The translations under genes were made by a program, and so were the position numbers. A DNA stretch of 64,000 nucleotides from Crambe crambe (taxonomy: Eukaryota; Porifera; Demospongiae; Poecilosclerida; Crambeidae), in the NCBI GenBank assembly GCA_963924555.1, contig OZ004584.1:2541001-2605000 (forward strand). The letters are read 5' to 3'. Positions 1-64,000 of this stretch are shown piece after piece. The number at the start of each line of letters is the position of its first letter. Within the stretch, counting starts at the first letter, position 1. The notes beneath the pieces are model-generated. The model was not told the origin of the DNA and searched no databases. It saw nothing but the letters and a program-made list of their open reading frames with translations.

Positions 1-45
1 AGATATTGCGAATTTCAGGACAGTAAATACTTCTAAGTAAGGGAT

Positions 46-432
46 TTAAGCATTTTTGGCAAATCCCTTAAACACTGCGGCTGAATATTGGGGACCATTA
101 TCAGACATAACAGTTTCAGGAACACCATGTCGAGCAAAAATGGATTTCAAGTGATTGAAGATGTCAATGATGATAACTTTGCCAGTTCGATATATCTGGA
201 ATAATAGTCGACAAGATGGGATGACCCCTTCCATTCCAACAGATCAGTGCCAATCTTTATCCATGGTCCATCCGGGAATGGTGAGGGCAATAGTGGCTCT
301 GCTCCTTGAACTCTGAACTTTGAATAAACTTGGCATTTTGCCACTCTGCATCACGTTTGATCGGATCACACAATGAGACACCCTCATAATTGACCCTTCA
401 ACTTGGATTTTTCTGGCCACCCATTTTGGCAA
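46..432 (-). pseudogene. gypsy integrase fragment
   Basis: Two overlapping minus-strand frames carry integrase core motifs. The first catalytic Asp is in IGTDLLEW and the second in VMSDNGPQYS. The catalytic Glu is not recognisable before the window edge. The preceding zinc-finger region is eroded (one Cys visible in AKCQVYSKFR). The frame changes between the two Asp motifs, so the product could not be made in one piece. Confidence 0.7.
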
Positions 433-551
433 TATTCTTTGATCTTATGACAGGTCGGGTCTTCCTCTTGCTTTTGGAGAATTTCCTGAAATTTTTCTTC
501 AGATGCTGGTAAGTGTTCAATGATGGCATTAACAAAGCATTGACTTCCTTT

Positions 552-1536
552 TCACTCTCCATCTCTTAGAGTTCCTGTGGATTCCACTGGTGCTCTTGAA
601 AGAGTATCTGCTGTACAGAGTTCTGCTCCTGGAACATGGTAGATGGAATAACTGAATCTCATCAAGCGTAAGTGAAATTGTTGAACTCTGATAGGCATCT
701 CATCCAGATTCTTTGTTGAAAGGAGAGGCACAAGAGACTTGTGGTCTGTTTCAAAGGTAAAATGCTTTCCAAGCAAATAGTCTTGAAATCTCTCTGCTGC
801 CCACATAACCGCAAGGGCTTCTTTTTCAATTTGTGCATACTTTTGCTCTGTTTCCGTTAGTGCTCTGGAAATGTATGCAACTAGCCTGATATCACCATTA
901 GGCTGTTTTTGCCTCAAAACTGCTCCTAGTCCGTAACTGGATGCATCGGCTGAAACTGTGGTGTCCAATTCAGCATCATATAATGAGAATACTTCGCTAG
1001 AACTAAGAGCTTCTTTCAATGCAAAAAAGGCTTGCTCCTGTGGGACTCCCCAGCTCCAATGATTCTTTGAATATAGTAATTCACGCAGAGGCTTTGTTCG
1101 GTCTGCTAGTTGTGGGGAAAACTTGCTCAGTTGATTAATCATCCCTAGGAAACGACGTAATTCGGTGATATTTTCGGGTGTTTTCATTGATCGCATAGCA
1201 GCAACTTTTTCAGGATCTGGTTTTAATCCTTCTTTGTCAACCAACTGTCCGAGAAATTTCACCCGTTTTTGTTCTGAATTGACACTTCTCTTTGCTTAAT
1301 GTCAGACCTGCTTCACTTAGTCGCTTCAGAACTGCTGTCAATCGGTAGTCATGTTCTTCCTGGGATTCTCTGTGGATCAATGTATCATCGATTAGTCCCT
1401 CCAGGTCACTAAGTAACTTGCTCATCTCTTGCTGAAAGTATTCTGGTGCAGATGTTATCCCAAAGGGTAATCTGTTAAAACAGAACCTTCCGAAGGGGAT
1501 TATAAAAGTGGTTAGTTTGGCAGATTCGGGTGCCAT
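552..1536 (-). pseudogene. gypsy reverse transcriptase-RNase H fragment
   Basis: The upstream frame (1536 down to about 1237) holds RT palm motifs: RLPFGITSAPEYFQQ and LIDDTLIH, a variant of the usual YVDD box. The downstream frame (1262 down to 552) holds the RT connection (FLGMINQLSKFSP) and RNase H with TVSADASSYGLGAVL and ETDHKSLVPLL. The two frames overlap near 1250 and are offset, which shows a frameshift. Further RT sequence upstream (about 1540-1680, with VCVDLTKLN) is more eroded. The order RT-RH then integrase is typical of Ty3/gypsy. Confidence 0.8.
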
Positions 1537-1833
1537 CTAGTTTAGAAAAATAACCACCTTTCCCAATTTGTGCAAGAGTCTGTTCTACAGACGGTAGGAT
1601 ATGGGCCGTTCCCTTTGAACGCTGGAATTCAATTTGGTTAAATCAACACACACCCTGACTTTCCCATTAGCCTTAGGTACCACAACCATTCCTGAACACT
1701 ACTCAGTTGGTTCTTCAATCTTTGTTATTACCCCCATATCTTGCTTCCTTTGTAACTCGATCTGCTTTCACCTTAGGTAAAAGCAATTTTTCTTGCGGTA
1801 TTGAGACTGAATGGTGTGGCTCCTTCCCTTAGC

Positions 1834-2364
1834 TTAATCTTTAGTCTGCCTAACCCTGAGAATAATTCTGGAAATACTGTTGCAACCTCTTTTGCTTGTA
1901 TAAGTTGAATAAATGCCAGTATCTCTAGGGATTGAATAGCAGGTCGCCCCAATAAAGGTGTGCCTAACCCTTAATTGCATCACATACACATCTTGATTGC
2001 ATTTATGGTTACTGCTCACCATTTTTGCTGTAAATTTTCCATGTACTTTGAGGGTTTTATCATTGGGACCACTAAGTATCATAGACAAAGGTATGAGTGG
2101 GCCATCCACCTCACTGCAGTATTCATTCTCAGGGATGACAGTTACATCGGCTCCAGTATCAACTTTGAATCGGATTTTTCCCTCGTTGATAGACACAGTT
2201 GACATCCATGGAGATGATTTAGTCTCTGGATTGTGTACTACGTACTCCAAGGAAACCCAAGTCTGTATCTGTATCCTCAGCTGAAATAGCCTTGATGGTA
2301 CTTTTACTCCGCATACCTTTTGAAAGTGTCCCCTCTTATGGCAACCATATCTCTGGTTGGACAT
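1834..2364 (-). pseudogene. gypsy aspartic protease and zinc knuckle
   Basis: The N-terminal end has a CCHC-like remnant (CHKRGHFQKVC) and then a retropepsin active site, FKVDTGADVTVIPE, with the Asp-Thr-Gly triad intact. A second conserved protease segment (LILG-type) is not clear. It overlaps the gag frame at 2336-2364 in another frame. In a live element this protease would cleave the gag-pol polyprotein. Confidence 0.7.
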
Positions 2365-3107
2365 TGAGGCTTGCTATGAGGGGGGAACTGACCACATCTT
2401 GTACACGATTGTGTAGATTGGGTTGTAGGATTGAATTGCTTGGGTGATTTCTTGTATTGACCTCGTAAATGTCTTTGCAGCTGTCCACCTCGATTGTGAC
2501 CTTTGATGGCTCTGTATCTTGGCTGATTCTGATCGTACCTTGTTGCTCTTTCACTGACTCGCTTTGTCTGACCTCAGTTTCGGCTTTTTCCAGGGTAAGC
2601 TCTGCGTTCAGTTGGAATTTTTGTGAGAGTTTTGCATCTCTAATACCGACTACTATTCGATCTCGAATTAATTCGTCTCGTAGTTCTCCAAATGCACAGT
2701 GTTCAGCTAGACAGTGAACTGCAACAATAAAATCATGGGATGTTTCATTTTCTCCTTGCATGTGGCTATTAAATTTCGCTCTCTCATAAATTGTATCTCG
2801 TCTTTACGAAATGAGCTTCAAATTTATCTTTGACAGTCTTATACTTTTTGGCATCAGGTAAGTTAAATGTCTGCAAAATATCGTCCGCTTTTTCGCCCAT
2901 AGAATAAACAAGAGTGTTCACCTGGTTCTCCTCCGTTTTAGTAGCTAGTCCTGATGCTTGACGAAACCTTTCAAAGCGCCTAATCCAGCGTGGCCATTCT
3001 TCGGGCTTGAAGGAGAATTTCTGGAGTGCTGGGATCTGGTAGGCTGCCATTGTATCCCACTTCTGATACCATGTAATGGCCTTAGTTATATAATCATATA
3101 TAATCAT
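2336..3107 (-). pseudogene. gypsy gag fragment (two frames)
   Basis: Frames at 3107-2784 and 2761-2336 carry a gag capsid-like sequence with FKPEEWPRWIRRFERFR near the start and ELRDELIRDRIVVGIRD further on, a pattern seen in gag of many animal gypsy elements. A frameshift near 2770 separates the halves. The start lies close to the primer-binding site at the LTR edge, as expected for gag. Confidence 0.65.
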
Positions 3108-3357
3108 ACTTACAGCTCAAGATGTATAACTAGCTAAATGATTACAGAACACAGTCTATTAATAATGACTATGACATAAGTAGTATGGTGTAATAACATG
3201 AGCATGCTCAGTCCAGTACAGTATATACTATGCTCAGACAAAGAAACGGGAGTGCAGAAGCACTCTCTACGTATGTAGATTAGCACGGAATGGGCGTGGC
3301 TTCTCTCATTTGAATAATACAAACTAGACTCTCTGTATCTCTTCTATTCTTGCTACA
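3072..3357 (-). repeat. 5' LTR of the left gypsy element
   Basis: On the element strand this stretch starts TGTAGCA and ends CCATTACA, giving TG...CA termini, and it abuts the primer-binding-like sequence. The inner edge (3072) is firm because of that site. The outer edge (3357) is my choice of the nearest TG...CA boundary and cannot be checked without the second LTR. Confidence 0.5.
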
Positions 3358-5318
3358 GGCTTAACTGAACTGCTTATATCAGGTCAGGGGCGGATTTAGA
3401 GGGGGTCAGGACCCCCCCCCCCTCCAACCTCTGCCTAGTAGCAGTAGCTCCAGTTTATGTCTCAGCGTTCCACATAGTACCACATGCACAGTTGGAAAGC
3501 GCGCGATTCAATTACAATTTCTTTCGATGACGACCATTGGGTAAACTGAGCATGTGCACATTCACTTTCTGAGTTTGTAGCAATGAAGAGAGCAGCTAGC
3601 AGCCATCAAACCACTGACCAAGTATTTCAAAAGATTAATTAACTCGTTGGACACGGTCAAGCACAGTGGCAGATGTGGAATGCCATCTGCATTGAGTACC
3701 CGCTTATCCATGTGGATATGCCTAACACTATATAACTGACCCTCCCTTCTAAATATTCCTGGATCTGCCCCTGCAGGTCACCTTTAGTTAGGCCATGTGG
3801 CCAAGGACGAGGCTAGCAAGGGATGAATTTTTGATGCTGCACTTTAACACACTTTAGTATGACCATTATCTTGGTTCTAATTTAGCTAGTGCAGTGGCTC
3901 TCAGGTCATTACTTGTTAGAATTGGGGGTCTGCACTCCAGAGGGCCCCATGCACACAGGTCATGATTAGTGGCACCCTATACATAAATGTTTGCAAGTGT
4001 CCTATGCAGAGCTCCAGAATTTAATCATTACAGATTTATTCATGCATTGTGGCTACCTGGCTTGAACAGTCAGCGGCACCCCAAACTCAATGGCAAATCT
4101 TGTTTATAAGCTTTGAAGATCAAATATCTATAGGGTATACTTTGAAAATTTGCACTGTCATTGCCTAGTGAAGAAGATGAGGACAATTTGAAATGGCAAC
4201 TTAGAACTTGCTATAGAATGACACTGCTTTGTCTCCTGCTCTTAATTAAATAGTTGAAATTCACTCATGTCTTCAAGTCAGGAGTTGAAGAGTGATAACT
4301 ATTGTATTCTCTATGCACTCCAGGGTCCCCTCAGGCATGTATGGGGCATAATGTCTCATGATTAGCAGTGCCAGGCACAGCTCTACGAGAAATCAAAGAG
4401 GGACAAGGCCAGGCGAAGAAAATTTAACACCTCTAATCGCTCAGCTCGAGCAGGAAGTGTACCATAGCTCGATGGCTTGAGTTGAGACTCAGCAGAACAT
4501 CAGATTTCATGCTCATTTATTTCCTTTCTTGCTTACTTGTTTGCTGTCAGGTGTTCATCAATTGGGACAATCAAGGGCACAAAAGAGATAGGGAGGGAGA
4601 GACAGTGGCATAACCAAACCAGGGCCTTTAGGGGCAGATCCAGCAATTTTGAAAGGGAGGGGTCCAACTCCTGTGGAAGCGAAAAACTAGAATCCCTTTA
4701 GAGAACAAAACACAAAATGAGTCAATAATCAAAAAAGTACGGAAGTTTGGAATAATCGTCTTTTGTGCTGCATTATAAACCTATTAACAACTTGTCAACA
4801 AATGCAACTTCAAAATTAAAAAAGGGGGGTCTGGACCCCTGGACCCCTACCCTGGTTCTACCCCTGGGCCCTTCCAGGGCACATGCCCTGGCAATAGAAT
4901 TATTATTACCATAACTTCACCAGAATAACTCAAAAGTAGAATCTTAAAGCACAATTTTATGTTCAAGTCCAACATAAAACATACATGTAGCTGTGCCCTG
5001 AACCTGGTTACACCACTGAGCCTTAGCGCCCCTGTCCGCAAGGGGCAGGGTAACCTCCCTTAGCAAGCTGACTGTCAGTCATTAGCGCCTTGAGGTGCCT
5101 GCATGGATGTCAGGGCTGATGACAGCACTCAAGGCAGGCGATGGGGGTGACTGGGCGTGGCTGTGTAGCCATTTAGCAAACTGGGAGGAGTGGCCCTGTA
5201 AGCTACCAATCTTTCTCCATCTCGTCATGAGTTAAGGAGGATAATCTACCTGGATAAATGCTAAATTACTGATAGGGTTACAATGGCTATACAGAACTTT
5301 ACAACAGATAACAATATC
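3358..5318. other. Intergenic, no gene seen
   Basis: No coding signal beyond short chance frames. A C-run occurs at about 3411-3422. Phrases such as GGGGCAGATCCAG (about 4630) recur near 42,047 and look like ends of small dispersed elements. Confidence 0.5.
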
Positions 5319-5800
5319 AGAGAGTGCGGTAGCACTCTCTATGTAGGGATGACTCGGACGGCCGCGCGCGCCGCCTATAGACTAATACTAAAGTGAAATT
5401 CTAGTTCTCCCACTTAGACCTAACAAAAGCTACTGTGAATGATTATCCAGCCTACTAGAGCCTACTACAATGTGCAGACCAAGTTTCAGGACCAGGGAGC
5501 TTACAGTTTCAGAAATACGGCAAGCAGGTGAATCGCTATATTCTTCTTCTTCTCTATTATTATCAGAGAGTGCGGTAGCACTCTCTATGTAGGGATGACT
5601 CGGACGGCCGCGCGCGCCGCCTATAGACTAATACAAAAGTGAAATTCCAGTTCCCCCACTTAGACCTAATAATAGCTACTGTGAATGATTATCCAGCCTA
5701 CTAGAGCCTACTACAATGTGCAGACCAAGTTTCAGGACCAGGGAGCTTACCGTTTCAGAAATACGGCAAGCAGGTAAATCGCTATATTCTTCTTCTTCTC

Positions 5801-5838
<38 letters not shown>

Positions 5839-6010
5839 TTATTATTATTCTTCTTAGACAACCATATCTCTCGAACCACTCAAGCTACAGCTATGATTTC
5901 TGGACAAATCCACTCCAAATTCTACGAACTACGATTTTTTCTACTCGTTGATCCTCGAAAGAGTCGATGAAAAAGGAGACACTAAGGAGCACAGCACTCG
6001 ACTAATTCAA
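5319..6010. repeat. Dispersed non-coding repeat, two tandem partial copies with a 22-nt palindrome at each start
   Basis: Two copies start at 5319 and 5565 with the imperfect palindrome AGAGAGTGCGGTAGCACTCT(CT) followed by ATGTAGGGATGACTCGGACG. The first copy is cut short where the second starts. The second continues through a (TTA)n tract (about 5801-5836) to about 6010. Close relatives lie at 46.67-47.30, 47.92-48.07 and 60.29-60.68 kb. No open frame fits a protein. Confidence 0.75.
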
Positions 6011-6367
6011 TTAGGAAGCCATCTTTTCTATAATACGCATGCGCATGTATTTGATATCCAATTATTCGAAATTATAATATTATTCAGCTGCCTCTAGCTA
6101 GCTAGCTAGCTAGCTAGGTATAGGTATATGTAGCTAGAATAATGATGATGATGATGATAGACTACTGTATCGACTCGGGGATTTAGATTCAACAAGGTAG
6201 ACTCTATTTCAGCATCTTCTACCTCCACCTTGACTCGTTGATAGTGATTGGGCTGGTATGCTATTGGAGAACTATTCTTCTTTCATCTGTCCCTGCATAC
6301 ACATAGAAGAATGAACTCTATACATAGCTAAAACCATAAAAGAGAGGAAAAAAAGACCAGGAACAAG
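6011..6367. repeat. Unit of the larger dispersed repeat, upstream of the fold-back
   Basis: This stretch, including GGAGAACTATTCTTC and CATAGCTAAAACCATAAAAG, recurs almost base for base at about 60,340-60,683 and in a diverged form at about 47,290-47,615, each time directly before a fold-back palindrome. So the fold-back is part of a larger mobile or duplicated unit. Confidence 0.65.
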
Positions 6368-6659
6368 TAAGGGAAAAAGCATTTCGTGAAATGAAAAAAG
6401 ATGTAGGGATGACCACTGCACAAAAAAGTAAGGAAACAAGAAGGATAGAATCTTTGTTCTGTATATCCAGCCAACAATCCCTACATGTACGTACATTACT
6501 ACACTATAATCTGAAGCTACCCGACGTATATGTAGGGATTGTTGGCTGGATATACAGAACAAAGATTGATCCCATTTCCATCCTTCTTGTTTCCTTACTT
6601 TTTTGAGCAGTGGTCATCCCTACATCTTTTTTTCATTTCACGAAATGCTTTTTCCCTTA
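6368..6659. repeat. Fold-back (palindromic) element, copy 1
   Basis: An inverted repeat of about 120 bp per arm: the left arm starts TAAGGGAAAAAGCATTTCG and the right arm ends CGAAATGCTTTTTCCCTTA, with a short loop around 6490-6525. Two further copies are at 47616-47920 and 60684-60964. It is MITE-like; no protein is encoded. Confidence 0.8.
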
Positions 6660-8082
6660 TGTCTATTGTGATTGATCTTAATCTGTGAAATTATTGCCTT
6701 CTTCATTAATAGAGTCGTGCCATCTAGTTAGTTGATATCAAACATTTTTCCTACAATAAAGATGTGGCTTCTCTGATGATTTTTGGTAACTGTAGCTACA
6801 CAGCACATAGGTGAGAACTTTAGTTCTTCTGTGGATTATATCCTTATCAATCCGAATCTGCCCACAAAAGGCTGTTGCTGACTAATCACTAAAATGAAGA
6901 ACAAGAGGATTGTATATAGCTATTGATCCAGAAATCTAGATGCAGCTATTATAAAAATTCTACTTACGGTCTTCATCATCCCGTTGCGTTGCCATACAAC
7001 GTCGGTAGAACGCTCAAGTGTTGTGAAAAAACCATGTGCGAATGCTTTATCAATGCAAAGCAGGCATTATAGCGCTTTGCGTTGAACGCCCCAATTAAAC
7101 GTAGTTGAGTTCGAAATTACTAAACGTTTTTACGGTATGAAAGCACGCAGCAATTTCAGCAAAAATGTTTATCAGCAGATCGACAGCGAGATTACCTGCA
7201 GGCAGTCTCTGAGGAAGGCCTTGAGCTCTACGTAGCTAATAATACACAGATATCGACTCGTGCATGCTAGTGGTGGTACAATTTCTTCTGCCTTCATTGT
7301 GTCTCATCACACTGCAAATGTGACAATAGAACATCATCATAAACATAGGTGGTGTTATACTATTATAGCTAGCTGTAAGTAGCTATGCTTCTTACTGTTT
7401 CTTCGTGAACGTTGAATGGTGGGCACAGGCGTGCAATGCTTGATGTTAACAGTGTAGAAAATTAAACGCACGGGTGACTGTGTAGAAACTACAATGGTCA
7501 AGGCATTCAACGCAAGTCTTACATGGACGGAACAGGAACTTTTTTTTGCGGCCTACCATACATGTATAGCTACAAGCCTCCAGAACCACAAAATTTAAAA
7601 TTATGTATAACAGCCTCTCAAGTGCATGCAGGCATGCATAGGGATGGAATTTTTAAATTGGAATTTATGCATGTGTGAAGTTTGGGTGCAATCTGCAGCT
7701 AACTTGCAAACTGTTATACACCACTGTAATTCTTATAAGTGACCACACCAAAAAGGGGGGGGGGGGGGCATGTGCCTGAAATGTCCCCTCCTAGATCCAC
7801 ACATATACATGTATTGTCTTATGAACACTAAAAGTTGCTAATATTATCCTTTCTTCTTAGATAGTAATAATAGCTCTAGGCTCCATAGTTCAAGATATTG
7901 TAAAGGGTATAAAATTCATTTGATCTTTCAAGTGTTGCATGCACTTCATCTTCTGAACAGTGCACTCAACCTTGTCTAGTTATAATTGGCCATGCAGTTA
8001 TTAACTGATCAAGTTGGACAGTAGTAAAAAAAGCTTCTATGCTATGCCAACATAGCTACATGATACTTTGATTATTGTTCAG
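6660..8082. other. Upstream region or intron of the 8.1-11.5 kb gene
   Basis: No clear gene. A G-run lies near 7755-7769. A pyrimidine-rich acceptor (about 7850-7860) followed by a short open stretch to about 7909 could be an upstream exon of the next gene, but its donor and phase do not join cleanly. Confidence 0.35.
6968..6995 (-). CDS. Possible first coding exon of a minus-strand gene
   Basis: An ATG at 6995 (reading left) opens MATQRDDED and runs straight into a strong donor, GTAAGT, at 6967. I could not find the next exon, and the stretch is only 28 nt, so this may be chance. It would be divergent from the large gene at 8.1 kb. Confidence 0.2.
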
Positions 8083-11000
8083 GTATTATCGAAGATTTTG
8101 AAAAAAATTAATGTTGCAACCACCTGTGATCCAAAGGTGACTACTTCTATGAAGCCAGAAGAAATGCCAACTATGGGTCCTGATGAACTAATTGAAGAAA
8201 TAATGTCGGTGTGGATGAGACACATCCAAAAGCTTTGTGAAGTTCCTGAACTAAAAATGATTCTTGCTCCTCTTTTGGATCAACTATCATCATTTCTATC
8301 ATCATTTTTTTCGAATATTGACCGAGTGAAGGATACCGATATCCAAGTTATGGATAAATTAATGGTAGATTTACAAACAAAAGAGGAACTTGCTATTAAC
8401 CCATCAAAGTTAATGTCACTATTTACAATTGACTCAAGCAGCAAATTTCATTCTAAAAATGATGCTGCACCCACTTCAAACTTCGAACCTCAACCAACAG
8501 ATGACCAAGGTAATTCAAGCAGCAAATTTCATCCTAATGATGCTTCGAATTTTAAACCACAACCAACAGATGATCAAGGTAATTCAAGCAGATTTCATTC
8601 AAAAAATGAATTTGTGTCTGCTCAATCCATTTTGAATAGAGACATGGTAATGGAATTGATTCCTAATATTCATAACCCATTACAACGCCTGCTCTACAAT
8701 TATGCGGAGCAGTGTGCATGGTATCCTGCAACTAGTGCAATACTGGCAGCTGTAGATGCTTATCTATTTCTGCTGGAACTGAATAGTTGCAATTTGTACA
8801 CTTATGAATCTTTTCAAGAAGTCTTACAATCAGGCTCTGAAAGTCTGCTATTCTCTTCACCTCCTAATTCCAAAGAAAAAAGCAACCACCTTTTATTTCC
8901 TTCAGACTCAGAGCTAAATCCTCCTTTCTTCCAAAGATGGCCTTCATATCAAGATCAAGAAAGTCAGCACCATCAATTTTATGAAGAGTCTATACTGAAG
9001 TTATACCATGAAAAGCTACATGAAAACCGGTGGACAGAAATGGATGTTACTCAGGCATACATGGATCTTATTCCAAGATGCACACATCCTGCTGAAATGG
9101 TGGTTTGTCGCTTACATGCAGCCATGTGGATGGCAAAAGAACTCAATCCACAATCAAAAATTGAATTTCCAAGACTATATGCCCTGAAATGTGTTATCAT
9201 CGAACTTCTCAAAGCAGCTTTCTTGATAGCATTAAGCAATCTCAATCCTGGAATGCAGCTCTATGTGTCACGTCTAGTGATAGGAATCATAAGAAAGATT
9301 GCACGTGTACCGGGCTCAAAGCTTGTATTGAAAGATGGAGACACTACTTTCTTACAAAGGGTATTAACAAAACTTGTTAAGTTGAGCCAACTATTCCCCT
9401 TCTGGGAATTTCCCTCTGTATCAGTATCTGAAGCTTCGATACTCAATTTCATCACTAAACACTTGCACTCGAGCTTCATTATTGGTCTTCAAATTCTATA
9501 CCCGGAAGAGAGGCGTCTGTCAGATACTGACTTAACTTATCAGCTCCATGAAAATGATACTAGACATGTCCTGCCCTTAAAAGAACCTTCTGATTCTTGT
9601 GCAAGAGCAATGGAAGAGCTGCTCAAATCTGAAGGTAGGTCTTGGAGTGAAGTGGTACAAAATATGTATTCATCTTTGATCCAAAGAGATGAGCAGGGAT
9701 GGTTAATCCCACTTCCAAATTTTGCAATTCCACAAAAGTTTTCCAAAGTAACTGGGTTCATTGTACACAAAAAAGGAGATTGTCCTAAATCCATAGATCT
9801 AAAGGTGGTTGAAGCAGACTCCTCATTAAATAGAAGAGGCCTATTTTCAACTGAAGATATATGCAACATGATCCAGCTCGAAGACCTTCAAACAAGTCTC
9901 TTTTTCAGTCTTGATCCACCAGATCATGATTATGGCAAACATTATCACCCTTTTCAACAGTGGAAGTATACAGAACAGATAAAAGATACAGAGATTCTGA
10001 AGACAATGTTCCTAGCTGATTATTTGATGAAATCTTTTACTGTCGGTTCGGATATTTCAGCTCAACCACCATTTCAACAACGGTCTTGTGAGGAGGGTCT
10101 AACTAAAAATCTCCCTTCAAAACTTAAAAAAGCCATACGTCCAATACATGAACGTGAAGGAACCCGGTCACAGGAAACTACCTATCGATTTTGGATCGAA
10201 GCCAAAGAAATAAGAATCGGAGTAAAGTACAGTGAATCAAAAATCGAATTCCACTTTGGAGATGTGGAAATGATAGTGAGATGCTGCAAAATGATCCGTC
10301 AGTATGATGGTGCACTCACTGATAGTGATGAAGATTTCGATGAAAAAAGTCCAGAAGCCCAATTTGCAAAGGATATGACTGATAATTACACAGAGCTTGC
10401 ACATCACTATCCAGTTTTTGCAAGATTACAAGAGCTATGCAAACTTCAAGCATTTGTGAATATGATGCCAAAAGTATTTGGGGAATCCAATCCATTTGAA
10501 TCCCTCTATCATCTGAAATCAAGTCAACCAAGCAATAAAGACAAGTGGGAGTGGGTACCAGCAGCAAGTAGTGATAATGTCATTTCTCGTTCCTATGGAG
10601 GAGTGCACCTTCATAGTAAATTACATCCTTTAAGTCAGGATGACAAATTTATATGTGATAATGAGACTTCACTTCCACTAGAAGTTATCATTGCAGACGA
10701 AGTTCATGGCAGCTGTCCAATTCCTATGACAAAATATTCTGCTCCCAATGGTTTTTCTGTACCCAGGAACTGCTCACTCTCTCCAGAAAAGTTTCGAGAG
10801 TTGATGGAAGCATATAAAACGTCAAATGCTGGTACACAGAGCCCCAATCAACGGCCAGATCTAAAATTTAAAGAAGAACAAAAAATGTCAAGTACTAATA
10901 TGCATAGCTCCGATCAACGGCCAGATCTAAAAATTAAAGAAGAACAAAAAATGTCAAGTACTAATATGCATAGCTCCGATCAACGGCCAGATCTAAAAAT

Positions 11001-11508
11001 TAAAGAAGAACAAAAAATGTCAAGTACTAATATGCATAGCTCCGATCAACGGCCAGATCTAAAAATTAAAGAAGAACAAAAAATGTCAAGTACTAATATG
11101 CATAGCTCCGATCAACGGCCAGATCTAAAAATTAAAGAAGAACAAAAAATGTCAAGTACTAATATGCATAGCTTCGATCAACGGCCAGATCTAAAAATTA
11201 AAGAAGAACAAAAAATGTCAAGTACTAATATGCATAGCTCCGATCAACGGCCAGATCTAAAATTTAAAGAAGAACAAAAAATGTCAAGTACTAATATGCA
11301 TAGCCTGAAGACTACACAAACAGGCAATTTGCCTACATCAGGGGAAGAAACCGTGCAGAGAGTATCTAACTGTACAAATTCAGCTCGACCAAGTTATTAT
11401 CAATCAGCTGGTGACTTCGAAAGCTGTGGTGGGGTCCGTTTTGCCCCCAAATTGATCCCTGTGTATGAAGATCGAATTCCATCAAAAGTAGTTGCAATGA
11501 TCTACTAA
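8083..11508 (+). CDS. Large uncharacterised protein, terminal exon with seven 22-aa repeats
   Basis: One uninterrupted frame of about 1,140 codons ends at TAA 11506-11508. There is no ATG at its 5' end; instead a good splice acceptor (TTGTTCAG) ends at 8082, so the start is most likely in an upstream exon. If not, the first usable ATG is at about 8150. No signal peptide or membrane span was seen. The protein has Asn/Gln/Ser-rich repeats near residues 130-185 (SSSKFH, QPTDDQGN), a conserved-looking central part (FWIEAKEIRIGVKYSESKI, HHYPVFARLQELCKLQAF, SRSYGGVHLHSKL), an acidic patch DSDEDFDEKS, then seven near-identical 22-residue repeats. I recognise the central motifs as recurring in uncharacterised invertebrate proteins but cannot name a family or function. 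Confidence 0.8.
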   Translation, partial: VLSKILKKINVATTCDPKVTTSMKPEEMPTMGPDELIEEIMSVWMRHIQKLCEVPELKMILAPLLDQLSSFLSSFFSNIDRVKDTDIQVMDKLMVDLQTKEELAINPSKLMSLFTIDSSSKFHSKNDAAPTSNFEPQPTDDQGNSSSKFHPNDASNFKPQPTDDQGNSSRFHSKNEFVSAQSILNRDMVMELIPNIHNPLQRLLYNYAEQCAWYPATSAILAAVDAYLFLLELNSCNLYTYESFQEVLQSGSESLLFSSPPNSKEKSNHLLFPSDSELNPPFFQRWPSYQDQESQHHQFYEESILKLYHEKLHENRWTEMDVTQAYMDLIPRCTHPAEMVVCRLHAAMWMAKELNPQSKIEFPRLYALKCVIIELLKAAFLIALSNLNPGMQLYVSRLVIGIIRKIARVPGSKLVLKDGDTTFLQRVLTKLVKLSQLFPFWEFPSVSVSEASILNFITKHLHSSFIIGLQILYPEERRLSDTDLTYQLHENDTRHVLPLKEPSDSCARAMEELLKSEGRSWSEVVQNMYSSLIQRDEQGWLIPLPNFAIPQKFSKVTGFIVHKKGDCPKSIDLKVVEADSSLNRRGLFSTEDICNMIQLEDLQTSLFFSLDPPDHDYGKHYHPFQQWKYTEQIKDTEILKTMFLADYLMKSFTVGSDISAQPPFQQRSCEEGLTKNLPSKLKKAIRPIHEREGTRSQETTYRFWIEAKEIRIGVKYSESKIEFHFGDVEMIVRCCKMIRQYDGALTDSDEDFDEKSPEAQFAKDMTDNYTELAHHYPVFARLQELCKLQAFVNMMPKVFGESNPFESLYHLKSSQPSNKDKWEWVPAASSDNVISRSYGGVHLHSKLHPLSQDDKFICDNETSLPLEVIIADEVHGSCPIPMTKYSAPNGFSVPRNCSLSPEKFRELMEAYKTSNAGTQSPNQRPDLKFKEEQKMSSTNMHSSDQRPDLKIKEEQKMSSTNMHSSDQRPDLKIKEEQKMSSTNMHSSDQRPDLKIKEEQKMSSTNMHSSDQRPDLKIKEEQKMSSTNMHSFDQRPDLKIKEEQKMSSTNMHSSDQRPDLKFKEEQKMSSTNMHSLKTTQTGNLPTSGEETVQRVSNCTNSARPSYYQSAGDFESCGGVRFAPKLIPVYEDRIPSKVVAMIY
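10840..11301 (+). repeat. Seven tandem 66-bp repeats inside the coding exon
   Basis: The unit is 66 bp (22 codons), consensus SSDQRPDLKIKEEQKMSSTN plus MH. The copies are almost identical in DNA; the first starts SPNQ, the sixth SFDQ, and the first and last have KFK instead of KIK. The unit length is a multiple of three, so copy number can change without breaking the frame. The near-identity suggests recent expansion. Confidence 0.95.
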
Positions 11509-11869
11509 GCCATGCAGTTACTATTATGCTTTACATTTTTGTTAAACAAGTTCTTTCTTTTTACTATTCACCTATGTAGCTATGTTATAGTATTAGCTAT
11601 GCAGAATTTTTTTTTGAAAAGTCCTTTATGATATTGTAATTTTCTTGAATTAAATTCAAAGTGTGTGTGATGTTATTTCTATGTTTTACAAGTCTGTGTA
11701 AATAGAAATGAAAATGGCACTTGTTCATGGCACACATTATCTTCTTGTGCCTGCTCAGCCAGGCGAATGTTTGCTCACAAGCCATAGTATTAAAATGTGG
11801 ATTTTCAGCTCGTATACTTTCAGTGCTATACTTTTGTTGGCAAACTGTGGAGATCATCAATTACCTGTA

Positions 11870-11875
11870 AATAAA
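11870..11875 (+). promoter_or_regulatory. Polyadenylation signal AATAAA of the preceding gene
   Basis: AATAAA lies about 360 bp after the stop codon at 11508, with no intervening gene on this strand. It is the first canonical signal found downstream. Confidence 0.4.
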
Positions 11876-11939
11876 GTTACAGTATTAGATGAATAATAGC
11901 TAGCTCTATATCTATTGGCACCTTGATGATATCTGACCA

Positions 11940-12420
11940 AATGTACTGTACATGTACTTGAGATCTCCAGAGGCTTTTTAAGGACTTTGAGGTTATCCAA
12001 ATGGCACATGTTGTCGTATGCAAGGATGATATTCTGCATTACACTTCTTCCCTGACTTCCAAAAGCAGCTACTAGCCATGTTAAGACAAGTAAGAAATCT
12101 TTTAAAAAACTGGATGGTTATCACATTTATTTTTGCAGGTATAGGTATAGCTATAGCTATAGCTAGCTACATAGCTATAATCTTACTTGTATAATGGCTG
12201 CCACATATTATGTGACCACCACCGCCCACACAAAACCATGTTCCCCTTGTCCACTTTTGTAGCGTGACCTTTCCGCCAGTTGTCCTTATTGCAACTGGTT
12301 TTGGTAGCTGGGTCTTCATCCATACCATCTACTGATGTTGCAAGATTAGCATAGGACTTCAGGCTTTCCATTGTACCTGCATAATAACAAAGTACATTCA
12401 CTGTAAAATTTCATACAAAC
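11940..12420 (-). pseudogene. Relic of a KDZ-like transposase gene (two exon pieces)
   Basis: On the minus strand, after an acceptor-like TAATGCAG (about 12035), the frame reads ILAYDNMCHLDNLKVLKKPL (down to about 11960). The AYDNMCHLD...KPL pattern is what I associate with the catalytic region of Kyakuja-Dileera-Zisupton (KDZ) transposases. Upstream at 12401-12183 an open stretch has DNWRKGHATK and RWWSHNMWQPLYK, possibly an earlier exon of the same gene. The catalytic residues cannot be assembled from what remains. E1 is inserted about 100 bp beyond. The family call is from memory of the motif. Confidence 0.4.
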
Positions 12421-12502
12421 ACAAGTCCGCAATGATAGATACATACCTTGGCAGATGAAGTAGACGACATTGGACCATAGATTGTATAGACTACGTAACC
12501 GG

Positions 12503-12570
12503 TGTCATAAAGTTTTGGGGACCCCGTAGTTCTAGGGACCCCCCATCCCTAAAACTACCATAGATATGGG
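12503..12570 (+). repeat. E1 left terminal inverted repeat
   Basis: Pairs with 28945-29011. The two arms agree in TGTCATAA, GTTTTGGGGACCCC, AGGGACCCCC and AAAACTAC in the same order and spacing, with a few substitutions and small gaps. The end base follows directly on CCGG. Confidence 0.88.
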
Positions 12571-12961
12571 GACCCCCTCATAGATATAGGGACCCCCCCA
12601 CCCCCAATCCTCGCGCGCTTTATACATCATTGGACAAAAGTGAGGGAGAGCAAAATATTCAGTTCAAGCTGGGTAAGTTAGCCTAGCTATAGCTAATACA
12701 TCATGTAAACTGTTTTAAGGTTGAATAATACAGAGTTCGAGGCTGTCATATGGACCACAGTTTCGATCATAGCCAAGTTTGATACGATACAAATATATAC
12801 ATTATCCTAGCTTGCATTAATTCTTATTCATATTTTAATCATTACTACAACTACTATTATTTTCATAATTATATTTCATTTTATAATAATACTTATAGTA
12901 GTAATTAAATTACTACTACTATTAATAATAATAGGTAATAATGATAATAATAATAACAATA

Positions 12962-13020
<59 letters not shown>
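12962..13020. repeat. (TAA)n microsatellite
   Basis: About 19 uninterrupted AAT/TAA units within E1's left arm. Confidence 0.9.
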
Positions 13021-15662
13021 GGTCAGATTCCTCTATATACCATACTTTCAGCAAAAATCCAAAATGAAAAGCATAGATTCAATAATATCTGTAGATTCAA
13101 CGATGCTGTACTAGAAATTTGACCTATAACAGCACAAAAGGGTTATTATTGTACATTCAATAATGGAGTGGGTCCCCATATTTACAAAAGGGCCTAAATT
13201 TTGGATGAGATACATATCATAGATTTGGGATGGGATCCCATCCTGATGCAGATTGTAGCTCTCTATGCGGATAGTCTCATGTAGCTGTATATATAGCCAA
13301 GAAAGCGGTTGCTGAATATCGTATGTATGTTGATCAAAGGATATCTCATAGCTATACATAGTTAGATGTATAGTTACTATTCTCCATCTGTAGATATGGG
13401 GACCCCATCGTATGTATGTTGATCAAAGGATATCTCATAGCTACATAGCTAGATACGTATATATTACCATTCTCCATTGTAGATATGGGGACCCCGTCCC
13501 CAAAATTAATTAATGTATACTGATCAAAGGATATTACATACACAGATATATATTGTAGATATGGGATCCCTAAATGTATATTGATCAAAGGATATCTCAT
13601 TCTCCATTGGACCCCATCGTACTATGTTGATCAAAGGATATCTCATACATAGATAGCTATAGGTACCATTCTCCATTGTAGATGTATGGGGACCCCATCC
13701 CAATCAAAACAATCATGAATCTATATGATTCTCCATCTGTAGATATGGGGACCCCATCCACAAATGTACTTTGATCAAAGGATATCTCATCCAGGTACCA
13801 TATACTCCATCGTACGTAGATATGGGGACTCCATCATATGTGTTGATCAAAGGATATCTCATTCACAAATCTACTCATCGTAGATATGGGGACCCCATCG
13901 TATGTATGTTGATCAAAGGATATCTCATAGCTATACATAGCTAGATGTATAGTTACCATTCTCCATTGTAGATACGGGGACCCCGTCCCCAAAATTAATG
14001 TATATTGATCAAAGGATATTATATACAGAGATATAGGTACCATTCTCCATTGTAGATATGGGGATCCCCCAAATGTATATTGGTCAAAGGATATCTCATA
14101 CGTACATACCATTCTCCATTGTAGATACATAGATAGAGGTACTATTCTCTATCTGTAGTTATGGGGACCCCGGCCCATCGTACTATGTTGATCAAAGGAT
14201 ATCTCATACTTTGATCAAAGTACATTCGGGGATGGGATCCCCATATCTACAGATGGAGAATGGTACCTAGCTATATCTAGATGAGGTATCTTGTTTGATC
14301 AATATACATTGATTTTGGTGATGGGGTCCCCATATCTACGATGGAGTAGCTATGGTGCATACCTAGCAATGTAGATTCGTGGATGAGATATCCTTTGATC
14401 AACACAGTCCCCATATCTACAATGGAGTATGGTACGCACCTAGTTGAAGATTCGTGGATGAGATATCCTTTGATCAAAGTACATTTGGGGATGGGGTCCC
14501 CATATCTACAGATGGAGAATGGTGTAGATTTGTGAATGAGATACTTTGATCAATAAATTTTGGGATGGGGTCCCCATACATTTACAATGGAGAATGGGAT
14601 ATCTCATCCACGAATCTTCATAGATATAGCTAGGTATCCCCAAATGTATACTGATCAAAGGATACCACTCTCTGGGACCCCATTAATATCTCATCCATGA
14701 ATCTACACCATTCTCCACCTGTAGATATGGCCATGAATCTTCATTATTATTATTGGAACCAACCATAGATATGGGGATCCCATCCCTAAATGTACATTGA
14801 TACCTCATCATAATATGGGGACCCCACCCCCAAATTTATGTTGATCAACATATCTCATCCACGAATCTACACCATTCTATTTATCATGGAATCCTTAATC
14901 TGTAGATATGGGGACCTCATCTCATCCACATAGATATAGGTACCATTCTCCATCTGTAGATATGGGGACCTCATCATGTTGATCAGAAGATATTTCATCG
15001 ACGAATCTTGGATTGTATGTTGATCAAAGAATATCTCATCCACGAATCTACATAAGTATAGGTATCATTCTCTATTGTAGATATAGGTACCATTCTCCAT
15101 ATCCCAGTTGATAAAGATATAAATTTACATACATGTACGTAGATATAGGTACCATCTCCATCTGTAGATATGGAGACGGTCTCCATATTTACAGATGCAG
15201 AATGGTACCTATATCTTATATCTTTTTTACCCTATCCCAGGAAGCTATCTAGTAGATAGGGGACACCATCCGCTAATTTTGATATCTCATCCCTAGCTAT
15301 GTCAAAAGTTGAGTAGCTATTCTTGGCATTAGTAGCTATGTACATGTGTGTGAAAGTTCTCCTCTCCTCCAACGAGCCAACATCACATTTTATGGGTAGC
15401 AGAAGGTGATATGCAATGATCCAGATCAGATGAGAGTTTGAACTCACCCTCAATGTCTGATTTCTCTCTGTCCCGACTCTTTGCTCTCACGGGCATCACT
15501 GGGGTATTCAGTGGTGGAAATTTTAATAGCATTTATACAAAGGAGTTGAGTCAGACTGATATCAATATACCCAACAGCAACATTTGCATGTCATCATAAG
15601 AGCGATTTTTAAACTGCTACGTAAGCTTACGTACGTACGTACGTCGACTTAAGATTGCGTAT

Positions 15663-17447
15663 ATGCATGTCAACTCGTGCGTCGTGATGGAAGGAAAATT
15701 TAGTTTCAGACAAATCTTTGACTACATCAACTCTGGATTCTATCCAGAGGGTTTGGAAAAACAAGATAAACTCTCTTTACGGAAAAGAGCGAAATACTTT
15801 ATCATAGAGGAAGCTCAGCTCTACTATGTTGGGGGTAAAACTATTACTATTAAAATAGTCTAAATCAGTAGCTAGTTTCATTTATAGGAAAGAGAACAGT
15901 TCCACCAAGGCTGGTGATTGAAAATGTTGATCAACAAAAGAGAATCATATCAGCAATTCATGATGCCAACCATCTGGGATTAAATAGGACTTATGATCTC
16001 ATTTCTAAAAAATATTACTGGCCTTTGATGTACAAAGAAATTTCAGCATATGTAAGTGTTAGCACTAAAGTGTTAGAATATTTTACCACTGTCACATTCA
16101 TATAGGTTCAGACATGCAATCAGTGCCAAAGAAGTAATAAAAAATTAAGGAAAGAAAGTGGTACACTTCATCCTATTCCTGTCACATCTCAATTATGGAG
16201 CCAAATAGGAATGGACCTCATAGGACCACTACCTCAGACTCCTCGTGGCTACAAATATATTATTACAATTACTGATTACTTTTCCAAGTGGGCTGAAGCT
16301 GCCCCTCTTACAGATAAAACTGCTGGAAATGTTGCTAAATTTGTGTACAGTGTGAGTTTTTCACCATAAACTTGAAATATAAATATTTACACTAATTAAT
16401 TTGTAGTGCTTATGCACTGACAAAGCTATTTTTGGTGCAGGCTTGAACATGCTTATGCACTGATAAAGCTATTTTTTTGGTGCAGGCTTGAACGTGCATG
16501 CATGCTTATGCACTGACAAAGCTATTTTTGGTGCAGGCTTGAACATGCTCATGCACTGATAAAGCTATTTTTGGTGCAGGCTTGAACATGCTTAGCTAAA
16601 GCATTATTTTTCATGCTACAGACTTTGAACTTGAATAGTGAATGTGCCTCTGATGTGTATTACTGTGTTTAATGTGAACAGGTGATGTGTCGATATGGTT
16701 GCCCAGAAGTCTTAATCACTGACCAAGGAAAGGAATTCGTGAATGATCTCTCAGCACAGCTCTACTCTATGACAAATACTGAGCATAGAATCACCACTGC
16801 CTACCATCCACAGGTGTTTTTATACATGTACATATTATCCAAGTTCGCTATCTTACCTATAGTTATATTGTTTATAGACCAATGGTCTCACAGAGTGTTT
16901 CAATCAGACTCTTACTAGATGCCTGGCTAAAATGTGCAATCAAGATCATAATGACTGGGATGAGAAGATTGATACCATTTTAATGGGATATCGGGCATCA
17001 AGTCAAGCCTCGACCAAACACTCCCCTTACTTCATGTTATTTCAAAAAGAGATGCATCTTCCAATTGATAACGAAATAATTCCTATAGGAAATATTATTG
17101 AAGAAGGAGATTTGGACAAGACAATGGAGATTTTATTACAGAAAAAGAAAGAATTATTTAAAAAAGTTGAGAGCAATATAAAAATATCCCAGCAAAAGCA
17201 AAAGGAGACCTATGACAGAAAGCATCTCCCCAAGGAATTGGCTCCTGGAACCGAAATCCTGATTGAAAATACTGCTCAAAAAGAAAGAAAGCGAGGAAAG
17301 TTGGATGATGCATTTCTAGGACCATATACAATTCATAAAAGTTTAGGGAAAGGTATATACAAGGTTATGAACCAGAAAGGTGTGATTCTTAAGAAGAAAG
17401 TGAATATCAGCAGGATAAAAATGTACAAGAAGAGAGATGAATCCATG
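15663..17447 (+). CDS. E1 transposase module: spliced DD35E integrase with GPY domain (5 exons, about 428 aa)
   Basis: Exons 15663-15834, 15888-16051, 16106-16351, 16682-16813 and 16878-17447 join with matching phases and no stop. In order: an N-terminal segment from ATG 15663; an HHCC zinc finger (IHDANHLGLNRT, then CNQCQ); the catalytic core with Asp in GMDLIGPLPQ, Asp in LITDQGKEF and Glu in NGLTECFNQ, Asp and Glu being 35 residues apart as in retroviral-type integrases; and a C-terminal GPY/F domain (DAFLGPYTIHKSLGKGIYKV). It should cut and join DNA ends in the nucleus. There is no RT, protease or gag nearby, and TIRs flank the locus, so it is a DNA-transposon integrase. The last donor (GTAATG, 17448) may lead into the proline-rich exons; without splicing there the frame stops at about 17474. 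Confidence 0.85.
16385..16600 (+). repeat. Tandem repeats of about 50-60 bp in E1 integrase intron 3
   Basis: Four copies of a unit with ATGCACTGA(C/T)AAAGCTA and TTTTTGGTGCAGGCTTGAAC. Each unit ends in an acceptor-like GGTGCAG. The copies do not continue the reading frame, so they are intronic. Confidence 0.85.
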
Positions 17448-17537
17448 GTAATGCACCCCATTATCCATTATAGCTAGTTAGCTAGCTACCTTTCCAAAGT
17501 AAAAGACTTTAGCAAATCCTTAATTGCACCAATGCAG

Positions 17538-18414
17538 CCTCCTCCATCACCCTATCAGCAACTTCCTCCATCTGACAAGGTGTCCCATTCCAAGGTGAAA
17601 ACATGCACTTGCACTTCCAATTTCGCTAGTTCTACCTTCATACCTTTGAACATGCTTGCAGCCTCCTCCATTATCCTACCAGCAACCTCCTCAACCATCT
17701 GACAAGGTGCCCCATTCCAAGGTGAAAACATGCACTTCTAATTTTGCTAGTTCTGCCTTCATACCTTTGAACATGCATGCAGCCTCCTCCATCATCTTAT
17801 CAGCAACCTCCTCAACCATCTGACAAGGTGCCCTATTCCAAGGTGAAAACATGCACTTCTAATTTGCTAGTTCTGCCTTCATACCTTTGAACATGCATGC
17901 AGCCTCCTCCATCATCTTATCAGCAACCTCCTCCATCTGACAAGGTGCCCCATTCCAAAGCACTTCCATAGGGGGAGGAAGGTCATCTATTTTCGGTGGG
18001 CTGAGTGTAAAAAAGTGTGACCATACTAGCACGCAAAGCGTGCCATCTAAGGGGGTCTGGGGGTATTTTGGATTTTAAGCCTCACATTCTCTGAGGTTCT
18101 AGGGTGATGTCTCAATTATTGAGGGGGCTCAGCCCCCACCTTCTGAACATTGGGGGGGGGGGGGGGCTTTAGCCCCTCCAGCCCCCACCTTCCGCCTCCT
18201 ATGACTTCTAATTTTGCTAGTTCTGCCTTCACTTTGAACATGCAGCCTCTGGATCCCACACCACCCTATCAGCAACCACTTCAACCACCTGACAAGCACC
18301 CCCATTCCAAGGTAAACATGTATTTCCAATTTAGTTCTGTTTTGAATATGCAGCCTTCTCTATCACCCTATCAGCAACCACTTCAACCATCTGACAAGCA
18401 GCCCCATTACAAGG
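17538..18414 (+). CDS. E1: array of six duplicated proline-rich mini-exons
   Basis: Six copies of a unit of about 120 bp start near 17538, 17663, 17783, 17902, 18245 and 18353. In each, an acceptor ATGCAG is followed by a 57-66 nt open stretch coding P-x-x-x-YQQPxQPSDKxPHSK-like peptides, and in most the stretch ends at AAG/GT. Every copy keeps the open frame although the spacers have drifted, which suggests they are coding. The expected product is a proline/glutamine-rich linker between integrase and the USP domain. Copy 4 is cut by an inserted repeat. Joining to the exons on either side is inferred from position only. Confidence 0.55.
17958..18205. repeat. Small repeat inserted in mini-exon copy 4
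   Basis: Sequence with GGGGGAGGAAGGTCATC, GCACGCAAAGCGTGCC and a G-run of about 16 interrupts the mini-exon unit exactly between CATTCCAA and the next spacer. It has no coding sense and looks like a short dispersed element. Confidence 0.5.
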
Positions 18415-18469
18415 TCCATAGTTATATCTCAGCCAGTCTAGACTTTATAGTGTATAGCTAATACTTCAG

Positions 18470-19790
18470 AAGTTTTGTGGAATTCCCAATAAAGAGAACA
18501 GCTGCTGGTTGATATCAATTGTTCAACTGCTGAATACAACAAGTTTATATCAATTCCTTTATGGTAAGTGTATTTGTCAATGAGCCATTTGTGATAATAA
18601 TGTGATGTTATTAATTAAGGAATGAAAAATATGAATCAAGTTCAGGCTGAGTATTGCAGAATTTTCAAAGCATTGAAGTGTCATCAGTCTGTCAATATTC
18701 TACTTTTGAAGGTGTGGAAGGCCATATTGATATATGTAATGATCTTAGGTATAATCATTTATAGTCCATGCTCAAGCCAAGTCTTGCTAATTGTCATCAT
18801 CAGGACACTGCAGAGGGTTTGCAATCATTAACAGGCCATTTGGTTGAGAGCATTGATGTAAGTTATTGTATAGGAATTCACTCACTTATACATAGCTAAT
18901 ATATAGCTATAAATGCAATTCTTTTACACATGATGATGACAGGAATACAAGTGTGACAGACTGTTTACTACATCTTATTTGACTCAATCCTATTGTACCT
19001 TTTGCCACAATGGAGGAACTCGTGAGGTATAATAATAATAATAATATAAATGATTTTAACCTGATCCTTTAGTTCATTGATGGAGTATTGGAAAAGAATC
19101 CAATCCTTTATTGTTCGCTCGGTAATAGCCGGAAAGAAATCACTGTAGAAGATCTGATTATGTTTGATCATAACATTGATAGAGTCACAAAAGGACCAAG
19201 TGATAGGTAACAGCTATACTTGAAATTTAGTACATGCAGACTTGTTTGTATAATCTATGGTGTATAGACAATGTTCGATCTGCCGAAACTTGGGAGGAAT
19301 TCATGTATCTTCAAAGCTTAAAACTCTGCCAGAGTATTTGTCTATAGTGTGTAAGAGAACTTTAATCTATGGAAGAAAACGATCAGGACCATCCAAGCGA
19401 TCTAATAGACAAGTCATTATTCAGAGGTGCTTGAATAATCATAGTTTGACACTAATAGCTAATATGCATATGTATTACACCGTACAGGAACATAAAACTA
19501 AAGCTTGATGGTAGGACTATCGAGTATCAATTACAAGGATTTATTGTAAGTTTCTTAATGAGTATTGAAAAGAGATTATAGCGATTGTACTGCAGGTACA
19601 TCATGGTACTACAGTAACAAGTGGTCACTGTAAGATTGAATATTACTAGAATGAATAACTGCATAATTTGTCTTCAATATTCACAGATGATACTTATCTG
19701 ACTCAGCAAACCTGTTCTTCTTTGGTCCACATTAATGATTTACATATTTCAGAAGTGGAAGGCAATACTATTGACTCTACATATATCAAG
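18470..19790 (+). CDS. E1 USP-type (C19) deubiquitinase domain, nine small exons
   Basis: Exons 18470-18563, 18620-18711, 18765-18857, 18943-19026, 19073-19206, 19268-19426, 19488-19545, 19596-19629 and 19687-19790 join in phase without a stop. The catalytic Cys box reads GIPNKENSCWLISIVQLL (Cys codon 18503-18505). A QDTAEGLQSL segment matches the QxDAxEFL box. Two CxxC pairs (CTFC, CSIC) fit the zinc ribbon of the fingers region. The His box is YQLQGFIVHHGTTVTSGHY, with the His codon at 19626-19628. The family hydrolyses ubiquitin isopeptide bonds; the substrate here is unknown. Catalytic Cys and His are present; an Asn/Asp partner may be in VHINDLHIS. It follows the integrase exons in the same orientation inside E1, so it is probably part of the same transcript (inference). 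Confidence 0.75.
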
Positions 19791-19828
19791 GTAGCTATAA
19801 TGAATGTTATTATACTTTAGTTCACTCA

Positions 19829-19908
19829 AGTGTTTTAATGCACCTGCACGAGGATGATGCTATAATGCTCGAGATGAGCCGAAGCATCATTCGATGCATT
19901 AAAACACA
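19829..19908. repeat. Short hairpin-forming insertion
   Basis: Arms GTGTTTTAATGCA and TGCATTAAAACAC face each other with an interior GATGATGCT / AGCATCATT pair. It lies in the long gap between the USP and Ulp1 exons. Confidence 0.6.
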
Positions 19909-20470
19909 TGGAGCTAGATCTAAACAATTTTAGTGTTGATCACATGACTTTGATCCAATCAAATTCCACCCTAGCTTTACACACATTGGGTTCAGTAAGA
20001 ATGCTCAAAATTAAAATTCCTCAAGTGTGCATTAAATAGTGCAAATTTAAAGCACATTTTTCAGAGAATCTGATGACCAGCACTAATAGCATGTACATGT
20101 GTTAGTTATAATCTACGAGTTAAATTTGGCGATGTATTAAATTTGATGGTTTGGTGGTCCATCTGTCCAATATCCACCAATAGGTGGATATAGGGCTAGG
20201 GGCCGGGGGTGAGGCTTGAGTGTATATTGTGGAACTATGAGCTGCACACAAGACTACATAATAGCCAGCTAGCTCCGATTCCAGCGTCTCTTTGAGAGTT
20301 CTTGAAGAAGGAGGAAGTGAGCAGGCAGCTGACATCAATCTAAGAATGTTGCCAACTGCGTATGCAAAAATTAAACTCCCAAAATTAACTCCTATATGGC
20401 ATATCACACTTACTACTCTTATTAGTTCTGTTAGTTAAGCAGATTACTAAAAGCCTAATTTATTCTGCAG
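19909..20470. other. E1 intron sequence, no exon recognised
   Basis: Non-coding stretch between the USP and Ulp1 exons. A minus-strand frame of 95 codons (20120-20407) has no recognisable domain and biased composition; I do not treat it as a gene. Confidence 0.4.
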
Positions 20471-20473
20471 AGA

Positions 20474-21800
20474 AATGTGGTAATCCTACTATACTCGACC
20501 TTGGAAACTTCAGTGAGTGCATTGTTAGAAAGCTTACAATCCACTTATTGCATTCCTTTTGGTGTTCTTAATTAAAGGTACATATCTTGGAAATTGATGG
20601 CAATGATTTTTCACCGGAGTTAAAGGTTAGCTAGCAGTCCAAAATCCAGCTATTCTTATTCTTCTTCTATATATGTAGGAGTTCAGCATAATCATACCAG
20701 ATAAGAATGTAAGGACAAGTGGCTATAACTTTAGTTCTTAAAATTACAATACTACAGCAGTTGCATATTGAAACTTTGAGTGATCCACTGCTGGAGCCTA
20801 GCTTGTGGCGATTGAATGATGGTCAATGGCTTGATGATATTGTGAGTTGTACTGTAACCTAAATTTATGATAATTACTTGTTACCTCATTTAGATCATTA
20901 ATAAGTATTTTGCACTATTGAGCCGTGAAAATGATGCTGTAAGTCCAACGCATTTGCTGTTATGAGTTGTATAATAATAATTAGCTGTGAATAGCTACAA
21001 ATCGCAGCAGCAAGTACATTCTTTGGTATCTCTTTAATGAAGGATGGATATAGAGGTGCAAAGAAATATTTCCCAGAAGTAAATGAATTTTACTTATAAT
21101 TGATTATGATCATTAATTTTTTTATCATTGTCAAGAAAAATTTTTTTGATAAAGATGTAGTTTTAATTCCATGGCATCTTAACAATTCTCATTGGATATT
21201 GCTGGTAATTGAAATGTACTATCTAGCTGATCTATAATTATTGTGACCGATATGTATATAGGTTGTGAAACCACAAGAAAAACTTATTATTTTTATGGAT
21301 TCATCGTTGGAGCTATCTAATCCTAAAAAGAGAATTTAATATGGCAAGTAGCTAACCAGCCAATATAAGGCTTCAAAATTATTATTAAATAATTGGCAGG
21401 TATTCTATATGTGAATTGAGTAAAGAGTCTGGATGTGAAGTGGATCAAACAAAGTGGAGGAGATGGAATTCACATGTAATAATAATACCATTAGCTAAGA
21501 ATGATGTTAATTGTTACTAAGCAGAGTATGCCACTTCAAAAGAATACATCAGATTGTGGGATCTTCATATGCATGGTAACTCTTATTATACCTAATAGTA
21601 ATACATAACTGATAATTATTACAGGCTGCTCGCTTTATGGCAATTGGTGAGGTTCCTTCATTTTCTCAGGTTGGTATCATTAGCCAAGAATGTTGATATT
21701 GTTTAGCCATTTATCTTTTAGACTGATATTCCTCATTTAAGAAGAGTGATCCATGAGGAGTTGATTCATGGAAAACTGTTACCAATAAAGTTCAAAGATG
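20474..21800 (+). CDS. E1 Ulp1-type (C48) cysteine peptidase domain, many small exons
   Basis: Short exons give the family's landmarks in order: LWRLNDGQWLDDI then INKYFALLS (the Ulp1 WLND start), KDVVLIPWHLNNSHWILL (catalytic His, codon 21190-21192), VVKPQEKLIIFMDSS (catalytic Asp, 21298-21300), TSDCGIFICM (catalytic Cys, 21555-21557), AARFMAIG, and LRRVIHEELIHGKLL at the end. The family cleaves SUMO or related modifiers. A TAA at 21337-21339 falls in frame after the Asp motif, and the next exon needs another phase, so there is a frame lesion or a splice site I cannot place. It is probably the continuation of the integrase-USP gene. Confidence 0.65.
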
Positions 21801-21844
21801 GTAAACTTTGATTCTTGAATCCTGCATACTAATTATGCTGTCTA

Positions 21845-22590
21845 TTAGATTTAGATTTAAGTGATGAAAAGTCTGGTAGTCCCTCGATACCATTGAAGCA
21901 GATTAATATTCCTTCAGAATACATATTTCCTTCTTTCCATCAAAGAAAGATGAAGATGATGTCTTTATATTTGATCATAGAACAGTCAAGGAAATATGGT
22001 TTGATGTAGCTAAGACATACTTCCGTGAGCACAAAGATCCTATCATTTCAGATCGGTAAATAAAGTAGGTACTTACATGAAAGGGGCTTATGGCACAATA
22101 ATTGAAGTTACGTTTCAACAAAGCTTGGTTCTATAAGCCAGAGGCCCTTTTCTTGGGTACTTCATTAGTTACGTTACATGATGGAATGAGGATTATGACA
22201 TCCTTGATTATAGTGACTGTATATTCAAAAGAGAGTTTGTGAGGAGAGTACTGAAAGAAAATGAAGTAAGTTCATAATAAATTGTACACCTTGATCATAA
22301 CAGTCGCCATGGCAGGACTTATGGAGGAAAATTGTCAGTGGAAAAATTCGTAGCCCTTACAGTGTCAATCCAACTAAGCAATTGAAGAGGAAAATAATGA
22401 CACAATGGCCCATAGAGTTGAATGACTTGGTAGAGCAAATAGCTATAGTTTAATTAGCTTGTTAATAATTATACTAAATTACGTTGCAGGGATTTGAAGT
22501 AGAGACATATCTGAAAGCACTCCAGTGTGATGTACAGAACGTGAAATGATCACAGGTCTCCAGATAGCAGAATATATTTTATGGCCAGAG
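21845..22590 (+). pseudogene. E1 gene, 3' exons with apparent frameshifts
   Basis: Exon-like blocks continue after the Ulp1 domain: DLDLSDEKSGSPSIPL; KDEDDVFIFDHRTVKEIWFD in a frame shifted by one (near 21930); YDILDYSDCIFKREFV; SPWQDLWRKIVSGKI; and GFEVETYLKALQC followed, after a one-base shift near 22540, by EMITGLQIAEYILWPE ending at a donor at 22591. No known domain. The two shifts suggest that the 3' part is decaying while the integrase and USP parts are clean. Confidence 0.45.
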
Positions 22591-22622
22591 GTAAACTCAA
22601 TTTTATGAAATTACATAATATA

Positions 22623-22828
22623 TGTTAAAGATATTGCACTTTCCACTCATTACATGCACCTAACACGTGGCTATGGATATACGGACTCTAGAACATTCTA
22701 TTCTATTGTATCATGATTCATGCGTGCAGTTTTGTCAGTCAGACACTTTTGATCCTTTTGTTAAAGTCATTATTGTTGCTGTTGTCTTCGCGCATTGCTA
22801 CCTGCTGTGCTATCCAACTCCGCCAATA
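22623..22828 (+). repeat. copia 5' LTR
   Basis: Starts TGTTAAAGATATTGCAC and ends CCGCCAATA (TG...TA rather than TG...CA). Boundaries are fixed by comparison with the 3' copy and by the ATATA duplication. Confidence 0.95.
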
Positions 22829-22842
22829 GGTTATGGGCTCAG
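22829..22842 (+). other. copia primer-binding site
   Basis: GGTTATGGGCTCAG directly follows the 5' LTR. It resembles the copia-type site complementary to an internal part of initiator Met tRNA. Confidence 0.7.
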
Positions 22843-22849
22843 GACGAAG

Positions 22850-25800
22850 ATGGCAGAAGTGAAGACAACTGTCATTGTGCCACTGAAAGAAGCAAACTAC
22901 TCGACGTGGAAGGTCCAATGCCGTATGGCCCTAGTACGTGATGGACTATGGGGGATAGTCTGTGGGACAGAGACTGCACCTGCAGAAGGTGAAGACGGTC
23001 GATCGAAGTTCCTCACCAGACGAGACCGTGCACTGGCTACTATTGTGTTAGTGGTTGATCCGTCGTTACTCTATTTGATAGGAGACCCAGAAGACCCCGT
23101 TGTTGTTTGGCAGAAACTACAAAATCAATTTCAAAAAAAGACATGGGCCAATAAGTTAGCTCTTCGCCGCCGACTACACTCGCTACAGTTGAAGAATGGA
23201 GAATCAGTTCAAGTTCATGTAAAGACTATGACCGAGCTGTTTAATGAACTGGCTATAGTCGGAGATGCAATCGGAGAAGAAGATCGAGTAGTGCACTTGT
23301 TAGCAAGTTTGCCTGACTCATTTAACACCCTTGTTACTGCTCTTGAAGCTAATGAAGATGTCCCCAAGATGGAAGTTGTAACTGAAAGGCTACTACATTT
23401 CGAGAGGAAGCAGAAGGAAGCGTCAAGTTCTGACTCTGGGGAGAAGGCAATGTTTACGAAGCGACAATTCAAAGGTAAAGGTCCACAGTGTCACTACTGT
23501 AAGAAGTATGGGCACATCCAGAAAAACTGTATCGATCGCATCAAGGCCGAATCTAAGCAGGGGGGTCCCGAGATAACAAGAGGGAAGAAACCAAAGGCCA
23601 ACAAAGTGGGACTGCTTACTTGTCATGTTCTTGGAGTGAGAACAGCTGATCATGATTGGATAATAGATTTAGGCGCTACCTGCCATATCTGCAATTCCAA
23701 AGAGCTATTTGAGGAGTTTCACCCTCTATCGAAGCCTCAAAAGGTTACCCTGGGTGATGGTCGCACCCTGGAAGCAATTGGAACAGGTGCTGTGGAAGTG
23801 AAACTGAAACTACCCAGTGAGAGGTCCAAGATCGGAAGACTGAGTGAAGTCCTCTATGTTCCTACCCTGGCTTACAACCTTCTGAGTGTAGCCAAAGCTA
23901 CTGAAGCTGGGAAGATGATTACGTTTGGCGAGACAGAAGGTGAAATTGTTGATGACCAAGGAGAAACCGTTGCTATTGCATCAAAAGCAGGAAGTCTATA
24001 CTACCTCAATTGTGAGCCGCTGGATAACCAATCGATCAACTCAGCCAGTCATCAAGCAAACGAGGATCTGTGGCACCGGAGATTTGGCCATCTGGGGGAG
24101 AGAAGTCTGTGTAGGCTGAAGAAAGATGGATTAGTTCACGGCTTTGACTATGATGTCTCAAAAGAGATCGATTTTTGTGAGCCGTGCGTAAGTGGAAAAA
24201 TTCATCGAAGTCCCTTCCCAAAAACTGGTCGAGAGAGAGCCAAGGAGCCGCTGGGGCTTGTCCACAGTGATGTGTGCGGGAAAATCAGTTCACCGTCACT
24301 TGGTGGTGCCGAGTACTTCATCACATTTATTGACGACAAAACACACTACGTGTGGGTGTATGTGATCAAGCACATGCATGAAGTGTTCCAGAAGTTTACA
24401 GAATGGAAGTCCTTGGTTGAAAAATCATCTGGCCACAAGGTGAAGAAGTTGCGAACCGATAACGGAGGTGAATACGTATCAACGGAATTTGAGAATTTTC
24501 TGAAGAAGGAAGGCATAGAGCATCAGTATACCATCCCTAAGACGCCGGAGCAAAACGGAGTCTCAGAAAGATTTAATCGGACATTGATAGAGAAAGTTCG
24601 ATCGATGCTTGCTGACTCAGAACTGCCACACAGTTTTTGGGCCGAAGCCTTGTCTACAGCAGCCTACCTGGTCAACCGAAGCCCTACAAAGACCCTCGAT
24701 GACAAAACGCCATTTGAAGCTTGGTACGGGAAGAAACCCAATGTCAATCACTTACGAGTGTTTGGGTGCCTGACATACATCCACATTCCAAAGGATGAGA
24801 GGAAGAAATTGGACCCCAAGGCAAAAAGGTGTATTTTCCTGGGGTATGGTACCTCGAGAAAAGGATATCGCCTCTACAACAGGAAGACATCGAGTATAAC
24901 TCACAGTCGTGATATTGTCTGCAATGAATCCTCGAAAGGATGGGAGTCCAAGGAAGAGAAACGGCTCATTGAAGTGGAGAATTTCACAGAGCCAGAACCA
25001 GAAGTACCAGAACCAGAACCAGAAGTACCAGAACCAGAAGTACCAGAAGCATCCGAATCAGAAGGAGAACCTGAAGCTGATCCTGAAAGGATTGATCACA
25101 TAAGTGAACCTGAAGTGGAAGACTCCACAGATGTTACAATTCCTCAAAGAACGTCTGCTAGAAGAACCCAAAAACCTGACTACTATGGCACTTGGGCATG
25201 CACAGTTGCTGAGCAGAAGGAACCACAGACAGTGGAGGAAGCTGTAAACTGTTTTGAGAAGGAGCACTGGAAAGCTGCAATGCAAAAGGAGATGGATTCT
25301 ATTTACTCCAACGATGTGTGGGATCTCGTGGAGTTACCTGAAAACAGAAAGCCAGTTGGAAACAAATGGGTATTCAAGAAGAAAACCAAAGCAGATGGAT
25401 CGATTGAACGATTCAAAGCTCGACTAGTCGCTCAGGGATTTTCACAAAAACAGGGTCTGGACTATGACGAAACCTTCAGTCCAGTCATCAGGTTTGAATC
25501 ATTTCGGAGCCTGATTGCAATTGCTGCTCAAAAACATCTCAAGCTTCATCAGATGGACATCACTGCAGCATTTCTAAATGGACACTTAGAAGAGGAAGTG
25601 TTCATGAAGCAACCGGAAGGATTTGCGGTGAAAGGGAAAGAACATCTAGTCTGCCGGTTAAAACAGAGTCTCTATGGCTTGAAGCAATCTTCCAGATGTT
25701 GGAATTCTACATTGGACGTTCATCTGAAGAGTATGGGATATGTTCAGTCCACTAATGATCCATGCATTTATACAGGAGAGTCGTCCATCATTGGAGTCTA

Positions 25801-26764
25801 TGTTGATGACTTCGTAATCGCAGCAGAAAGTTCGGAAAGAATTGAGCAAGTGAGAAGAGCACTGTCACAGAAGTTTGACGTGAAAGATCTCGGAGAGCTA
25901 CATTATTTCCTCGGAGTACAGGTTACTCAAGATCATGAAAAAGGCACTGTCTGGATAGGTCAACCAACCTTTACTGAATCTATTCAGAAATATGGCATGG
26001 GTGAAGCGAAGCCAGCCAAGACTCCTGTTAGTGTCAACTCCAAGTTACTGAAGGCATCAGAAGAGAGTGAGCTTGTTAACCAAAACTTGTACCAGTCAGC
26101 AGTTGGAAGTCTGCTTTATCTGTCTACAAAATCACGTCCTGACCTTGCATTTGCTGTTGGCAACGTTGCTCGCTACTGTTCTAAGCCAACCAAACTACAC
26201 TGGATGGCAGTGAAACGGATATTTAGATATCTCAGAGGGACTACTCAGTTTGGACTGCTTTACTCCAAGGAAGCAAGAACAAATGCTCTGATTGGCTACT
26301 CTGATGCAGATTGGGCAGGGGACTGTAACGACTACAAGTCTACCACTGGATACTTGTTTCAGATTGGTGGCACTGCAGTATCTTGGATGAGCAAGAAGCA
26401 ATCATGTGTTGCTTTATCAACGGCAGAAGCCGAGTACATGGCTCTTTCAAGTGCAGCTCAGGAAGCCATTTGGATGCGAGAACTGAACTCTGACCTGGGA
26501 AATCCTCAATCTCAACCGACCCTAATATTTGAGGACAATCAGTCTGCTATAGCGATGGCTAAAAACCCTCAGTTCCATGGAAGATCAAAGCACATTAACA
26601 TTATTCGGGAGCAAGTCAGCAATGACAAGATTAGCCTTATGTATTGCCCCACTGAAGACATGCTAGCAGATTTATTGACCAAAGGAATTGGACCTGAGAA
26701 ATTCGGAAAACTCAGAAAGCTATGTGGAATGTGTAATCAAGTGTCAAGTGAGAAGGAGTGTTAA
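22850..26764 (+). CDS. copia Gag-Pol polyprotein (1,304 aa)
   Basis: The start chosen is ATG 22850 (MAEVKTTVIVPLKEANYSTW), just after the primer-binding site; the frame is open further upstream only through the LTR. Domains by residue: gag 1-200; CCHC knuckle CHYCKKYGHIQKNC about 214-227; protease about 265-360; integrase with HRRFGHLG and CEPC zinc finger about 408-450, then Asp in VHSDVCGK, Asp in LRTDNGGEY and Glu in NGVSERFNR (35 apart); an acidic PEVPEPE linker about 710-735; RT with YVDDFVIA about 983; RNase H with SDADWAGD and FEDNQSAIAM. It has no stop or frameshift. The protease active site reads DLGAT (codon TTA at 23669-23671) where copia elements have DSGAT or DTGAT, which may block maturation. 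Confidence 0.95.
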   Translation: MAEVKTTVIVPLKEANYSTWKVQCRMALVRDGLWGIVCGTETAPAEGEDGRSKFLTRRDRALATIVLVVDPSLLYLIGDPEDPVVVWQKLQNQFQKKTWANKLALRRRLHSLQLKNGESVQVHVKTMTELFNELAIVGDAIGEEDRVVHLLASLPDSFNTLVTALEANEDVPKMEVVTERLLHFERKQKEASSSDSGEKAMFTKRQFKGKGPQCHYCKKYGHIQKNCIDRIKAESKQGGPEITRGKKPKANKVGLLTCHVLGVRTADHDWIIDLGATCHICNSKELFEEFHPLSKPQKVTLGDGRTLEAIGTGAVEVKLKLPSERSKIGRLSEVLYVPTLAYNLLSVAKATEAGKMITFGETEGEIVDDQGETVAIASKAGSLYYLNCEPLDNQSINSASHQANEDLWHRRFGHLGERSLCRLKKDGLVHGFDYDVSKEIDFCEPCVSGKIHRSPFPKTGRERAKEPLGLVHSDVCGKISSPSLGGAEYFITFIDDKTHYVWVYVIKHMHEVFQKFTEWKSLVEKSSGHKVKKLRTDNGGEYVSTEFENFLKKEGIEHQYTIPKTPEQNGVSERFNRTLIEKVRSMLADSELPHSFWAEALSTAAYLVNRSPTKTLDDKTPFEAWYGKKPNVNHLRVFGCLTYIHIPKDERKKLDPKAKRCIFLGYGTSRKGYRLYNRKTSSITHSRDIVCNESSKGWESKEEKRLIEVENFTEPEPEVPEPEPEVPEPEVPEASESEGEPEADPERIDHISEPEVEDSTDVTIPQRTSARRTQKPDYYGTWACTVAEQKEPQTVEEAVNCFEKEHWKAAMQKEMDSIYSNDVWDLVELPENRKPVGNKWVFKKKTKADGSIERFKARLVAQGFSQKQGLDYDETFSPVIRFESFRSLIAIAAQKHLKLHQMDITAAFLNGHLEEEVFMKQPEGFAVKGKEHLVCRLKQSLYGLKQSSRCWNSTLDVHLKSMGYVQSTNDPCIYTGESSIIGVYVDDFVIAAESSERIEQVRRALSQKFDVKDLGELHYFLGVQVTQDHEKGTVWIGQPTFTESIQKYGMGEAKPAKTPVSVNSKLLKASEESELVNQNLYQSAVGSLLYLSTKSRPDLAFAVGNVARYCSKPTKLHWMAVKRIFRYLRGTTQFGLLYSKEARTNALIGYSDADWAGDCNDYKSTTGYLFQIGGTAVSWMSKKQSCVALSTAEAEYMALSSAAQEAIWMRELNSDLGNPQSQPTLIFEDNQSAIAMAKNPQFHGRSKHINIIREQVSNDKISLMYCPTEDMLADLLTKGIGPEKFGKLRKLCGMCNQVSSEKEC

Positions 26765-26964
26765 AGATATTGCACTCTCCACTCATTACATGCACCTAAC
26801 ACGTGGCTATGGATATACGGACTCTAGAACATTCTATTCTATTGTATCATGATTCATGTGTGCAGTTTTGTCAGTCAGACACTTTTGATCCTTTTGTTAA
26901 AGTCATTATTGTTGCTGTTGTCTTCGCGCATTGCTACCTGCTGTGCTATCCAACTCCGCCAATA
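26759..26964 (+). repeat. copia 3' LTR
   Basis: Same 206 bp as the 5' LTR except two transitions (GCACTTTCC versus GCACTCTCC, and CATGCGTGC versus CATGTGTGC). It overlaps the last codons of the pol frame. Confidence 0.95.
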
Positions 26965-27005
26965 ATATATTCATCAAATTTTACTGTACATACTTAATTA
27001 TGCAG

Positions 27006-27104
27006 ACAATGGTTCTCCTTTTGAGTAAATTGCTCAGTATCGACAGGAGAGCAGCCAAGAATATTTATGATAATCATGATAACGATAAATTACTAGCTAA
27101 CTAA
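27006..27104 (+). CDS. Possible last exon of the E1 gene
   Basis: After an acceptor (TTATGCAG, ending 27005) an open stretch MVLLLSKLLSIDRRAAKNIY runs to TAA 27102-27104. Its phase matches the donor at 22591, so the copia element would lie wholly within the intron 22591-27005. Confidence 0.35.
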   Translation, partial: TMVLLLSKLLSIDRRAAKNIYDNHDNDKLLAN

Positions 27105-27114
27105 CTAATGAAAG

Positions 27115-28160
27115 TTATGTTTCTACAGGCCCATAGCACCCATGATTGAGATGCACCTCGTTGCACTGCCTCTGTATTACCATGCTCTCAAACGGCTCCC
27201 CAAAATAATCCATCAAAGAGTGGTGGCCAAAAGCACCAATGTCTCTATGGCCACTGGTGTAAAGGTATGGCATGGTTTGGGGAAAGGCTAGTGTACTTCT
27301 GCTGCTTTCCCAATGCTTCACCTAGGCCCTGAAGGGGCATATAATTATATCACAGCATGTCAGACAAGCAGGTGCCCTAGTCTCGCTAGCCAGCTGCACT
27401 TGCGCATGCGACTACAGATGCCCATCGTGCCAGTGATATTCCATCTTGCCTCTTTCCAACAGTTCTCATCAGGCCCATTGACTATAGTCTGGAAGGAATG
27501 TGGGCTGAGACAGCCGAGGGCATGTCTTCCCAAAGCATCCACATTGGCAGTATAGTGGTGTGGACCACAGATTGCAGTGCCCAGGTACAGCAATTTCAGG
27601 CCCAATGCAAGTGATTGGTAAGGTATGCAACCAAGCACCAGAGTCCTTAGTCGAAACTGAGCAGTAGCTAGTTGCAGAGTTTTATGATTTGCACTTTAGC
27701 CGTCTCAAAGTCACCGTCACCTTTGAGGGGGTTACACCACTAGTCACCAGATGACAGAAATCTGTATAAGAGTAAACAGCAGTGGCAATGTGTTCGCATC
27801 TGACTGCAACATGTCCTTCAGGTGTTGTCCTGTCTGGTCTCCAGCAGCACACCCACTCTTTTGCTATATCTTCTGTCTTCTGTAGAGATCCAGCTGAACT
27901 AGTAATCAGGGTGGACTGATGGATGTTTGGACTGCTCGTTATGCTCAGCTAAGACATCCTCTAAAATCACCTTCAACTACATGGACACTCTGCAGGCCAA
28001 ATCCTTTAGATGGTCTGCTGCACTTTATGAGGTGGTCTTTCATCCACAATCTGCTCCCTTACAATGCTGGCCAAGGATTGCTTGTTTGAAACCTCTGTCT
28101 ACCTCTTTGTCTCAACGTGTGACAGTGAGGCACCCTCAGACATCTTGCCCCAAACTGAAC
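27115..28160 (-). pseudogene. Relic of a reverse-transcriptase-type ORF C-terminus
   Basis: On the minus strand, broken frames give SGDW, LGTAICGPHH, NVDALGRHALGC, then FTPVAIETL with GAFGHHSL in the neighbouring frame and RGSATRCISI. This resembles the C-terminal pattern (GDWLxALPI, VDxxGxHxLSC, PVAxETLG, QRGNAxC) that follows RT in some invertebrate retroelements. Many stops; dead. Lies inside E1 downstream of its gene. Confidence 0.45.
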
Positions 28161-28259
28161 AGCTATAGCCTATTATTGTGATTTATATACATATACCTAC
28201 AAGGTAGTTCTCAGACTGATTTTTTCCCCCAAGCTAGAAATACTAAATTGAAATCCCTC

Positions 28260-28493
28260 TAATTCATCTCCTATTATGTGTCATTCAGTTCAACTGCAAC
28301 CAGGTTGGGTTCCCTCAAACTAGATCCATCTCCAACTCCCACAGACAGACAGTACTATTTCAACAGACTGCCTAGACTATTCCACTCTCTGCCACCAATT
28401 GATATAACCTTAGGTGCTCCTACCATCAAATCCAAACTCAAAGATTACTTTTGGTCAGTTTTTCTGAGAAGTTTTGAAGCTAGTAACATGTAG
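28260..28493 (+). pseudogene. Fragment of a non-LTR retrotransposon ORF2 C-terminus
   Basis: The frame reads RQYYFNRLPRLFHSLPPID then TIKSKLKDYFWSVFLRSF. This matches the usual end of LINE-type RT ORFs (FxRxxxLWNSLP ... FKxxLxxY). Only the tail is present, probably a 5'-truncated insertion. Confidence 0.5.
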
Positions 28494-28800
28494 CTACACT
28501 CCATCTTGTTATCAAAACTGTATGTCAAGTCCCAAGCCGCCCAATTATATAATTCTATGCTCACATCACATCACATCAATAATCAATCTCTTTGATTGTT
28601 CATTTTTTATTGTCTTTTTAATCCTCTCCTGGTCGCCAGGCCAGTCCTGGTGGACCCTCAGCCTGCTCTAATTACTCCATCTTCTTTTTTGTTATCTTAT
28701 TTCTAAAACGTCATCTTGTGCTGTAAATCTTTAATTAATTTCAGGAAGTTACTACATACTTGCTGAGCTATAGCTATACTTGGCCAGAGCTGGCTACTTT
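28494..28800. other. E1 right arm, non-coding
   Basis: No coding signal; possibly 3' remains of the non-LTR element. The subterminal repeats begin at about 28820. Confidence 0.4.
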
Positions 28801-28819
28801 GGCCTCCATAGACAAAGCT

Positions 28820-29011
28820 GGCTGGGGTCCCCATATCTACGCAGGGGTCCCCATATCTACCGTAGATATGGGGACGGAGGTTCCCATATCTGCGTAGATT
28901 TAGGGACGGGGATCCCCATGTCTACGTAGATTTGGGGACGGGGATCCCCATATCTACGTAGTTTTGGGGACGGGGGTCCCTGAAATAGGGGGTCCCCAAA
29001 ACATTATGACA
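28820..29011 (-). repeat. E1 right subterminal repeats and terminal inverted repeat
   Basis: Six or so copies of GTAGATATGGGGACC and its complement lead into the right TIR (28945-29011), which ends TTATGACA at 29011 directly before CCGG. The right array is about 190 bp against about 2.7 kb on the left. Confidence 0.85.
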
Positions 29012-29015
29012 CCGG

Positions 29016-29320
29016 TGTCATAGTCAGCGGTGACTCCCCTCGGCGATGACTCCCCGGTCACTCCTGACTAGGGGTGGATGACTCCCGGTCACTCATGCCT
29101 AGGCGTGGATGACTCCCGGTCACTCACGCCTAGGTCTGAGTGACTCCCCGGTCATTTCTGACTAGTCTATAATGACTCCCCCCTGGAAAAAATGACTCCC
29201 CAGTTCCGAGCACTCTTGACTAGGCGTGGATGACTCCCGGTCACTCACACCTAGGTCTGAGTGACTCCCCAGTCATTTCTGACTTGTCTGCCCCTGGAAA
29301 AAGACTCACCAGTCCCAATT
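29016..29320 (+). repeat. E2 left terminal and subterminal repeats
   Basis: The TIR is followed by repeated GATGACTCCCGGTCACTC and CCTAGG(C/T)(G/C)TGAGTGACTCC units, a different motif from E1's array but in the same position relative to the end. Confidence 0.75.
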
Positions 29321-29442
29321 CATTGCATTGCTGCATGCAAAATCATAATAAGTCAAGGATTTATACCATAGTTGCTTGTGAAATTGGAATCTTTTGTGCC
29401 TAGGAAGAAATTACTCCCTGAATCAACTCCCCTAGAGTCATG

Positions 29443-29700
29443 TGTCGCGGACTGGGACGCAGAGAACTTATAGTTAAGTCAATTTTTAATAGCAACTGGC
29501 AGGACTGCTCAGTCCAACACAAAAACTACTTAAATACATCAATAACACATGAATGTACAAACTAATGATTTAACACACTATACAGAGAGGGGAGAAATAA
29601 CACACATAGCTAAACACATGAAGGGTGAGTTTGACAAATATGACACAGAAAGAATAATTACATTAACACTTAGCTACTTAGAGTTATGCTGTTCATGACA
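29443..29700 (-). repeat. Gmr1-like 3' LTR
   Basis: On the plus strand reads TGTCGCGGACTGGG ... GTTCATGACA. Bounded by the polypurine tract on its inner side. Confidence 0.92.
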
Positions 29701-29740
29701 CTCCATCCCCCTTCTCCTGCGACATTCATGTCGGTGAAAG

Positions 29741-30833
29741 TTAAACCAGGCGGGAGAGGCCATCAGCATTTTGATTGTCTTTGCCACTGCGGTAGTGGAT
29801 CTCGAAGTCATAGGGCTGGAGTGCCAAACTCCAGCGGGTGAGTCGGCTATCGTTTTCCTTCAGACGTTCCATCCATTCTAATGCGCGATGATCAGTCTGA
29901 ATGGTGAAGTGTCGGCCAAGCAGGTAGATTCTAAATGCCTCCACCCCAAGACGTATGGCGAGGCACTCCTTTTCAATTGTGGAATAGCGTTCCTCACGAG
30001 GGAGTAGCTTTCAACTAAAGTATCCAACAGGGTGCTCCTCTCCTGTATCACTCATCTGGCTTAACACAGCCCCAACTCCCCTTGCTGAGGCATCCGTCTG
30101 TAGTGTGAACGGTTTGGCAAAATCGGGGGTCTTCAACACTGGGGATAAACACATCTTTTGCTTGAGGGTGGTAAATGCTGCATTACACTCTGGTGTCTAC
30201 TTGAATCGATTGGGGGAAGATTTCCGAGTGAGGTCTGACAAGGGGGCGGCTATGCTGGCGAAGTCCGGAATAAACTTCCGATAGTAGCCAGTCAAGCCGA
30301 GGAATGCTCTAACTTCCTTCCTAGTTTCTGGCACTGAGAAACTCTGAATTGCTTCAACTTTGGAGGCTTCCGGCTCCACCACCCCACTTCCAATCACTTG
30401 TCCAAGGTAGACACATCTTGACATTCCAAATTGGCATTTCTTGCGTTTCACCTTGAGTCCAGCTTTCTGCAATCTCTCCATAACTTGCTGTATGTGTTGG
30501 AGATGTTCGGTCCAGGTCTTGCTATAGACGATGATATCATCCAAGTAGGCAGCTGTAAAGTCGTCTAGACCCTGAATGACTCTGTCGACCAAACGTTGCA
30601 ATGTGGCTGGTGCCCCTTGTAGGCCAAACGGCATAACTCGAAACTGGTACAGTCCAAAGGGGGTGACAAATGCACTCTTGATCTTGGCTCTCTCTGTCAA
30701 TGGCACCTGCCAATACCCCTTGGTGAGATCAATAGTTGTGATGAACCTTGCTTGTCCTGCACGATCAATGAGTTCATCTATGCGAGGCATTGGATATGCA
30801 TCGGCTTGGGAGATGTTATTCAACTGGCGGTAG
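29741..30833 (-). pseudogene. Gmr1-like RT-RNase H, broken in three places
   Basis: Continues the preceding polyprotein in another frame: VDYRQLNNISQADAYPMPR, then the RT palm FRVMPFGLQGAPATLQRL and YLDDIIVYSKT, down to an in-frame TAG near 30196. Beyond it the RNase H region (LQTDASARGVGAVLSQ) meets a TGA near 30009 and resumes with EAFRIYLLGRHFTIQTDHRA to NADGLSRLV. So there is one frameshift at about 30834 and two nonsense codons; reverse transcriptase cannot be made from this copy. Confidence 0.88.
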
Positions 30834-33800
30834 TCAACGCAGTGTACCGTCTTTCTTTTTCACCAACACTATCGGCGAGGACCACTCACTGGTAGAGGGC
30901 TCGATGATTCCATGCTCCAACATTTCGGCGATTTCTTTCTTCACAGTCTCTCGGTATGCCTGTGGTACTCGATATGGAGGTAGTCTGATAGGTCGAGCTG
31001 TCCCTGTTTCAATGTCATGTTCAGCATAGTCTGTTCGTCCGGGAACATCCGACATGACTTCAGAAAATGATTGCAGGGTCTCTCTGAGCTCAGTATTCTG
31101 TTTCGTGGTTAACTGCTCACCAGTCGTTAGCTCCGATTCATTGGGACTTGCTTCCTTCCAGAGAATTATGTCATCTTCATTGGCCGATTCTTCCACTGTC
31201 TCTTCAACCCATAGATTCTGTGCTGTGGGGGTGTTCCACTTGCGTAGCATGTTCACATGGAATATCCGGTGGCGTTTCTGGTGGTCAAACATGTCGACTT
31301 CATAGGTAACGGGGGAAATAACCTTCTTCACTGGATATGGACCTTGCCAATTAGCAAGTAGCTTGTTGGTACTCGATGGAAGCAGCACCAATACGTGGTC
31401 TCCTATCTGGAATCTCCTTTCCCGAACGTTCCTATCATACCACCTTTTCTGGTCTTTCTGTGCCTGGGTCATGTTTGTGTGCACCAACTCGGACATATTT
31501 GCTAGCTTTTCTTGTATGGTAAGGACATAGGATACCACACTCTCTGGAGATTGCTTAGAAGCTTCCCAAGATTCCTTCAGTATGTCAAGAGGGCCCCGGA
31601 CCTGCCTCCCATAAACTAACTCAAACGGGGAGAATCCAGTTGAGGCCTGTGGGACCTCCCGATAGGCGAACAATAAGTAGGGTATGAGGCAATCCCAATC
31701 TTTCCCATCTTCACAGGCAGCCCTTCGTAACATGGCTTTAAGGGTCTGATTAAACCGTTCCACTAGCCCGTCTGTTTGGGGGTGGTAGGGACTTGTTCTG
31801 ATAGGGTGGATGCTCAATAACTTGTACAATTCTGCCAGCAGCTTGGAAGTAAAGTTGGATCCCTGGTCTGTTAAAATTTCCTTGGGCATCCCAACCCTAC
31901 TGAAGAATTGGGTCAATTGCTCGGCAACATGCTCAGCATCAATTGAACGGAGGGGGAACGCTTCAGGGTAACAGGTGGCGTAATCACATATTACCAGTAT
32001 GTACCTGTTTCCTTTCCTGCTGCGAGGGAGAGGCCCGATGATGTCCATAGCGATCCTGTGGAACGGCTCCTCCACAATTGGTAGTGGCACCATAGGGGCA
32101 CGAACCTTTTTCCCCTTTGCTGTCTTCTGGCACTCTGGACAGGTGCGGCATAACTCCTTCACGTCCTGGAACACTGTTGGCCAGTAGAACCGCTGTAGCA
32201 CTCGGTCTGTCGTCTTCTTTTGGCCCAGATGTCCAGCCATCGGGATCTCGTGTGCTAGTTTCAACACCAATTGTTGGCACTGTAGTGGTAGGATCAGCTG
32301 GTAGATGGTTCCGGTAGTTTCTCTCCCATGAGGAACCCATTGACGATACAATAGTCCATCCTCTTCCAAGATGCCTGTCTTGTTGGGTTCAGCTTCTCCA
32401 TGGTTGGCTTCTCGGATGCTGGCAAGTGAGGGATCACTTTGTTGAAGTTGCTTCAACTCCTCTGTACCCATATCTAGATGGTGCTTCTTTTTCTGTTCAT
32501 AGAATTCTCTCCGCTGGGTTCTCTTCTCGCTCCGGGTCATACCCTTCCGGGTCTTCACTGCCTGGAATAAATCAGGATCGAATGATGAGCCAAGTATCCC
32601 ATCTTCCTCGATATCAGATGTGGTTATTGGTTCAGTCCCAAGATCTGCTGGTTTCGGTTGTGCTCCATCTGCTACTTCCTTCTCCTTCTCATCTCTTTCT
32701 TGTTGCTCAAGTTGCTTGGATCGGGCTCTTGTTATCACAGCCAAGTTATCCTCTTTCTCACGATCTGTAGTATTCTCTTGGGTCTCCTGGAGAATATCTG
32801 GCAGGTTGACATCCCGGCCTAGTAGAACAGGCATAGGGAGAGTGGATGACACTGCTGCTTCAACTTCACGATGGAAGTTTCCCACACCGATCTGTACTTT
32901 GGTTAATGGATACACCTTGATATCTCCATGGGCACAACGTATCGACACTTTTCCTGTTTCTGGCTTCCCTTGAACTAGTTCCCTGTGTACCATCGTCCTG
33001 GCACCGCCTGTGTCCAGAAGAATGTCAGTTACTCTTCTGCCATCCACAGTTCCAGCTTTCTTGAATCTGTCCTCCTTCTGAGATGAAGTTTTGTTCTGGT
33101 CGTTCATGTACACTACTTCTGTGTACATTGCTGGTTTGCTCGGACAAGCAGCAGCAATATGTCCCAGCTCGTGACAGTTGTAGCATCGTATCTTTGTCTT
33201 CCCCGGCTTCAGCTGGGTTTCTCGCCCTCCACTTTCCCGTGCTCGATCTGCTGCTGCCTTCCTGCACTCCTTAGCCATGTGGCCTTTCTTCTTGCAATAG
33301 TGGCAGGTGATCACTGGCTTTCCAGGTGGCTTCTGGTTGTCGTTTTTCACTTGTTTCCTCACTAAGGTATATTCGTCAGCGAGTTCTCCTGCCTTAAGCA
33401 CTGTCTTAGGTCTCCGGTCCTGAACCCAAACGTGAACCTCAGGGGGTAGTTTGTTGCTCAGCTGCTCGATCGCTACTTGCTCCAGCACCGCTTGTACACT
33501 CTCCATATGATCCTTCATCCACTTCTTCAGAAGATCCATGAGTCGTACTGCTAAATCCCTGTAGGTCTCACTGTCCTTGCGGGAAGTTTGCCTGAAATGC
33601 TGATGATAGGTTTCTTGATTGATATCATACCTCCTGAGAATGGCTACTTTCAGAGCTTCGTAGTTTCCAGCTTCTTCTGTTGGCATTGCAGCATACGCCT
33701 GCTGGGCCTTCCCAGTAAGATTTGGAGCTAGCTTATAGGCCCATCTCTCTCGTCTAATTTTGTACGCTAGCATCATCCTCTCAAAGGTTGTTAAAAACGC

Positions 33801-34160
33801 TTCAATATCGTCGGACTCGGTCAACTTCTGGAGTTTGATATCGTTCTCGCTCTTGCTGAGCTCTGTCATCTCTCGTCTGGTCCTACCCATGGTCTCGATC
33901 GCTCCGAGTAGAGATGTCACATTGGCTTGCATGGCTCTTCTGTCCTCGAGAAGCATAGCTACCATATTCTCCAATGATCGGGGATCGGCCTCTAAGCCAC
34001 TGCCTCTAGTAGTTCCGTCGCTCCCTCGTTCGGTTTCTTCTTCCATCTCACTCGTAGGTAACGTCGTTGAGTTTCTGTCTGATTCTCTGGACTCTTCGGT
34101 TTCAACTCTCTCTTCCAATTGTCTCCTATACTCTCGGCCACTCCTCGTGGTACTGTACAT
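30834..34160 (-). CDS. Gmr1-like Gag-PR-INT polyprotein, opening into RT
   Basis: One open frame of 1,108 codons from ATG 34160 (MYSTTRSGREYRRQLEER). Domains by residue: coiled, charged gag N-terminus; gag capsid about 90-240; CCHC knuckles CHYCKKKGHMAKEC about 286 and CYNCHELGHIAAAC about 325; protease LLDTGGARTMV about 380; integrase zinc finger HEIPMAGHLGQ ... CRTCPEC about 636-680; catalytic Asp in AMDIIGPLP, Asp in ILTDQGSNF and Glu in DGLVERFNQ (35 apart); GPY motif NWQGPYPVKKV about 940; then the start of RT (IVLVKKKDGTLR) where the frame ends in TGA. All catalytic residues seen are intact. Confidence 0.9.
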   Translation of the reverse strand: MYSTTRSGREYRRQLEERVETEESRESDRNSTTLPTSEMEEETERGSDGTTRGSGLEADPRSLENMVAMLLEDRRAMQANVTSLLGAIETMGRTRREMTELSKSENDIKLQKLTESDDIEAFLTTFERMMLAYKIRRERWAYKLAPNLTGKAQQAYAAMPTEEAGNYEALKVAILRRYDINQETYHQHFRQTSRKDSETYRDLAVRLMDLLKKWMKDHMESVQAVLEQVAIEQLSNKLPPEVHVWVQDRRPKTVLKAGELADEYTLVRKQVKNDNQKPPGKPVITCHYCKKKGHMAKECRKAAADRARESGGRETQLKPGKTKIRCYNCHELGHIAAACPSKPAMYTEVVYMNDQNKTSSQKEDRFKKAGTVDGRRVTDILLDTGGARTMVHRELVQGKPETGKVSIRCAHGDIKVYPLTKVQIGVGNFHREVEAAVSSTLPMPVLLGRDVNLPDILQETQENTTDREKEDNLAVITRARSKQLEQQERDEKEKEVADGAQPKPADLGTEPITTSDIEEDGILGSSFDPDLFQAVKTRKGMTRSEKRTQRREFYEQKKKHHLDMGTEELKQLQQSDPSLASIREANHGEAEPNKTGILEEDGLLYRQWVPHGRETTGTIYQLILPLQCQQLVLKLAHEIPMAGHLGQKKTTDRVLQRFYWPTVFQDVKELCRTCPECQKTAKGKKVRAPMVPLPIVEEPFHRIAMDIIGPLPRSRKGNRYILVICDYATCYPEAFPLRSIDAEHVAEQLTQFFSRVGMPKEILTDQGSNFTSKLLAELYKLLSIHPIRTSPYHPQTDGLVERFNQTLKAMLRRAACEDGKDWDCLIPYLLFAYREVPQASTGFSPFELVYGRQVRGPLDILKESWEASKQSPESVVSYVLTIQEKLANMSELVHTNMTQAQKDQKRWYDRNVRERRFQIGDHVLVLLPSSTNKLLANWQGPYPVKKVISPVTYEVDMFDHQKRHRIFHVNMLRKWNTPTAQNLWVEETVEESANEDDIILWKEASPNESELTTGEQLTTKQNTELRETLQSFSEVMSDVPGRTDYAEHDIETGTARPIRLPPYRVPQAYRETVKKEIAEMLEHGIIEPSTSEWSSPIVLVKKKDGTLR

Positions 34161-34250
34161 TCGATAGTTACTGTAGCTATAGAGGTTCTCCAACTGGCAC
34201 AGGTCTTGTCTCAACTTCTGTAGACAACTATCCCACCGCTGCCACCAAGA

Positions 34251-34504
34251 TGTCGCGGACTGGGACGCAGAGAACTTATAGTTAAGTCAATTTTTAATAG
34301 CAACTGGCAGGACTGCTCAGTCCAACACAAAAACTACTTAAATACATCAATAACACATGAATGTACAAACTAATGATTTAACACACTATACAGAGAGGGG
34401 AGAAATAACACACATAAACACATGAAGGGTGAGTTTGACAAATATGACACAGAAAGAATAATTACATTAACACTTAGCTACTTAGAGTTATGCTGTTCAT
34501 GACA
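34251..34504 (-). repeat. Gmr1-like 5' LTR
   Basis: No substitution against the other LTR; lacks 4 bp. The inner side is followed (minus strand) by TCT and then TGGTGGCAGCGGTGGGA, a likely tRNA primer-binding site (about 34231-34247). Confidence 0.92.
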
Positions 34505-34711
34505 CATAACAGCCATGGAAGGGGAGTCATTTCATCCTATAGCCAGGCATTAGGCAAGATTTTCAGAGAGTTATTGGATAGGGAGTCATTCATGCCTGTA
34601 GGATGTGTCGACTCCCCTTCCATGGCTATCATGACTGTCCAGTCATCTCAATTCATGGAGTCATTCATGCCTAGGATGAAATAGCTCCCATTCCATCCAT
34701 GCATATATAAA
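34505..34711. repeat. E2 internal repeats resuming after the LTR element
   Basis: Copies of GGGGAGTCATTTCATCCTA and GGAGTCATTCATGCCT on either side of GCCATGGAAGG, the same units as at 35.7 and 37.0 kb. Confidence 0.7.
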
Positions 34712-35500
34712 TCAGATTGGGGGACGAAATGATGTTTGCTTATAAAGGGGCAAATAACTCCCTGTGAATGCACTAAAGTTCATTCTCACACAGCTGATAC
34801 AATAACAATAATAACAATAAGAAGATAAGCTAGCTATGATTGCATGAATGGCACAAAAATTTTTCACTATAATATTGTCATAATCTACACAGTCTTGGTG
34901 AAACCAATTAAAACAATGTTCACATTCAACCATGTTGCCATATGTCTCTGGCATAAGGCAGTCACAGTATAACTCCAGAATCCGACAGGGGAAGTAATTA
35001 TCCCTATGCCCCCTTTCCCCCAACTTTGGAAAAGGAGAAAAAGTTTTCTTCCATAAACATTTAGAAAGATGGCTCCTCATTTCTTCCTGCTGGAATTCAA
35101 TCTCTCCCACATTTTCTCCTAGTGCTGCATGGACAGCAAAAGCTAACTCCACAATCCACGATACCACTTATGTATAGCATATTCCTGTATTCCATTGTTT
35201 CATCATTTTCAGCATCCACTTCTTCCTGAGAAAAACAAATTATAGCTATAATAGCTACCTATGCATGTATGTACCTACATATACGTATTGTTTCACCATT
35301 CTGAACTGGAATCAAGGCATCATTTTGGCAGAGCAATGGTGACTGAAATCAACCAATATTCGGAAATTGCATCTTCAAGATATGCTGAGCAAGGATGATA
35401 TGTTCATCACAGATCCATTTCTCACTGCACCCAGCACTATATTTTTCATCTTCTTTGGATCTTTCTCTACAATAATATATTATGGATTGGTAGCTATTAT
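34712..35500 (-). pseudogene. Relic exons: C48-like peptidase end and PHD finger
   Basis: Minus strand. The first exon (about 35470-35285) reads KWICDEHIILAQHILKMQFP, then a TGA where a conserved Gly/Leu is expected, then FQSPLLCQNDALIPV. The next exon (from about 35165) holds a split DCG motif (VDCG in one frame, LAFAVHAALGENVGE in the next, so a small indel), MRSHLSKCL, then a PHD finger YCDCLMPETYGNMVECEHC with WFHQDC. The pattern (W..D.HI..A..LL..QFP, DCG, MR.HL, PHD) matches an Ulp1-like plus PHD gene family common in invertebrate genomes. One stop and one shift make it a relic. Confidence 0.6.
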
Positions 35501-35689
35501 AGTTGACTATTGATTTTGAAGCAAACTGTAGCAGATAATCTGTTTTGAGGGGAAGTTGACGAGGACAATTACCAGGTACCTCCTTATTCTGCACAATCTT
35601 AGTATGTAGCACAATGGTCCATTACAATATCCTGACCTTTTGGGAACCAGTTTTGAGGGGAGATTGACAAGGCGAATTGCCAGGCATAA

Positions 35690-36170
35690 ATTATCAATAG
35701 ACATGGAAGGGAATCATTTCATCCTCGGCATGAATGACTCCCTAAATTGAAGGGGAGTCATTTCATCCTAGGCATGAATGACTCCCTGAAAAATCTATAG
35801 AAGTCATTTCATCCTAGGCATAAATGACTCCCCGAAAAATGAATAGCCATGGAAGGGAATCATTTCATCCTCGGCATGAATGATTCCCTAAATTGAAGGG
35901 GAGTCATTTCATCCTAGGCATGAATGACTCCCTAAATGGAAGGGGAGTCATTTCATCCTATAGGCATGAATGGCTGCCTGAAAAAAAACTATAGCCATGG
36001 AAGGAAGTCATTTCATCCAAGGCATAAATGACTCCCCGAGAAATCAATAGCCATGGAAGGGAATCATTTCATCCTTGGCATGAATGAATGATTCCCTAAA
36101 TTGAAGGGGAGTCATTTCATCCTAGGCATGAATGACTCCCTGAAAAATCTATAGCCATGGTGTTATATCT
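35690..36170. repeat. E2 palindromic repeat array, block 1
   Basis: About seven copies of a unit reading GGGGAGTCATTTCATCCTAG then GCATGAATGACTCCC, itself an imperfect palindrome, separated by ATAGCCATGGAAGG. The core is the same ATGACTCCC found at E2's ends. Confidence 0.85.
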
Positions 36171-36612
36171 AATCCTGTGTTTATAACCTCCATTAAGATT
36201 GTTCTCTTTTCTAATCCAGTGTAACCTCTAGTGTGTGTCTTGATTAATGTGTACCTTTTCAAAAGTATCATCTGCACCAACCTTAATATGTTGTGTATCA
36301 AATTAATGTGCTGTTATAACCTTGGTCTCTCTGATCTTCTATTTAACATTAACTGTGTACTTTATTTCCAATCTTCTATATAACCTCTAACTATAGATTG
36401 AGGACACATTTAGAGATTGCCCCTAGATAAAGGATATCCATAATATAGAGGAAGATACACTAAATAGAGGAATTAGATCCATATAAGATAGAGGATATTT
36501 GACATAAAGCATGAAGAGATAGCGATAAAATAAGAAATGACCGACGACACAAGCGAAAAAAAGACACAAGCTAGCTATAAATACACACACCATATGGGAT
36601 AAAGAGAGATAG

Positions 36613-36644
<32 letters not shown>

Positions 36645-36720
36645 GAAGGAGAGAAGAACCATATGTGACTCTACTTGTATAAAATATGTCAATTAGGCTA
36701 CCAAATGGATTATTTTCTAC
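36171..36720. other. E2 internal spacer, no gene seen
   Basis: AT-rich spacer with loose repeats of ATAACCTC and a (TA)n/T-run at about 36617-36643. No coding signal. Confidence 0.5.
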
Positions 36721-36724
36721 ACAT

Positions 36725-36997
36725 ACTGAAAAGTGAGATTGTTTTGAGTCTGTTGCAGAGCTGACCATATGTGGCCCCTTCCTTGGAGGACCACTTCTTC
36801 AGCACGAGGAGGGCTCAGTCTTCCTCTTCTGTCTTCACTTCTTCTATCTCCTCACTGGTCAGGGAGAGAAGGCAGGCCAGGGACGACCACTTGGATCCTA
36901 CCACTCCAGCAAACAACTCCAGAAACTCAACATCAGGTGTAATGGGTTGAAGCTTTGGATCAAGCAGCTTTTTCTGGAGCTGAATGTGGTCACCTGT
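36725..36997 (-). pseudogene. Relic exon encoding a death domain
   Basis: Minus strand, after an acceptor (TTTTACAG): LLDPKLQPITPDVEFLEL, FAGVVGSKWSSLACLLSLTS, EEIEEVKTEEED, a TGA, then ALLVLKKWSSKEGATYGQLC. The six-helix death-domain signature is clear (W..LA..L.L...EI, LL..W....GATY..L). The TGA replaces a residue next to the conserved Leu-Leu-x-x-Trp block and could come from CGA by one transition. It lies upstream of the C48/PHD relic on the same strand, possibly one ancestral gene. Confidence 0.7.
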
Positions 36998-37009
36998 AAA
37001 ATGAAATAA

Positions 37010-37520
37010 CCAAGGGAATCATTTCATCGGCATGAATGACTCCCTAAATTGAAGGGGAGTCATTTCATCCTAGGCATGAATGACTCCCTGAAAAATCTAT
37101 AGCCATGGAAGGAAGTCATTTCATCCTAGGCATAAATGACTCCCCGAAAAATCAATAGCCATGGAAGGGCATCCTCGGCATGAATGATTCCCTAAATTGA
37201 AGGGGAGTCATTTATCCTAGGCATGAATGACTCCCTGAAAAATTAATAGCCATGGAAGGGAATCATTTCATCCTCGGCATGATTGAAGGGGAGTCATTTC
37301 ATCATAGGCATGAATAACTGCCTGAAAAAAAACTATAGCCATGGAAGGGAGTCATTTCGTCCTAGGCACGAATAACTCCCTGAAAAATCTATAGCCATGG
37401 AAGGGAATTATTTCATCCTAGGCATGAATCAATCAATAGCCATGGAAAGGGAGTCACTTCATCCTGGGCACGAATGACTCCCTAAAGGGAGTCATTTCAT
37501 CCTAGGAATGACTCCCTCCT
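37010..37520. repeat. E2 palindromic repeat array, block 2
   Basis: About eight more copies of the GGGAGTCATTTCATCCTAGG / GCATGAATGACTCCC unit, with ATAGCCATGGAAGG spacers, as in block 1. Confidence 0.85.
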
Positions 37521-37559
37521 ATATAGGAGCAAATGTCATTGACTACCAGAATATGCATG

Positions 37560-37800
37560 CTTCAAAGGAAGATGCATCATATAGTGCTTGCACAATGGAC
37601 AGTTATAATAAAATATGCACAGTTTTGGTGAAATCAGTTCAAGCAATCTTCACATTCCACCATATCTCTGGCATCATAGAGAATCTGACAGGAGCAGTAA
37701 ATCCATGACACCATTTTTGTTGCTAGCCAGCTATATAGCTATACATAAAAATTGTCCCACAGGTTCATCATCATCTTCAGCATCAACTTCTTCCTGAGAT
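37560..37800 (-). pseudogene. Second, shorter copy of the PHD exon region
   Basis: At DNA level 37615-37705 matches 34885-35000 (GTGAAA-CA-TT-AA-CAATCTTCACATTC, then CTCTGGCAT, then TCCGACAGGGG-like), and 37760-37800 matches 35195-35230 (TCAGCATC-ACTTCTTCCTGAG). It is internally deleted, and the PHD cysteines are mostly lost. Confidence 0.55.
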
Positions 37801-37829
37801 AAATTAGCTAGCTACATGATTTATTGTGA

Positions 37830-37953
37830 TCAGGCGCCAAGGCAGGAATGACCGTGTGGGGAGTCATTTTCACCAGGGGGGAGTCATTTATGCCTTAGGC
37901 AGGAATGACTGGGGGAGTCATTTTCCGGGGGGGAGTCATCCGTGACTTTGACA
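37830..37953 (-). repeat. E2 right terminal and subterminal repeats
   Basis: Units GGGGGAGTCATTT and GGCAGGAATGAC lead to the end GTGACTTTGACA at 37953, followed by CCGG. Confidence 0.75.
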
Positions 37954-38159
37954 CCGGAAGGGTCTGAATTGAATAGCTCATTGTATACATAAGCACTGCG
38001 CTTGAATAGCTACAGTATACACATAGATGGTATCAGTCGAATCGCCAGTGCACCGGAAGTCCATTGCCGTAATACAATGTTAATTTTCTGAGAATACAAA
38101 CAGTATCCGGAACATTACTGCAAACTCAGCATAAATTACCATAAAGAATGGCGACTGTT

Positions 38160-39620
38160 TTTGTGTGAGTTAAGGCTCTATTCTACACAAGATGGTAAAC
38201 GTGCATCAAAAGATATTCAAGCATATGGAAGGCTTATTCAAGAAGGTAATGATGCATGCTTATGAAGTAGTATCATTAGATTTCCTGAGGCTGAGAGTGC
38301 ACCTAGTCCAAGTGTACAGGCTGAAAGTACCAGTGGAGAGAGTGGTCAAATTCCATTTATTTCCCCCCATGGAAAGAGTACTACAACATTTGAACTTTCC
38401 TGAGCCTAGATTCATGTGATATATTTCTACAGACTCAACTATTTGGTGAACAGCTAACGTATACTAACACAGTATGGCAGCAAAGAAGTTAGAAATTATG
38501 TTTGATCTAGCCTCGTCCCCAGGCGATTCCACACACAATAATTAGCTTCTCTGATCTTAATGTGGAAGGCCTGGTACGCGACCACACGTGAGCTTGTAAT
38601 CGACCTAGAACCGACTTAATTGGGCATGGGCAGTGTATCGAATTCCAGTAACTCTGCCTATACGCTTTTTAATCACTGTGGATAGAGCCTCGAGCAGGCC
38701 GGGCCTATAGCACCTCAGCAAGACTGCCACATCTCGCCAGCTACTTGAATTGACCAACTAGAACTAGTGACATGCAGTTATTTTGTTTTCATGTTTATTG
38801 TACTCGTTTCATGTTGAAATATAGTGTTTTATTATAAAATTTGATCATGTAGCTAGATCTTCAAATTTCTATGGAGACCGAAATTGGCTGAAGCAACATC
38901 ACTCCAGTAAGCAAACGAGTGAAGTATTCAGACTTTTGGATGAAGCTACCACCAAACTTCTGTCATCCAGAATTAGTAACTGTGCTCTTTCTTGTACTAT
39001 TAGAGAAGGATTCCCTGATCAGTCAGTAAAAAGGTTGGGGAGAAAAGATAAATTTACATTTATGGCCTAGAAAAACAAAAACAAAAAAAAAGCAAGCAAA
39101 TTCATCTTCTCTGGAGATAGCACTCAGGAACTACAGAGAGAAAATGATGAATTACGGCAAAGGATAGTGGAGTTGGAGCACAAATCACCTGAGTTGGATG
39201 ACCTAATGCAAGGTCCAAATTTGCACAGTTACCATTGTCCAGACACAATAGAGGACCTCAAAAGTTTCTCTTTGGACGCAATGAGTGCCGAGTTCTCTGC
39301 TAATGCTCCAGATGTGGTTGAATTAATACATCAACTTGGAAACTGAAGGTGACGAAGATGATGAGCATTCACATGCTGCCACACTGAAATCCATCACAGC
39401 TCTTTCTACCCTCCTCAAATGTTCAGTGAAGGTCCTTGGGCAACAACTTTTCCTCTCCATCATGCTCATTGCTTGGGCTACAAATAAACGACTATTTATA
39501 AAAAAATACTAATACTAAATATCACACGTACACAGGTCATAACAGTGCTTAACCATGCTGGTGTGTGTATTTCATACATAACAGCATGGCAGTAGAGTCT
39601 AGGTAGCTACCTGGACATTG
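38160..39620 (+). pseudogene. Relic exons of an unrecognised transposon-like gene
   Basis: Separate open blocks on the plus strand: GKRASKDIQAYGRLIQEGND then PEAESAPSPSVQAESTSGES (38195-38405); QTSEVFRLLDEATTKLLSSR then LGRKDKFTFMA and a stop (38918-39071); a coiled-coil block ELQRENDELRQRIVELEHKS then NAPDVVELIHQLGN (39121-39346); LSTLLKCSVKVLGQQL; and VITVLNHAGVCVSYITAWQ (39537-39595). The order recurs, as far as I remember, in multi-copy invertebrate genes of unknown function. Stops and shifts between blocks indicate decay. Confidence 0.45.
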
Positions 39621-40130
39621 TGAGAGAATATGGGCATATGACAATCTCAACATAAATCTCAAAGTTCATCATGAATGAATGGCCAAGAGTGTAGGGAAGG
39701 GGGAGAGGGAGAGAAGAGAATGGATGGATAAGAAGGCAAGAAGAAGGAGGGATCTAAAGAAAAGAGGAGGGGAATGCTTTAATTTTACTGCCATAAACCG
39801 ATGCATGCATACTACAGTAACACTTTTTGGCAAAGAAAGGCTAACTGAATAGAGGTAATATCTAACTGTACAAGCATATATCACACAGCTACACATTAAT
39901 TTCTTACCATTTTTTTTTTGTATCACTCACTCACTGAACAGGCAGGCGCGAATCGAGTTTCTGCTGGCTGGATAATCAGGAACGTAGCTATATTCCGTGA
40001 GAACTTCATTCCTATTAGGCTAAGTCGCCGAACAACTGAACTGCAACACACCAGCCGGCTCTAGAATGACGTCAAGGTGATGCGACCTTAATTGGCTAAT
40101 GGCAAAACATCCGCCCACGATACACGTTTG
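39621..40130. other. Intergenic, no gene seen
   Basis: Purine-rich plus-strand tract at 39690-39775; otherwise unremarkable. Confidence 0.4.
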
Positions 40131-40147
40131 GTGACGTCACTTCCGGT
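40088..40147. promoter_or_regulatory. Promoter-like cluster: CCAAT, CRE and ETS motifs
   Basis: ATTGG (40091-40095), a full palindromic CRE TGACGTCA (40132-40139) and an ETS core ACTTCCGG overlapping it (40139-40146). Such a cluster is typical of animal housekeeping promoters, but no first coding exon was found next to it, so the target gene is unknown. Confidence 0.3.
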
Positions 40148-40168
40148 GTGGTCGCGTACGTATCAGGC

Positions 40169-41287
40169 CTTCCACCATAGATATAAGAGCTAGAGGTTTA
40201 CGGGATTGGAAACGGATCACGTGCTCTCGTTAGCAACTAACAATCGAGGCGCGTTGACAGCTGAATGACATAGCACTTTTGTCAAAGTTGCTGTTCTGAC
40301 AAGATCCGTGAGGTAAGACTTATGCCAATGATACTATAATACACTAGGGCATAGATTTACTGTATGAAATAAATTTCAGCTCAGATTTTCAAGTTTATTC
40401 CTACAAATACTACTGTAGTGGTTAATGGGACTGTAATCCCTCTCACGCTTGATGGAATCAATTGCTGTTGCCCATTTTCTGATCAAAAGGCATGTAAACT
40501 TTAGCTACATGGAATAGTAATGTTGGTTTTTGTATTAGCTGACATATATTGTCTCTAGCATTTGCAAGTGGTGTTAAAACTGTAATCCCTCTCCCAAGAA
40601 ATAGATTAACAATATTGAAACTGCATTAGTTATTTCAGGGAAAGGATAGAACAGTAAATGGAATTGGTGCATTCATTTTCTATACAATAGTCATCCTATG
40701 GAGATGGCAAGCTTACTATATTTCCCCCCTAATATCCATAGGGTCCACAGGACAGCTGACTGAGCCGAATTCTTGAGGTGGATGGTGTCAAAACCCAACA
40801 GCCAAAAGCTGGAAGTATTGCAATAATGTTGATGAGGGAGAACTGAGCAGAAACTGGCAGATAACTTTGGGGCAAAATTATCTAGCTATAATAATAATGA
40901 ATTTATGTCTAATTTTAATACCAAAAGTCATTCTGGCCTTTCTTTCAAATCAATCACATAAAATTAATGCATAATGAGCAATGATAGGTACTCATAGTTA
41001 TAATTACAAGGAAAAAAGTTATGAATAATTAATAACTTCCTTCCTCAGACTCTCCAACTTCAACTCTCTGACTCTTCACTTCTTCAATACCTTCCCCTTA
41101 GCTTACTTGTACTATTCTGTGAGCTGTAGGGGCAGAATATCACTTGAAAGGAGTGAATATTGATCTCTTTTCACAACGATTAATATAATTAATGCTGCAT
41201 GCGCGTGCGCATCTGTCAACGCGCCACGGTTGTGCAGTTCATTGGGCGTTTCCAATCCCGTAAAACCTCTTATATCTATGCTTCCAC
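40169..41287. mobile_element. 1.1-kb non-autonomous TIR element with 7-bp duplication
   Basis: Element 40176-41280: left end CATAGATATAAGAGCTAGAG, reverse complement of the right end CATAGATATAAGAGGTTTTA, both followed by ACGGGATTGGAAAC; a GCGCGTTGACAG pair lies further in. CTTCCAC flanks both sides (40169-40175, 41281-41287). No transposase inside. A 7-8 bp duplication would suit hAT or related superfamilies. Confidence 0.65.
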
Positions 41288-41477
41288 AAGCTATAACTAG
41301 AGATGCTCGTATAGCATTAGTTGGGCGAGCAAGCAGCCAGTGGTCATTTCAATGTGCTCCTCCCTCACTTATGATTATATAGCCCCAACAGTGACTTTCG
41401 ATATCTATTCAGGTTGTTAATTGACTTGGTGCATTCCCAGTTAGCATTAGAGTGTCTTCTCTGAACCCAGGCTACCA

Positions 41478-41760
41478 CTCCTGTTCAGACTCAGTAGCTA
41501 TTCTCAAATAATGAGCCCTCATTTGCTCTAATCTGGCAGCTCTGTGTTCTGCTGACTCTGCTCTCCTTCTGGCTCTCATTTGCTCTGCTCTTGCAGCATT
41601 ATCTTCTGCTGACTCTGTACATTCCCTCCTCCTGGCTCTATCTGTCGCATTTCCTTGCTAGTCTTGTTTTTCTCTGTTCCTTTGACTCTGTTCTCCTTCT
41701 AGCTCTGTCTCTTTTATTTCTTTCATGAGGTCACGCTCTTCTTTGCTGGTCAGTTTCTAG
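41478..41760 (-). pseudogene. Relic of an Arg/Ala/Glu-rich repeat protein (STPR-like)
   Basis: Minus strand: RRECTESAEDNAARAEQMRA then RRRAESAEHRAARLEQMRAH then YLRIATESEQEW and stop, preceded in another frame by QRKTRLARKCDR. The repeated R-R-A-E-S-x-E-x-R-A-A-R-L-E-Q-M pattern is that of STPR-type repeats found near mobile elements in invertebrates. The frame change near 41655 indicates decay. Confidence 0.5.
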
Positions 41761-42294
41761 AGGGTGTTCTGGAGCCCTCCTTCGGTTGTTTTCTGGTTCT
41801 CTGGGTTCCATAATACTCGCTACAATAGTGTTTCAACTTCAAGCTTAAAGAAAATGATTGCTTATTATGACGTTGCTTAGTAGCTATTTCATGCGCATGC
41901 GTAAGCGCATGCGCATTTTGAGTGACGTACGTTACATATAAATATCGCGATTTTCCATTTTGACCAATTAGTGTGGGGCTTCGCTCGCTTCGCTCGCTTG
42001 CCAATAATTGCGCGTGGAATCGCCTGGGGACGAGGCTATGTTTCAGGGGCAGATCCAGGAGCAAGTTTTTTAGTAGTGATGAAATGCCGCGCGCATAAGC
42101 GCGCGCGAAAAAAATTTGAAACCACAGTCACTTCTGATTAACCACACCCTCTTTCCCGTGGCAGCTCAGACAATAGGTCTATGCAGGTAGTTATTTCGTG
42201 CGTGGCTGTCTCTTTGCCGGTGGTTAACCAGCAAGGTCAGATCATAGATACTATAAACTACGTACATTGCTCTGCACTATAGGGATAGCTACCG
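41761..42294. other. Upstream region of the Ig/FN3 gene
   Basis: Contains a GCGCATGCG-rich patch (about 41890-41915) and another AGGGGCAGATCCAG (42044), seen also near 4630. No TATA box stands out ahead of the ATG at 42295. Confidence 0.4.
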
Positions 42295-42352
42295 ATGATG
42301 AAATCTGTAGATATGGTTTTGATACTGTTAACAGCTACTTCATTTTTGCAAA
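42295..42352 (+). CDS. Ig/FN3 gene exon 1: signal peptide
   Basis: ATG ATG at 42295; MMKSVDMVLILLTATSFLQ is a short basic start with a hydrophobic core, as expected for secretion. Ends at a strong donor GTAAGT. Confidence 0.75.
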
Positions 42353-45300
42353 GTAAGTTCCATAGGCTGACTAAATAATCTCCAGCTATGATAGGTCTAT
42401 AAAACCACTACTTTTTTTTGTAGGAATTGGAGCTATTTCACTGGAATTAAATGGTCAGAACATCCAGCCACACAGTCAGATCTCAATTACAAGCATTTCT
42501 TCATCGAATCACAGTTCTTTGCACTGCAGGACTGACTCCAGCAGCAACGATGGCAACTGGTTCTACCCAAATGGAAGCATGCTATTAGCCCAGCAGCAAA
42601 CTCCAAATGTGAACCTTTGGTCTTCTTATGGTGCTGGAGTGATACGTTTACATTACTCAAGCCAAATGACTATGGACTTGGATGGTATTACTTTTGGGAT
42701 CTACGAGTGTAGGATTCGTAATGCAAATAGAGGAACTACCAGTATTGACATTGGAATTTATCCTACAAATGATAGTGGGTATTTCAAGTAGTATGTAGCT
42801 ACTGGATAATTATTAATGTGCCAAAATAGACAATCACTTGGACCTTCTATAATAACAGTGTGTCAGTGTAGCTATAGTTGATTCGCATGCAATAAAAGAC
42901 ACTCTAAAGGCCTCAATCTCTGCAAAAGATAATCTACCTCTACATATACCCTCTCTATAAAGGACAGAAAGCTGAATCCCCACTATTATGTATTCCATGG
43001 CTATCCTTTACTTGTTAGCTGTGCTCAATAGATGAAAACCTTTTGAGCTAGCCAACTTTGTCTGGATACAGGTCGGCTGAGCATGGAGGATATTCAATTC
43101 TCATTGGCGAGCACGACCTTGGAACCACCAATTTTCACCCTGACTTGCAACATCAGTGGTGGCCCAGTTGTCAATGTGAACTGGACTCAGAATGGAATCG
43201 AAAAACCCACAGCATTTCCTCTCCTGATTGATAGAGTCAGGGCTGAGTATCGCAGCAGTTTGACTGTGCAGGGAAGGTCCTATGGCACTTACACATGTAC
43301 AGCATACAATAACTTGCAGATGATCTCTCGAAGCTTAATGGTTCAAGGTAATATCTCTGATATGCATGTTATAGACTGAGGTGTACGTGCATGGGTCTCT
43401 GTGTTATGAATTAAAACTACAGTGAGGGTTTGTACAGGTTATATGTACTTGTACAAAGCTATTTTATGAAGAAACAGAGCATGCATTCGTTATTTTTTCA
43501 AATCAAAGTTTCCCTGGGTTATGGAAAATAAGTTAAATCTCCAATTTGACCAGCCATGTTATTTCGTTTCTTTTGATTGATAAAGGTAAGTTGTCATAGC
43601 TAGGGGTTGTTATCTCATGACATTGAACTGTTATTATAACAGTTCCTGTACACGATAATTATTTCATATAATGATGACTTTGTTTACTGCTTAAGATACT
43701 AATTAGCTAGCTATGTATAATGATTTGTAATGGTCTGCGAAGAATTAATTATAAAATTATGTTTGGATATCCCAACTACTGTTTAGTGTTATTGCTGGTG
43801 TATTATTGTGTTCTTACTATTATTACTGTGTTATTGATTCTCAATGCACATGTGTAAGCGAGGATTATATAGCAAGTAGATAGTCATGTCCATCTTTTTA
43901 GTCATTTTGTAGTCAGCTCATTACATTAAATCAACTTCAATAATGAGACATTGGTAGTAGCTTTAGAACACACCAAGAAATTGAGAACTATTGCAGCCAT
44001 GAGCTTATGAGGCCAAGTATTTATGTACTTTTGAATAAGGTCACTGCATGTATGTATTATGACAGCTAACCAGAAGTTTTCGAAGGTCTAAAATAATTTA
44101 CAAAAATCTGTTCTTGTTTTTCTGGCCATTGCCCTACCAACCCTACCACAGTCTGCTGTGTGATTTCTTAAAAGTAAAAAAAAATGTTTGTACAGGATAG
44201 TGTACATATTTATCTCATGCAGTTCAGGAAAAAACAAGCTTATCTTAAGCTGCATGTACAACTTAGTTTATAAAACCCATGAACCATTGTCTGTTTGTTG
44301 GCACTGCTTGTTTGCAAATTGTAAGTATGTATGCATGCAGATGATCTCAGTGCTACATAATCATCAGTATATGAGCACAAAAAATTTCTTCTAAATAAAA
44401 AGGTTCCACTACCTATAGCTAGCTATGGCAGTTGTAAAAGTAGGGATTGTTTTCATACGAGCTAGGCTGCAGTACATTACATAGCCCAGCTAGATTTAAG
44501 GCTATCCCTACTTAACCTTTTTATTTAGAAGAAATTTTTTGTGCTCACTTGTTTCCATCCTTTTTCTTAATGCTTGCATTGACCGTCACTTCAACTGAGA
44601 AAGGAGTGACTGGAACATCATCAGATAAGAATAAATAGCTAGCTAAACGATTAAACTGAAGACCTAAGCCTAGCTAGCAGAGCTACTGAACAGTTTGAAT
44701 TTTTCGTGGCTCCGCCCATAGGCCCCGCCCCCTACCGACGTGCGCTTCAAAATGGCGTAGAAAGATTAGCTAGTGCCGAGTGCTATCGAATAGTGAAGAA
44801 GAGCCTTAGTCAAAACTAACAGCAAAAGATCAGCCTCTAGGTGCCGCTCTAACAGGTGGCCAAAGCAGAATTTTGATGACTATAGCCAGTAAGTCGGGGC
44901 GTTGATCTTATATTTATTATCAGAGAGTGCGGTAGCACTCTCTAATTATGTAGGGATGACTCGGACGGCCGCGCGCGCCGCCTATAGACTAATGAATGCA
45001 AAAAATTTCTTCGAAATAAAAATGTGAAGTAGGGATGCTATTATAACTGCAGCTTCATTATGAAAACCAAGTACTGCAGCATCGAAGCAGTATGGCCCAA
45101 AAATCTAGCTGGAATATGTATTATAACTGCATGCAAGAGAGTGAATTTAGTGAAGTGACCCTTACCCATCATCAAGTACGAGATACTATTCCTACTTCAC
45201 TCCCTTAAGTAGGAATAGTATCTTGTACTTGATGATGGGTAAGGGTCACTTCACTAAATTCACTCTCTTGCATGCAGTTATAATACATATTCCAGCTAGA

Positions 45301-48300
45301 TTTTTGAGCCATACTGCTTCGATGCTGCAGTACTTGGTTTTCATAATGAAGCTGCAGTTATAATAGCATCCCTACTTCACATTTTTATTTCGAAGAAATT
45401 TTTTGCATTCACTTGTTTGCATTCTTTTTCTTTGTGATTATGAAAATTGATAGACACTAAAGGCTTCCTTGATTGAACGAAATTTATTTAATGATCAGTA
45501 TTTCATTCTGTTCAGGGAGGAGAGTTTGAAGGATGATCATCTGCAGTGTAATGGAGTACTGAAAGGAGTGAACATTTTAAAAAGTGAACAGCATTAGCTA
45601 ATTGTTACATATGTGATCACTGAAATAATTATTGAGATGGTACGTGTCTTGCTTGAGGGAGGAGTATGGGGAGTTTATGGATTTGGTGTAGTGATCATAA
45701 TAGTGGATGCCATCAAATGGCCACATCCTGTGCAGGTGTTATATGAGGAGAACTGCTATTAATTGCCCCACCCCTTTTATGAGGTAATATCGCGAAGATT
45801 TTTTTCATACGAGGCTGCAGCACATTATAGATAGCCCAGCTAGATTTTAGGCTATCCCTACTTAACCTTTTTATTTTTTACGCTCACTTGTTTCTATCCT
45901 TTTTCTTAGTGCTTGAAGTTGAATGAGGGAGGCTACAGTACAGTACTATACAAAGCCAGCTCTACATAAACCTCTTTTGTAGGTACATACAGTGTCTCTG
46001 GTTGAAGAATTTGTTTAGCTATTTAAGTTTTGTTGATATAAAACTTTACAGCAACAGCAATGTAAATGACATGTACACGGCATGGTGAAGTGAGCTGACT
46101 ACACTACAGCCAAGTACTGGCTATAATGCTACTATAGGATGAGCATCTGTACTGTAATTCAGCAAGGAGTGACTGGAACATCATCAGATAATGAATGAAG
46201 ACCTTGGCTATAGCTAAACTTAAGCTTACGTGGCTCCGCCCATAAGCCCCGCCCCCTTCAAAATGGCGTAGAAAGATTAGCAGCTGTGTTCCGAGTGCTA
46301 TCGAATAGTGAAGTAGAGCCTTAGTCAAAACTAATAGCAAAAGATCAGCCTCTAGGCGCCGCTCTAACAGATGGCCAAAGCAGAATTTTGATGACTATAG
46401 CCAGTAAGTCGGTACGTCGATCTTATACATTATTATTATTATTATTATTATTATTATAAAGAAAAAGAACGAAAAGTCAATTTTAGAACTCGTTTTTTTC
46501 TTATGTTGGCGAATGAATTTTTGGCTTTTGAACATTCTCCTCTCATCTTTGTAGATATAATAATTCACTGTAGCCTTCTGAGAACCTGTAGAGTAAGGGT
46601 AGAAGAGAAAGAAGAGTTTTTAGTTTATACTGTCCTATGGACTTTGACCTGCCATCCCTACTTAGAGAGTGCTACCGCACTCTCTGATACAAAAGAAATT
46701 CCAGTTCCCCCACTTAGACCTAACAAAAGCTACTGTGAATGATTATCCAGCCTACTAGAGCCTACTACAATGTGCAGACCAAGTTTCAGGACCAGGGAGC
46801 TTACCGTTTCAGAAATACGGCAAGCAGGTAAATCGCTATATTCTTCTTCTTCTCTATCAGAGAGTGCGGTAGCACTCTCTATGTAGGGATGACTCGGACG
46901 GCCGCGCGCGCCGCCTATAGACTAATACTAAAGTGAAATTCTAGTTTCCCCACTTAGACCTAACAAAAGCTACTGTGAATGATTATCCAGCCTACTAGAG
47001 CCTACTACAATGTGCAGACCAAGTTTCAGGACCAGGGAGCTTACCGTTTCAGAAATACGGCAAGCAGGTAAATCGCTGGATTCTTCTTCTTCTCTATTAT
47101 TATTATTATTCTTCTTCTTATTATTATTCTTCTTAGACAACCATATCTCTCGAACCACTCAAGCTACAGCTATGATTTCTGGATAAATCCACTCCAAATT
47201 CTATGAACTACGATCTTTTCTACTCGTTGATCCTCAAAAGAGTCGATGAAAAAGGAGACACTATGGAGCGCAGCACTCAACTAATTCAATTAGGAAGCCA
47301 TCTTTTCTATAATACGCATGCGCGTGTATCTGATATCTAAATATTCGAAATTATAATATTACTCAGCCATCTCTCTAGCTAGTAGATAATGGACTGCACT
47401 ATCGACTCGGGGATTTTAGATTCACCAATCCAGCTACCGGTAGACTCTACTTCAGCATCTTCGACCTCCAAGTATTGCTCAACAATAACACAACACCTTG
47501 ACTCGTTGCTATGCTATTGGAGAACTATTCTTCCTTCCATCTGTCCCCTGCATAGAAGAATGAACTCTATACATAGCTAAAACCATAAAAGAGAGGAAAA
47601 AAGACCAGGAACAAGTAAGGGAAAAATCATTTCGTGAAATGAAAAAAAGATGTAGGGATGACCACTGCTCAAAAAAGTAAGGAAACAAGAAGGATGGAAA
47701 TGGGATCAATCTTTGTTCTGTATATCCAGCCAACAATCCCTACATATACGTATATTACTGCACTATAATCTGAAGCTACCCGACGTATATGTAATGTAGG
47801 GATTGTTGGCTGGATATACAGAACAAAGATTGATCCCATTTCCATCCTTGTTTCCTTACTTTTTTGAGCAGTGGTCATCCCTACATCTTTTTTTCATTTC
47901 ATGAAATGATTTTTCCCTTATTATTATTCTTCTTATTATTATTCTTCTTAGACAACCATATCTCTCGAACCACTCAAGCTACAGCTATGATTTCTGGACA
48001 AATCCACTCCAAATTCTACGAACTACGATCTTTTCTACTCGTTGATCCTCGAAAGAATCGATGAAAAAGGAGGTCAGTGGATATTTGGTCCAAATAATAT
48101 TCATTATTATTGAAGAACAAAATATCACAGATAATTTGATTTTCAATTTTTTGAAAATTAAATTTTGAAAAATAACCAATTTTTTTTATGGATTTAATTT
48201 GTGAAAATCAACTGAAATCTTTTAAGGTCACATTTTTTTTCATTTTTAATATTGTAGCTTGATTCCACTAACGCCACAGTACCATGTATTTTTAATTTTC

Positions 48301-49342
48301 TCGTCTTTTGATTACACTGATGCCGCAGTACATGTGATTCGGTACAGTATCACCAAAACTGTAGGCCTACATTATATGCATACAATCTCTGTCACTAATA
48401 CCCTTTACCACAAACTACATGGACCACACTAACTTCGAGTTCCAGTACCTGCCATCTTCTGATACATATCTTCTATTTGAGTGAGGCATACCCTTTAGCT
48501 ACATACTGTGATGAAGCAGCAACTATGGAGGAAGCGTCCCCAAGTACTTCACAGCTTTCTAGTGAACTGTTTTTAATAGCAGTGTTGGCAAGTGAGCTAC
48601 AGCTGACTGCATGTTTGAAGATGGTCGAAAGAAAACAACCCAAGGTGATTGATCATACAGCCTGTGATGTTGCTGTTTCTTACAAGTGGTACTGTTTGGC
48701 AACACTAGCTGTATAGCTACCAGTCTAAGCACTTCCTCTAACTACCAGCAAACATTTCTCTTGCATACTAAACTTAAGTCAATTCTTATCACACCTTCTA
48801 TAGCACTCATTGATCATAGAGCCTGTGATATTGCTGTTTTTTTATAAGTAGTACTATATTTGGCAACACTAGCCATATATAGCTACCAGTCTAACCACCT
48901 CCTCCAACTACAAAAGCCCAGCAAACATTTCTCCTGTGTGAGATTACTGAACTTAATTCCTAGCACACTTTCTGTAGCACTCATTCAACCCTTTACCCCA
49001 AAAAGTTACATAGCATCACAATTACTATTTTAAAAATTCATCATGATGTTAAAAAGTAAAGACATGTTCCAAATGAAACTTCGATGCTGGCTTTCTGTCT
49101 TGCCACCTGAAAGAAACAAACAAATAATAGTTATCAAATTATCACTCTAGAGTATAGTAATTGAATCATCTAGGCATGTGCATTCAATACTACTGAGTCC
49201 ATGTTCTCATTTTGCATGTATGGAGAACTGCACAGATATGATTAAACATGCAGGTATAAAAACAGTACCACCTAGACCTGTCACTTAAAAACACTCCGGC
49301 TGGGTATGCTGTTGCTCTACACTAGTCCACAGACACAATAAA

Positions 49343-49379
<37 letters not shown>

Positions 49380-50268
49380 CCCTGGCTGCACTAAAAAATA
49401 TTGGATTACTCATTAACCATAATGTGTATTCGCATGAAATTAAGTATGCTATTTCAATGATAGTTGGAGTACTTACGAACCAAAAAGTGGGTGTGGCTTA
49501 AGAATTGAGGCCCCAAAATATTGTGTTCAAGCAAAAAATGAAGACCACTGTTAGGGACAGTAATAACTCGGGATAAAATTTCATCACTTTACACATTATG
49601 TAGGACTACAAAATGCGGCTTTCCTTTTTCCGTAGCAACACACACAAAAATTTTAAATCATCTTTTAAGTGATTCACTAATGTTTTAAAGTACCTTTCAG
49701 TACTTTAAGTCATTTAACGTGGATTACAGTGCCTATATAGAGAGCCACATTTTGTAGAGCTTCTAAAGAAGATTCAAATGATATCTTAAATTTTTTAATT
49801 AAGTTATCATTGTCCCAAGAAGCAAATTTTTAACTCTTTAGGGTATACAGCTACTCTCATAGTGCCTTCATAAGTGGTCATTAAAAAAAATGAATTAAAA
49901 ATTGTTAATCATGTGATAGAGGCTTCAAATTTGGCTTGGACTTAGCTATAGGATGAAACTAAGCAATGAATTTTTTTATCTGGGTTATACGGACATTGGT
50001 ATGGAGGAAGGGAAGGGCTAAGACAGGAAGTAAAAAAGTGGGCGGAGTCACACTAATACATTTGTAAAGTGGCGAGTTTTGGACCCAAGGAACCCCTCTT
50101 AAGTCTTGTGCCTTTCAGATAGAGTAGGTAAATGGTCAGCAGCACTGAGTATGCATTATACGGAGTATATTATAATACAGAGCTGGAAATCTTGCCCTTT
50201 TCACTGGAGAGTATTGCCTAGACATTGTTATGGCTGAATTCTAATTGCTACTGGGAGTGTGGTGGAAT

Positions 50269-50331
<63 letters not shown>

Positions 50332-53300
50332 GAGTACTGTAACCTTTCCCAAACCAGCTGACTCCACCCAGATTGCTGAATTAATACAGGGAATGAACAC
50401 CTATGACATACAATTTAAAGTGGCTATGGGGATTCAGGAACATTGTGGAAATGAAGTGGAATCAACTAGAAAGAGTTTTAGTATCGGAAGTACAACAGGC
50501 AAGTTTAAGGAACTGTGTGTATGTATATTGTCAATCTGGAGTACTTTAGTCCACTGGATCTTTCCACTGGACTCTTTTTTCAAACTGATATACTTTACCA
50601 AGGTGATAGCTAGTTTATCATGAAGAAACTCCTATGCTTGGTTACTAATGGTAAAGATCCCAGTGTACTTGAATAGATGTTGAGCTGAGAGCCTGAATGG
50701 CTTTGAACAGTTAGCTCTTTTTAAAGCATAGCTTTCTCAGTGGATGTAAATGATATTTTCATACAAGGCCAGCAAGATTTATAAATAACATGAATTTTTT
50801 TTTTCTGCTCATTAATATCGAGAGTGCGTTAGCACTCTCTAAGTAGGGATGGCGGGTCAAAGGTCATAAAGACTGTATAAACTAAAAACTCTTCTTCTCT
50901 TCTACCCTTACTCTACAGGTTCTCAGAAGGCTACAGTGAATTATTACATCTACAAAGAAGAGAGGAGAATGTTCAAAAACCAAAAATTCATTCGCTAACA
51001 TAAGAAAAAAATGAGTTCTAAAATTGACTTTTGTTCTTTTTCTTTATAATAAGGATAATAAATATAAGATCGACGTACCGACTTACTGGCTATAGTCATC
51101 AAAATTCTGCTTTGGCCATCTGTTAGAGCGGCACCTAGAGGCTGATCTTTTGCTATTAGTTTTAACTAAAGCGCTACTTCACAAATCAGTGATATCGATA
51201 GCACTCTGCTAATCTTTCTATGCCATTTTGAAGCGCAAGTCGGTAGGGGGCAGAGCGTGTGGGCGTGGCCACGTATAAGTGTACAGTGCAGCCTAATCCT
51301 CTTAAGTTTAGTAAGCTAGGTCTTCAGTTTAATCGTTTAGCTAGCTATTTATTCTTATCTGATGATCTTCCTGACACTCCCTGCTGCATTGCAGTACAGA
51401 TCTCATCCTATAGAGCCAGTACTTGGCTGTAGTGTATAGTCAGCTCACTTTACCATGCCATGCACATGTCATTTACATTGCTGTTGCTGTAAAGTTTTAT
51501 ATTAAATAGACAAAACTAACTTAAATAGCTAATAAATTCTTCCAGAGACTGTGTATGTGCCTACAAAAGATAGGTTTATGTAGAGCTGGCTTTGTACTGT
51601 AGCCTAATAATCACTGCATACTCTACTGCCACCCTCAATTCTTCAACTTCAAGCATAAAAAAGGATAGAAACAAGTGAACGCAGAAAATTCTTCTAAATA
51701 AAAAGTTAAGTAGGGATAGCCTCTGTATAATGTACTGCAGCCTCGTATGAAAACAATCCCTACTTTTACAACGGCCTATAGCTAGCTGTAGGCAGTGGAT
51801 GTAAATGTAGGGATTGTTTTCATACGAGGCTGCAGTACATTATACAGAGGCTATCCCTACTTAACTTTTTATTTAGAAGAATTTTTTTGCGTTTATAATT
51901 AGGAACATGCTTGTTAGTAAACCACCATGCAACAATTTAGGGGTGGAGTGGGGATGCAAAGCAGATAGGCCTTGGCAAAAAATTGGCTATTATGCTATTC
52001 ATGTCATTATGCTCATGTGCACTGGTATTGTTGACCTTTAACCTCAGTAATCTGATCCTGGGTTTGTAGTAATTGTGTTCACTGCTTGTGATCAGTAATA
52101 CTGGAAGAGTTTTTTCAATGCTAAAAAGACATTTTACAAGCAAGACTATGTGGAATTGAGTGTCATATGCTATTAAATAGCTATTCAAAAAGAATTTTTG
52201 GAAATGAGACGATTATGCTTGCCTTACAAATCAATGTTATTATGCTCAGAATTATGCTGGCATAATGTACCAAGGCCTAAAAGCAGAAGCAGTGTGCAGT
52301 TGCTTTAGTAAAACTTGCAACAGCCAGTGGTTAACCCAAAACTCTGGCTACATCAATGAAATGTGGTAACCTATGTAGTATAACATACTAAAAAAATCTG
52401 TTGCAAATACAACCTACTTCTGAACTACTGTAGATTTCAGGATGGTTGTCCATAAGGAATGAGAAATAGGTAAGAAACCTGATCCCATGCAGTTGTATCC
52501 ACCTATTCCCCAAACTTCCTGATAACCAACCTGCAATGGACTGTACTAAGATTTTGCTGAACCATCAAAGAAACCACAACCAGACTCTGGATGGACATCA
52601 CATACCCACAACAGCTGTGCAGTGCATGTTTTAGTTTCAAATTGTCAATGAAAACAGCAAGCAAAGGTTATTCATGACATTTGCCTGTGTAAATGGTAAG
52701 CAGTGCTAAAGCACGCTATTGTGCTCATTAATATGGCAGGGTTTCATCCACCAGATAATGACCAACCACAAATAAATAACTTCCTTGCCCATAGTATCAA
52801 AAACAAGACAAGAACAAATATAAATCTTTCAGCAGATAGGTGAAGATTGATCAAAGCACACCACAGAGCAGACTAGGAGGTTCCAGATTGAATGGTAGGT
52901 GGACCCATAGTGCCTGGTGTTTACCTGGCTGTCTGAAAGGGTGTTAATTAAGCAAAACCTGTGCAGACTTGGTCAAGGTCTCAATCCACCATTGCAGGTT
53001 GGTTGTTAGGAAAGTTAGGGGGATAGGTGTCCTATGGTTTACACAAATGCATGGATTGCATAGGACTCCTCACATCTAGGGACTGGCATAGTTTTGGGAA
53101 CCATAATGCTGGCTACACCAGCCAACTTACACTAGCTAACTTGGCTTGACCAAACTTGTCTGCAAGTGAGATAATTTATGTAGTCTTTCATCATCAGCTA
53201 GGAGCATAGTCACATCCATAGGATGTTACATAGAAAATTTAATTCCTACAATAGCATTTTTGTGGCTAAATTCCCAAAGGGTCTGTCTCCATCACTAACT

Positions 53301-56300
53301 TAGTAAACACTTGGTGAGCAATAGGCATGGGGCTAATATGCTCTTTTTTGGCCTATTCTGCAGTGCTCCTCCAGCAGACCCATTATTCTTTTCATAGTAA
53401 CCTATTATTCTCAACAAAAATGTCCTGAAAGAGTACATTAACTGTGTGTAGCATTTAACAGTTTTCCTGCTGATTCCCAAAAGGATGTAAAAATTTTTTT
53501 GCTCAGAATGCAATATTAGCACTCAAAAGCACCCATGTATATAGGCAAGGGAGCGAGCTATAACAATGACTGAAGCCTATCATTCTGGTTCTTTAGCCTA
53601 TTATGCTGCTATTCCAGTGAGGCCCTATTATTCCCATTATTATGCCAGCATATTAGCCCCATGCCTAGTGAGCAACCATACTAGACACATAACCCCTCCC
53701 ATTAGGCCACACCAATTTGATTATATGTTTTGCAGGGCCCTACCCAATTGATGATAGTTTAGGGTCAAAGGTTAACCCTGGCCCCTGTCACCCAAAATGG
53801 CAAATATAGCTTGGCTCCTTAAGTGAGGAAAACAACCTTCCACTAGGCAGGTGAACAATTTGGCAAACTTGCTACGCTACCACCAAGGAGTAACCACAAA
53901 ACATAGGTATGGCATTTGATAACCAGCCTGCATCCCAGATCTTTAGTCATCTCCCTCACATAGACTGTCATTCACACAGTACAGATACATACATGTATGC
54001 TGAACACAGAACTTACATGTCACATGCTGACTCAGCAGTTCCACATCATCGTATGGCCATTCGTATCCTACAAAAAGTTAGTGACTAGAACGCCCAGCTG
54101 GAAACCCTCACATTCAGAAGCCACCCAGCTAACAACAAACTGAAGAACTCAACAAGCTAGCTAGCTAGCTCCTCGCTCGCTGCACGTGATGTATCACGCG
54201 CCATGCGTGTGATACGTAAAGGGCAAAGATCAAAGATCAAAACGTAAGATGCATGGGCAATGGCCAAATCTTGTTGCACACAAATAATTGTAAATTGTTA
54301 AAGAGGGAATTCAAAAACTGGAAGTTATCACTCAGCACCATCAGTAGTAATAATCTTGATTACACCGTTCAAAAACTCGTCTATCCCATGGACACGGCAA
54401 GTATCAGCATAAGCCCTCTCACTCCTGCACTGAGGACAATTTTTGGACATTCCTCCTTCTCCCCTGTACAAAGTATCAATGCAGGCTTCACATCCTAAGA
54501 GGCGTTTACAGCACTTCGCAAATATTATAGGTGGAGTCATAACACTATGGCATATAATACATTTGAAGTTCTCCAGTAACAACTTCCTGAGTGCAAGAGG
54601 AATCTTCAAAGTAGTCTGTACACTAACAAGGGAGTCTACTTGATTTCTGAGTCCTTGAATGTTCTTATCCAGTGCCATAAACTCAACACTGCTCATCTTG
54701 GCAATCTTTCTCGGTGGTCGTTCCATCTCACTGTCGGAAGAAGAAGAGTCAGCAGCATGATGAATCCTTTTGAGGTCAGAAGAAGATACTGCAAATATTT
54801 TGCGACTTCCCACTTTCCAGAACTTTAGCCCTAAATGGGAAACAAATTCTCAAGTCTATTGTAGTAGCTATCAAGTGATAAATTACAGTAGAAACTACTA
54901 TAATAATTATGCAGAAATCCTAATAGGCTATAAACTACATTGGAACCTGTTTATAATGGTCACTGTACATAAGCAGGGGACAAGTCCCAAATGACCCTAT
55001 AGTGTCTGTGCTGTCTATCCGCCCCAAGGGTGACTGTTGTGGAACCCCTAGCTAAATTGTATAATATTGACACCCTGGTATCATGACACCTTGTCTAATC
55101 AGGACACTTTCTCAGTATAGGGCTGCCTATAATAATGACCAAGTCAAATTTGAAGCTCAAACTTGTGATAAAATTAAATAAAGTGTGTATTAATTTCAAA
55201 CTCAAGCTCAGATATTTTGATGAGAAACCTCAAGTGCAGTTTGAGAGGGCTTACCTTGGGTGCCTGAACCATCCTCAATCCTCATTCCATCTGCAGTGAT
55301 CAAAACATAGTCAGCACCCCACTTTTCTTTTATAATGTGACTCAAGTACATCACATTAGCTGTCGACTCAGTGATATCAACAAATGCTTGACTCAATGGC
55401 TTGAAGTCAGGTCGTCCCCCACTGGCACTCTTCTTTACTGAAGCTTGAACAATTTTTACACTAATGGAATTCTTCTTGTTTCCGACTGGGACCACAGTAG
55501 ATGGAGGTCTTTGACTTCCAATAATTGAGGAAGAAGAAAATATGCGATTACTGCTTCCACTAGCTGCCGAACCTTCAACTGTCAGCCTTTGAATTAAAAA
55601 CCCAACATCTGCTGAGAAATCAAAATGTCTGTTCCGATTATCTGGGAAAAATGATGCTCGCCCTCCACCCGCACCCGACTCCCGCAGCCACACACTGTCC
55701 AAGCTTAGCTGCAACAACAGAAACAACAGAATCATGCTGTATAAAATAACTTGCTATAACACGTCAGCTATTATAAACACAACTAGACGTCTAGCTAGAC
55801 ATCCAAAGCTAGCATACTTACTGAAAATATCCTAGCAACTACAGTAGGAGTGATCTGCTCCACCTGCAAGTCTACACTATCATGGCCATCCCTACATAGG
55901 GTGACCAAGTCTTGGGATCTGGGTGGCGAAGGGATCCCACTAGTACCTTCTAAGGGATCGAGACTCATTCCGGTCCTCTCCACACACACACAGATGAAGA
56001 AGTAGCTATAAATAACAGAGATAACGCAACAAAATAGCAGAAGTGAGCTTTTTGCTATTACCGGCAGATGCAGAGATAGAGCCGCTCGCGCTGCAGAAAA
56101 GTTTTGCGCATGTGCAGGCACACCGTGACTGGCGACGAGAAGTGGAATGGCTGTCTTGGAGGCAATTCCTGCTGCAACACTTATCATTAGAAAGCTGATA
56201 GTCGAAGAGCGACGCAGTCACCAAGATGTGAGCGTAATCTTGAAGGAAAAGTTCCCCTATCTATCCCAAGGGCTGAGCTCTAGAACTGTGAGGAGATTTT

Positions 56301-56403
56301 GCAAAACTCACAACATCCATAGGACATCAAGATTAGAAGGTGGTGCAGTGGACAGAATTGTCAGAACAGCTATACAGAAGGTAAGAACAATGTGACTAGA
56401 TCT

Positions 56404-56443
<40 letters not shown>

Positions 56444-56650
56444 GACTGGATTGCAGTGGGCCATTGAATGTTGATCAGTAGCTAAATAATGCATGCACTC
56501 AGAAGGTACTAGACTTGTTGATGTGTGGTGCTCTAGTACTCTATGAACATTAGCATAAAGTTAGTTTGCTCATTGCTATACAAGGCCACCCATGGAACAG
56601 TACCAAATTCCCATGTAAAAAGGAAAAGAGTCTGGCTAACCAATTTTTTT

Positions 56651-56684
<34 letters not shown>

Positions 56685-59600
56685 CATTGTTAAGGTTGGT
56701 CCAACATATGGTCGCAAGACCATGACTGGTTTACTGGCTGCTGATGGTTTCAAGGTTGCTGAAAAACGAGTGGGAGTTTCTCTCAAGAAAGTGTGTTCTG
56801 CTTACCATAATAGGAGAGTAGCATCTACACAGTCTTTGATTAATCCTATTCCTTATTCTGCTAAATATTTTGGCGAGAAACTACACATTGATCAAAACGA
56901 GAAAATGGTCCAATTTGGTGTAACTCATGTCTGTGCCGTGGATGGCTTTAGTGGCATGATTGTTGGCTTCGTCACCATGCCAATCAAGAACAACAGAATT
57001 ATATATGAATCCCTATACATGTGAGTGGTTACTTTTAGGGCTTATTGATCACAAGTTTAAATGTGGTTATTCTTTGATGACTAGTTTTGATTGAGTGTAC
57101 ATAATTTTAGTGGTGAAATTGATTTAACTATCGTTTCTATGTAGCATATTATTACTCCATAGGAATGAAAATAATAGTTTCAAGATCACCATACAGTTCA
57201 ATATAATTAACTTATTGTACCTAGGAAAGTTATATCCCAGTTTGGAATGTGGGACCAAATTCGTGTGGACTATGGGCGGGAATGGTTCTTGATGTTGTCA
57301 GTACAACAGGCACTTGCTGGATTAAGGAATAATGTAGCAAAAACACCATATATTCAAACTTCATCAAAGAAGGTTAGTATCAGTACTGTTTCCAAACTAT
57401 TTCAACAAACAGGATTTATTTGCAGAACCATATAGTTGAAAGGATGTGGAGCGAAATTAATGTTAGAGTGAACTACCCAATTAAATCCATTCTAGTGGAT
57501 CTGGTTGACAAAGGTGAAATCAATCCAGATTATTCTCTTCATTATTTTTGCATTTCCTGGTTATGTACAAGAGTTTCTTTTGTTGGAATTGAGTTATTTA
57601 TCAAGTCTTGGAACAATCATCCTATCCCAGGTAAGTTGAACTGTGAGTGTGAGAATATAAAGACAATGCTTATTATAGCTGGGTATAGAGTCCATTTGCC
57701 TTGAGGAAATGGTATACCTGTCAGCTTGTCATGTTCATCTGCAGGTAGGAGGAAGGGTAGAATGCCAGCTCATATCCCAGTGCAAGTTATGAGAGTGAAC
57801 AATAAAGCTTCAGTAATTAACGCTGACCTCATTCTGCATCCACAGCAAGCTATCGATCAGTACCGATTGAAAGGTGGCAGTATCACAGATCCAGAACAGC
57901 ACATTCAGGATCCGTTATTTGATGACCCCTCAAAAATGGATATTCGTCTCGTTTCATTTAATAAAAGATTTCCATCAATTGATGCCATTTTTCATGGTGT
58001 GGTTAATGGAAATGCTACCATGTTTATTGATGCTCTCAAATTTTTTATTGATGTTACTTTTAGACTCTCTCATAGCTAAGCTTTATTGATGATAATTTTT
58101 TTCCCTCGTTGGCAATTTCAGTATAGCTGCTGGGTTATTAATTCAAGTGTCCAGAAAAACAGTTATGGTAGTAGCTATAGCAGCTATCATACAATCACTT
58201 AATCTAGTTCTGAAGACAAAGTGACATACATCATGCCAGACCCTGAAGAATAAAGATTATTGTTGTGAAGAATGAAGACATTCAGCGACTTACAGCCCCT
58301 TGTGAAGATTGCCTTGATTGAAGAGACATGCGTACATGCATGCAATCACTGCATTTGGGGAGTGAGAGATGCTATCGTTCCAGTGCATGCAGGTGGAGAG
58401 TGAGGCATGCAATCATTCCAGTTCCTGCATGTGAGGAGTGAGACATGCAATTGTTCCAGTTCTGCATGCATGTGGAGAGTGAGGCATGCAAGTGTTCCAG
58501 TTCCTGTGCATGTGGGGAGTGAGGCATGCACAGTTCTGCATCCATGTGGAGAGTGAGTCGTTCCAGTTCCTGCATGTAGGAAGTGAGACATGCAATTGTT
58601 CCAGTTCTGCATGCATGTGGAGATTGAGTCATTCCAGTTCCTGCATGTGGGGAGTGAGACATGCAATCGTTCCAGTTCCTGCTGGCATGTAGAGAGTGAG
58701 GCATGCAAGTGTTCCAGTTCCTGTGCATGTGGGGAGTGAGGCATGCACAGTTCTGCATCCGTGTGGAGAGTGAGTCGTTCCAGTTCCTGCATGTAGGAAG
58801 TGAGACATGCAATTGTTCCAGTTCTGCATGCATGTGGAGAGTGAGTCATTCCAGTTCCTGCATGTGGGGAGTGAGACATGCAATCATTCCAGTTCCTGCT
58901 GGCATGTAGAGAGTGAGACATGCAATCGTTCCAGTTGAGTCAGATATGCAATCACTCCTGTTCCTGCATGCAGAGAGAAGAGTAGAGGGATGCAATCACT
59001 CCAGAGAGAAGGAAAGGGGGGAGGGACATGCCAATCCTTGAATACATGCAACCCTACATTGTAGCTACATACTGCCTGCAGTCCCTGCATGCATGAAGAG
59101 TAGCTAATCACTCCAGTCCCTTTCTAGAGAGTGAAGATATTCCAATCATTCATATAGAGTAGCTAATCACTCCAGTCCTTTCCGGAGAGTGAAGATATTC
59201 CAATCATTCCAGCCCAGTCCCTGAAGACATGCATGCATGCATGCATGCAACGGCTCCAGTCCCATGCAGTTAAGGTGGAGCCGATTATGCTCAAGTCATA
59301 TTATTATTCTCCTTTTCTTCTCCTTCAAAGCCATGCCCAAGTTTTGGAGCCTGCATATTGTGTGTGAATATAATGATACTGAAAGACCAATGAATTTCAG
59401 GCTATGGGCTAGGAGTAGCTATATGATCAAATCGTATGTCTTGCCCTGTCTATAGTAATAAGTATTATCACACACCCCATGCATGGTTGCTACATTCCTT
59501 GAGGGGGTGCTAGGTGTCCAATCCCCTAGGACAGCTGAAGATGAATTATATAAATATACCCCTGGGTGACTGATTCTTGCTGACAAGTCAACTCCCTTCA

Positions 59601-62600
59601 TTTTTTCATGGAATTCTACTGTTCAGCAGTATATAGATATGATAGGTTTAAAACATAAATGGAGGACATAATTATGTGATCCTGTTTCATTTGCTATATA
59701 AATTATAGTCATTGCTGTCATACAAAAAAGGAAAGGAAAGGAGCAGGCATGCTAGTCTTGCAAGTAGAGGATCCTAGATCCAAATTTCTTGAGGGATGCT
59801 AGGGGTTCTGTGATACCGGGGCCTTAGAGCATGCTTATTTGTGCTAACTAGATGAATGCTGTGTGGGGACCAGATTTTAGGAAAAAACAATCTCAGCAGC
59901 CTACTCATCTGTAGCTAGGGACCATAAGGCTAATACTATACTTTCTTCTTCAACATTCCGATCAGGTAAAGTTCACAAGGTGCATAAGCTAGCTTAGCTT
60001 ATCACATTGCGATAGTCTGGTGGCGTCGACCTTTTACCTCATTTTCCTTAGGTAAAGGGTCAACGCCGCCAGGTTGCACCTGGTAATAGTCGTCAATTTT
60101 TAATTTTCAATTTTCTATTCGTATTAAAATGCAAAGCATGAAGCAAAACTGCAGTATCATACAGGCTATTAAATAAGAGTGTGCTACTATGCTATTAATC
60201 AATAATCATGAAGGATGCGCCGAGCCGCCGCAGGCGGCTCGGCGCATCCTTCATGATTATTGATATAGCATTGGCCCAAATATCCACTGACCAAAGGAGA
60301 CACTAAGGAGCACAGCACTCTACTAATTCAATTAGGAAGCCATCTTTTCTATAATACGCATGCGCATGTATTTGATATCCAATTATTCGAAATTATAATA
60401 TTACTCAGCTGCCTCTAGCTAGCTAGCTAGGTCCTAGGTATAGGTATATGTAGCTAGAATAATGATGATGATGATAGACTACTGTATCGACTCGGGGATT
60501 TAGATTCAACAAGGTAGACTCTATTTCAGCATCTTCTACCTCCACCTTGACTCGTTGATAATGATTGGGCTGGTATGCTATTGGAGAACTATTCTTCTTT
60601 CATCTGTCCCTGCATACACATAGAAGAATGAACTCTATACATAGCTAAAACCATAAAAGAGAGGAAAAAAAACCAGGAACAAGTAAGGGAAAAAGCATTT
60701 CGTGAAATGAAAAAAGATGTAGGGATGACCACTGCTCAAAAAAGTAAGGAAACAAGAAGGATGGAATCTGTGTTCTGTATATCCAGCCAACAATCCCTAC
60801 ATATACGTACATTACTACATTATAATCTGAAGCTACCTGACATATATGTAGGGATTGTTGGCTGGATATACAGAACAAAGATTCCATCCTTCTTGTTTCC
60901 TTACTTTTTTGAGCAGTGGTCATCCCTACATCTTTTTTCATTTCACGAAATGCTTTTTCCCTTATCCTTATTATTATTATAAAGAAAATGAACAAAAGTC
61001 AATTTTAGAACTCGTTTTTTTCTTATGTTAGCGAATGAATTTTTGATTTTTGAACACTCTCCTCTCTTCTTTGTAGTAGTAGTATCTCACTGTAGCCTTC
61101 TGAGAACCTGTAGAGCAAGGGTAGAAGAGAAAGAAGAGTTTTAGTTTATACAGTCTTATGACCTTTGACCTGCCATCCCTACTTAGAGAGTGCAAGCGCA
61201 CTCTCTGATACATAGCAGCCGTTATGTGGGAATATGAATAATCTTGATAGTGGTGGTGGTGGGCTGGGCATGGCAAATAGGTAGCTATAGATACCTTAAA
61301 ATTATCTGTTTGAGGTGCATGGGGAGTGAGGGGTGGTTCCATGATGAATAGATCCTCAATGTATGTATAGTAGCTAACATTGATGCTTCAGAGATAAACC
61401 AAGCAATATATAATTGTTTTCTTTTCTAGACATTGCTCCACCAGGCAATATTCGTGTGTATCAGACTAATTCAAGCAGCTTAACATTGACATGGACTGAG
61501 CCAGGTGTTCGCTGTTGTTCGACTGTCATTGAAAGTTATCAGATACTCCGCATAGCAAATGGATTCACAGACATAGTGCAAACTAATGGAAGGCTAAACT
61601 CATTTGTGTTTACTGATATTCAGGCTACAAGGGTTTACAGTTTCATGTTACAGACAATAACAAGCCACATCCCCAGCACAAGGAGCTCAGTTATAAGCAC
61701 ATCAATTGGTATGATCACAATCTAATTACGAGTAATACATATTAATTGTGAGCAAAGTGAGCCACTATAGGGGGTGGTAGCTGCATACACTGGAGGCTGT
61801 ATAATGCTTACCACAAGCACTTAGAAAGCCAAGAGCTTACAATCTGCTTAGATAAGCCTAGCGCCTCTATGACAAAATGCTGTAGAAATCTAGCTGCTTG
61901 TTGCTAAGTTATTGCTAAGTGTTGTGGGCATGTTTTATTTGTGGGGTCAAAGGTCAAAAGAACGCATGTGCATGCATATTAAATGTGACGATCTCCATGC
62001 ATAATTAGCTATCAAAACAATTTTTCTTGTCTGACTAGTAGTTTGGTTTTGATTTCCAATGCTACTTCTTTCTATATACCTAATCTTTCTGCTGTGCTGC
62101 AGATCGAATTCCACTCCCACTGACCCCTGTGCTTACTGCTCTTCAGTCATCTTCTCCATCATCTGTCACTGTTGAGTGGGATTATCCAACTGAACACCAA
62201 GTGAGTCATTTTCACCTCCTGACGTCGTACGAGGGACCTTGTGAAGAAAGAATGAATATTATCTCGACTAATATGGTCTCTAGCACAGAAAGACGATTTC
62301 GTGTTGATTCACTCCACCCAAACAGTAACTACACCTTAAGTCTCAGTGCTGTCAATTCAGTAGGTTCAGCTGCAGTGCAAAGCCAAATTGTGACGACATT
62401 AACTTCAGGTACAGATTGACTCTTGTGGGGGGAGTGCACAAGTGCACATGTTTAGTTTACCCATGGTCATCACTGAAGTAAACCACTTTGTAGCTATTAG
62501 TGTAGCTATTTCGCCTCGTGCAATTACCTAGCCAGTTTCTCATGCAATTATACCCAAATTGCACTCAAATGCATGTGACTACCTATACGTTTATACTAGC

Positions 62601-64000
62601 CTATTCTAATAAACTCTTCTATTAGGATGGAGGCTATGGGAAATAGACTTGTAGCTACAGATAATTCTCTCAACGTAGACTTTCTCATATGATGATACCC
62701 CTCTAACCAAAATTTTAGTGATTCAAAAAAGTGTCTATAGCAAGAAGTTCCTGTGTTATGTAAAAGCTAGCTATATACGTATAACTGAACAGTATTTTAT
62801 ATATTAAAGTTTATAGTGTGTGTGTTCATAATATATAAAGCATGTCATGGCCACCATTTCATTGACTTAGCTACCTCATACTATACTATAGTGCCAACCA
62901 GTACACCTACACTTCAAATAATTCAAATTGAAGCTGAAGGAATTTCAGTGGAATTCATGGATATTCCATGCACTGCACGAAGCGCTTCCATCACTGGTTA
63001 CATAATATCCCTCAACGAGACCAACTTCACAATTTCATCTGCTCAGATATATGTACAACCTCATTCATTTAATATCAGTGGACTGCTCCCAAACACTGAT
63101 TATAGTATTCGCATATCTACTATCACTTCTGATGGCAACTTGAGCTTGCCAAGTCCACCTCTACCATTCAAAACTGAAAGTGGTAAGTCTAAGAAATTAA
63201 TTTTTCATGCAGGTATAGTATAGCTAGCACTTTGACTGCACCTGGACACTCAGCTAGGTAGCTAATTCAATGTTATAATGTTATGTTTATTACATGCATT
63301 CAGTGATAGGATTATTTCTGCGAGGACAACACTATGAAAATAACAGTTTCATAAACATTGAAGATATTGGTAGAGAAGAAAACGCATTGAGGTGTCTAAC
63401 AACTGCACACAACTGTTGTCGTGGTATCGACACACGCCTTCACCGTTCTTTCAGAGATTGGTCATTCCTTGGTAGAAGTACCCGTCTCTGTGGGAAGAAT
63501 CAGCAGTATTATCGTGAAGACTGCCACTTGTACACTAGCAGAGAATTCAGGGCTGTACTTTTGCATAGAAGAGATTCTTCTTCAAATATTATGACAGGCA
63601 GATACAATTGTACTATTCTTGATAACAGGGGAAATATAATAAGTCTCTATGCTTGGTTACACAATAACGACTCCTTTGGTAAGTATGTGATTATGACCTG
63701 ATGGTATTATTATTATTGTCTTCAACTATTCCATTATTGGTATAAGACTATCCCTTTTAAGAAATTTCAGCCCCAAGGGCCAAGTACAGAAGATACGTAC
63801 ATAATGGCCTAACAAGAAAACGTGTCTTGCATTAATCATAATTATTGTTATACACATTAAGGAACTTTGAAGCTACTTCATGGAATTCAATTTACACTTC
63901 TCTCTGATTTGCTAACTGATCCTCCTACCTTCTCCCTCTCCATCGTATCAATGGGAGATCTAGTGGACACTGTTGTCTGGACTAAGGATGGAAATACTTC
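42295..64000 (+). CDS. Ig/FN3 cell-surface protein gene, 8 exons seen, open at right edge
   Basis: Exons 42295-42352, 42424-42774, 43072-43347, 61430-61708, 62103-62408, 62892-63182, 63304-63678 and 63862-64000. Every junction is phase 1, so each domain exon is symmetric and could be shuffled or duplicated. Predicted layout: signal peptide, Ig, Ig, FN3, FN3, FN3, Ig-like with extra cysteines, Ig. This is the extracellular part of an adhesion or receptor protein; a membrane span and cytoplasmic tail would be beyond the window. Orthology cannot be judged. The link of exons 3 and 4 across 18 kb rests on phase and domain logic; two separate genes remain possible. Confidence 0.7.
42424..42774 (+). 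CDS. Ig/FN3 gene exon 2: Ig-like domain
   Basis: Strand-B Cys in SSLHCRTDSS, Trp in GNWFYPNGS, strand-F DLDGITFGIYECRIRNAN. Several N-x-S/T sites. The donor GTGGGT is weaker than average. Confidence 0.75.
43072..43347 (+). CDS. Ig/FN3 gene exon 3: Ig-like domain
   Basis: TLTCNISGGPVVNVNWTQNG gives the B-strand Cys and C-strand Trp; GRSYGTYTCTAYN gives the F-strand Tyr and Cys. Complete single domain. Confidence 0.85.
43348..44372. other. Start of the 18-kb intron, no gene seen
   Basis: AT-rich intronic sequence without coding signal. Confidence 0.5.
44373..44550. repeat. Partial fold-back element (AAAAAATTTCTTCTAAATAAAAAGG ends)
   Basis: Arms of about 30 bp (GAGCACAAAAAATTTCTTCT and its complement) with inner parts that no longer pair well. 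Related to 44993-45411 and 51678-51896. Confidence 0.65.
44551..44992. repeat. Dispersed repeat B, copy 1
   Basis: GTGACTGGAACATCATCAGA, then CGTGGCTCCGCCCATA, AAAATGGCGTAGAAAGATTA and CAGCCTCTAGGTGCCGCTCT, ending with the 22-nt palindrome at 44922-44943. Other copies at 46160-46690, inverted at 50819-51640, and partial at 60965-61205. Confidence 0.75.
44993..45411. repeat. Long near-perfect palindrome (fold-back element), arms about 205 bp
   Basis: Left end TGAATGCAAAAAATTTCTTC, right end GAAGAAATTTTTTGCATTCA. Centre at about 45202, with arms differing at only a few bases and a loop of under 10 nt. The transcript would form a hairpin of roughly 200 bp. Confidence 0.92.
45412..46663. repeat. 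Mixed repeat fragments including repeat B, copy 2
   Basis: A half fold-back at about 45800-45880 (CATACGAGGCTGCAG to CTTAACCTTTTTATT), repeat B from about 46160, a (TTA)n at 46431-46456, and a terminal segment with TTAGAACTCGTTTTTTTC shared with 50.9 and 61.0 kb. No gene. Confidence 0.65.
46664..48070. repeat. Dispersed repeat A copies 3 and 4 with fold-back copy 2
   Basis: 22-nt palindromes at 46664-46685 and 46859-46880, followed by the same body as at 5.3-6.4 kb. The fold-back at 47616-47920 is followed by a further piece of repeat A (47922-48070). Confidence 0.75.
47616..47920. repeat. Fold-back element, copy 2
   Basis: Same arms as 6368-6659 (TAAGGGAAAAATCATTTCG and its complement), slightly longer loop. 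Confidence 0.85.
49030..54067 (-). CDS. Possible small spliced gene (two exon candidates)
   Basis: Exon candidate 54067-54017 (minus) has a good acceptor (TTTTTGTAG) and donor (GTAAGT) and reads YEWPYDDVELLSQHVT in its only open frame. A second at 49106-49030 follows TTTCTTTCAG and reads GKTESQHRSFIWNMSLL to a TAA, in matching phase. The 5' end was not found. Chance is a real possibility. Confidence 0.22.
49343..49377 (+). repeat. Run of 35 G
   Basis: Uninterrupted homopolymer; exact length is doubtful in any assembly. Confidence 0.9.
50272..50329. repeat. (AC)n microsatellite
   Basis: About 29 dinucleotide units without interruption. Confidence 0.95.
50819..51677. repeat. Dispersed repeat B, inverted copy
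   Basis: Starts with the palindrome (one base changed: AGAGTGCGTTAGCACTCTCT), then the reverse complement of the 46.15-46.69 kb sequence including CAGATCAGCC-type and CGGCACCTAGAGG segments. Confidence 0.7.
51678..51896. repeat. Fold-back element with AAAATTCTTCTAAATAAAAA ends
   Basis: Arms of about 100 bp: TAAGTAGGGATAGCCTCTG on the left, CAGAGGCTATCCCTACTTA on the right; loop around GGCCTATAGCTAGCTGTAGG. Confidence 0.9.
51897..54010. other. Intron interior, no gene seen
   Basis: Repetitive-looking AT-rich sequence without domain-bearing frames. Confidence 0.4.
54328..55968 (-). CDS. RING-finger protein, 3 exons, 367 aa, nested in the Ig/FN3 intron
   Basis: Exons 55968-55822, 55708-55255 and 54830-54328 join in phase to give 367 residues. 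Start MSLDPLEGTSGIPSPPRSQD; the middle exon has SFFPDNRNRHFDFSADVGFL and a basic ISVKIVQASVKKS stretch followed by KEKWGADYVLITADGMRI. Exon 3 begins GLKFWKVGSRKIFAV, a block I associate with related invertebrate RING proteins, then an acidic-Ser patch and a helical region. The C-terminal RING (about residues 291-335) reads CIICHSVMTPPIIFAKCCK, LLGCEACI and CPQCR. It is probably an E3 ubiquitin ligase (inference from the RING). Its ATG is 178 bp from the ATG of the divergent gene at 56147, so they may share a promoter. Confidence 0.75.
55969..56146. promoter_or_regulatory. Probable bidirectional promoter
   Basis: 178 bp between two divergent start codons. No TATA box; GC-rich segments (GCCGCTCGCGCTGC, TTTTGCGCATGTGC). 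Confidence 0.4.
56147..58079 (+). CDS. Intact spliced DDE integrase-like transposase, 5 exons, 415 aa
   Basis: Exons 56147-56380, 56695-57020, 57225-57372, 57426-57630 and 57745-58079 join in phase with no stop until TAA 58077-58079. The N-terminus (residues 1-78) looks like a helix-turn-helix (RRSHQDVSVILKEKFP, LSSRTVRRFCKTHNI). The core has Asp in KLHIDQNEKMVQFG, Asp in IRVDYGREWF and Glu in NHIVERMWSEIN (38 apart), an integrase/rve-type layout, with DGFSGMIVGFVTMPIKNN after the first Asp. I recognise this as a widespread invertebrate transposase-like family but cannot name the superfamily with certainty (IS3-like or other). No TIRs were found next to it, so it may be a domesticated gene or an element whose ends I missed. 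Confidence 0.75.
56410..56440 (+). repeat. Poly-T run in intron 1
   Basis: About 31 T; followed by an acceptor-like GGATTGCAG that is not needed for the frame. Confidence 0.85.
56644..56684 (+). repeat. Second poly-T run, part of the intron-1 acceptor tract
   Basis: About 40 T with one C, ten bases ahead of the exon-2 acceptor; it would serve as an extreme polypyrimidine tract. Confidence 0.85.
58340..58940. repeat. Minisatellite, unit about 36-40 bp
   Basis: About 14 copies of GAGTGAG(G/A)CATGCAAT(C/T)G followed by TTCCAGTTCCTGCATGTGGG with small variations, plus a higher-order duplication of about 220 bp (58,480-58,700 versus 58,700-58,915). Frames open on several strands are a by-product of the repeat. 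Confidence 0.9.
58941..60197. other. Intron interior, no gene seen
   Basis: Includes degraded copies of the AATCACTCCAGTCC motif to about 59230, and (GCAT)n at 59230-59248. Confidence 0.5.
60198..60264. repeat. Perfect 32-bp hairpin with GC-rich tip
   Basis: Arms 60198-60229 and 60233-60264 pair without mismatch around a 3-nt loop. The base is AT-rich (ATCAATAATCATGAAGG) and the tip GC-rich (GCGCCGAGCCGCC). Confidence 0.95.
60285..60683. repeat. Dispersed repeat, near-identical to 5.98-6.37 kb
   Basis: GGAGACACTAAGGAGCACAG onward matches the unit at 5978-6367 almost base for base, including a TAGC microsatellite and (ATG)n. Confidence 0.85.
60684..60964. repeat. Fold-back element, copy 3
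   Basis: Same arms as 6368-6659; loop around 60800-60845. Confidence 0.85.
60965..61205. repeat. Dispersed repeat B, terminal part
   Basis: TTAGAACTCGTTTTTTTCTT to the palindrome AGAGAGTGCAAGCGCACTCT at 61184, matching 46.45-46.69 kb. Confidence 0.75.
61430..61708 (+). CDS. Ig/FN3 gene exon 4: fibronectin type III domain
   Basis: APPGNIRVYQTNSSSLTLTW start and TRVYSFMLQTI (Tyr of strand F). Two adjacent Cys in VRCCSTVIESY are unusual for FN3. Confidence 0.8.
62103..62408 (+). CDS. Ig/FN3 gene exon 5: fibronectin type III domain
   Basis: SSPSSVTVEWDYPTEHQVSH near the start and LHPNSNYTLSLSAVNSVGSA at the end are classic FN3 strands B and E-F. Confidence 0.85.
62892..63182 (+). CDS. Ig/FN3 gene exon 6: fibronectin type III domain
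   Basis: SASITGYIISLNETNF and ISGLLPNTDYSIRISTIT match FN3 strands C and E-F. The strand-B Trp is replaced (ISVEFMDIPC). Confidence 0.8.
63304..63678 (+). CDS. Ig/FN3 gene exon 7: Cys-rich Ig-like domain
   Basis: ENALRCLTTAHNCCRGIDTR, WSFLGRSTRLCGK, YYREDCHLYTS and GRYNCTILDN. The first and last Cys fit an Ig fold; four extra Cys suggest additional disulfides. Confidence 0.65.
63862..64000 (+). CDS. Ig/FN3 gene exon 8: Ig-like domain, cut by window edge
   Basis: Reads TDPPTFSLSIVSMGDLVDTV then VWTKDGN, parallel to exon 3's FTLTCNISGG...VNWTQNG but with Ser in place of the B-strand Cys. Confidence 0.65.

What the first reader, a model, noticed from the sequence alone, without database searches (positions are those of the whole stretch)
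12499..29015. A 16.5-kb TIR transposon (E1) with a gypsy-type integrase and CCGG target duplication
Seen: matching ends TGTCATAA(A/T)GTTTTGGGGAC at 12503 and 29011, CCGG on both sides, and a spliced DD35E integrase with HHCC finger and GPY domain inside, with no gag, protease or RT of its own. Known: Ginger1 transposons are cut-and-paste elements with gypsy-like integrases, TGT...ACA ends and 4-bp duplications. Inference: E1 is an unusually large member. Subtracting the copia insertion it is still about 12 kb.
Basis: partly seen in the sequence, partly recalled or inferred. Interest (0 to 1): 0.93.

Follow-up and report, generated by a model that had tools for sequence, protein, structure and literature searches.

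The report
Giant Ginger1 transposon with two proteases
This is a real, recently mobile 12-kb "jumping gene" (16.5 kb here because another element landed in it) of the Ginger1 type in what is probably a sponge genome, and its transposase gene also carries a ubiquitin-removing and a SUMO-removing protease, a combination I did not find described and that could help ask why transposons carry such proteases.

Summary
Of 34 end-paired elements examined (E1 included), 28 have CCGG on both sides; single GCGG/GCGG and ACGG/ACGG cases prove a direct 4-bp duplication. Two other full-size copies (12.42, 12.24 kb) lack the copia insert; natural empty sites exist. E1 is a Ginger1 transposon (YPYY, HHCC, DD35E, GPY, TGTNR ends, CCGG target). 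A second family, F2 (13 end-paired places, 11 of them 11-14.5 kb, own TIRs, NCGG/CCGN-type duplications), has the same order, and its protease codons look constrained (dN/dS 0.17-0.35 in 12 of 12 between-subfamily pairs). Published Ginger1s are 2.6-7 kb with OTU or Ulp1 "but not both". F1 and F2 proteases are 63-65% identical but integrases only 44%, suggesting that the protease cassette moved between integrase lineages. E1's own copy is probably no longer fully coding. What the proteases do is inferred. New variant of a known kind.

The parts
12499..12502 (.). left target-site duplication CCGG
   Evidence: direct repeat shown on relatives with GCGG/GCGG and ACGG/ACGG
12503..12577 (+). left terminal inverted repeat, 75 bp, TGTCA start
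   Evidence: local alignment with the right end, score 94 vs shuffle maximum 28
13310..15220 (.). left subterminal array of short repeats (TTGATCAAAGGATATCTCAT and GTAGATATGGGGACCCC motifs, both orientations); possible transposase-binding array (inference)
   Evidence: the repeat finder D2-D6, D8, D12-D13 and inverted pairs
15687..17447 (+). exons 1-5: integrase (YPYY, HHCC, DD35E, GPY)
17538..18411 (+). proline-rich linker; repeat unit of about 121 bp that carries a small exon; number of units differs between copies; only two of the possible linker exons are in my model
   Evidence: (D7, D9)
18470..19790 (+). exons 8-16: ubiquitin-specific protease (UCH, C19), Cys box NKENSCW, His box TSGHY
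   Evidence: Pfam UCH 1.4e-14 on the C1 copy; catalytic positions shared with P0003 and P0007
20473..22055 (+). exons 17-29: Ulp1/SENP-like SUMO protease (C48); in E1 itself the later exons are frame-shifted
   Evidence: Pfam C48 1.6e-23 on the C1 copy; SENP1 5.5e-24
22231..22536 (+). putative further 3' exons; the piece tested matches no Pfam family above its cut-off
   Evidence: reading; weak
22623..26964 (+). nested copia element, 206-bp LTRs (22623-22828, 26759-26964), one long ORF; absent from the C1 and C14 copies
28820..28939 (.). right subterminal repeats of the GGGGTCCCCATATCTACG type
   Evidence: D4, D13, D17
28940..29011 (-). right terminal inverted repeat
29012..29015 (.). right target-site duplication CCGG, shared with the neighbouring element E2 that starts at 29016

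Best explanation
E1 is a probably decayed copy, with a copia element nested in it, of a 12.4-kb Ginger1 DNA transposon. SHOWN by sequence: its TIRs begin TGTCA, its family inserts at CCGG with a 4-bp duplication, uninterrupted sites exist, and a sister copy (C1) has one open spliced frame joining a gypsy-like integrase to a ubiquitin-specific protease and a Ulp1-type SUMO protease; a second, also dispersed family has the same order. INFERRED: the integrase part binds the ends, processes the 3' ends after CA and joins them across a 4-bp stagger at CCGG as retroviral-type integrases do, and the GPY part multimerises. The USP and Ulp1 parts most likely remove ubiquitin and SUMO from the transposase or from host proteins at donor and target sites, so that the transposition complex is not cleared too early and gap repair proceeds; I put that role at about 0.4, with self-processing of the long protein as the main alternative. 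Excision was not shown here, and Bao et al. 2010 call the Ginger1 excision mechanism unknown. The confidence below is for the anatomy and the Ginger1 assignment.
For: Exact ends and duplication. Two other full-size copies. Empty site for an E1-family element at four relatives with a single CCGG, 96-99% over 465-600 bp (L020 and L041 overlap, so three separate places), and for the full-size C1 copy at C21:1185960-1186141 and C9:8262916-8263097, contiguous over query 119-300 with the junction at 150. Domains on the open C1 frame of 1050 residues: H2C2 2.7e-18, rve 8.9e-10, UCH 1.4e-14, C48 1.6e-23. F2: integrase, linker, USP, Ulp1 in order, end at TGTTG after CCGG or ACGG, 13 places with paired TIRs, identical 4-bp duplications in 10 of 13, exact 26-base empty sites for 3 of 13 (C18, C9, C10). 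dN/dS of F2 USP and part of Ulp1: 0.17-0.35 in 12 of 12 between-subfamily pairs. Integrase-UCH proteins in Strongylocentrotus and Apostichopus.
Against: No transcript or protein was examined; exon borders are mine, from three copies and homology. E1 is frame-shifted in the Ulp1 exons and C14 is broken too. 4 of 34 duplications, and 3 of 13 in F2, do not match. The AU test does not reject E1's integrase inside the gypsy core (p 0.205). The three E1-family copies alone show no clear selection: C1-C14 differ by 1.1% in exons and 1.0% in introns. Within F2 subfamilies dN/dS scatters from 0.15 to 1.8 on few changes, and some F2 copies have stop or gap codons in the stretches compared. The C14 empty-site evidence is weak (11-21 bases on the left including the duplication). 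A database search with the USP-Ulp1 part alone gave no hit at E 0.001 among 6558 candidates, so the three-part fusion rests on this one genome.
Confidence: 0.9

Rival explanations
1. E1 is an ordinary Ginger1; the USP exons are a host gene fragment captured by chance and without function.
For: Capture of host sequence by DNA transposons is common (recalled). E1's own gene is decayed in its 3' part.
Against: The USP-Ulp1 order recurs in F2 at 63% and 65% identity; catalytic positions are kept; dN/dS is below 1 in 12 of 12 between-subfamily pairs; the C1 frame runs without a stop through all three parts; integrase-UCH proteins occur in echinoderms.
Confidence: 0.05
2. The two cysteine proteases cut the long transposase itself into working parts (maturation), rather than acting on host ubiquitin or SUMO.
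For: Relatives of Ulp1 serve as maturation proteases in some DNA viruses (recalled). The C1 frame is at least 1050 residues long.
Against: The best solved relatives by sequence are SENP1/2/3/5 and, weakly, USP30 and USP28. Shorter Ginger1 proteins of 500-800 residues carry OTU or Ulp1 too (PMC2836005).
Confidence: 0.25
3. E1 is a remnant of a gypsy LTR retrotransposon, not a DNA transposon.
For: The integrase resembles gypsy integrases; the AU test does not reject E1 in the gypsy core (p 0.205). One RT-bearing Ephydatia protein (P0021) lies among the Ginger1-like rows.
Against: Inverted, not direct, terminal repeats; no RT-like frame seen in E1 outside the copia, and C1 and C14 align with E1 without it; CCGG duplications and empty sites; short copies that keep little besides the ends.
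Confidence: 0.02
4. The E1 family (F1) and F2 simply share one three-part ancestor, and the integrase of F2 evolved faster; no cassette exchange took place.
For: Same order of domains and size class. The AU test against a joint clade is moderate (p 0.024, groups named after seeing the tree), and the F2 integrase used lacks some residues.
Against: USP 63% and Ulp1 65% identical but integrase 44% between F1 and F2, while F1 against echinoderm proteins shows the reverse, integrase 47-50% and USP 24-29%.
Confidence: 0.4

Closest known systems
Ginger1 DNA transposons (Bao, Kapitonov and Jurka 2010, PMC2836005; abstract, Results and Discussion read)
   Same: TGTNR ends, TIRs of 40-270 bp, CCGG or CCGT/ACGG 4-bp duplications, integrase with YPYY, HHCC, DDE and GPY, a Ulp1 C-terminal domain, introns in some
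   Different: 12.2-12.4 kb instead of 2.6-7 kb; 28 introns in my model instead of 0-4; at least 1050 residues instead of 500-800; a UCH/C19 protease between integrase and Ulp1, where the paper has OTU or Ulp1 but not both
Integrase-UCH proteins of Strongylocentrotus purpuratus (P0007) and Apostichopus japonicus (P0003)
   Same: Same order of integrase and USP; P0007 is the nearest integrase to E1 in the tree (89/90)
   Different: No C48 match at E 0.01; USP only 24-29% identical to F1's; whether they lie in transposons was not examined
Sponge Ginger1-like proteins (Ephydatia P0002, P0005, P0011; Halichondria P0001)
   Same: Integrase with a C48 domain (P0002, P0005, P0011) or a PHD finger (P0001, P0005)
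   Different: No UCH domain listed
GIN1/GIN2 and Imagin host genes
   Same: Derived from Ginger1 integrases (PMC2836005 read; PMC12863088 abstract start and passages only)
   Different: Host genes; E1 is multi-copy, with TIRs
Ginger2/TDD and Polinton/Maverick
   Same: Gypsy-like integrase and TIRs
   Different: Ginger2 targets AT-rich sites and lacks GPY and YPYY (PMC2836005); Polintons have 6-bp duplications (PMC10045372 passage). E1 matches neither

Membership tests
Ginger1 | integrase with HHCC finger and DDE core | tested here: met
   Pfam H2C2 2.7e-18, rve 8.9e-10; D-35-E
Ginger1 | YPYY motif upstream of the finger | tested here: met
   Y, P, F and Y positions invariant with P0003 and P0007
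Ginger1 | GPY/F motif | tested here: met
   LGPYTI in exon 5; G and P invariant
Ginger1 | TGTNR ends and TIRs of 40-270 bp | tested here: met
   TGTCA, 75 bp; F2 TGTTG
Ginger1 | 4-bp CCGG or CCGT/ACGG duplication | tested here: met
   28 of 34 CCGG/CCGG plus one GCGG and one ACGG pair; F2 identical in 10 of 13
Ginger1 | C-terminal OTU or Ulp1, not both | tested here: met
   Ulp1 present, OTU not among Pfam matches; the additional UCH is outside the published description
Ginger1 | length 2.6-7 kb (described range, not a strict criterion) | tested here: not met
   12,422 and 12,241 bp for the copies without copia
Ginger1 | integrase groups with Ginger1 rather than gypsy | tested here: inconclusive
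   Tree places it with RT-less rows (40 of 41, support 82/86), but AU p 0.205 does not exclude the gypsy core; rows were chosen by me from one search and no published Ginger1 reference sequence was in the set
Ginger1 | cut-and-paste transposition | not testable with these tools
   Empty sites show insertion; no excision footprint was looked for
Ginger2/TDD | RTATAY target, no GPY, no YPYY | tested here: not met
   CCGG target, GPY and YPYY present
Gypsy LTR retrotransposon | direct LTRs with RT and gag | tested here: not met
   inverted ends; no RT-like frame seen outside the nested copia
Polinton/Maverick | 6-bp duplication and DNA polymerase B | tested here: not met
   4-bp duplication; Pfam of the C1 frame shows no polymerase; ORFs outside that frame were not scanned by Pfam

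The most novel reading that the evidence does not exclude
A USP plus Ulp1 protease cassette is an evolutionary module that has been exchanged between separate Ginger1 integrase lineages and gives a class of giant (11-14 kb) transposons whose transposase is at once an integrase, a deubiquitinase and a deSUMOylase, acting on both modifier systems during transposition.
Probability: 0.4. Interest if true: 0.78.

Novelty: new variant of a known kind. Interest (0 to 1): 0.62.

Why it matters
Bao et al. 2010 noted the OTU and Ulp1 domains of Ginger1 and left their role open. An element with both a deubiquitinase and a SUMO protease, in two dispersed families and with constrained protease codons in one of them, makes the question testable by inactivating one protease or the other. 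It also extends the described size of Ginger1 well beyond 7 kb and hints that the protease part evolves separately from the integrase.

Tried and rejected
Considered and rejected: gypsy remnant (inverted ends, no RT-like frame seen); Ginger2 and Polinton (target, duplication length, motifs); chance ends (34 pairs); CCGG as part of the TIR instead of a duplication (GCGG/GCGG and ACGG/ACGG, and F2's CCGT/CCGT and CCGC/CCGC, are direct repeats); the USP as a one-off capture (F2). A first gene model with a wrong border at exon 17 gave stops and was replaced. The profile hit P0121 looked like a strong relative but holds repeated integrase parts and no UCH match at E 0.01. A search with only the USP-Ulp1 part found nothing. 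The L049-L063 junction match lies in short repeats and was not counted as an empty site. A first comparison with copies used one strand only; the C3 place, whose gene exons and left end point opposite ways, is rearranged and was not analysed further. Literature searches (listings) showed no paper on a Ginger1 with a USP; the library lacks most subscription journals and Repbase was not available, so absence in print is not established.
Full report
What was checked. The reported ends and CCGG flanks are exact. The two ends align as a 75-bp TIR, score 94 against a maximum of 28 in 200 shuffles. Several of the best named protein relatives are from Halichondria, Ephydatia and Oopsacas, which are sponges (recalled); this suggests a sponge host, but the species was not determined.

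Mobility. Searches with the two ends give about 40 scored places each (lower bounds). Of 48 entries examined, 33 gave 34 paired elements and 15 were left out as one-ended, diverged or possibly cut. 28 of 34 have CCGG on both sides, one GCGG/GCGG, one ACGG/ACGG, and four do not match. Because CCGG is a palindrome, the GCGG and ACGG cases are what show a direct duplication. Element lengths run from 924 bp to 12.4 kb, and 16.5 kb for E1 with its copia. One element at C3:5549895 has relatives with an uninterrupted single CCGG in L020, L041, L031 and L042 (96-99% over 465-600 bp; L020 and L041 overlap, so three separate places). The full-size C1 copy has two uninterrupted counterparts, each matching query 119-300 with the junction at 150. 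For C14 the left overlap is only 11-21 bases including the duplication, which is weak.

Size. C1 is 12,422 bp and C14 12,241 bp; both lack the copia. They are about 97% identical to E1 over the gene-bearing part and 92% over the leftmost 0.9 kb. Within 15687-22055, substitutions in exons and introns are 0.7% and 1.2% (E1-C1), 1.0% and 1.3% (E1-C14), 1.1% and 1.0% (C1-C14), so these three copies alone do not show selection. A related place at C8, about 3378.8-3383.5 kb, also has integrase, USP and Ulp1 exon matches; its ends were not located.

The gene. Comparison of the three copies and homology gave a 29-exon model from 15687 to 22055. The C1 copy reads through all of it without a stop, 1050 residues: integrase 1-420, linker, USP 460-730, Ulp1 part 731-1050. 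Pfam gives H2C2, rve, UCH (1.4e-14) and C48 (1.6e-23), each above its curated cut-off. By sequence the Ulp1 part matches SENP1 (5.5e-24) and the USP part matches USP30 and USP28 weakly (4.3e-4 and 0.011). The USP Cys-box, His-box and a third position (D696 of P0007) are shared with the echinoderm relatives; naming them catalytic is from recall. In E1 itself the integrase and USP exons are open but the Ulp1 exons are frame-shifted, and C14 is broken near its start and in Ulp1, so E1 is probably no longer autonomous. Further small exons may follow (about 22231-22536); the piece tested matches no Pfam family above its cut-off. The linker holds a repeat of about 121 bp that carries a small exon, and the number of units differs between copies.

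A second family. USP hits elsewhere in the genome led to F2. In the C10 copy the integrase (48% in the best core stretch), linker, USP and Ulp1 occur in the same order. In six other copies the USP is followed by Ulp1 exon matches (6 of 6), and a GPY-like integrase end was seen upstream in 5 of the 6; their full integrases were not read. The left end was found by comparing two copies: similarity starts with the CGG of CCGG in one and ACGG in the other, followed by TGTTGCAG. 13 places have paired ends and further matches are single ends; 11 of the 13 are 11.0-14.5 kb and two are 4.0 and 4.7 kb (lengths). Duplications are identical in 10 of 13: ACGG twice, CCGT, CCGC twice, CCCC, GCGG, and CCGG three times, of which two places on C15 share flanks; ACGG/CCGG, GCGG/CCGG and TCGG/CCGG do not match (for C6 and C5 the right side was read from the printed sequence, since the script's string search missed a changed base in the TIR). 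Exact 26-base uninterrupted sites were found among fetched loci for 3 of 13: C18 and C9, which sit in the same repeat, and C10.

Selection and relationship. Over the F2 USP and part of Ulp1 (up to 374 codons; stop and gap codons set aside), dN/dS is 0.17-0.35 in 12 of 12 pairs between the subfamilies L081/L086/L088/L090 and L082/L083/L084; within subfamilies it scatters from 0.15 to 1.8 on few changes. F1 against F2: integrase 44%, USP 63%, Ulp1 65%; F1 against echinoderm: integrase 47-50%, USP 24-29%. The integrase tree has 65 rows, chosen by me from 114 usable of 123. It puts E1 with sea-urchin P0007 (89/90) and F2 with fish and amphioxus sequences (93/76). Of 21 RT-bearing rows, 17 lie outside the starred branch (96/85) that holds E1 and 4 (P0021, P0074, P0087, P0099) within it. 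Forcing E1 and F2 together is rejected at p 0.024 and the four UCH-bearing rows together at p 0.034; forcing E1 into the gypsy core is not rejected, p 0.205. The groups for these tests were named after seeing the tree. Exchange of the protease cassette is therefore a reasonable but unproven reading.

Known work. Bao et al. 2010 (PMC2836005; abstract, Results and Discussion read) describe elements of 2.6-7 kb, 0-4 introns, proteins of 500-800 residues, CCGG 75% and CCGT/ACGG 24%, and OTU or Ulp1 but not both; they mention a C19 domain with a different transposase in Trichomonas. Of the 120 hits listed of 455, two carry UCH and none both UCH and C48; of the 120 listed of 1146, one carries UCH and none both. 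The passages that I saw of PMC6431247, PMC10045372, PMC12863088 and PMC10871703 show no Ginger1 with a USP.

Interpretation. E1 fits Ginger1 in the sequence features tested, except that its size is outside the described range and the integrase tree alone is inconclusive. What differs is the added deubiquitinase, the size and the intron number. How the proteases act is inference.

Noticed in passing
window 29016-37953: A second element E2 directly abuts E1 and shares its CCGG: TGTCATAGTC... to TGTCAAAGTC... (reverse), followed by CCGG. Its left end has 40 scored places in the genome. It holds PHD/Ulp1-type coding remnants on the minus strand (about 34874-35200); the only integrase match inside it lies in the nested gypsy.
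   Followed up: partly
window about 29600-34450: A gypsy-type retrotransposon nested in E2 on the minus strand with a long open frame; its integrase falls among the RT-bearing gypsy rows.
   Followed up: partly
window 10741-11370: Array of 66-bp tandem repeats, copies 72-94% identical to the reference copy.
   Followed up: no
L092 and C10:3997406-4000600 (F2): F2 has a left array of repeats several kb long, comparable with E1's left subterminal array; a possible shared asymmetric end design.
   Followed up: partly
flanks of C14 full copy, L045, and F2 copies C18 and C9: E1-family and F2 elements have landed more than once in the same dispersed repeat.
   Followed up: partly
G000:C3:3855118-3861765 (L025, L026): A rearranged E1-family copy: integrase and USP exons on the plus strand but a left end pointing the other way.
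   Followed up: no
P0007, P0003: Integrase-UCH fusion proteins in sea urchin and sea cucumber; whether they are transposons or host genes is not known.
   Followed up: no
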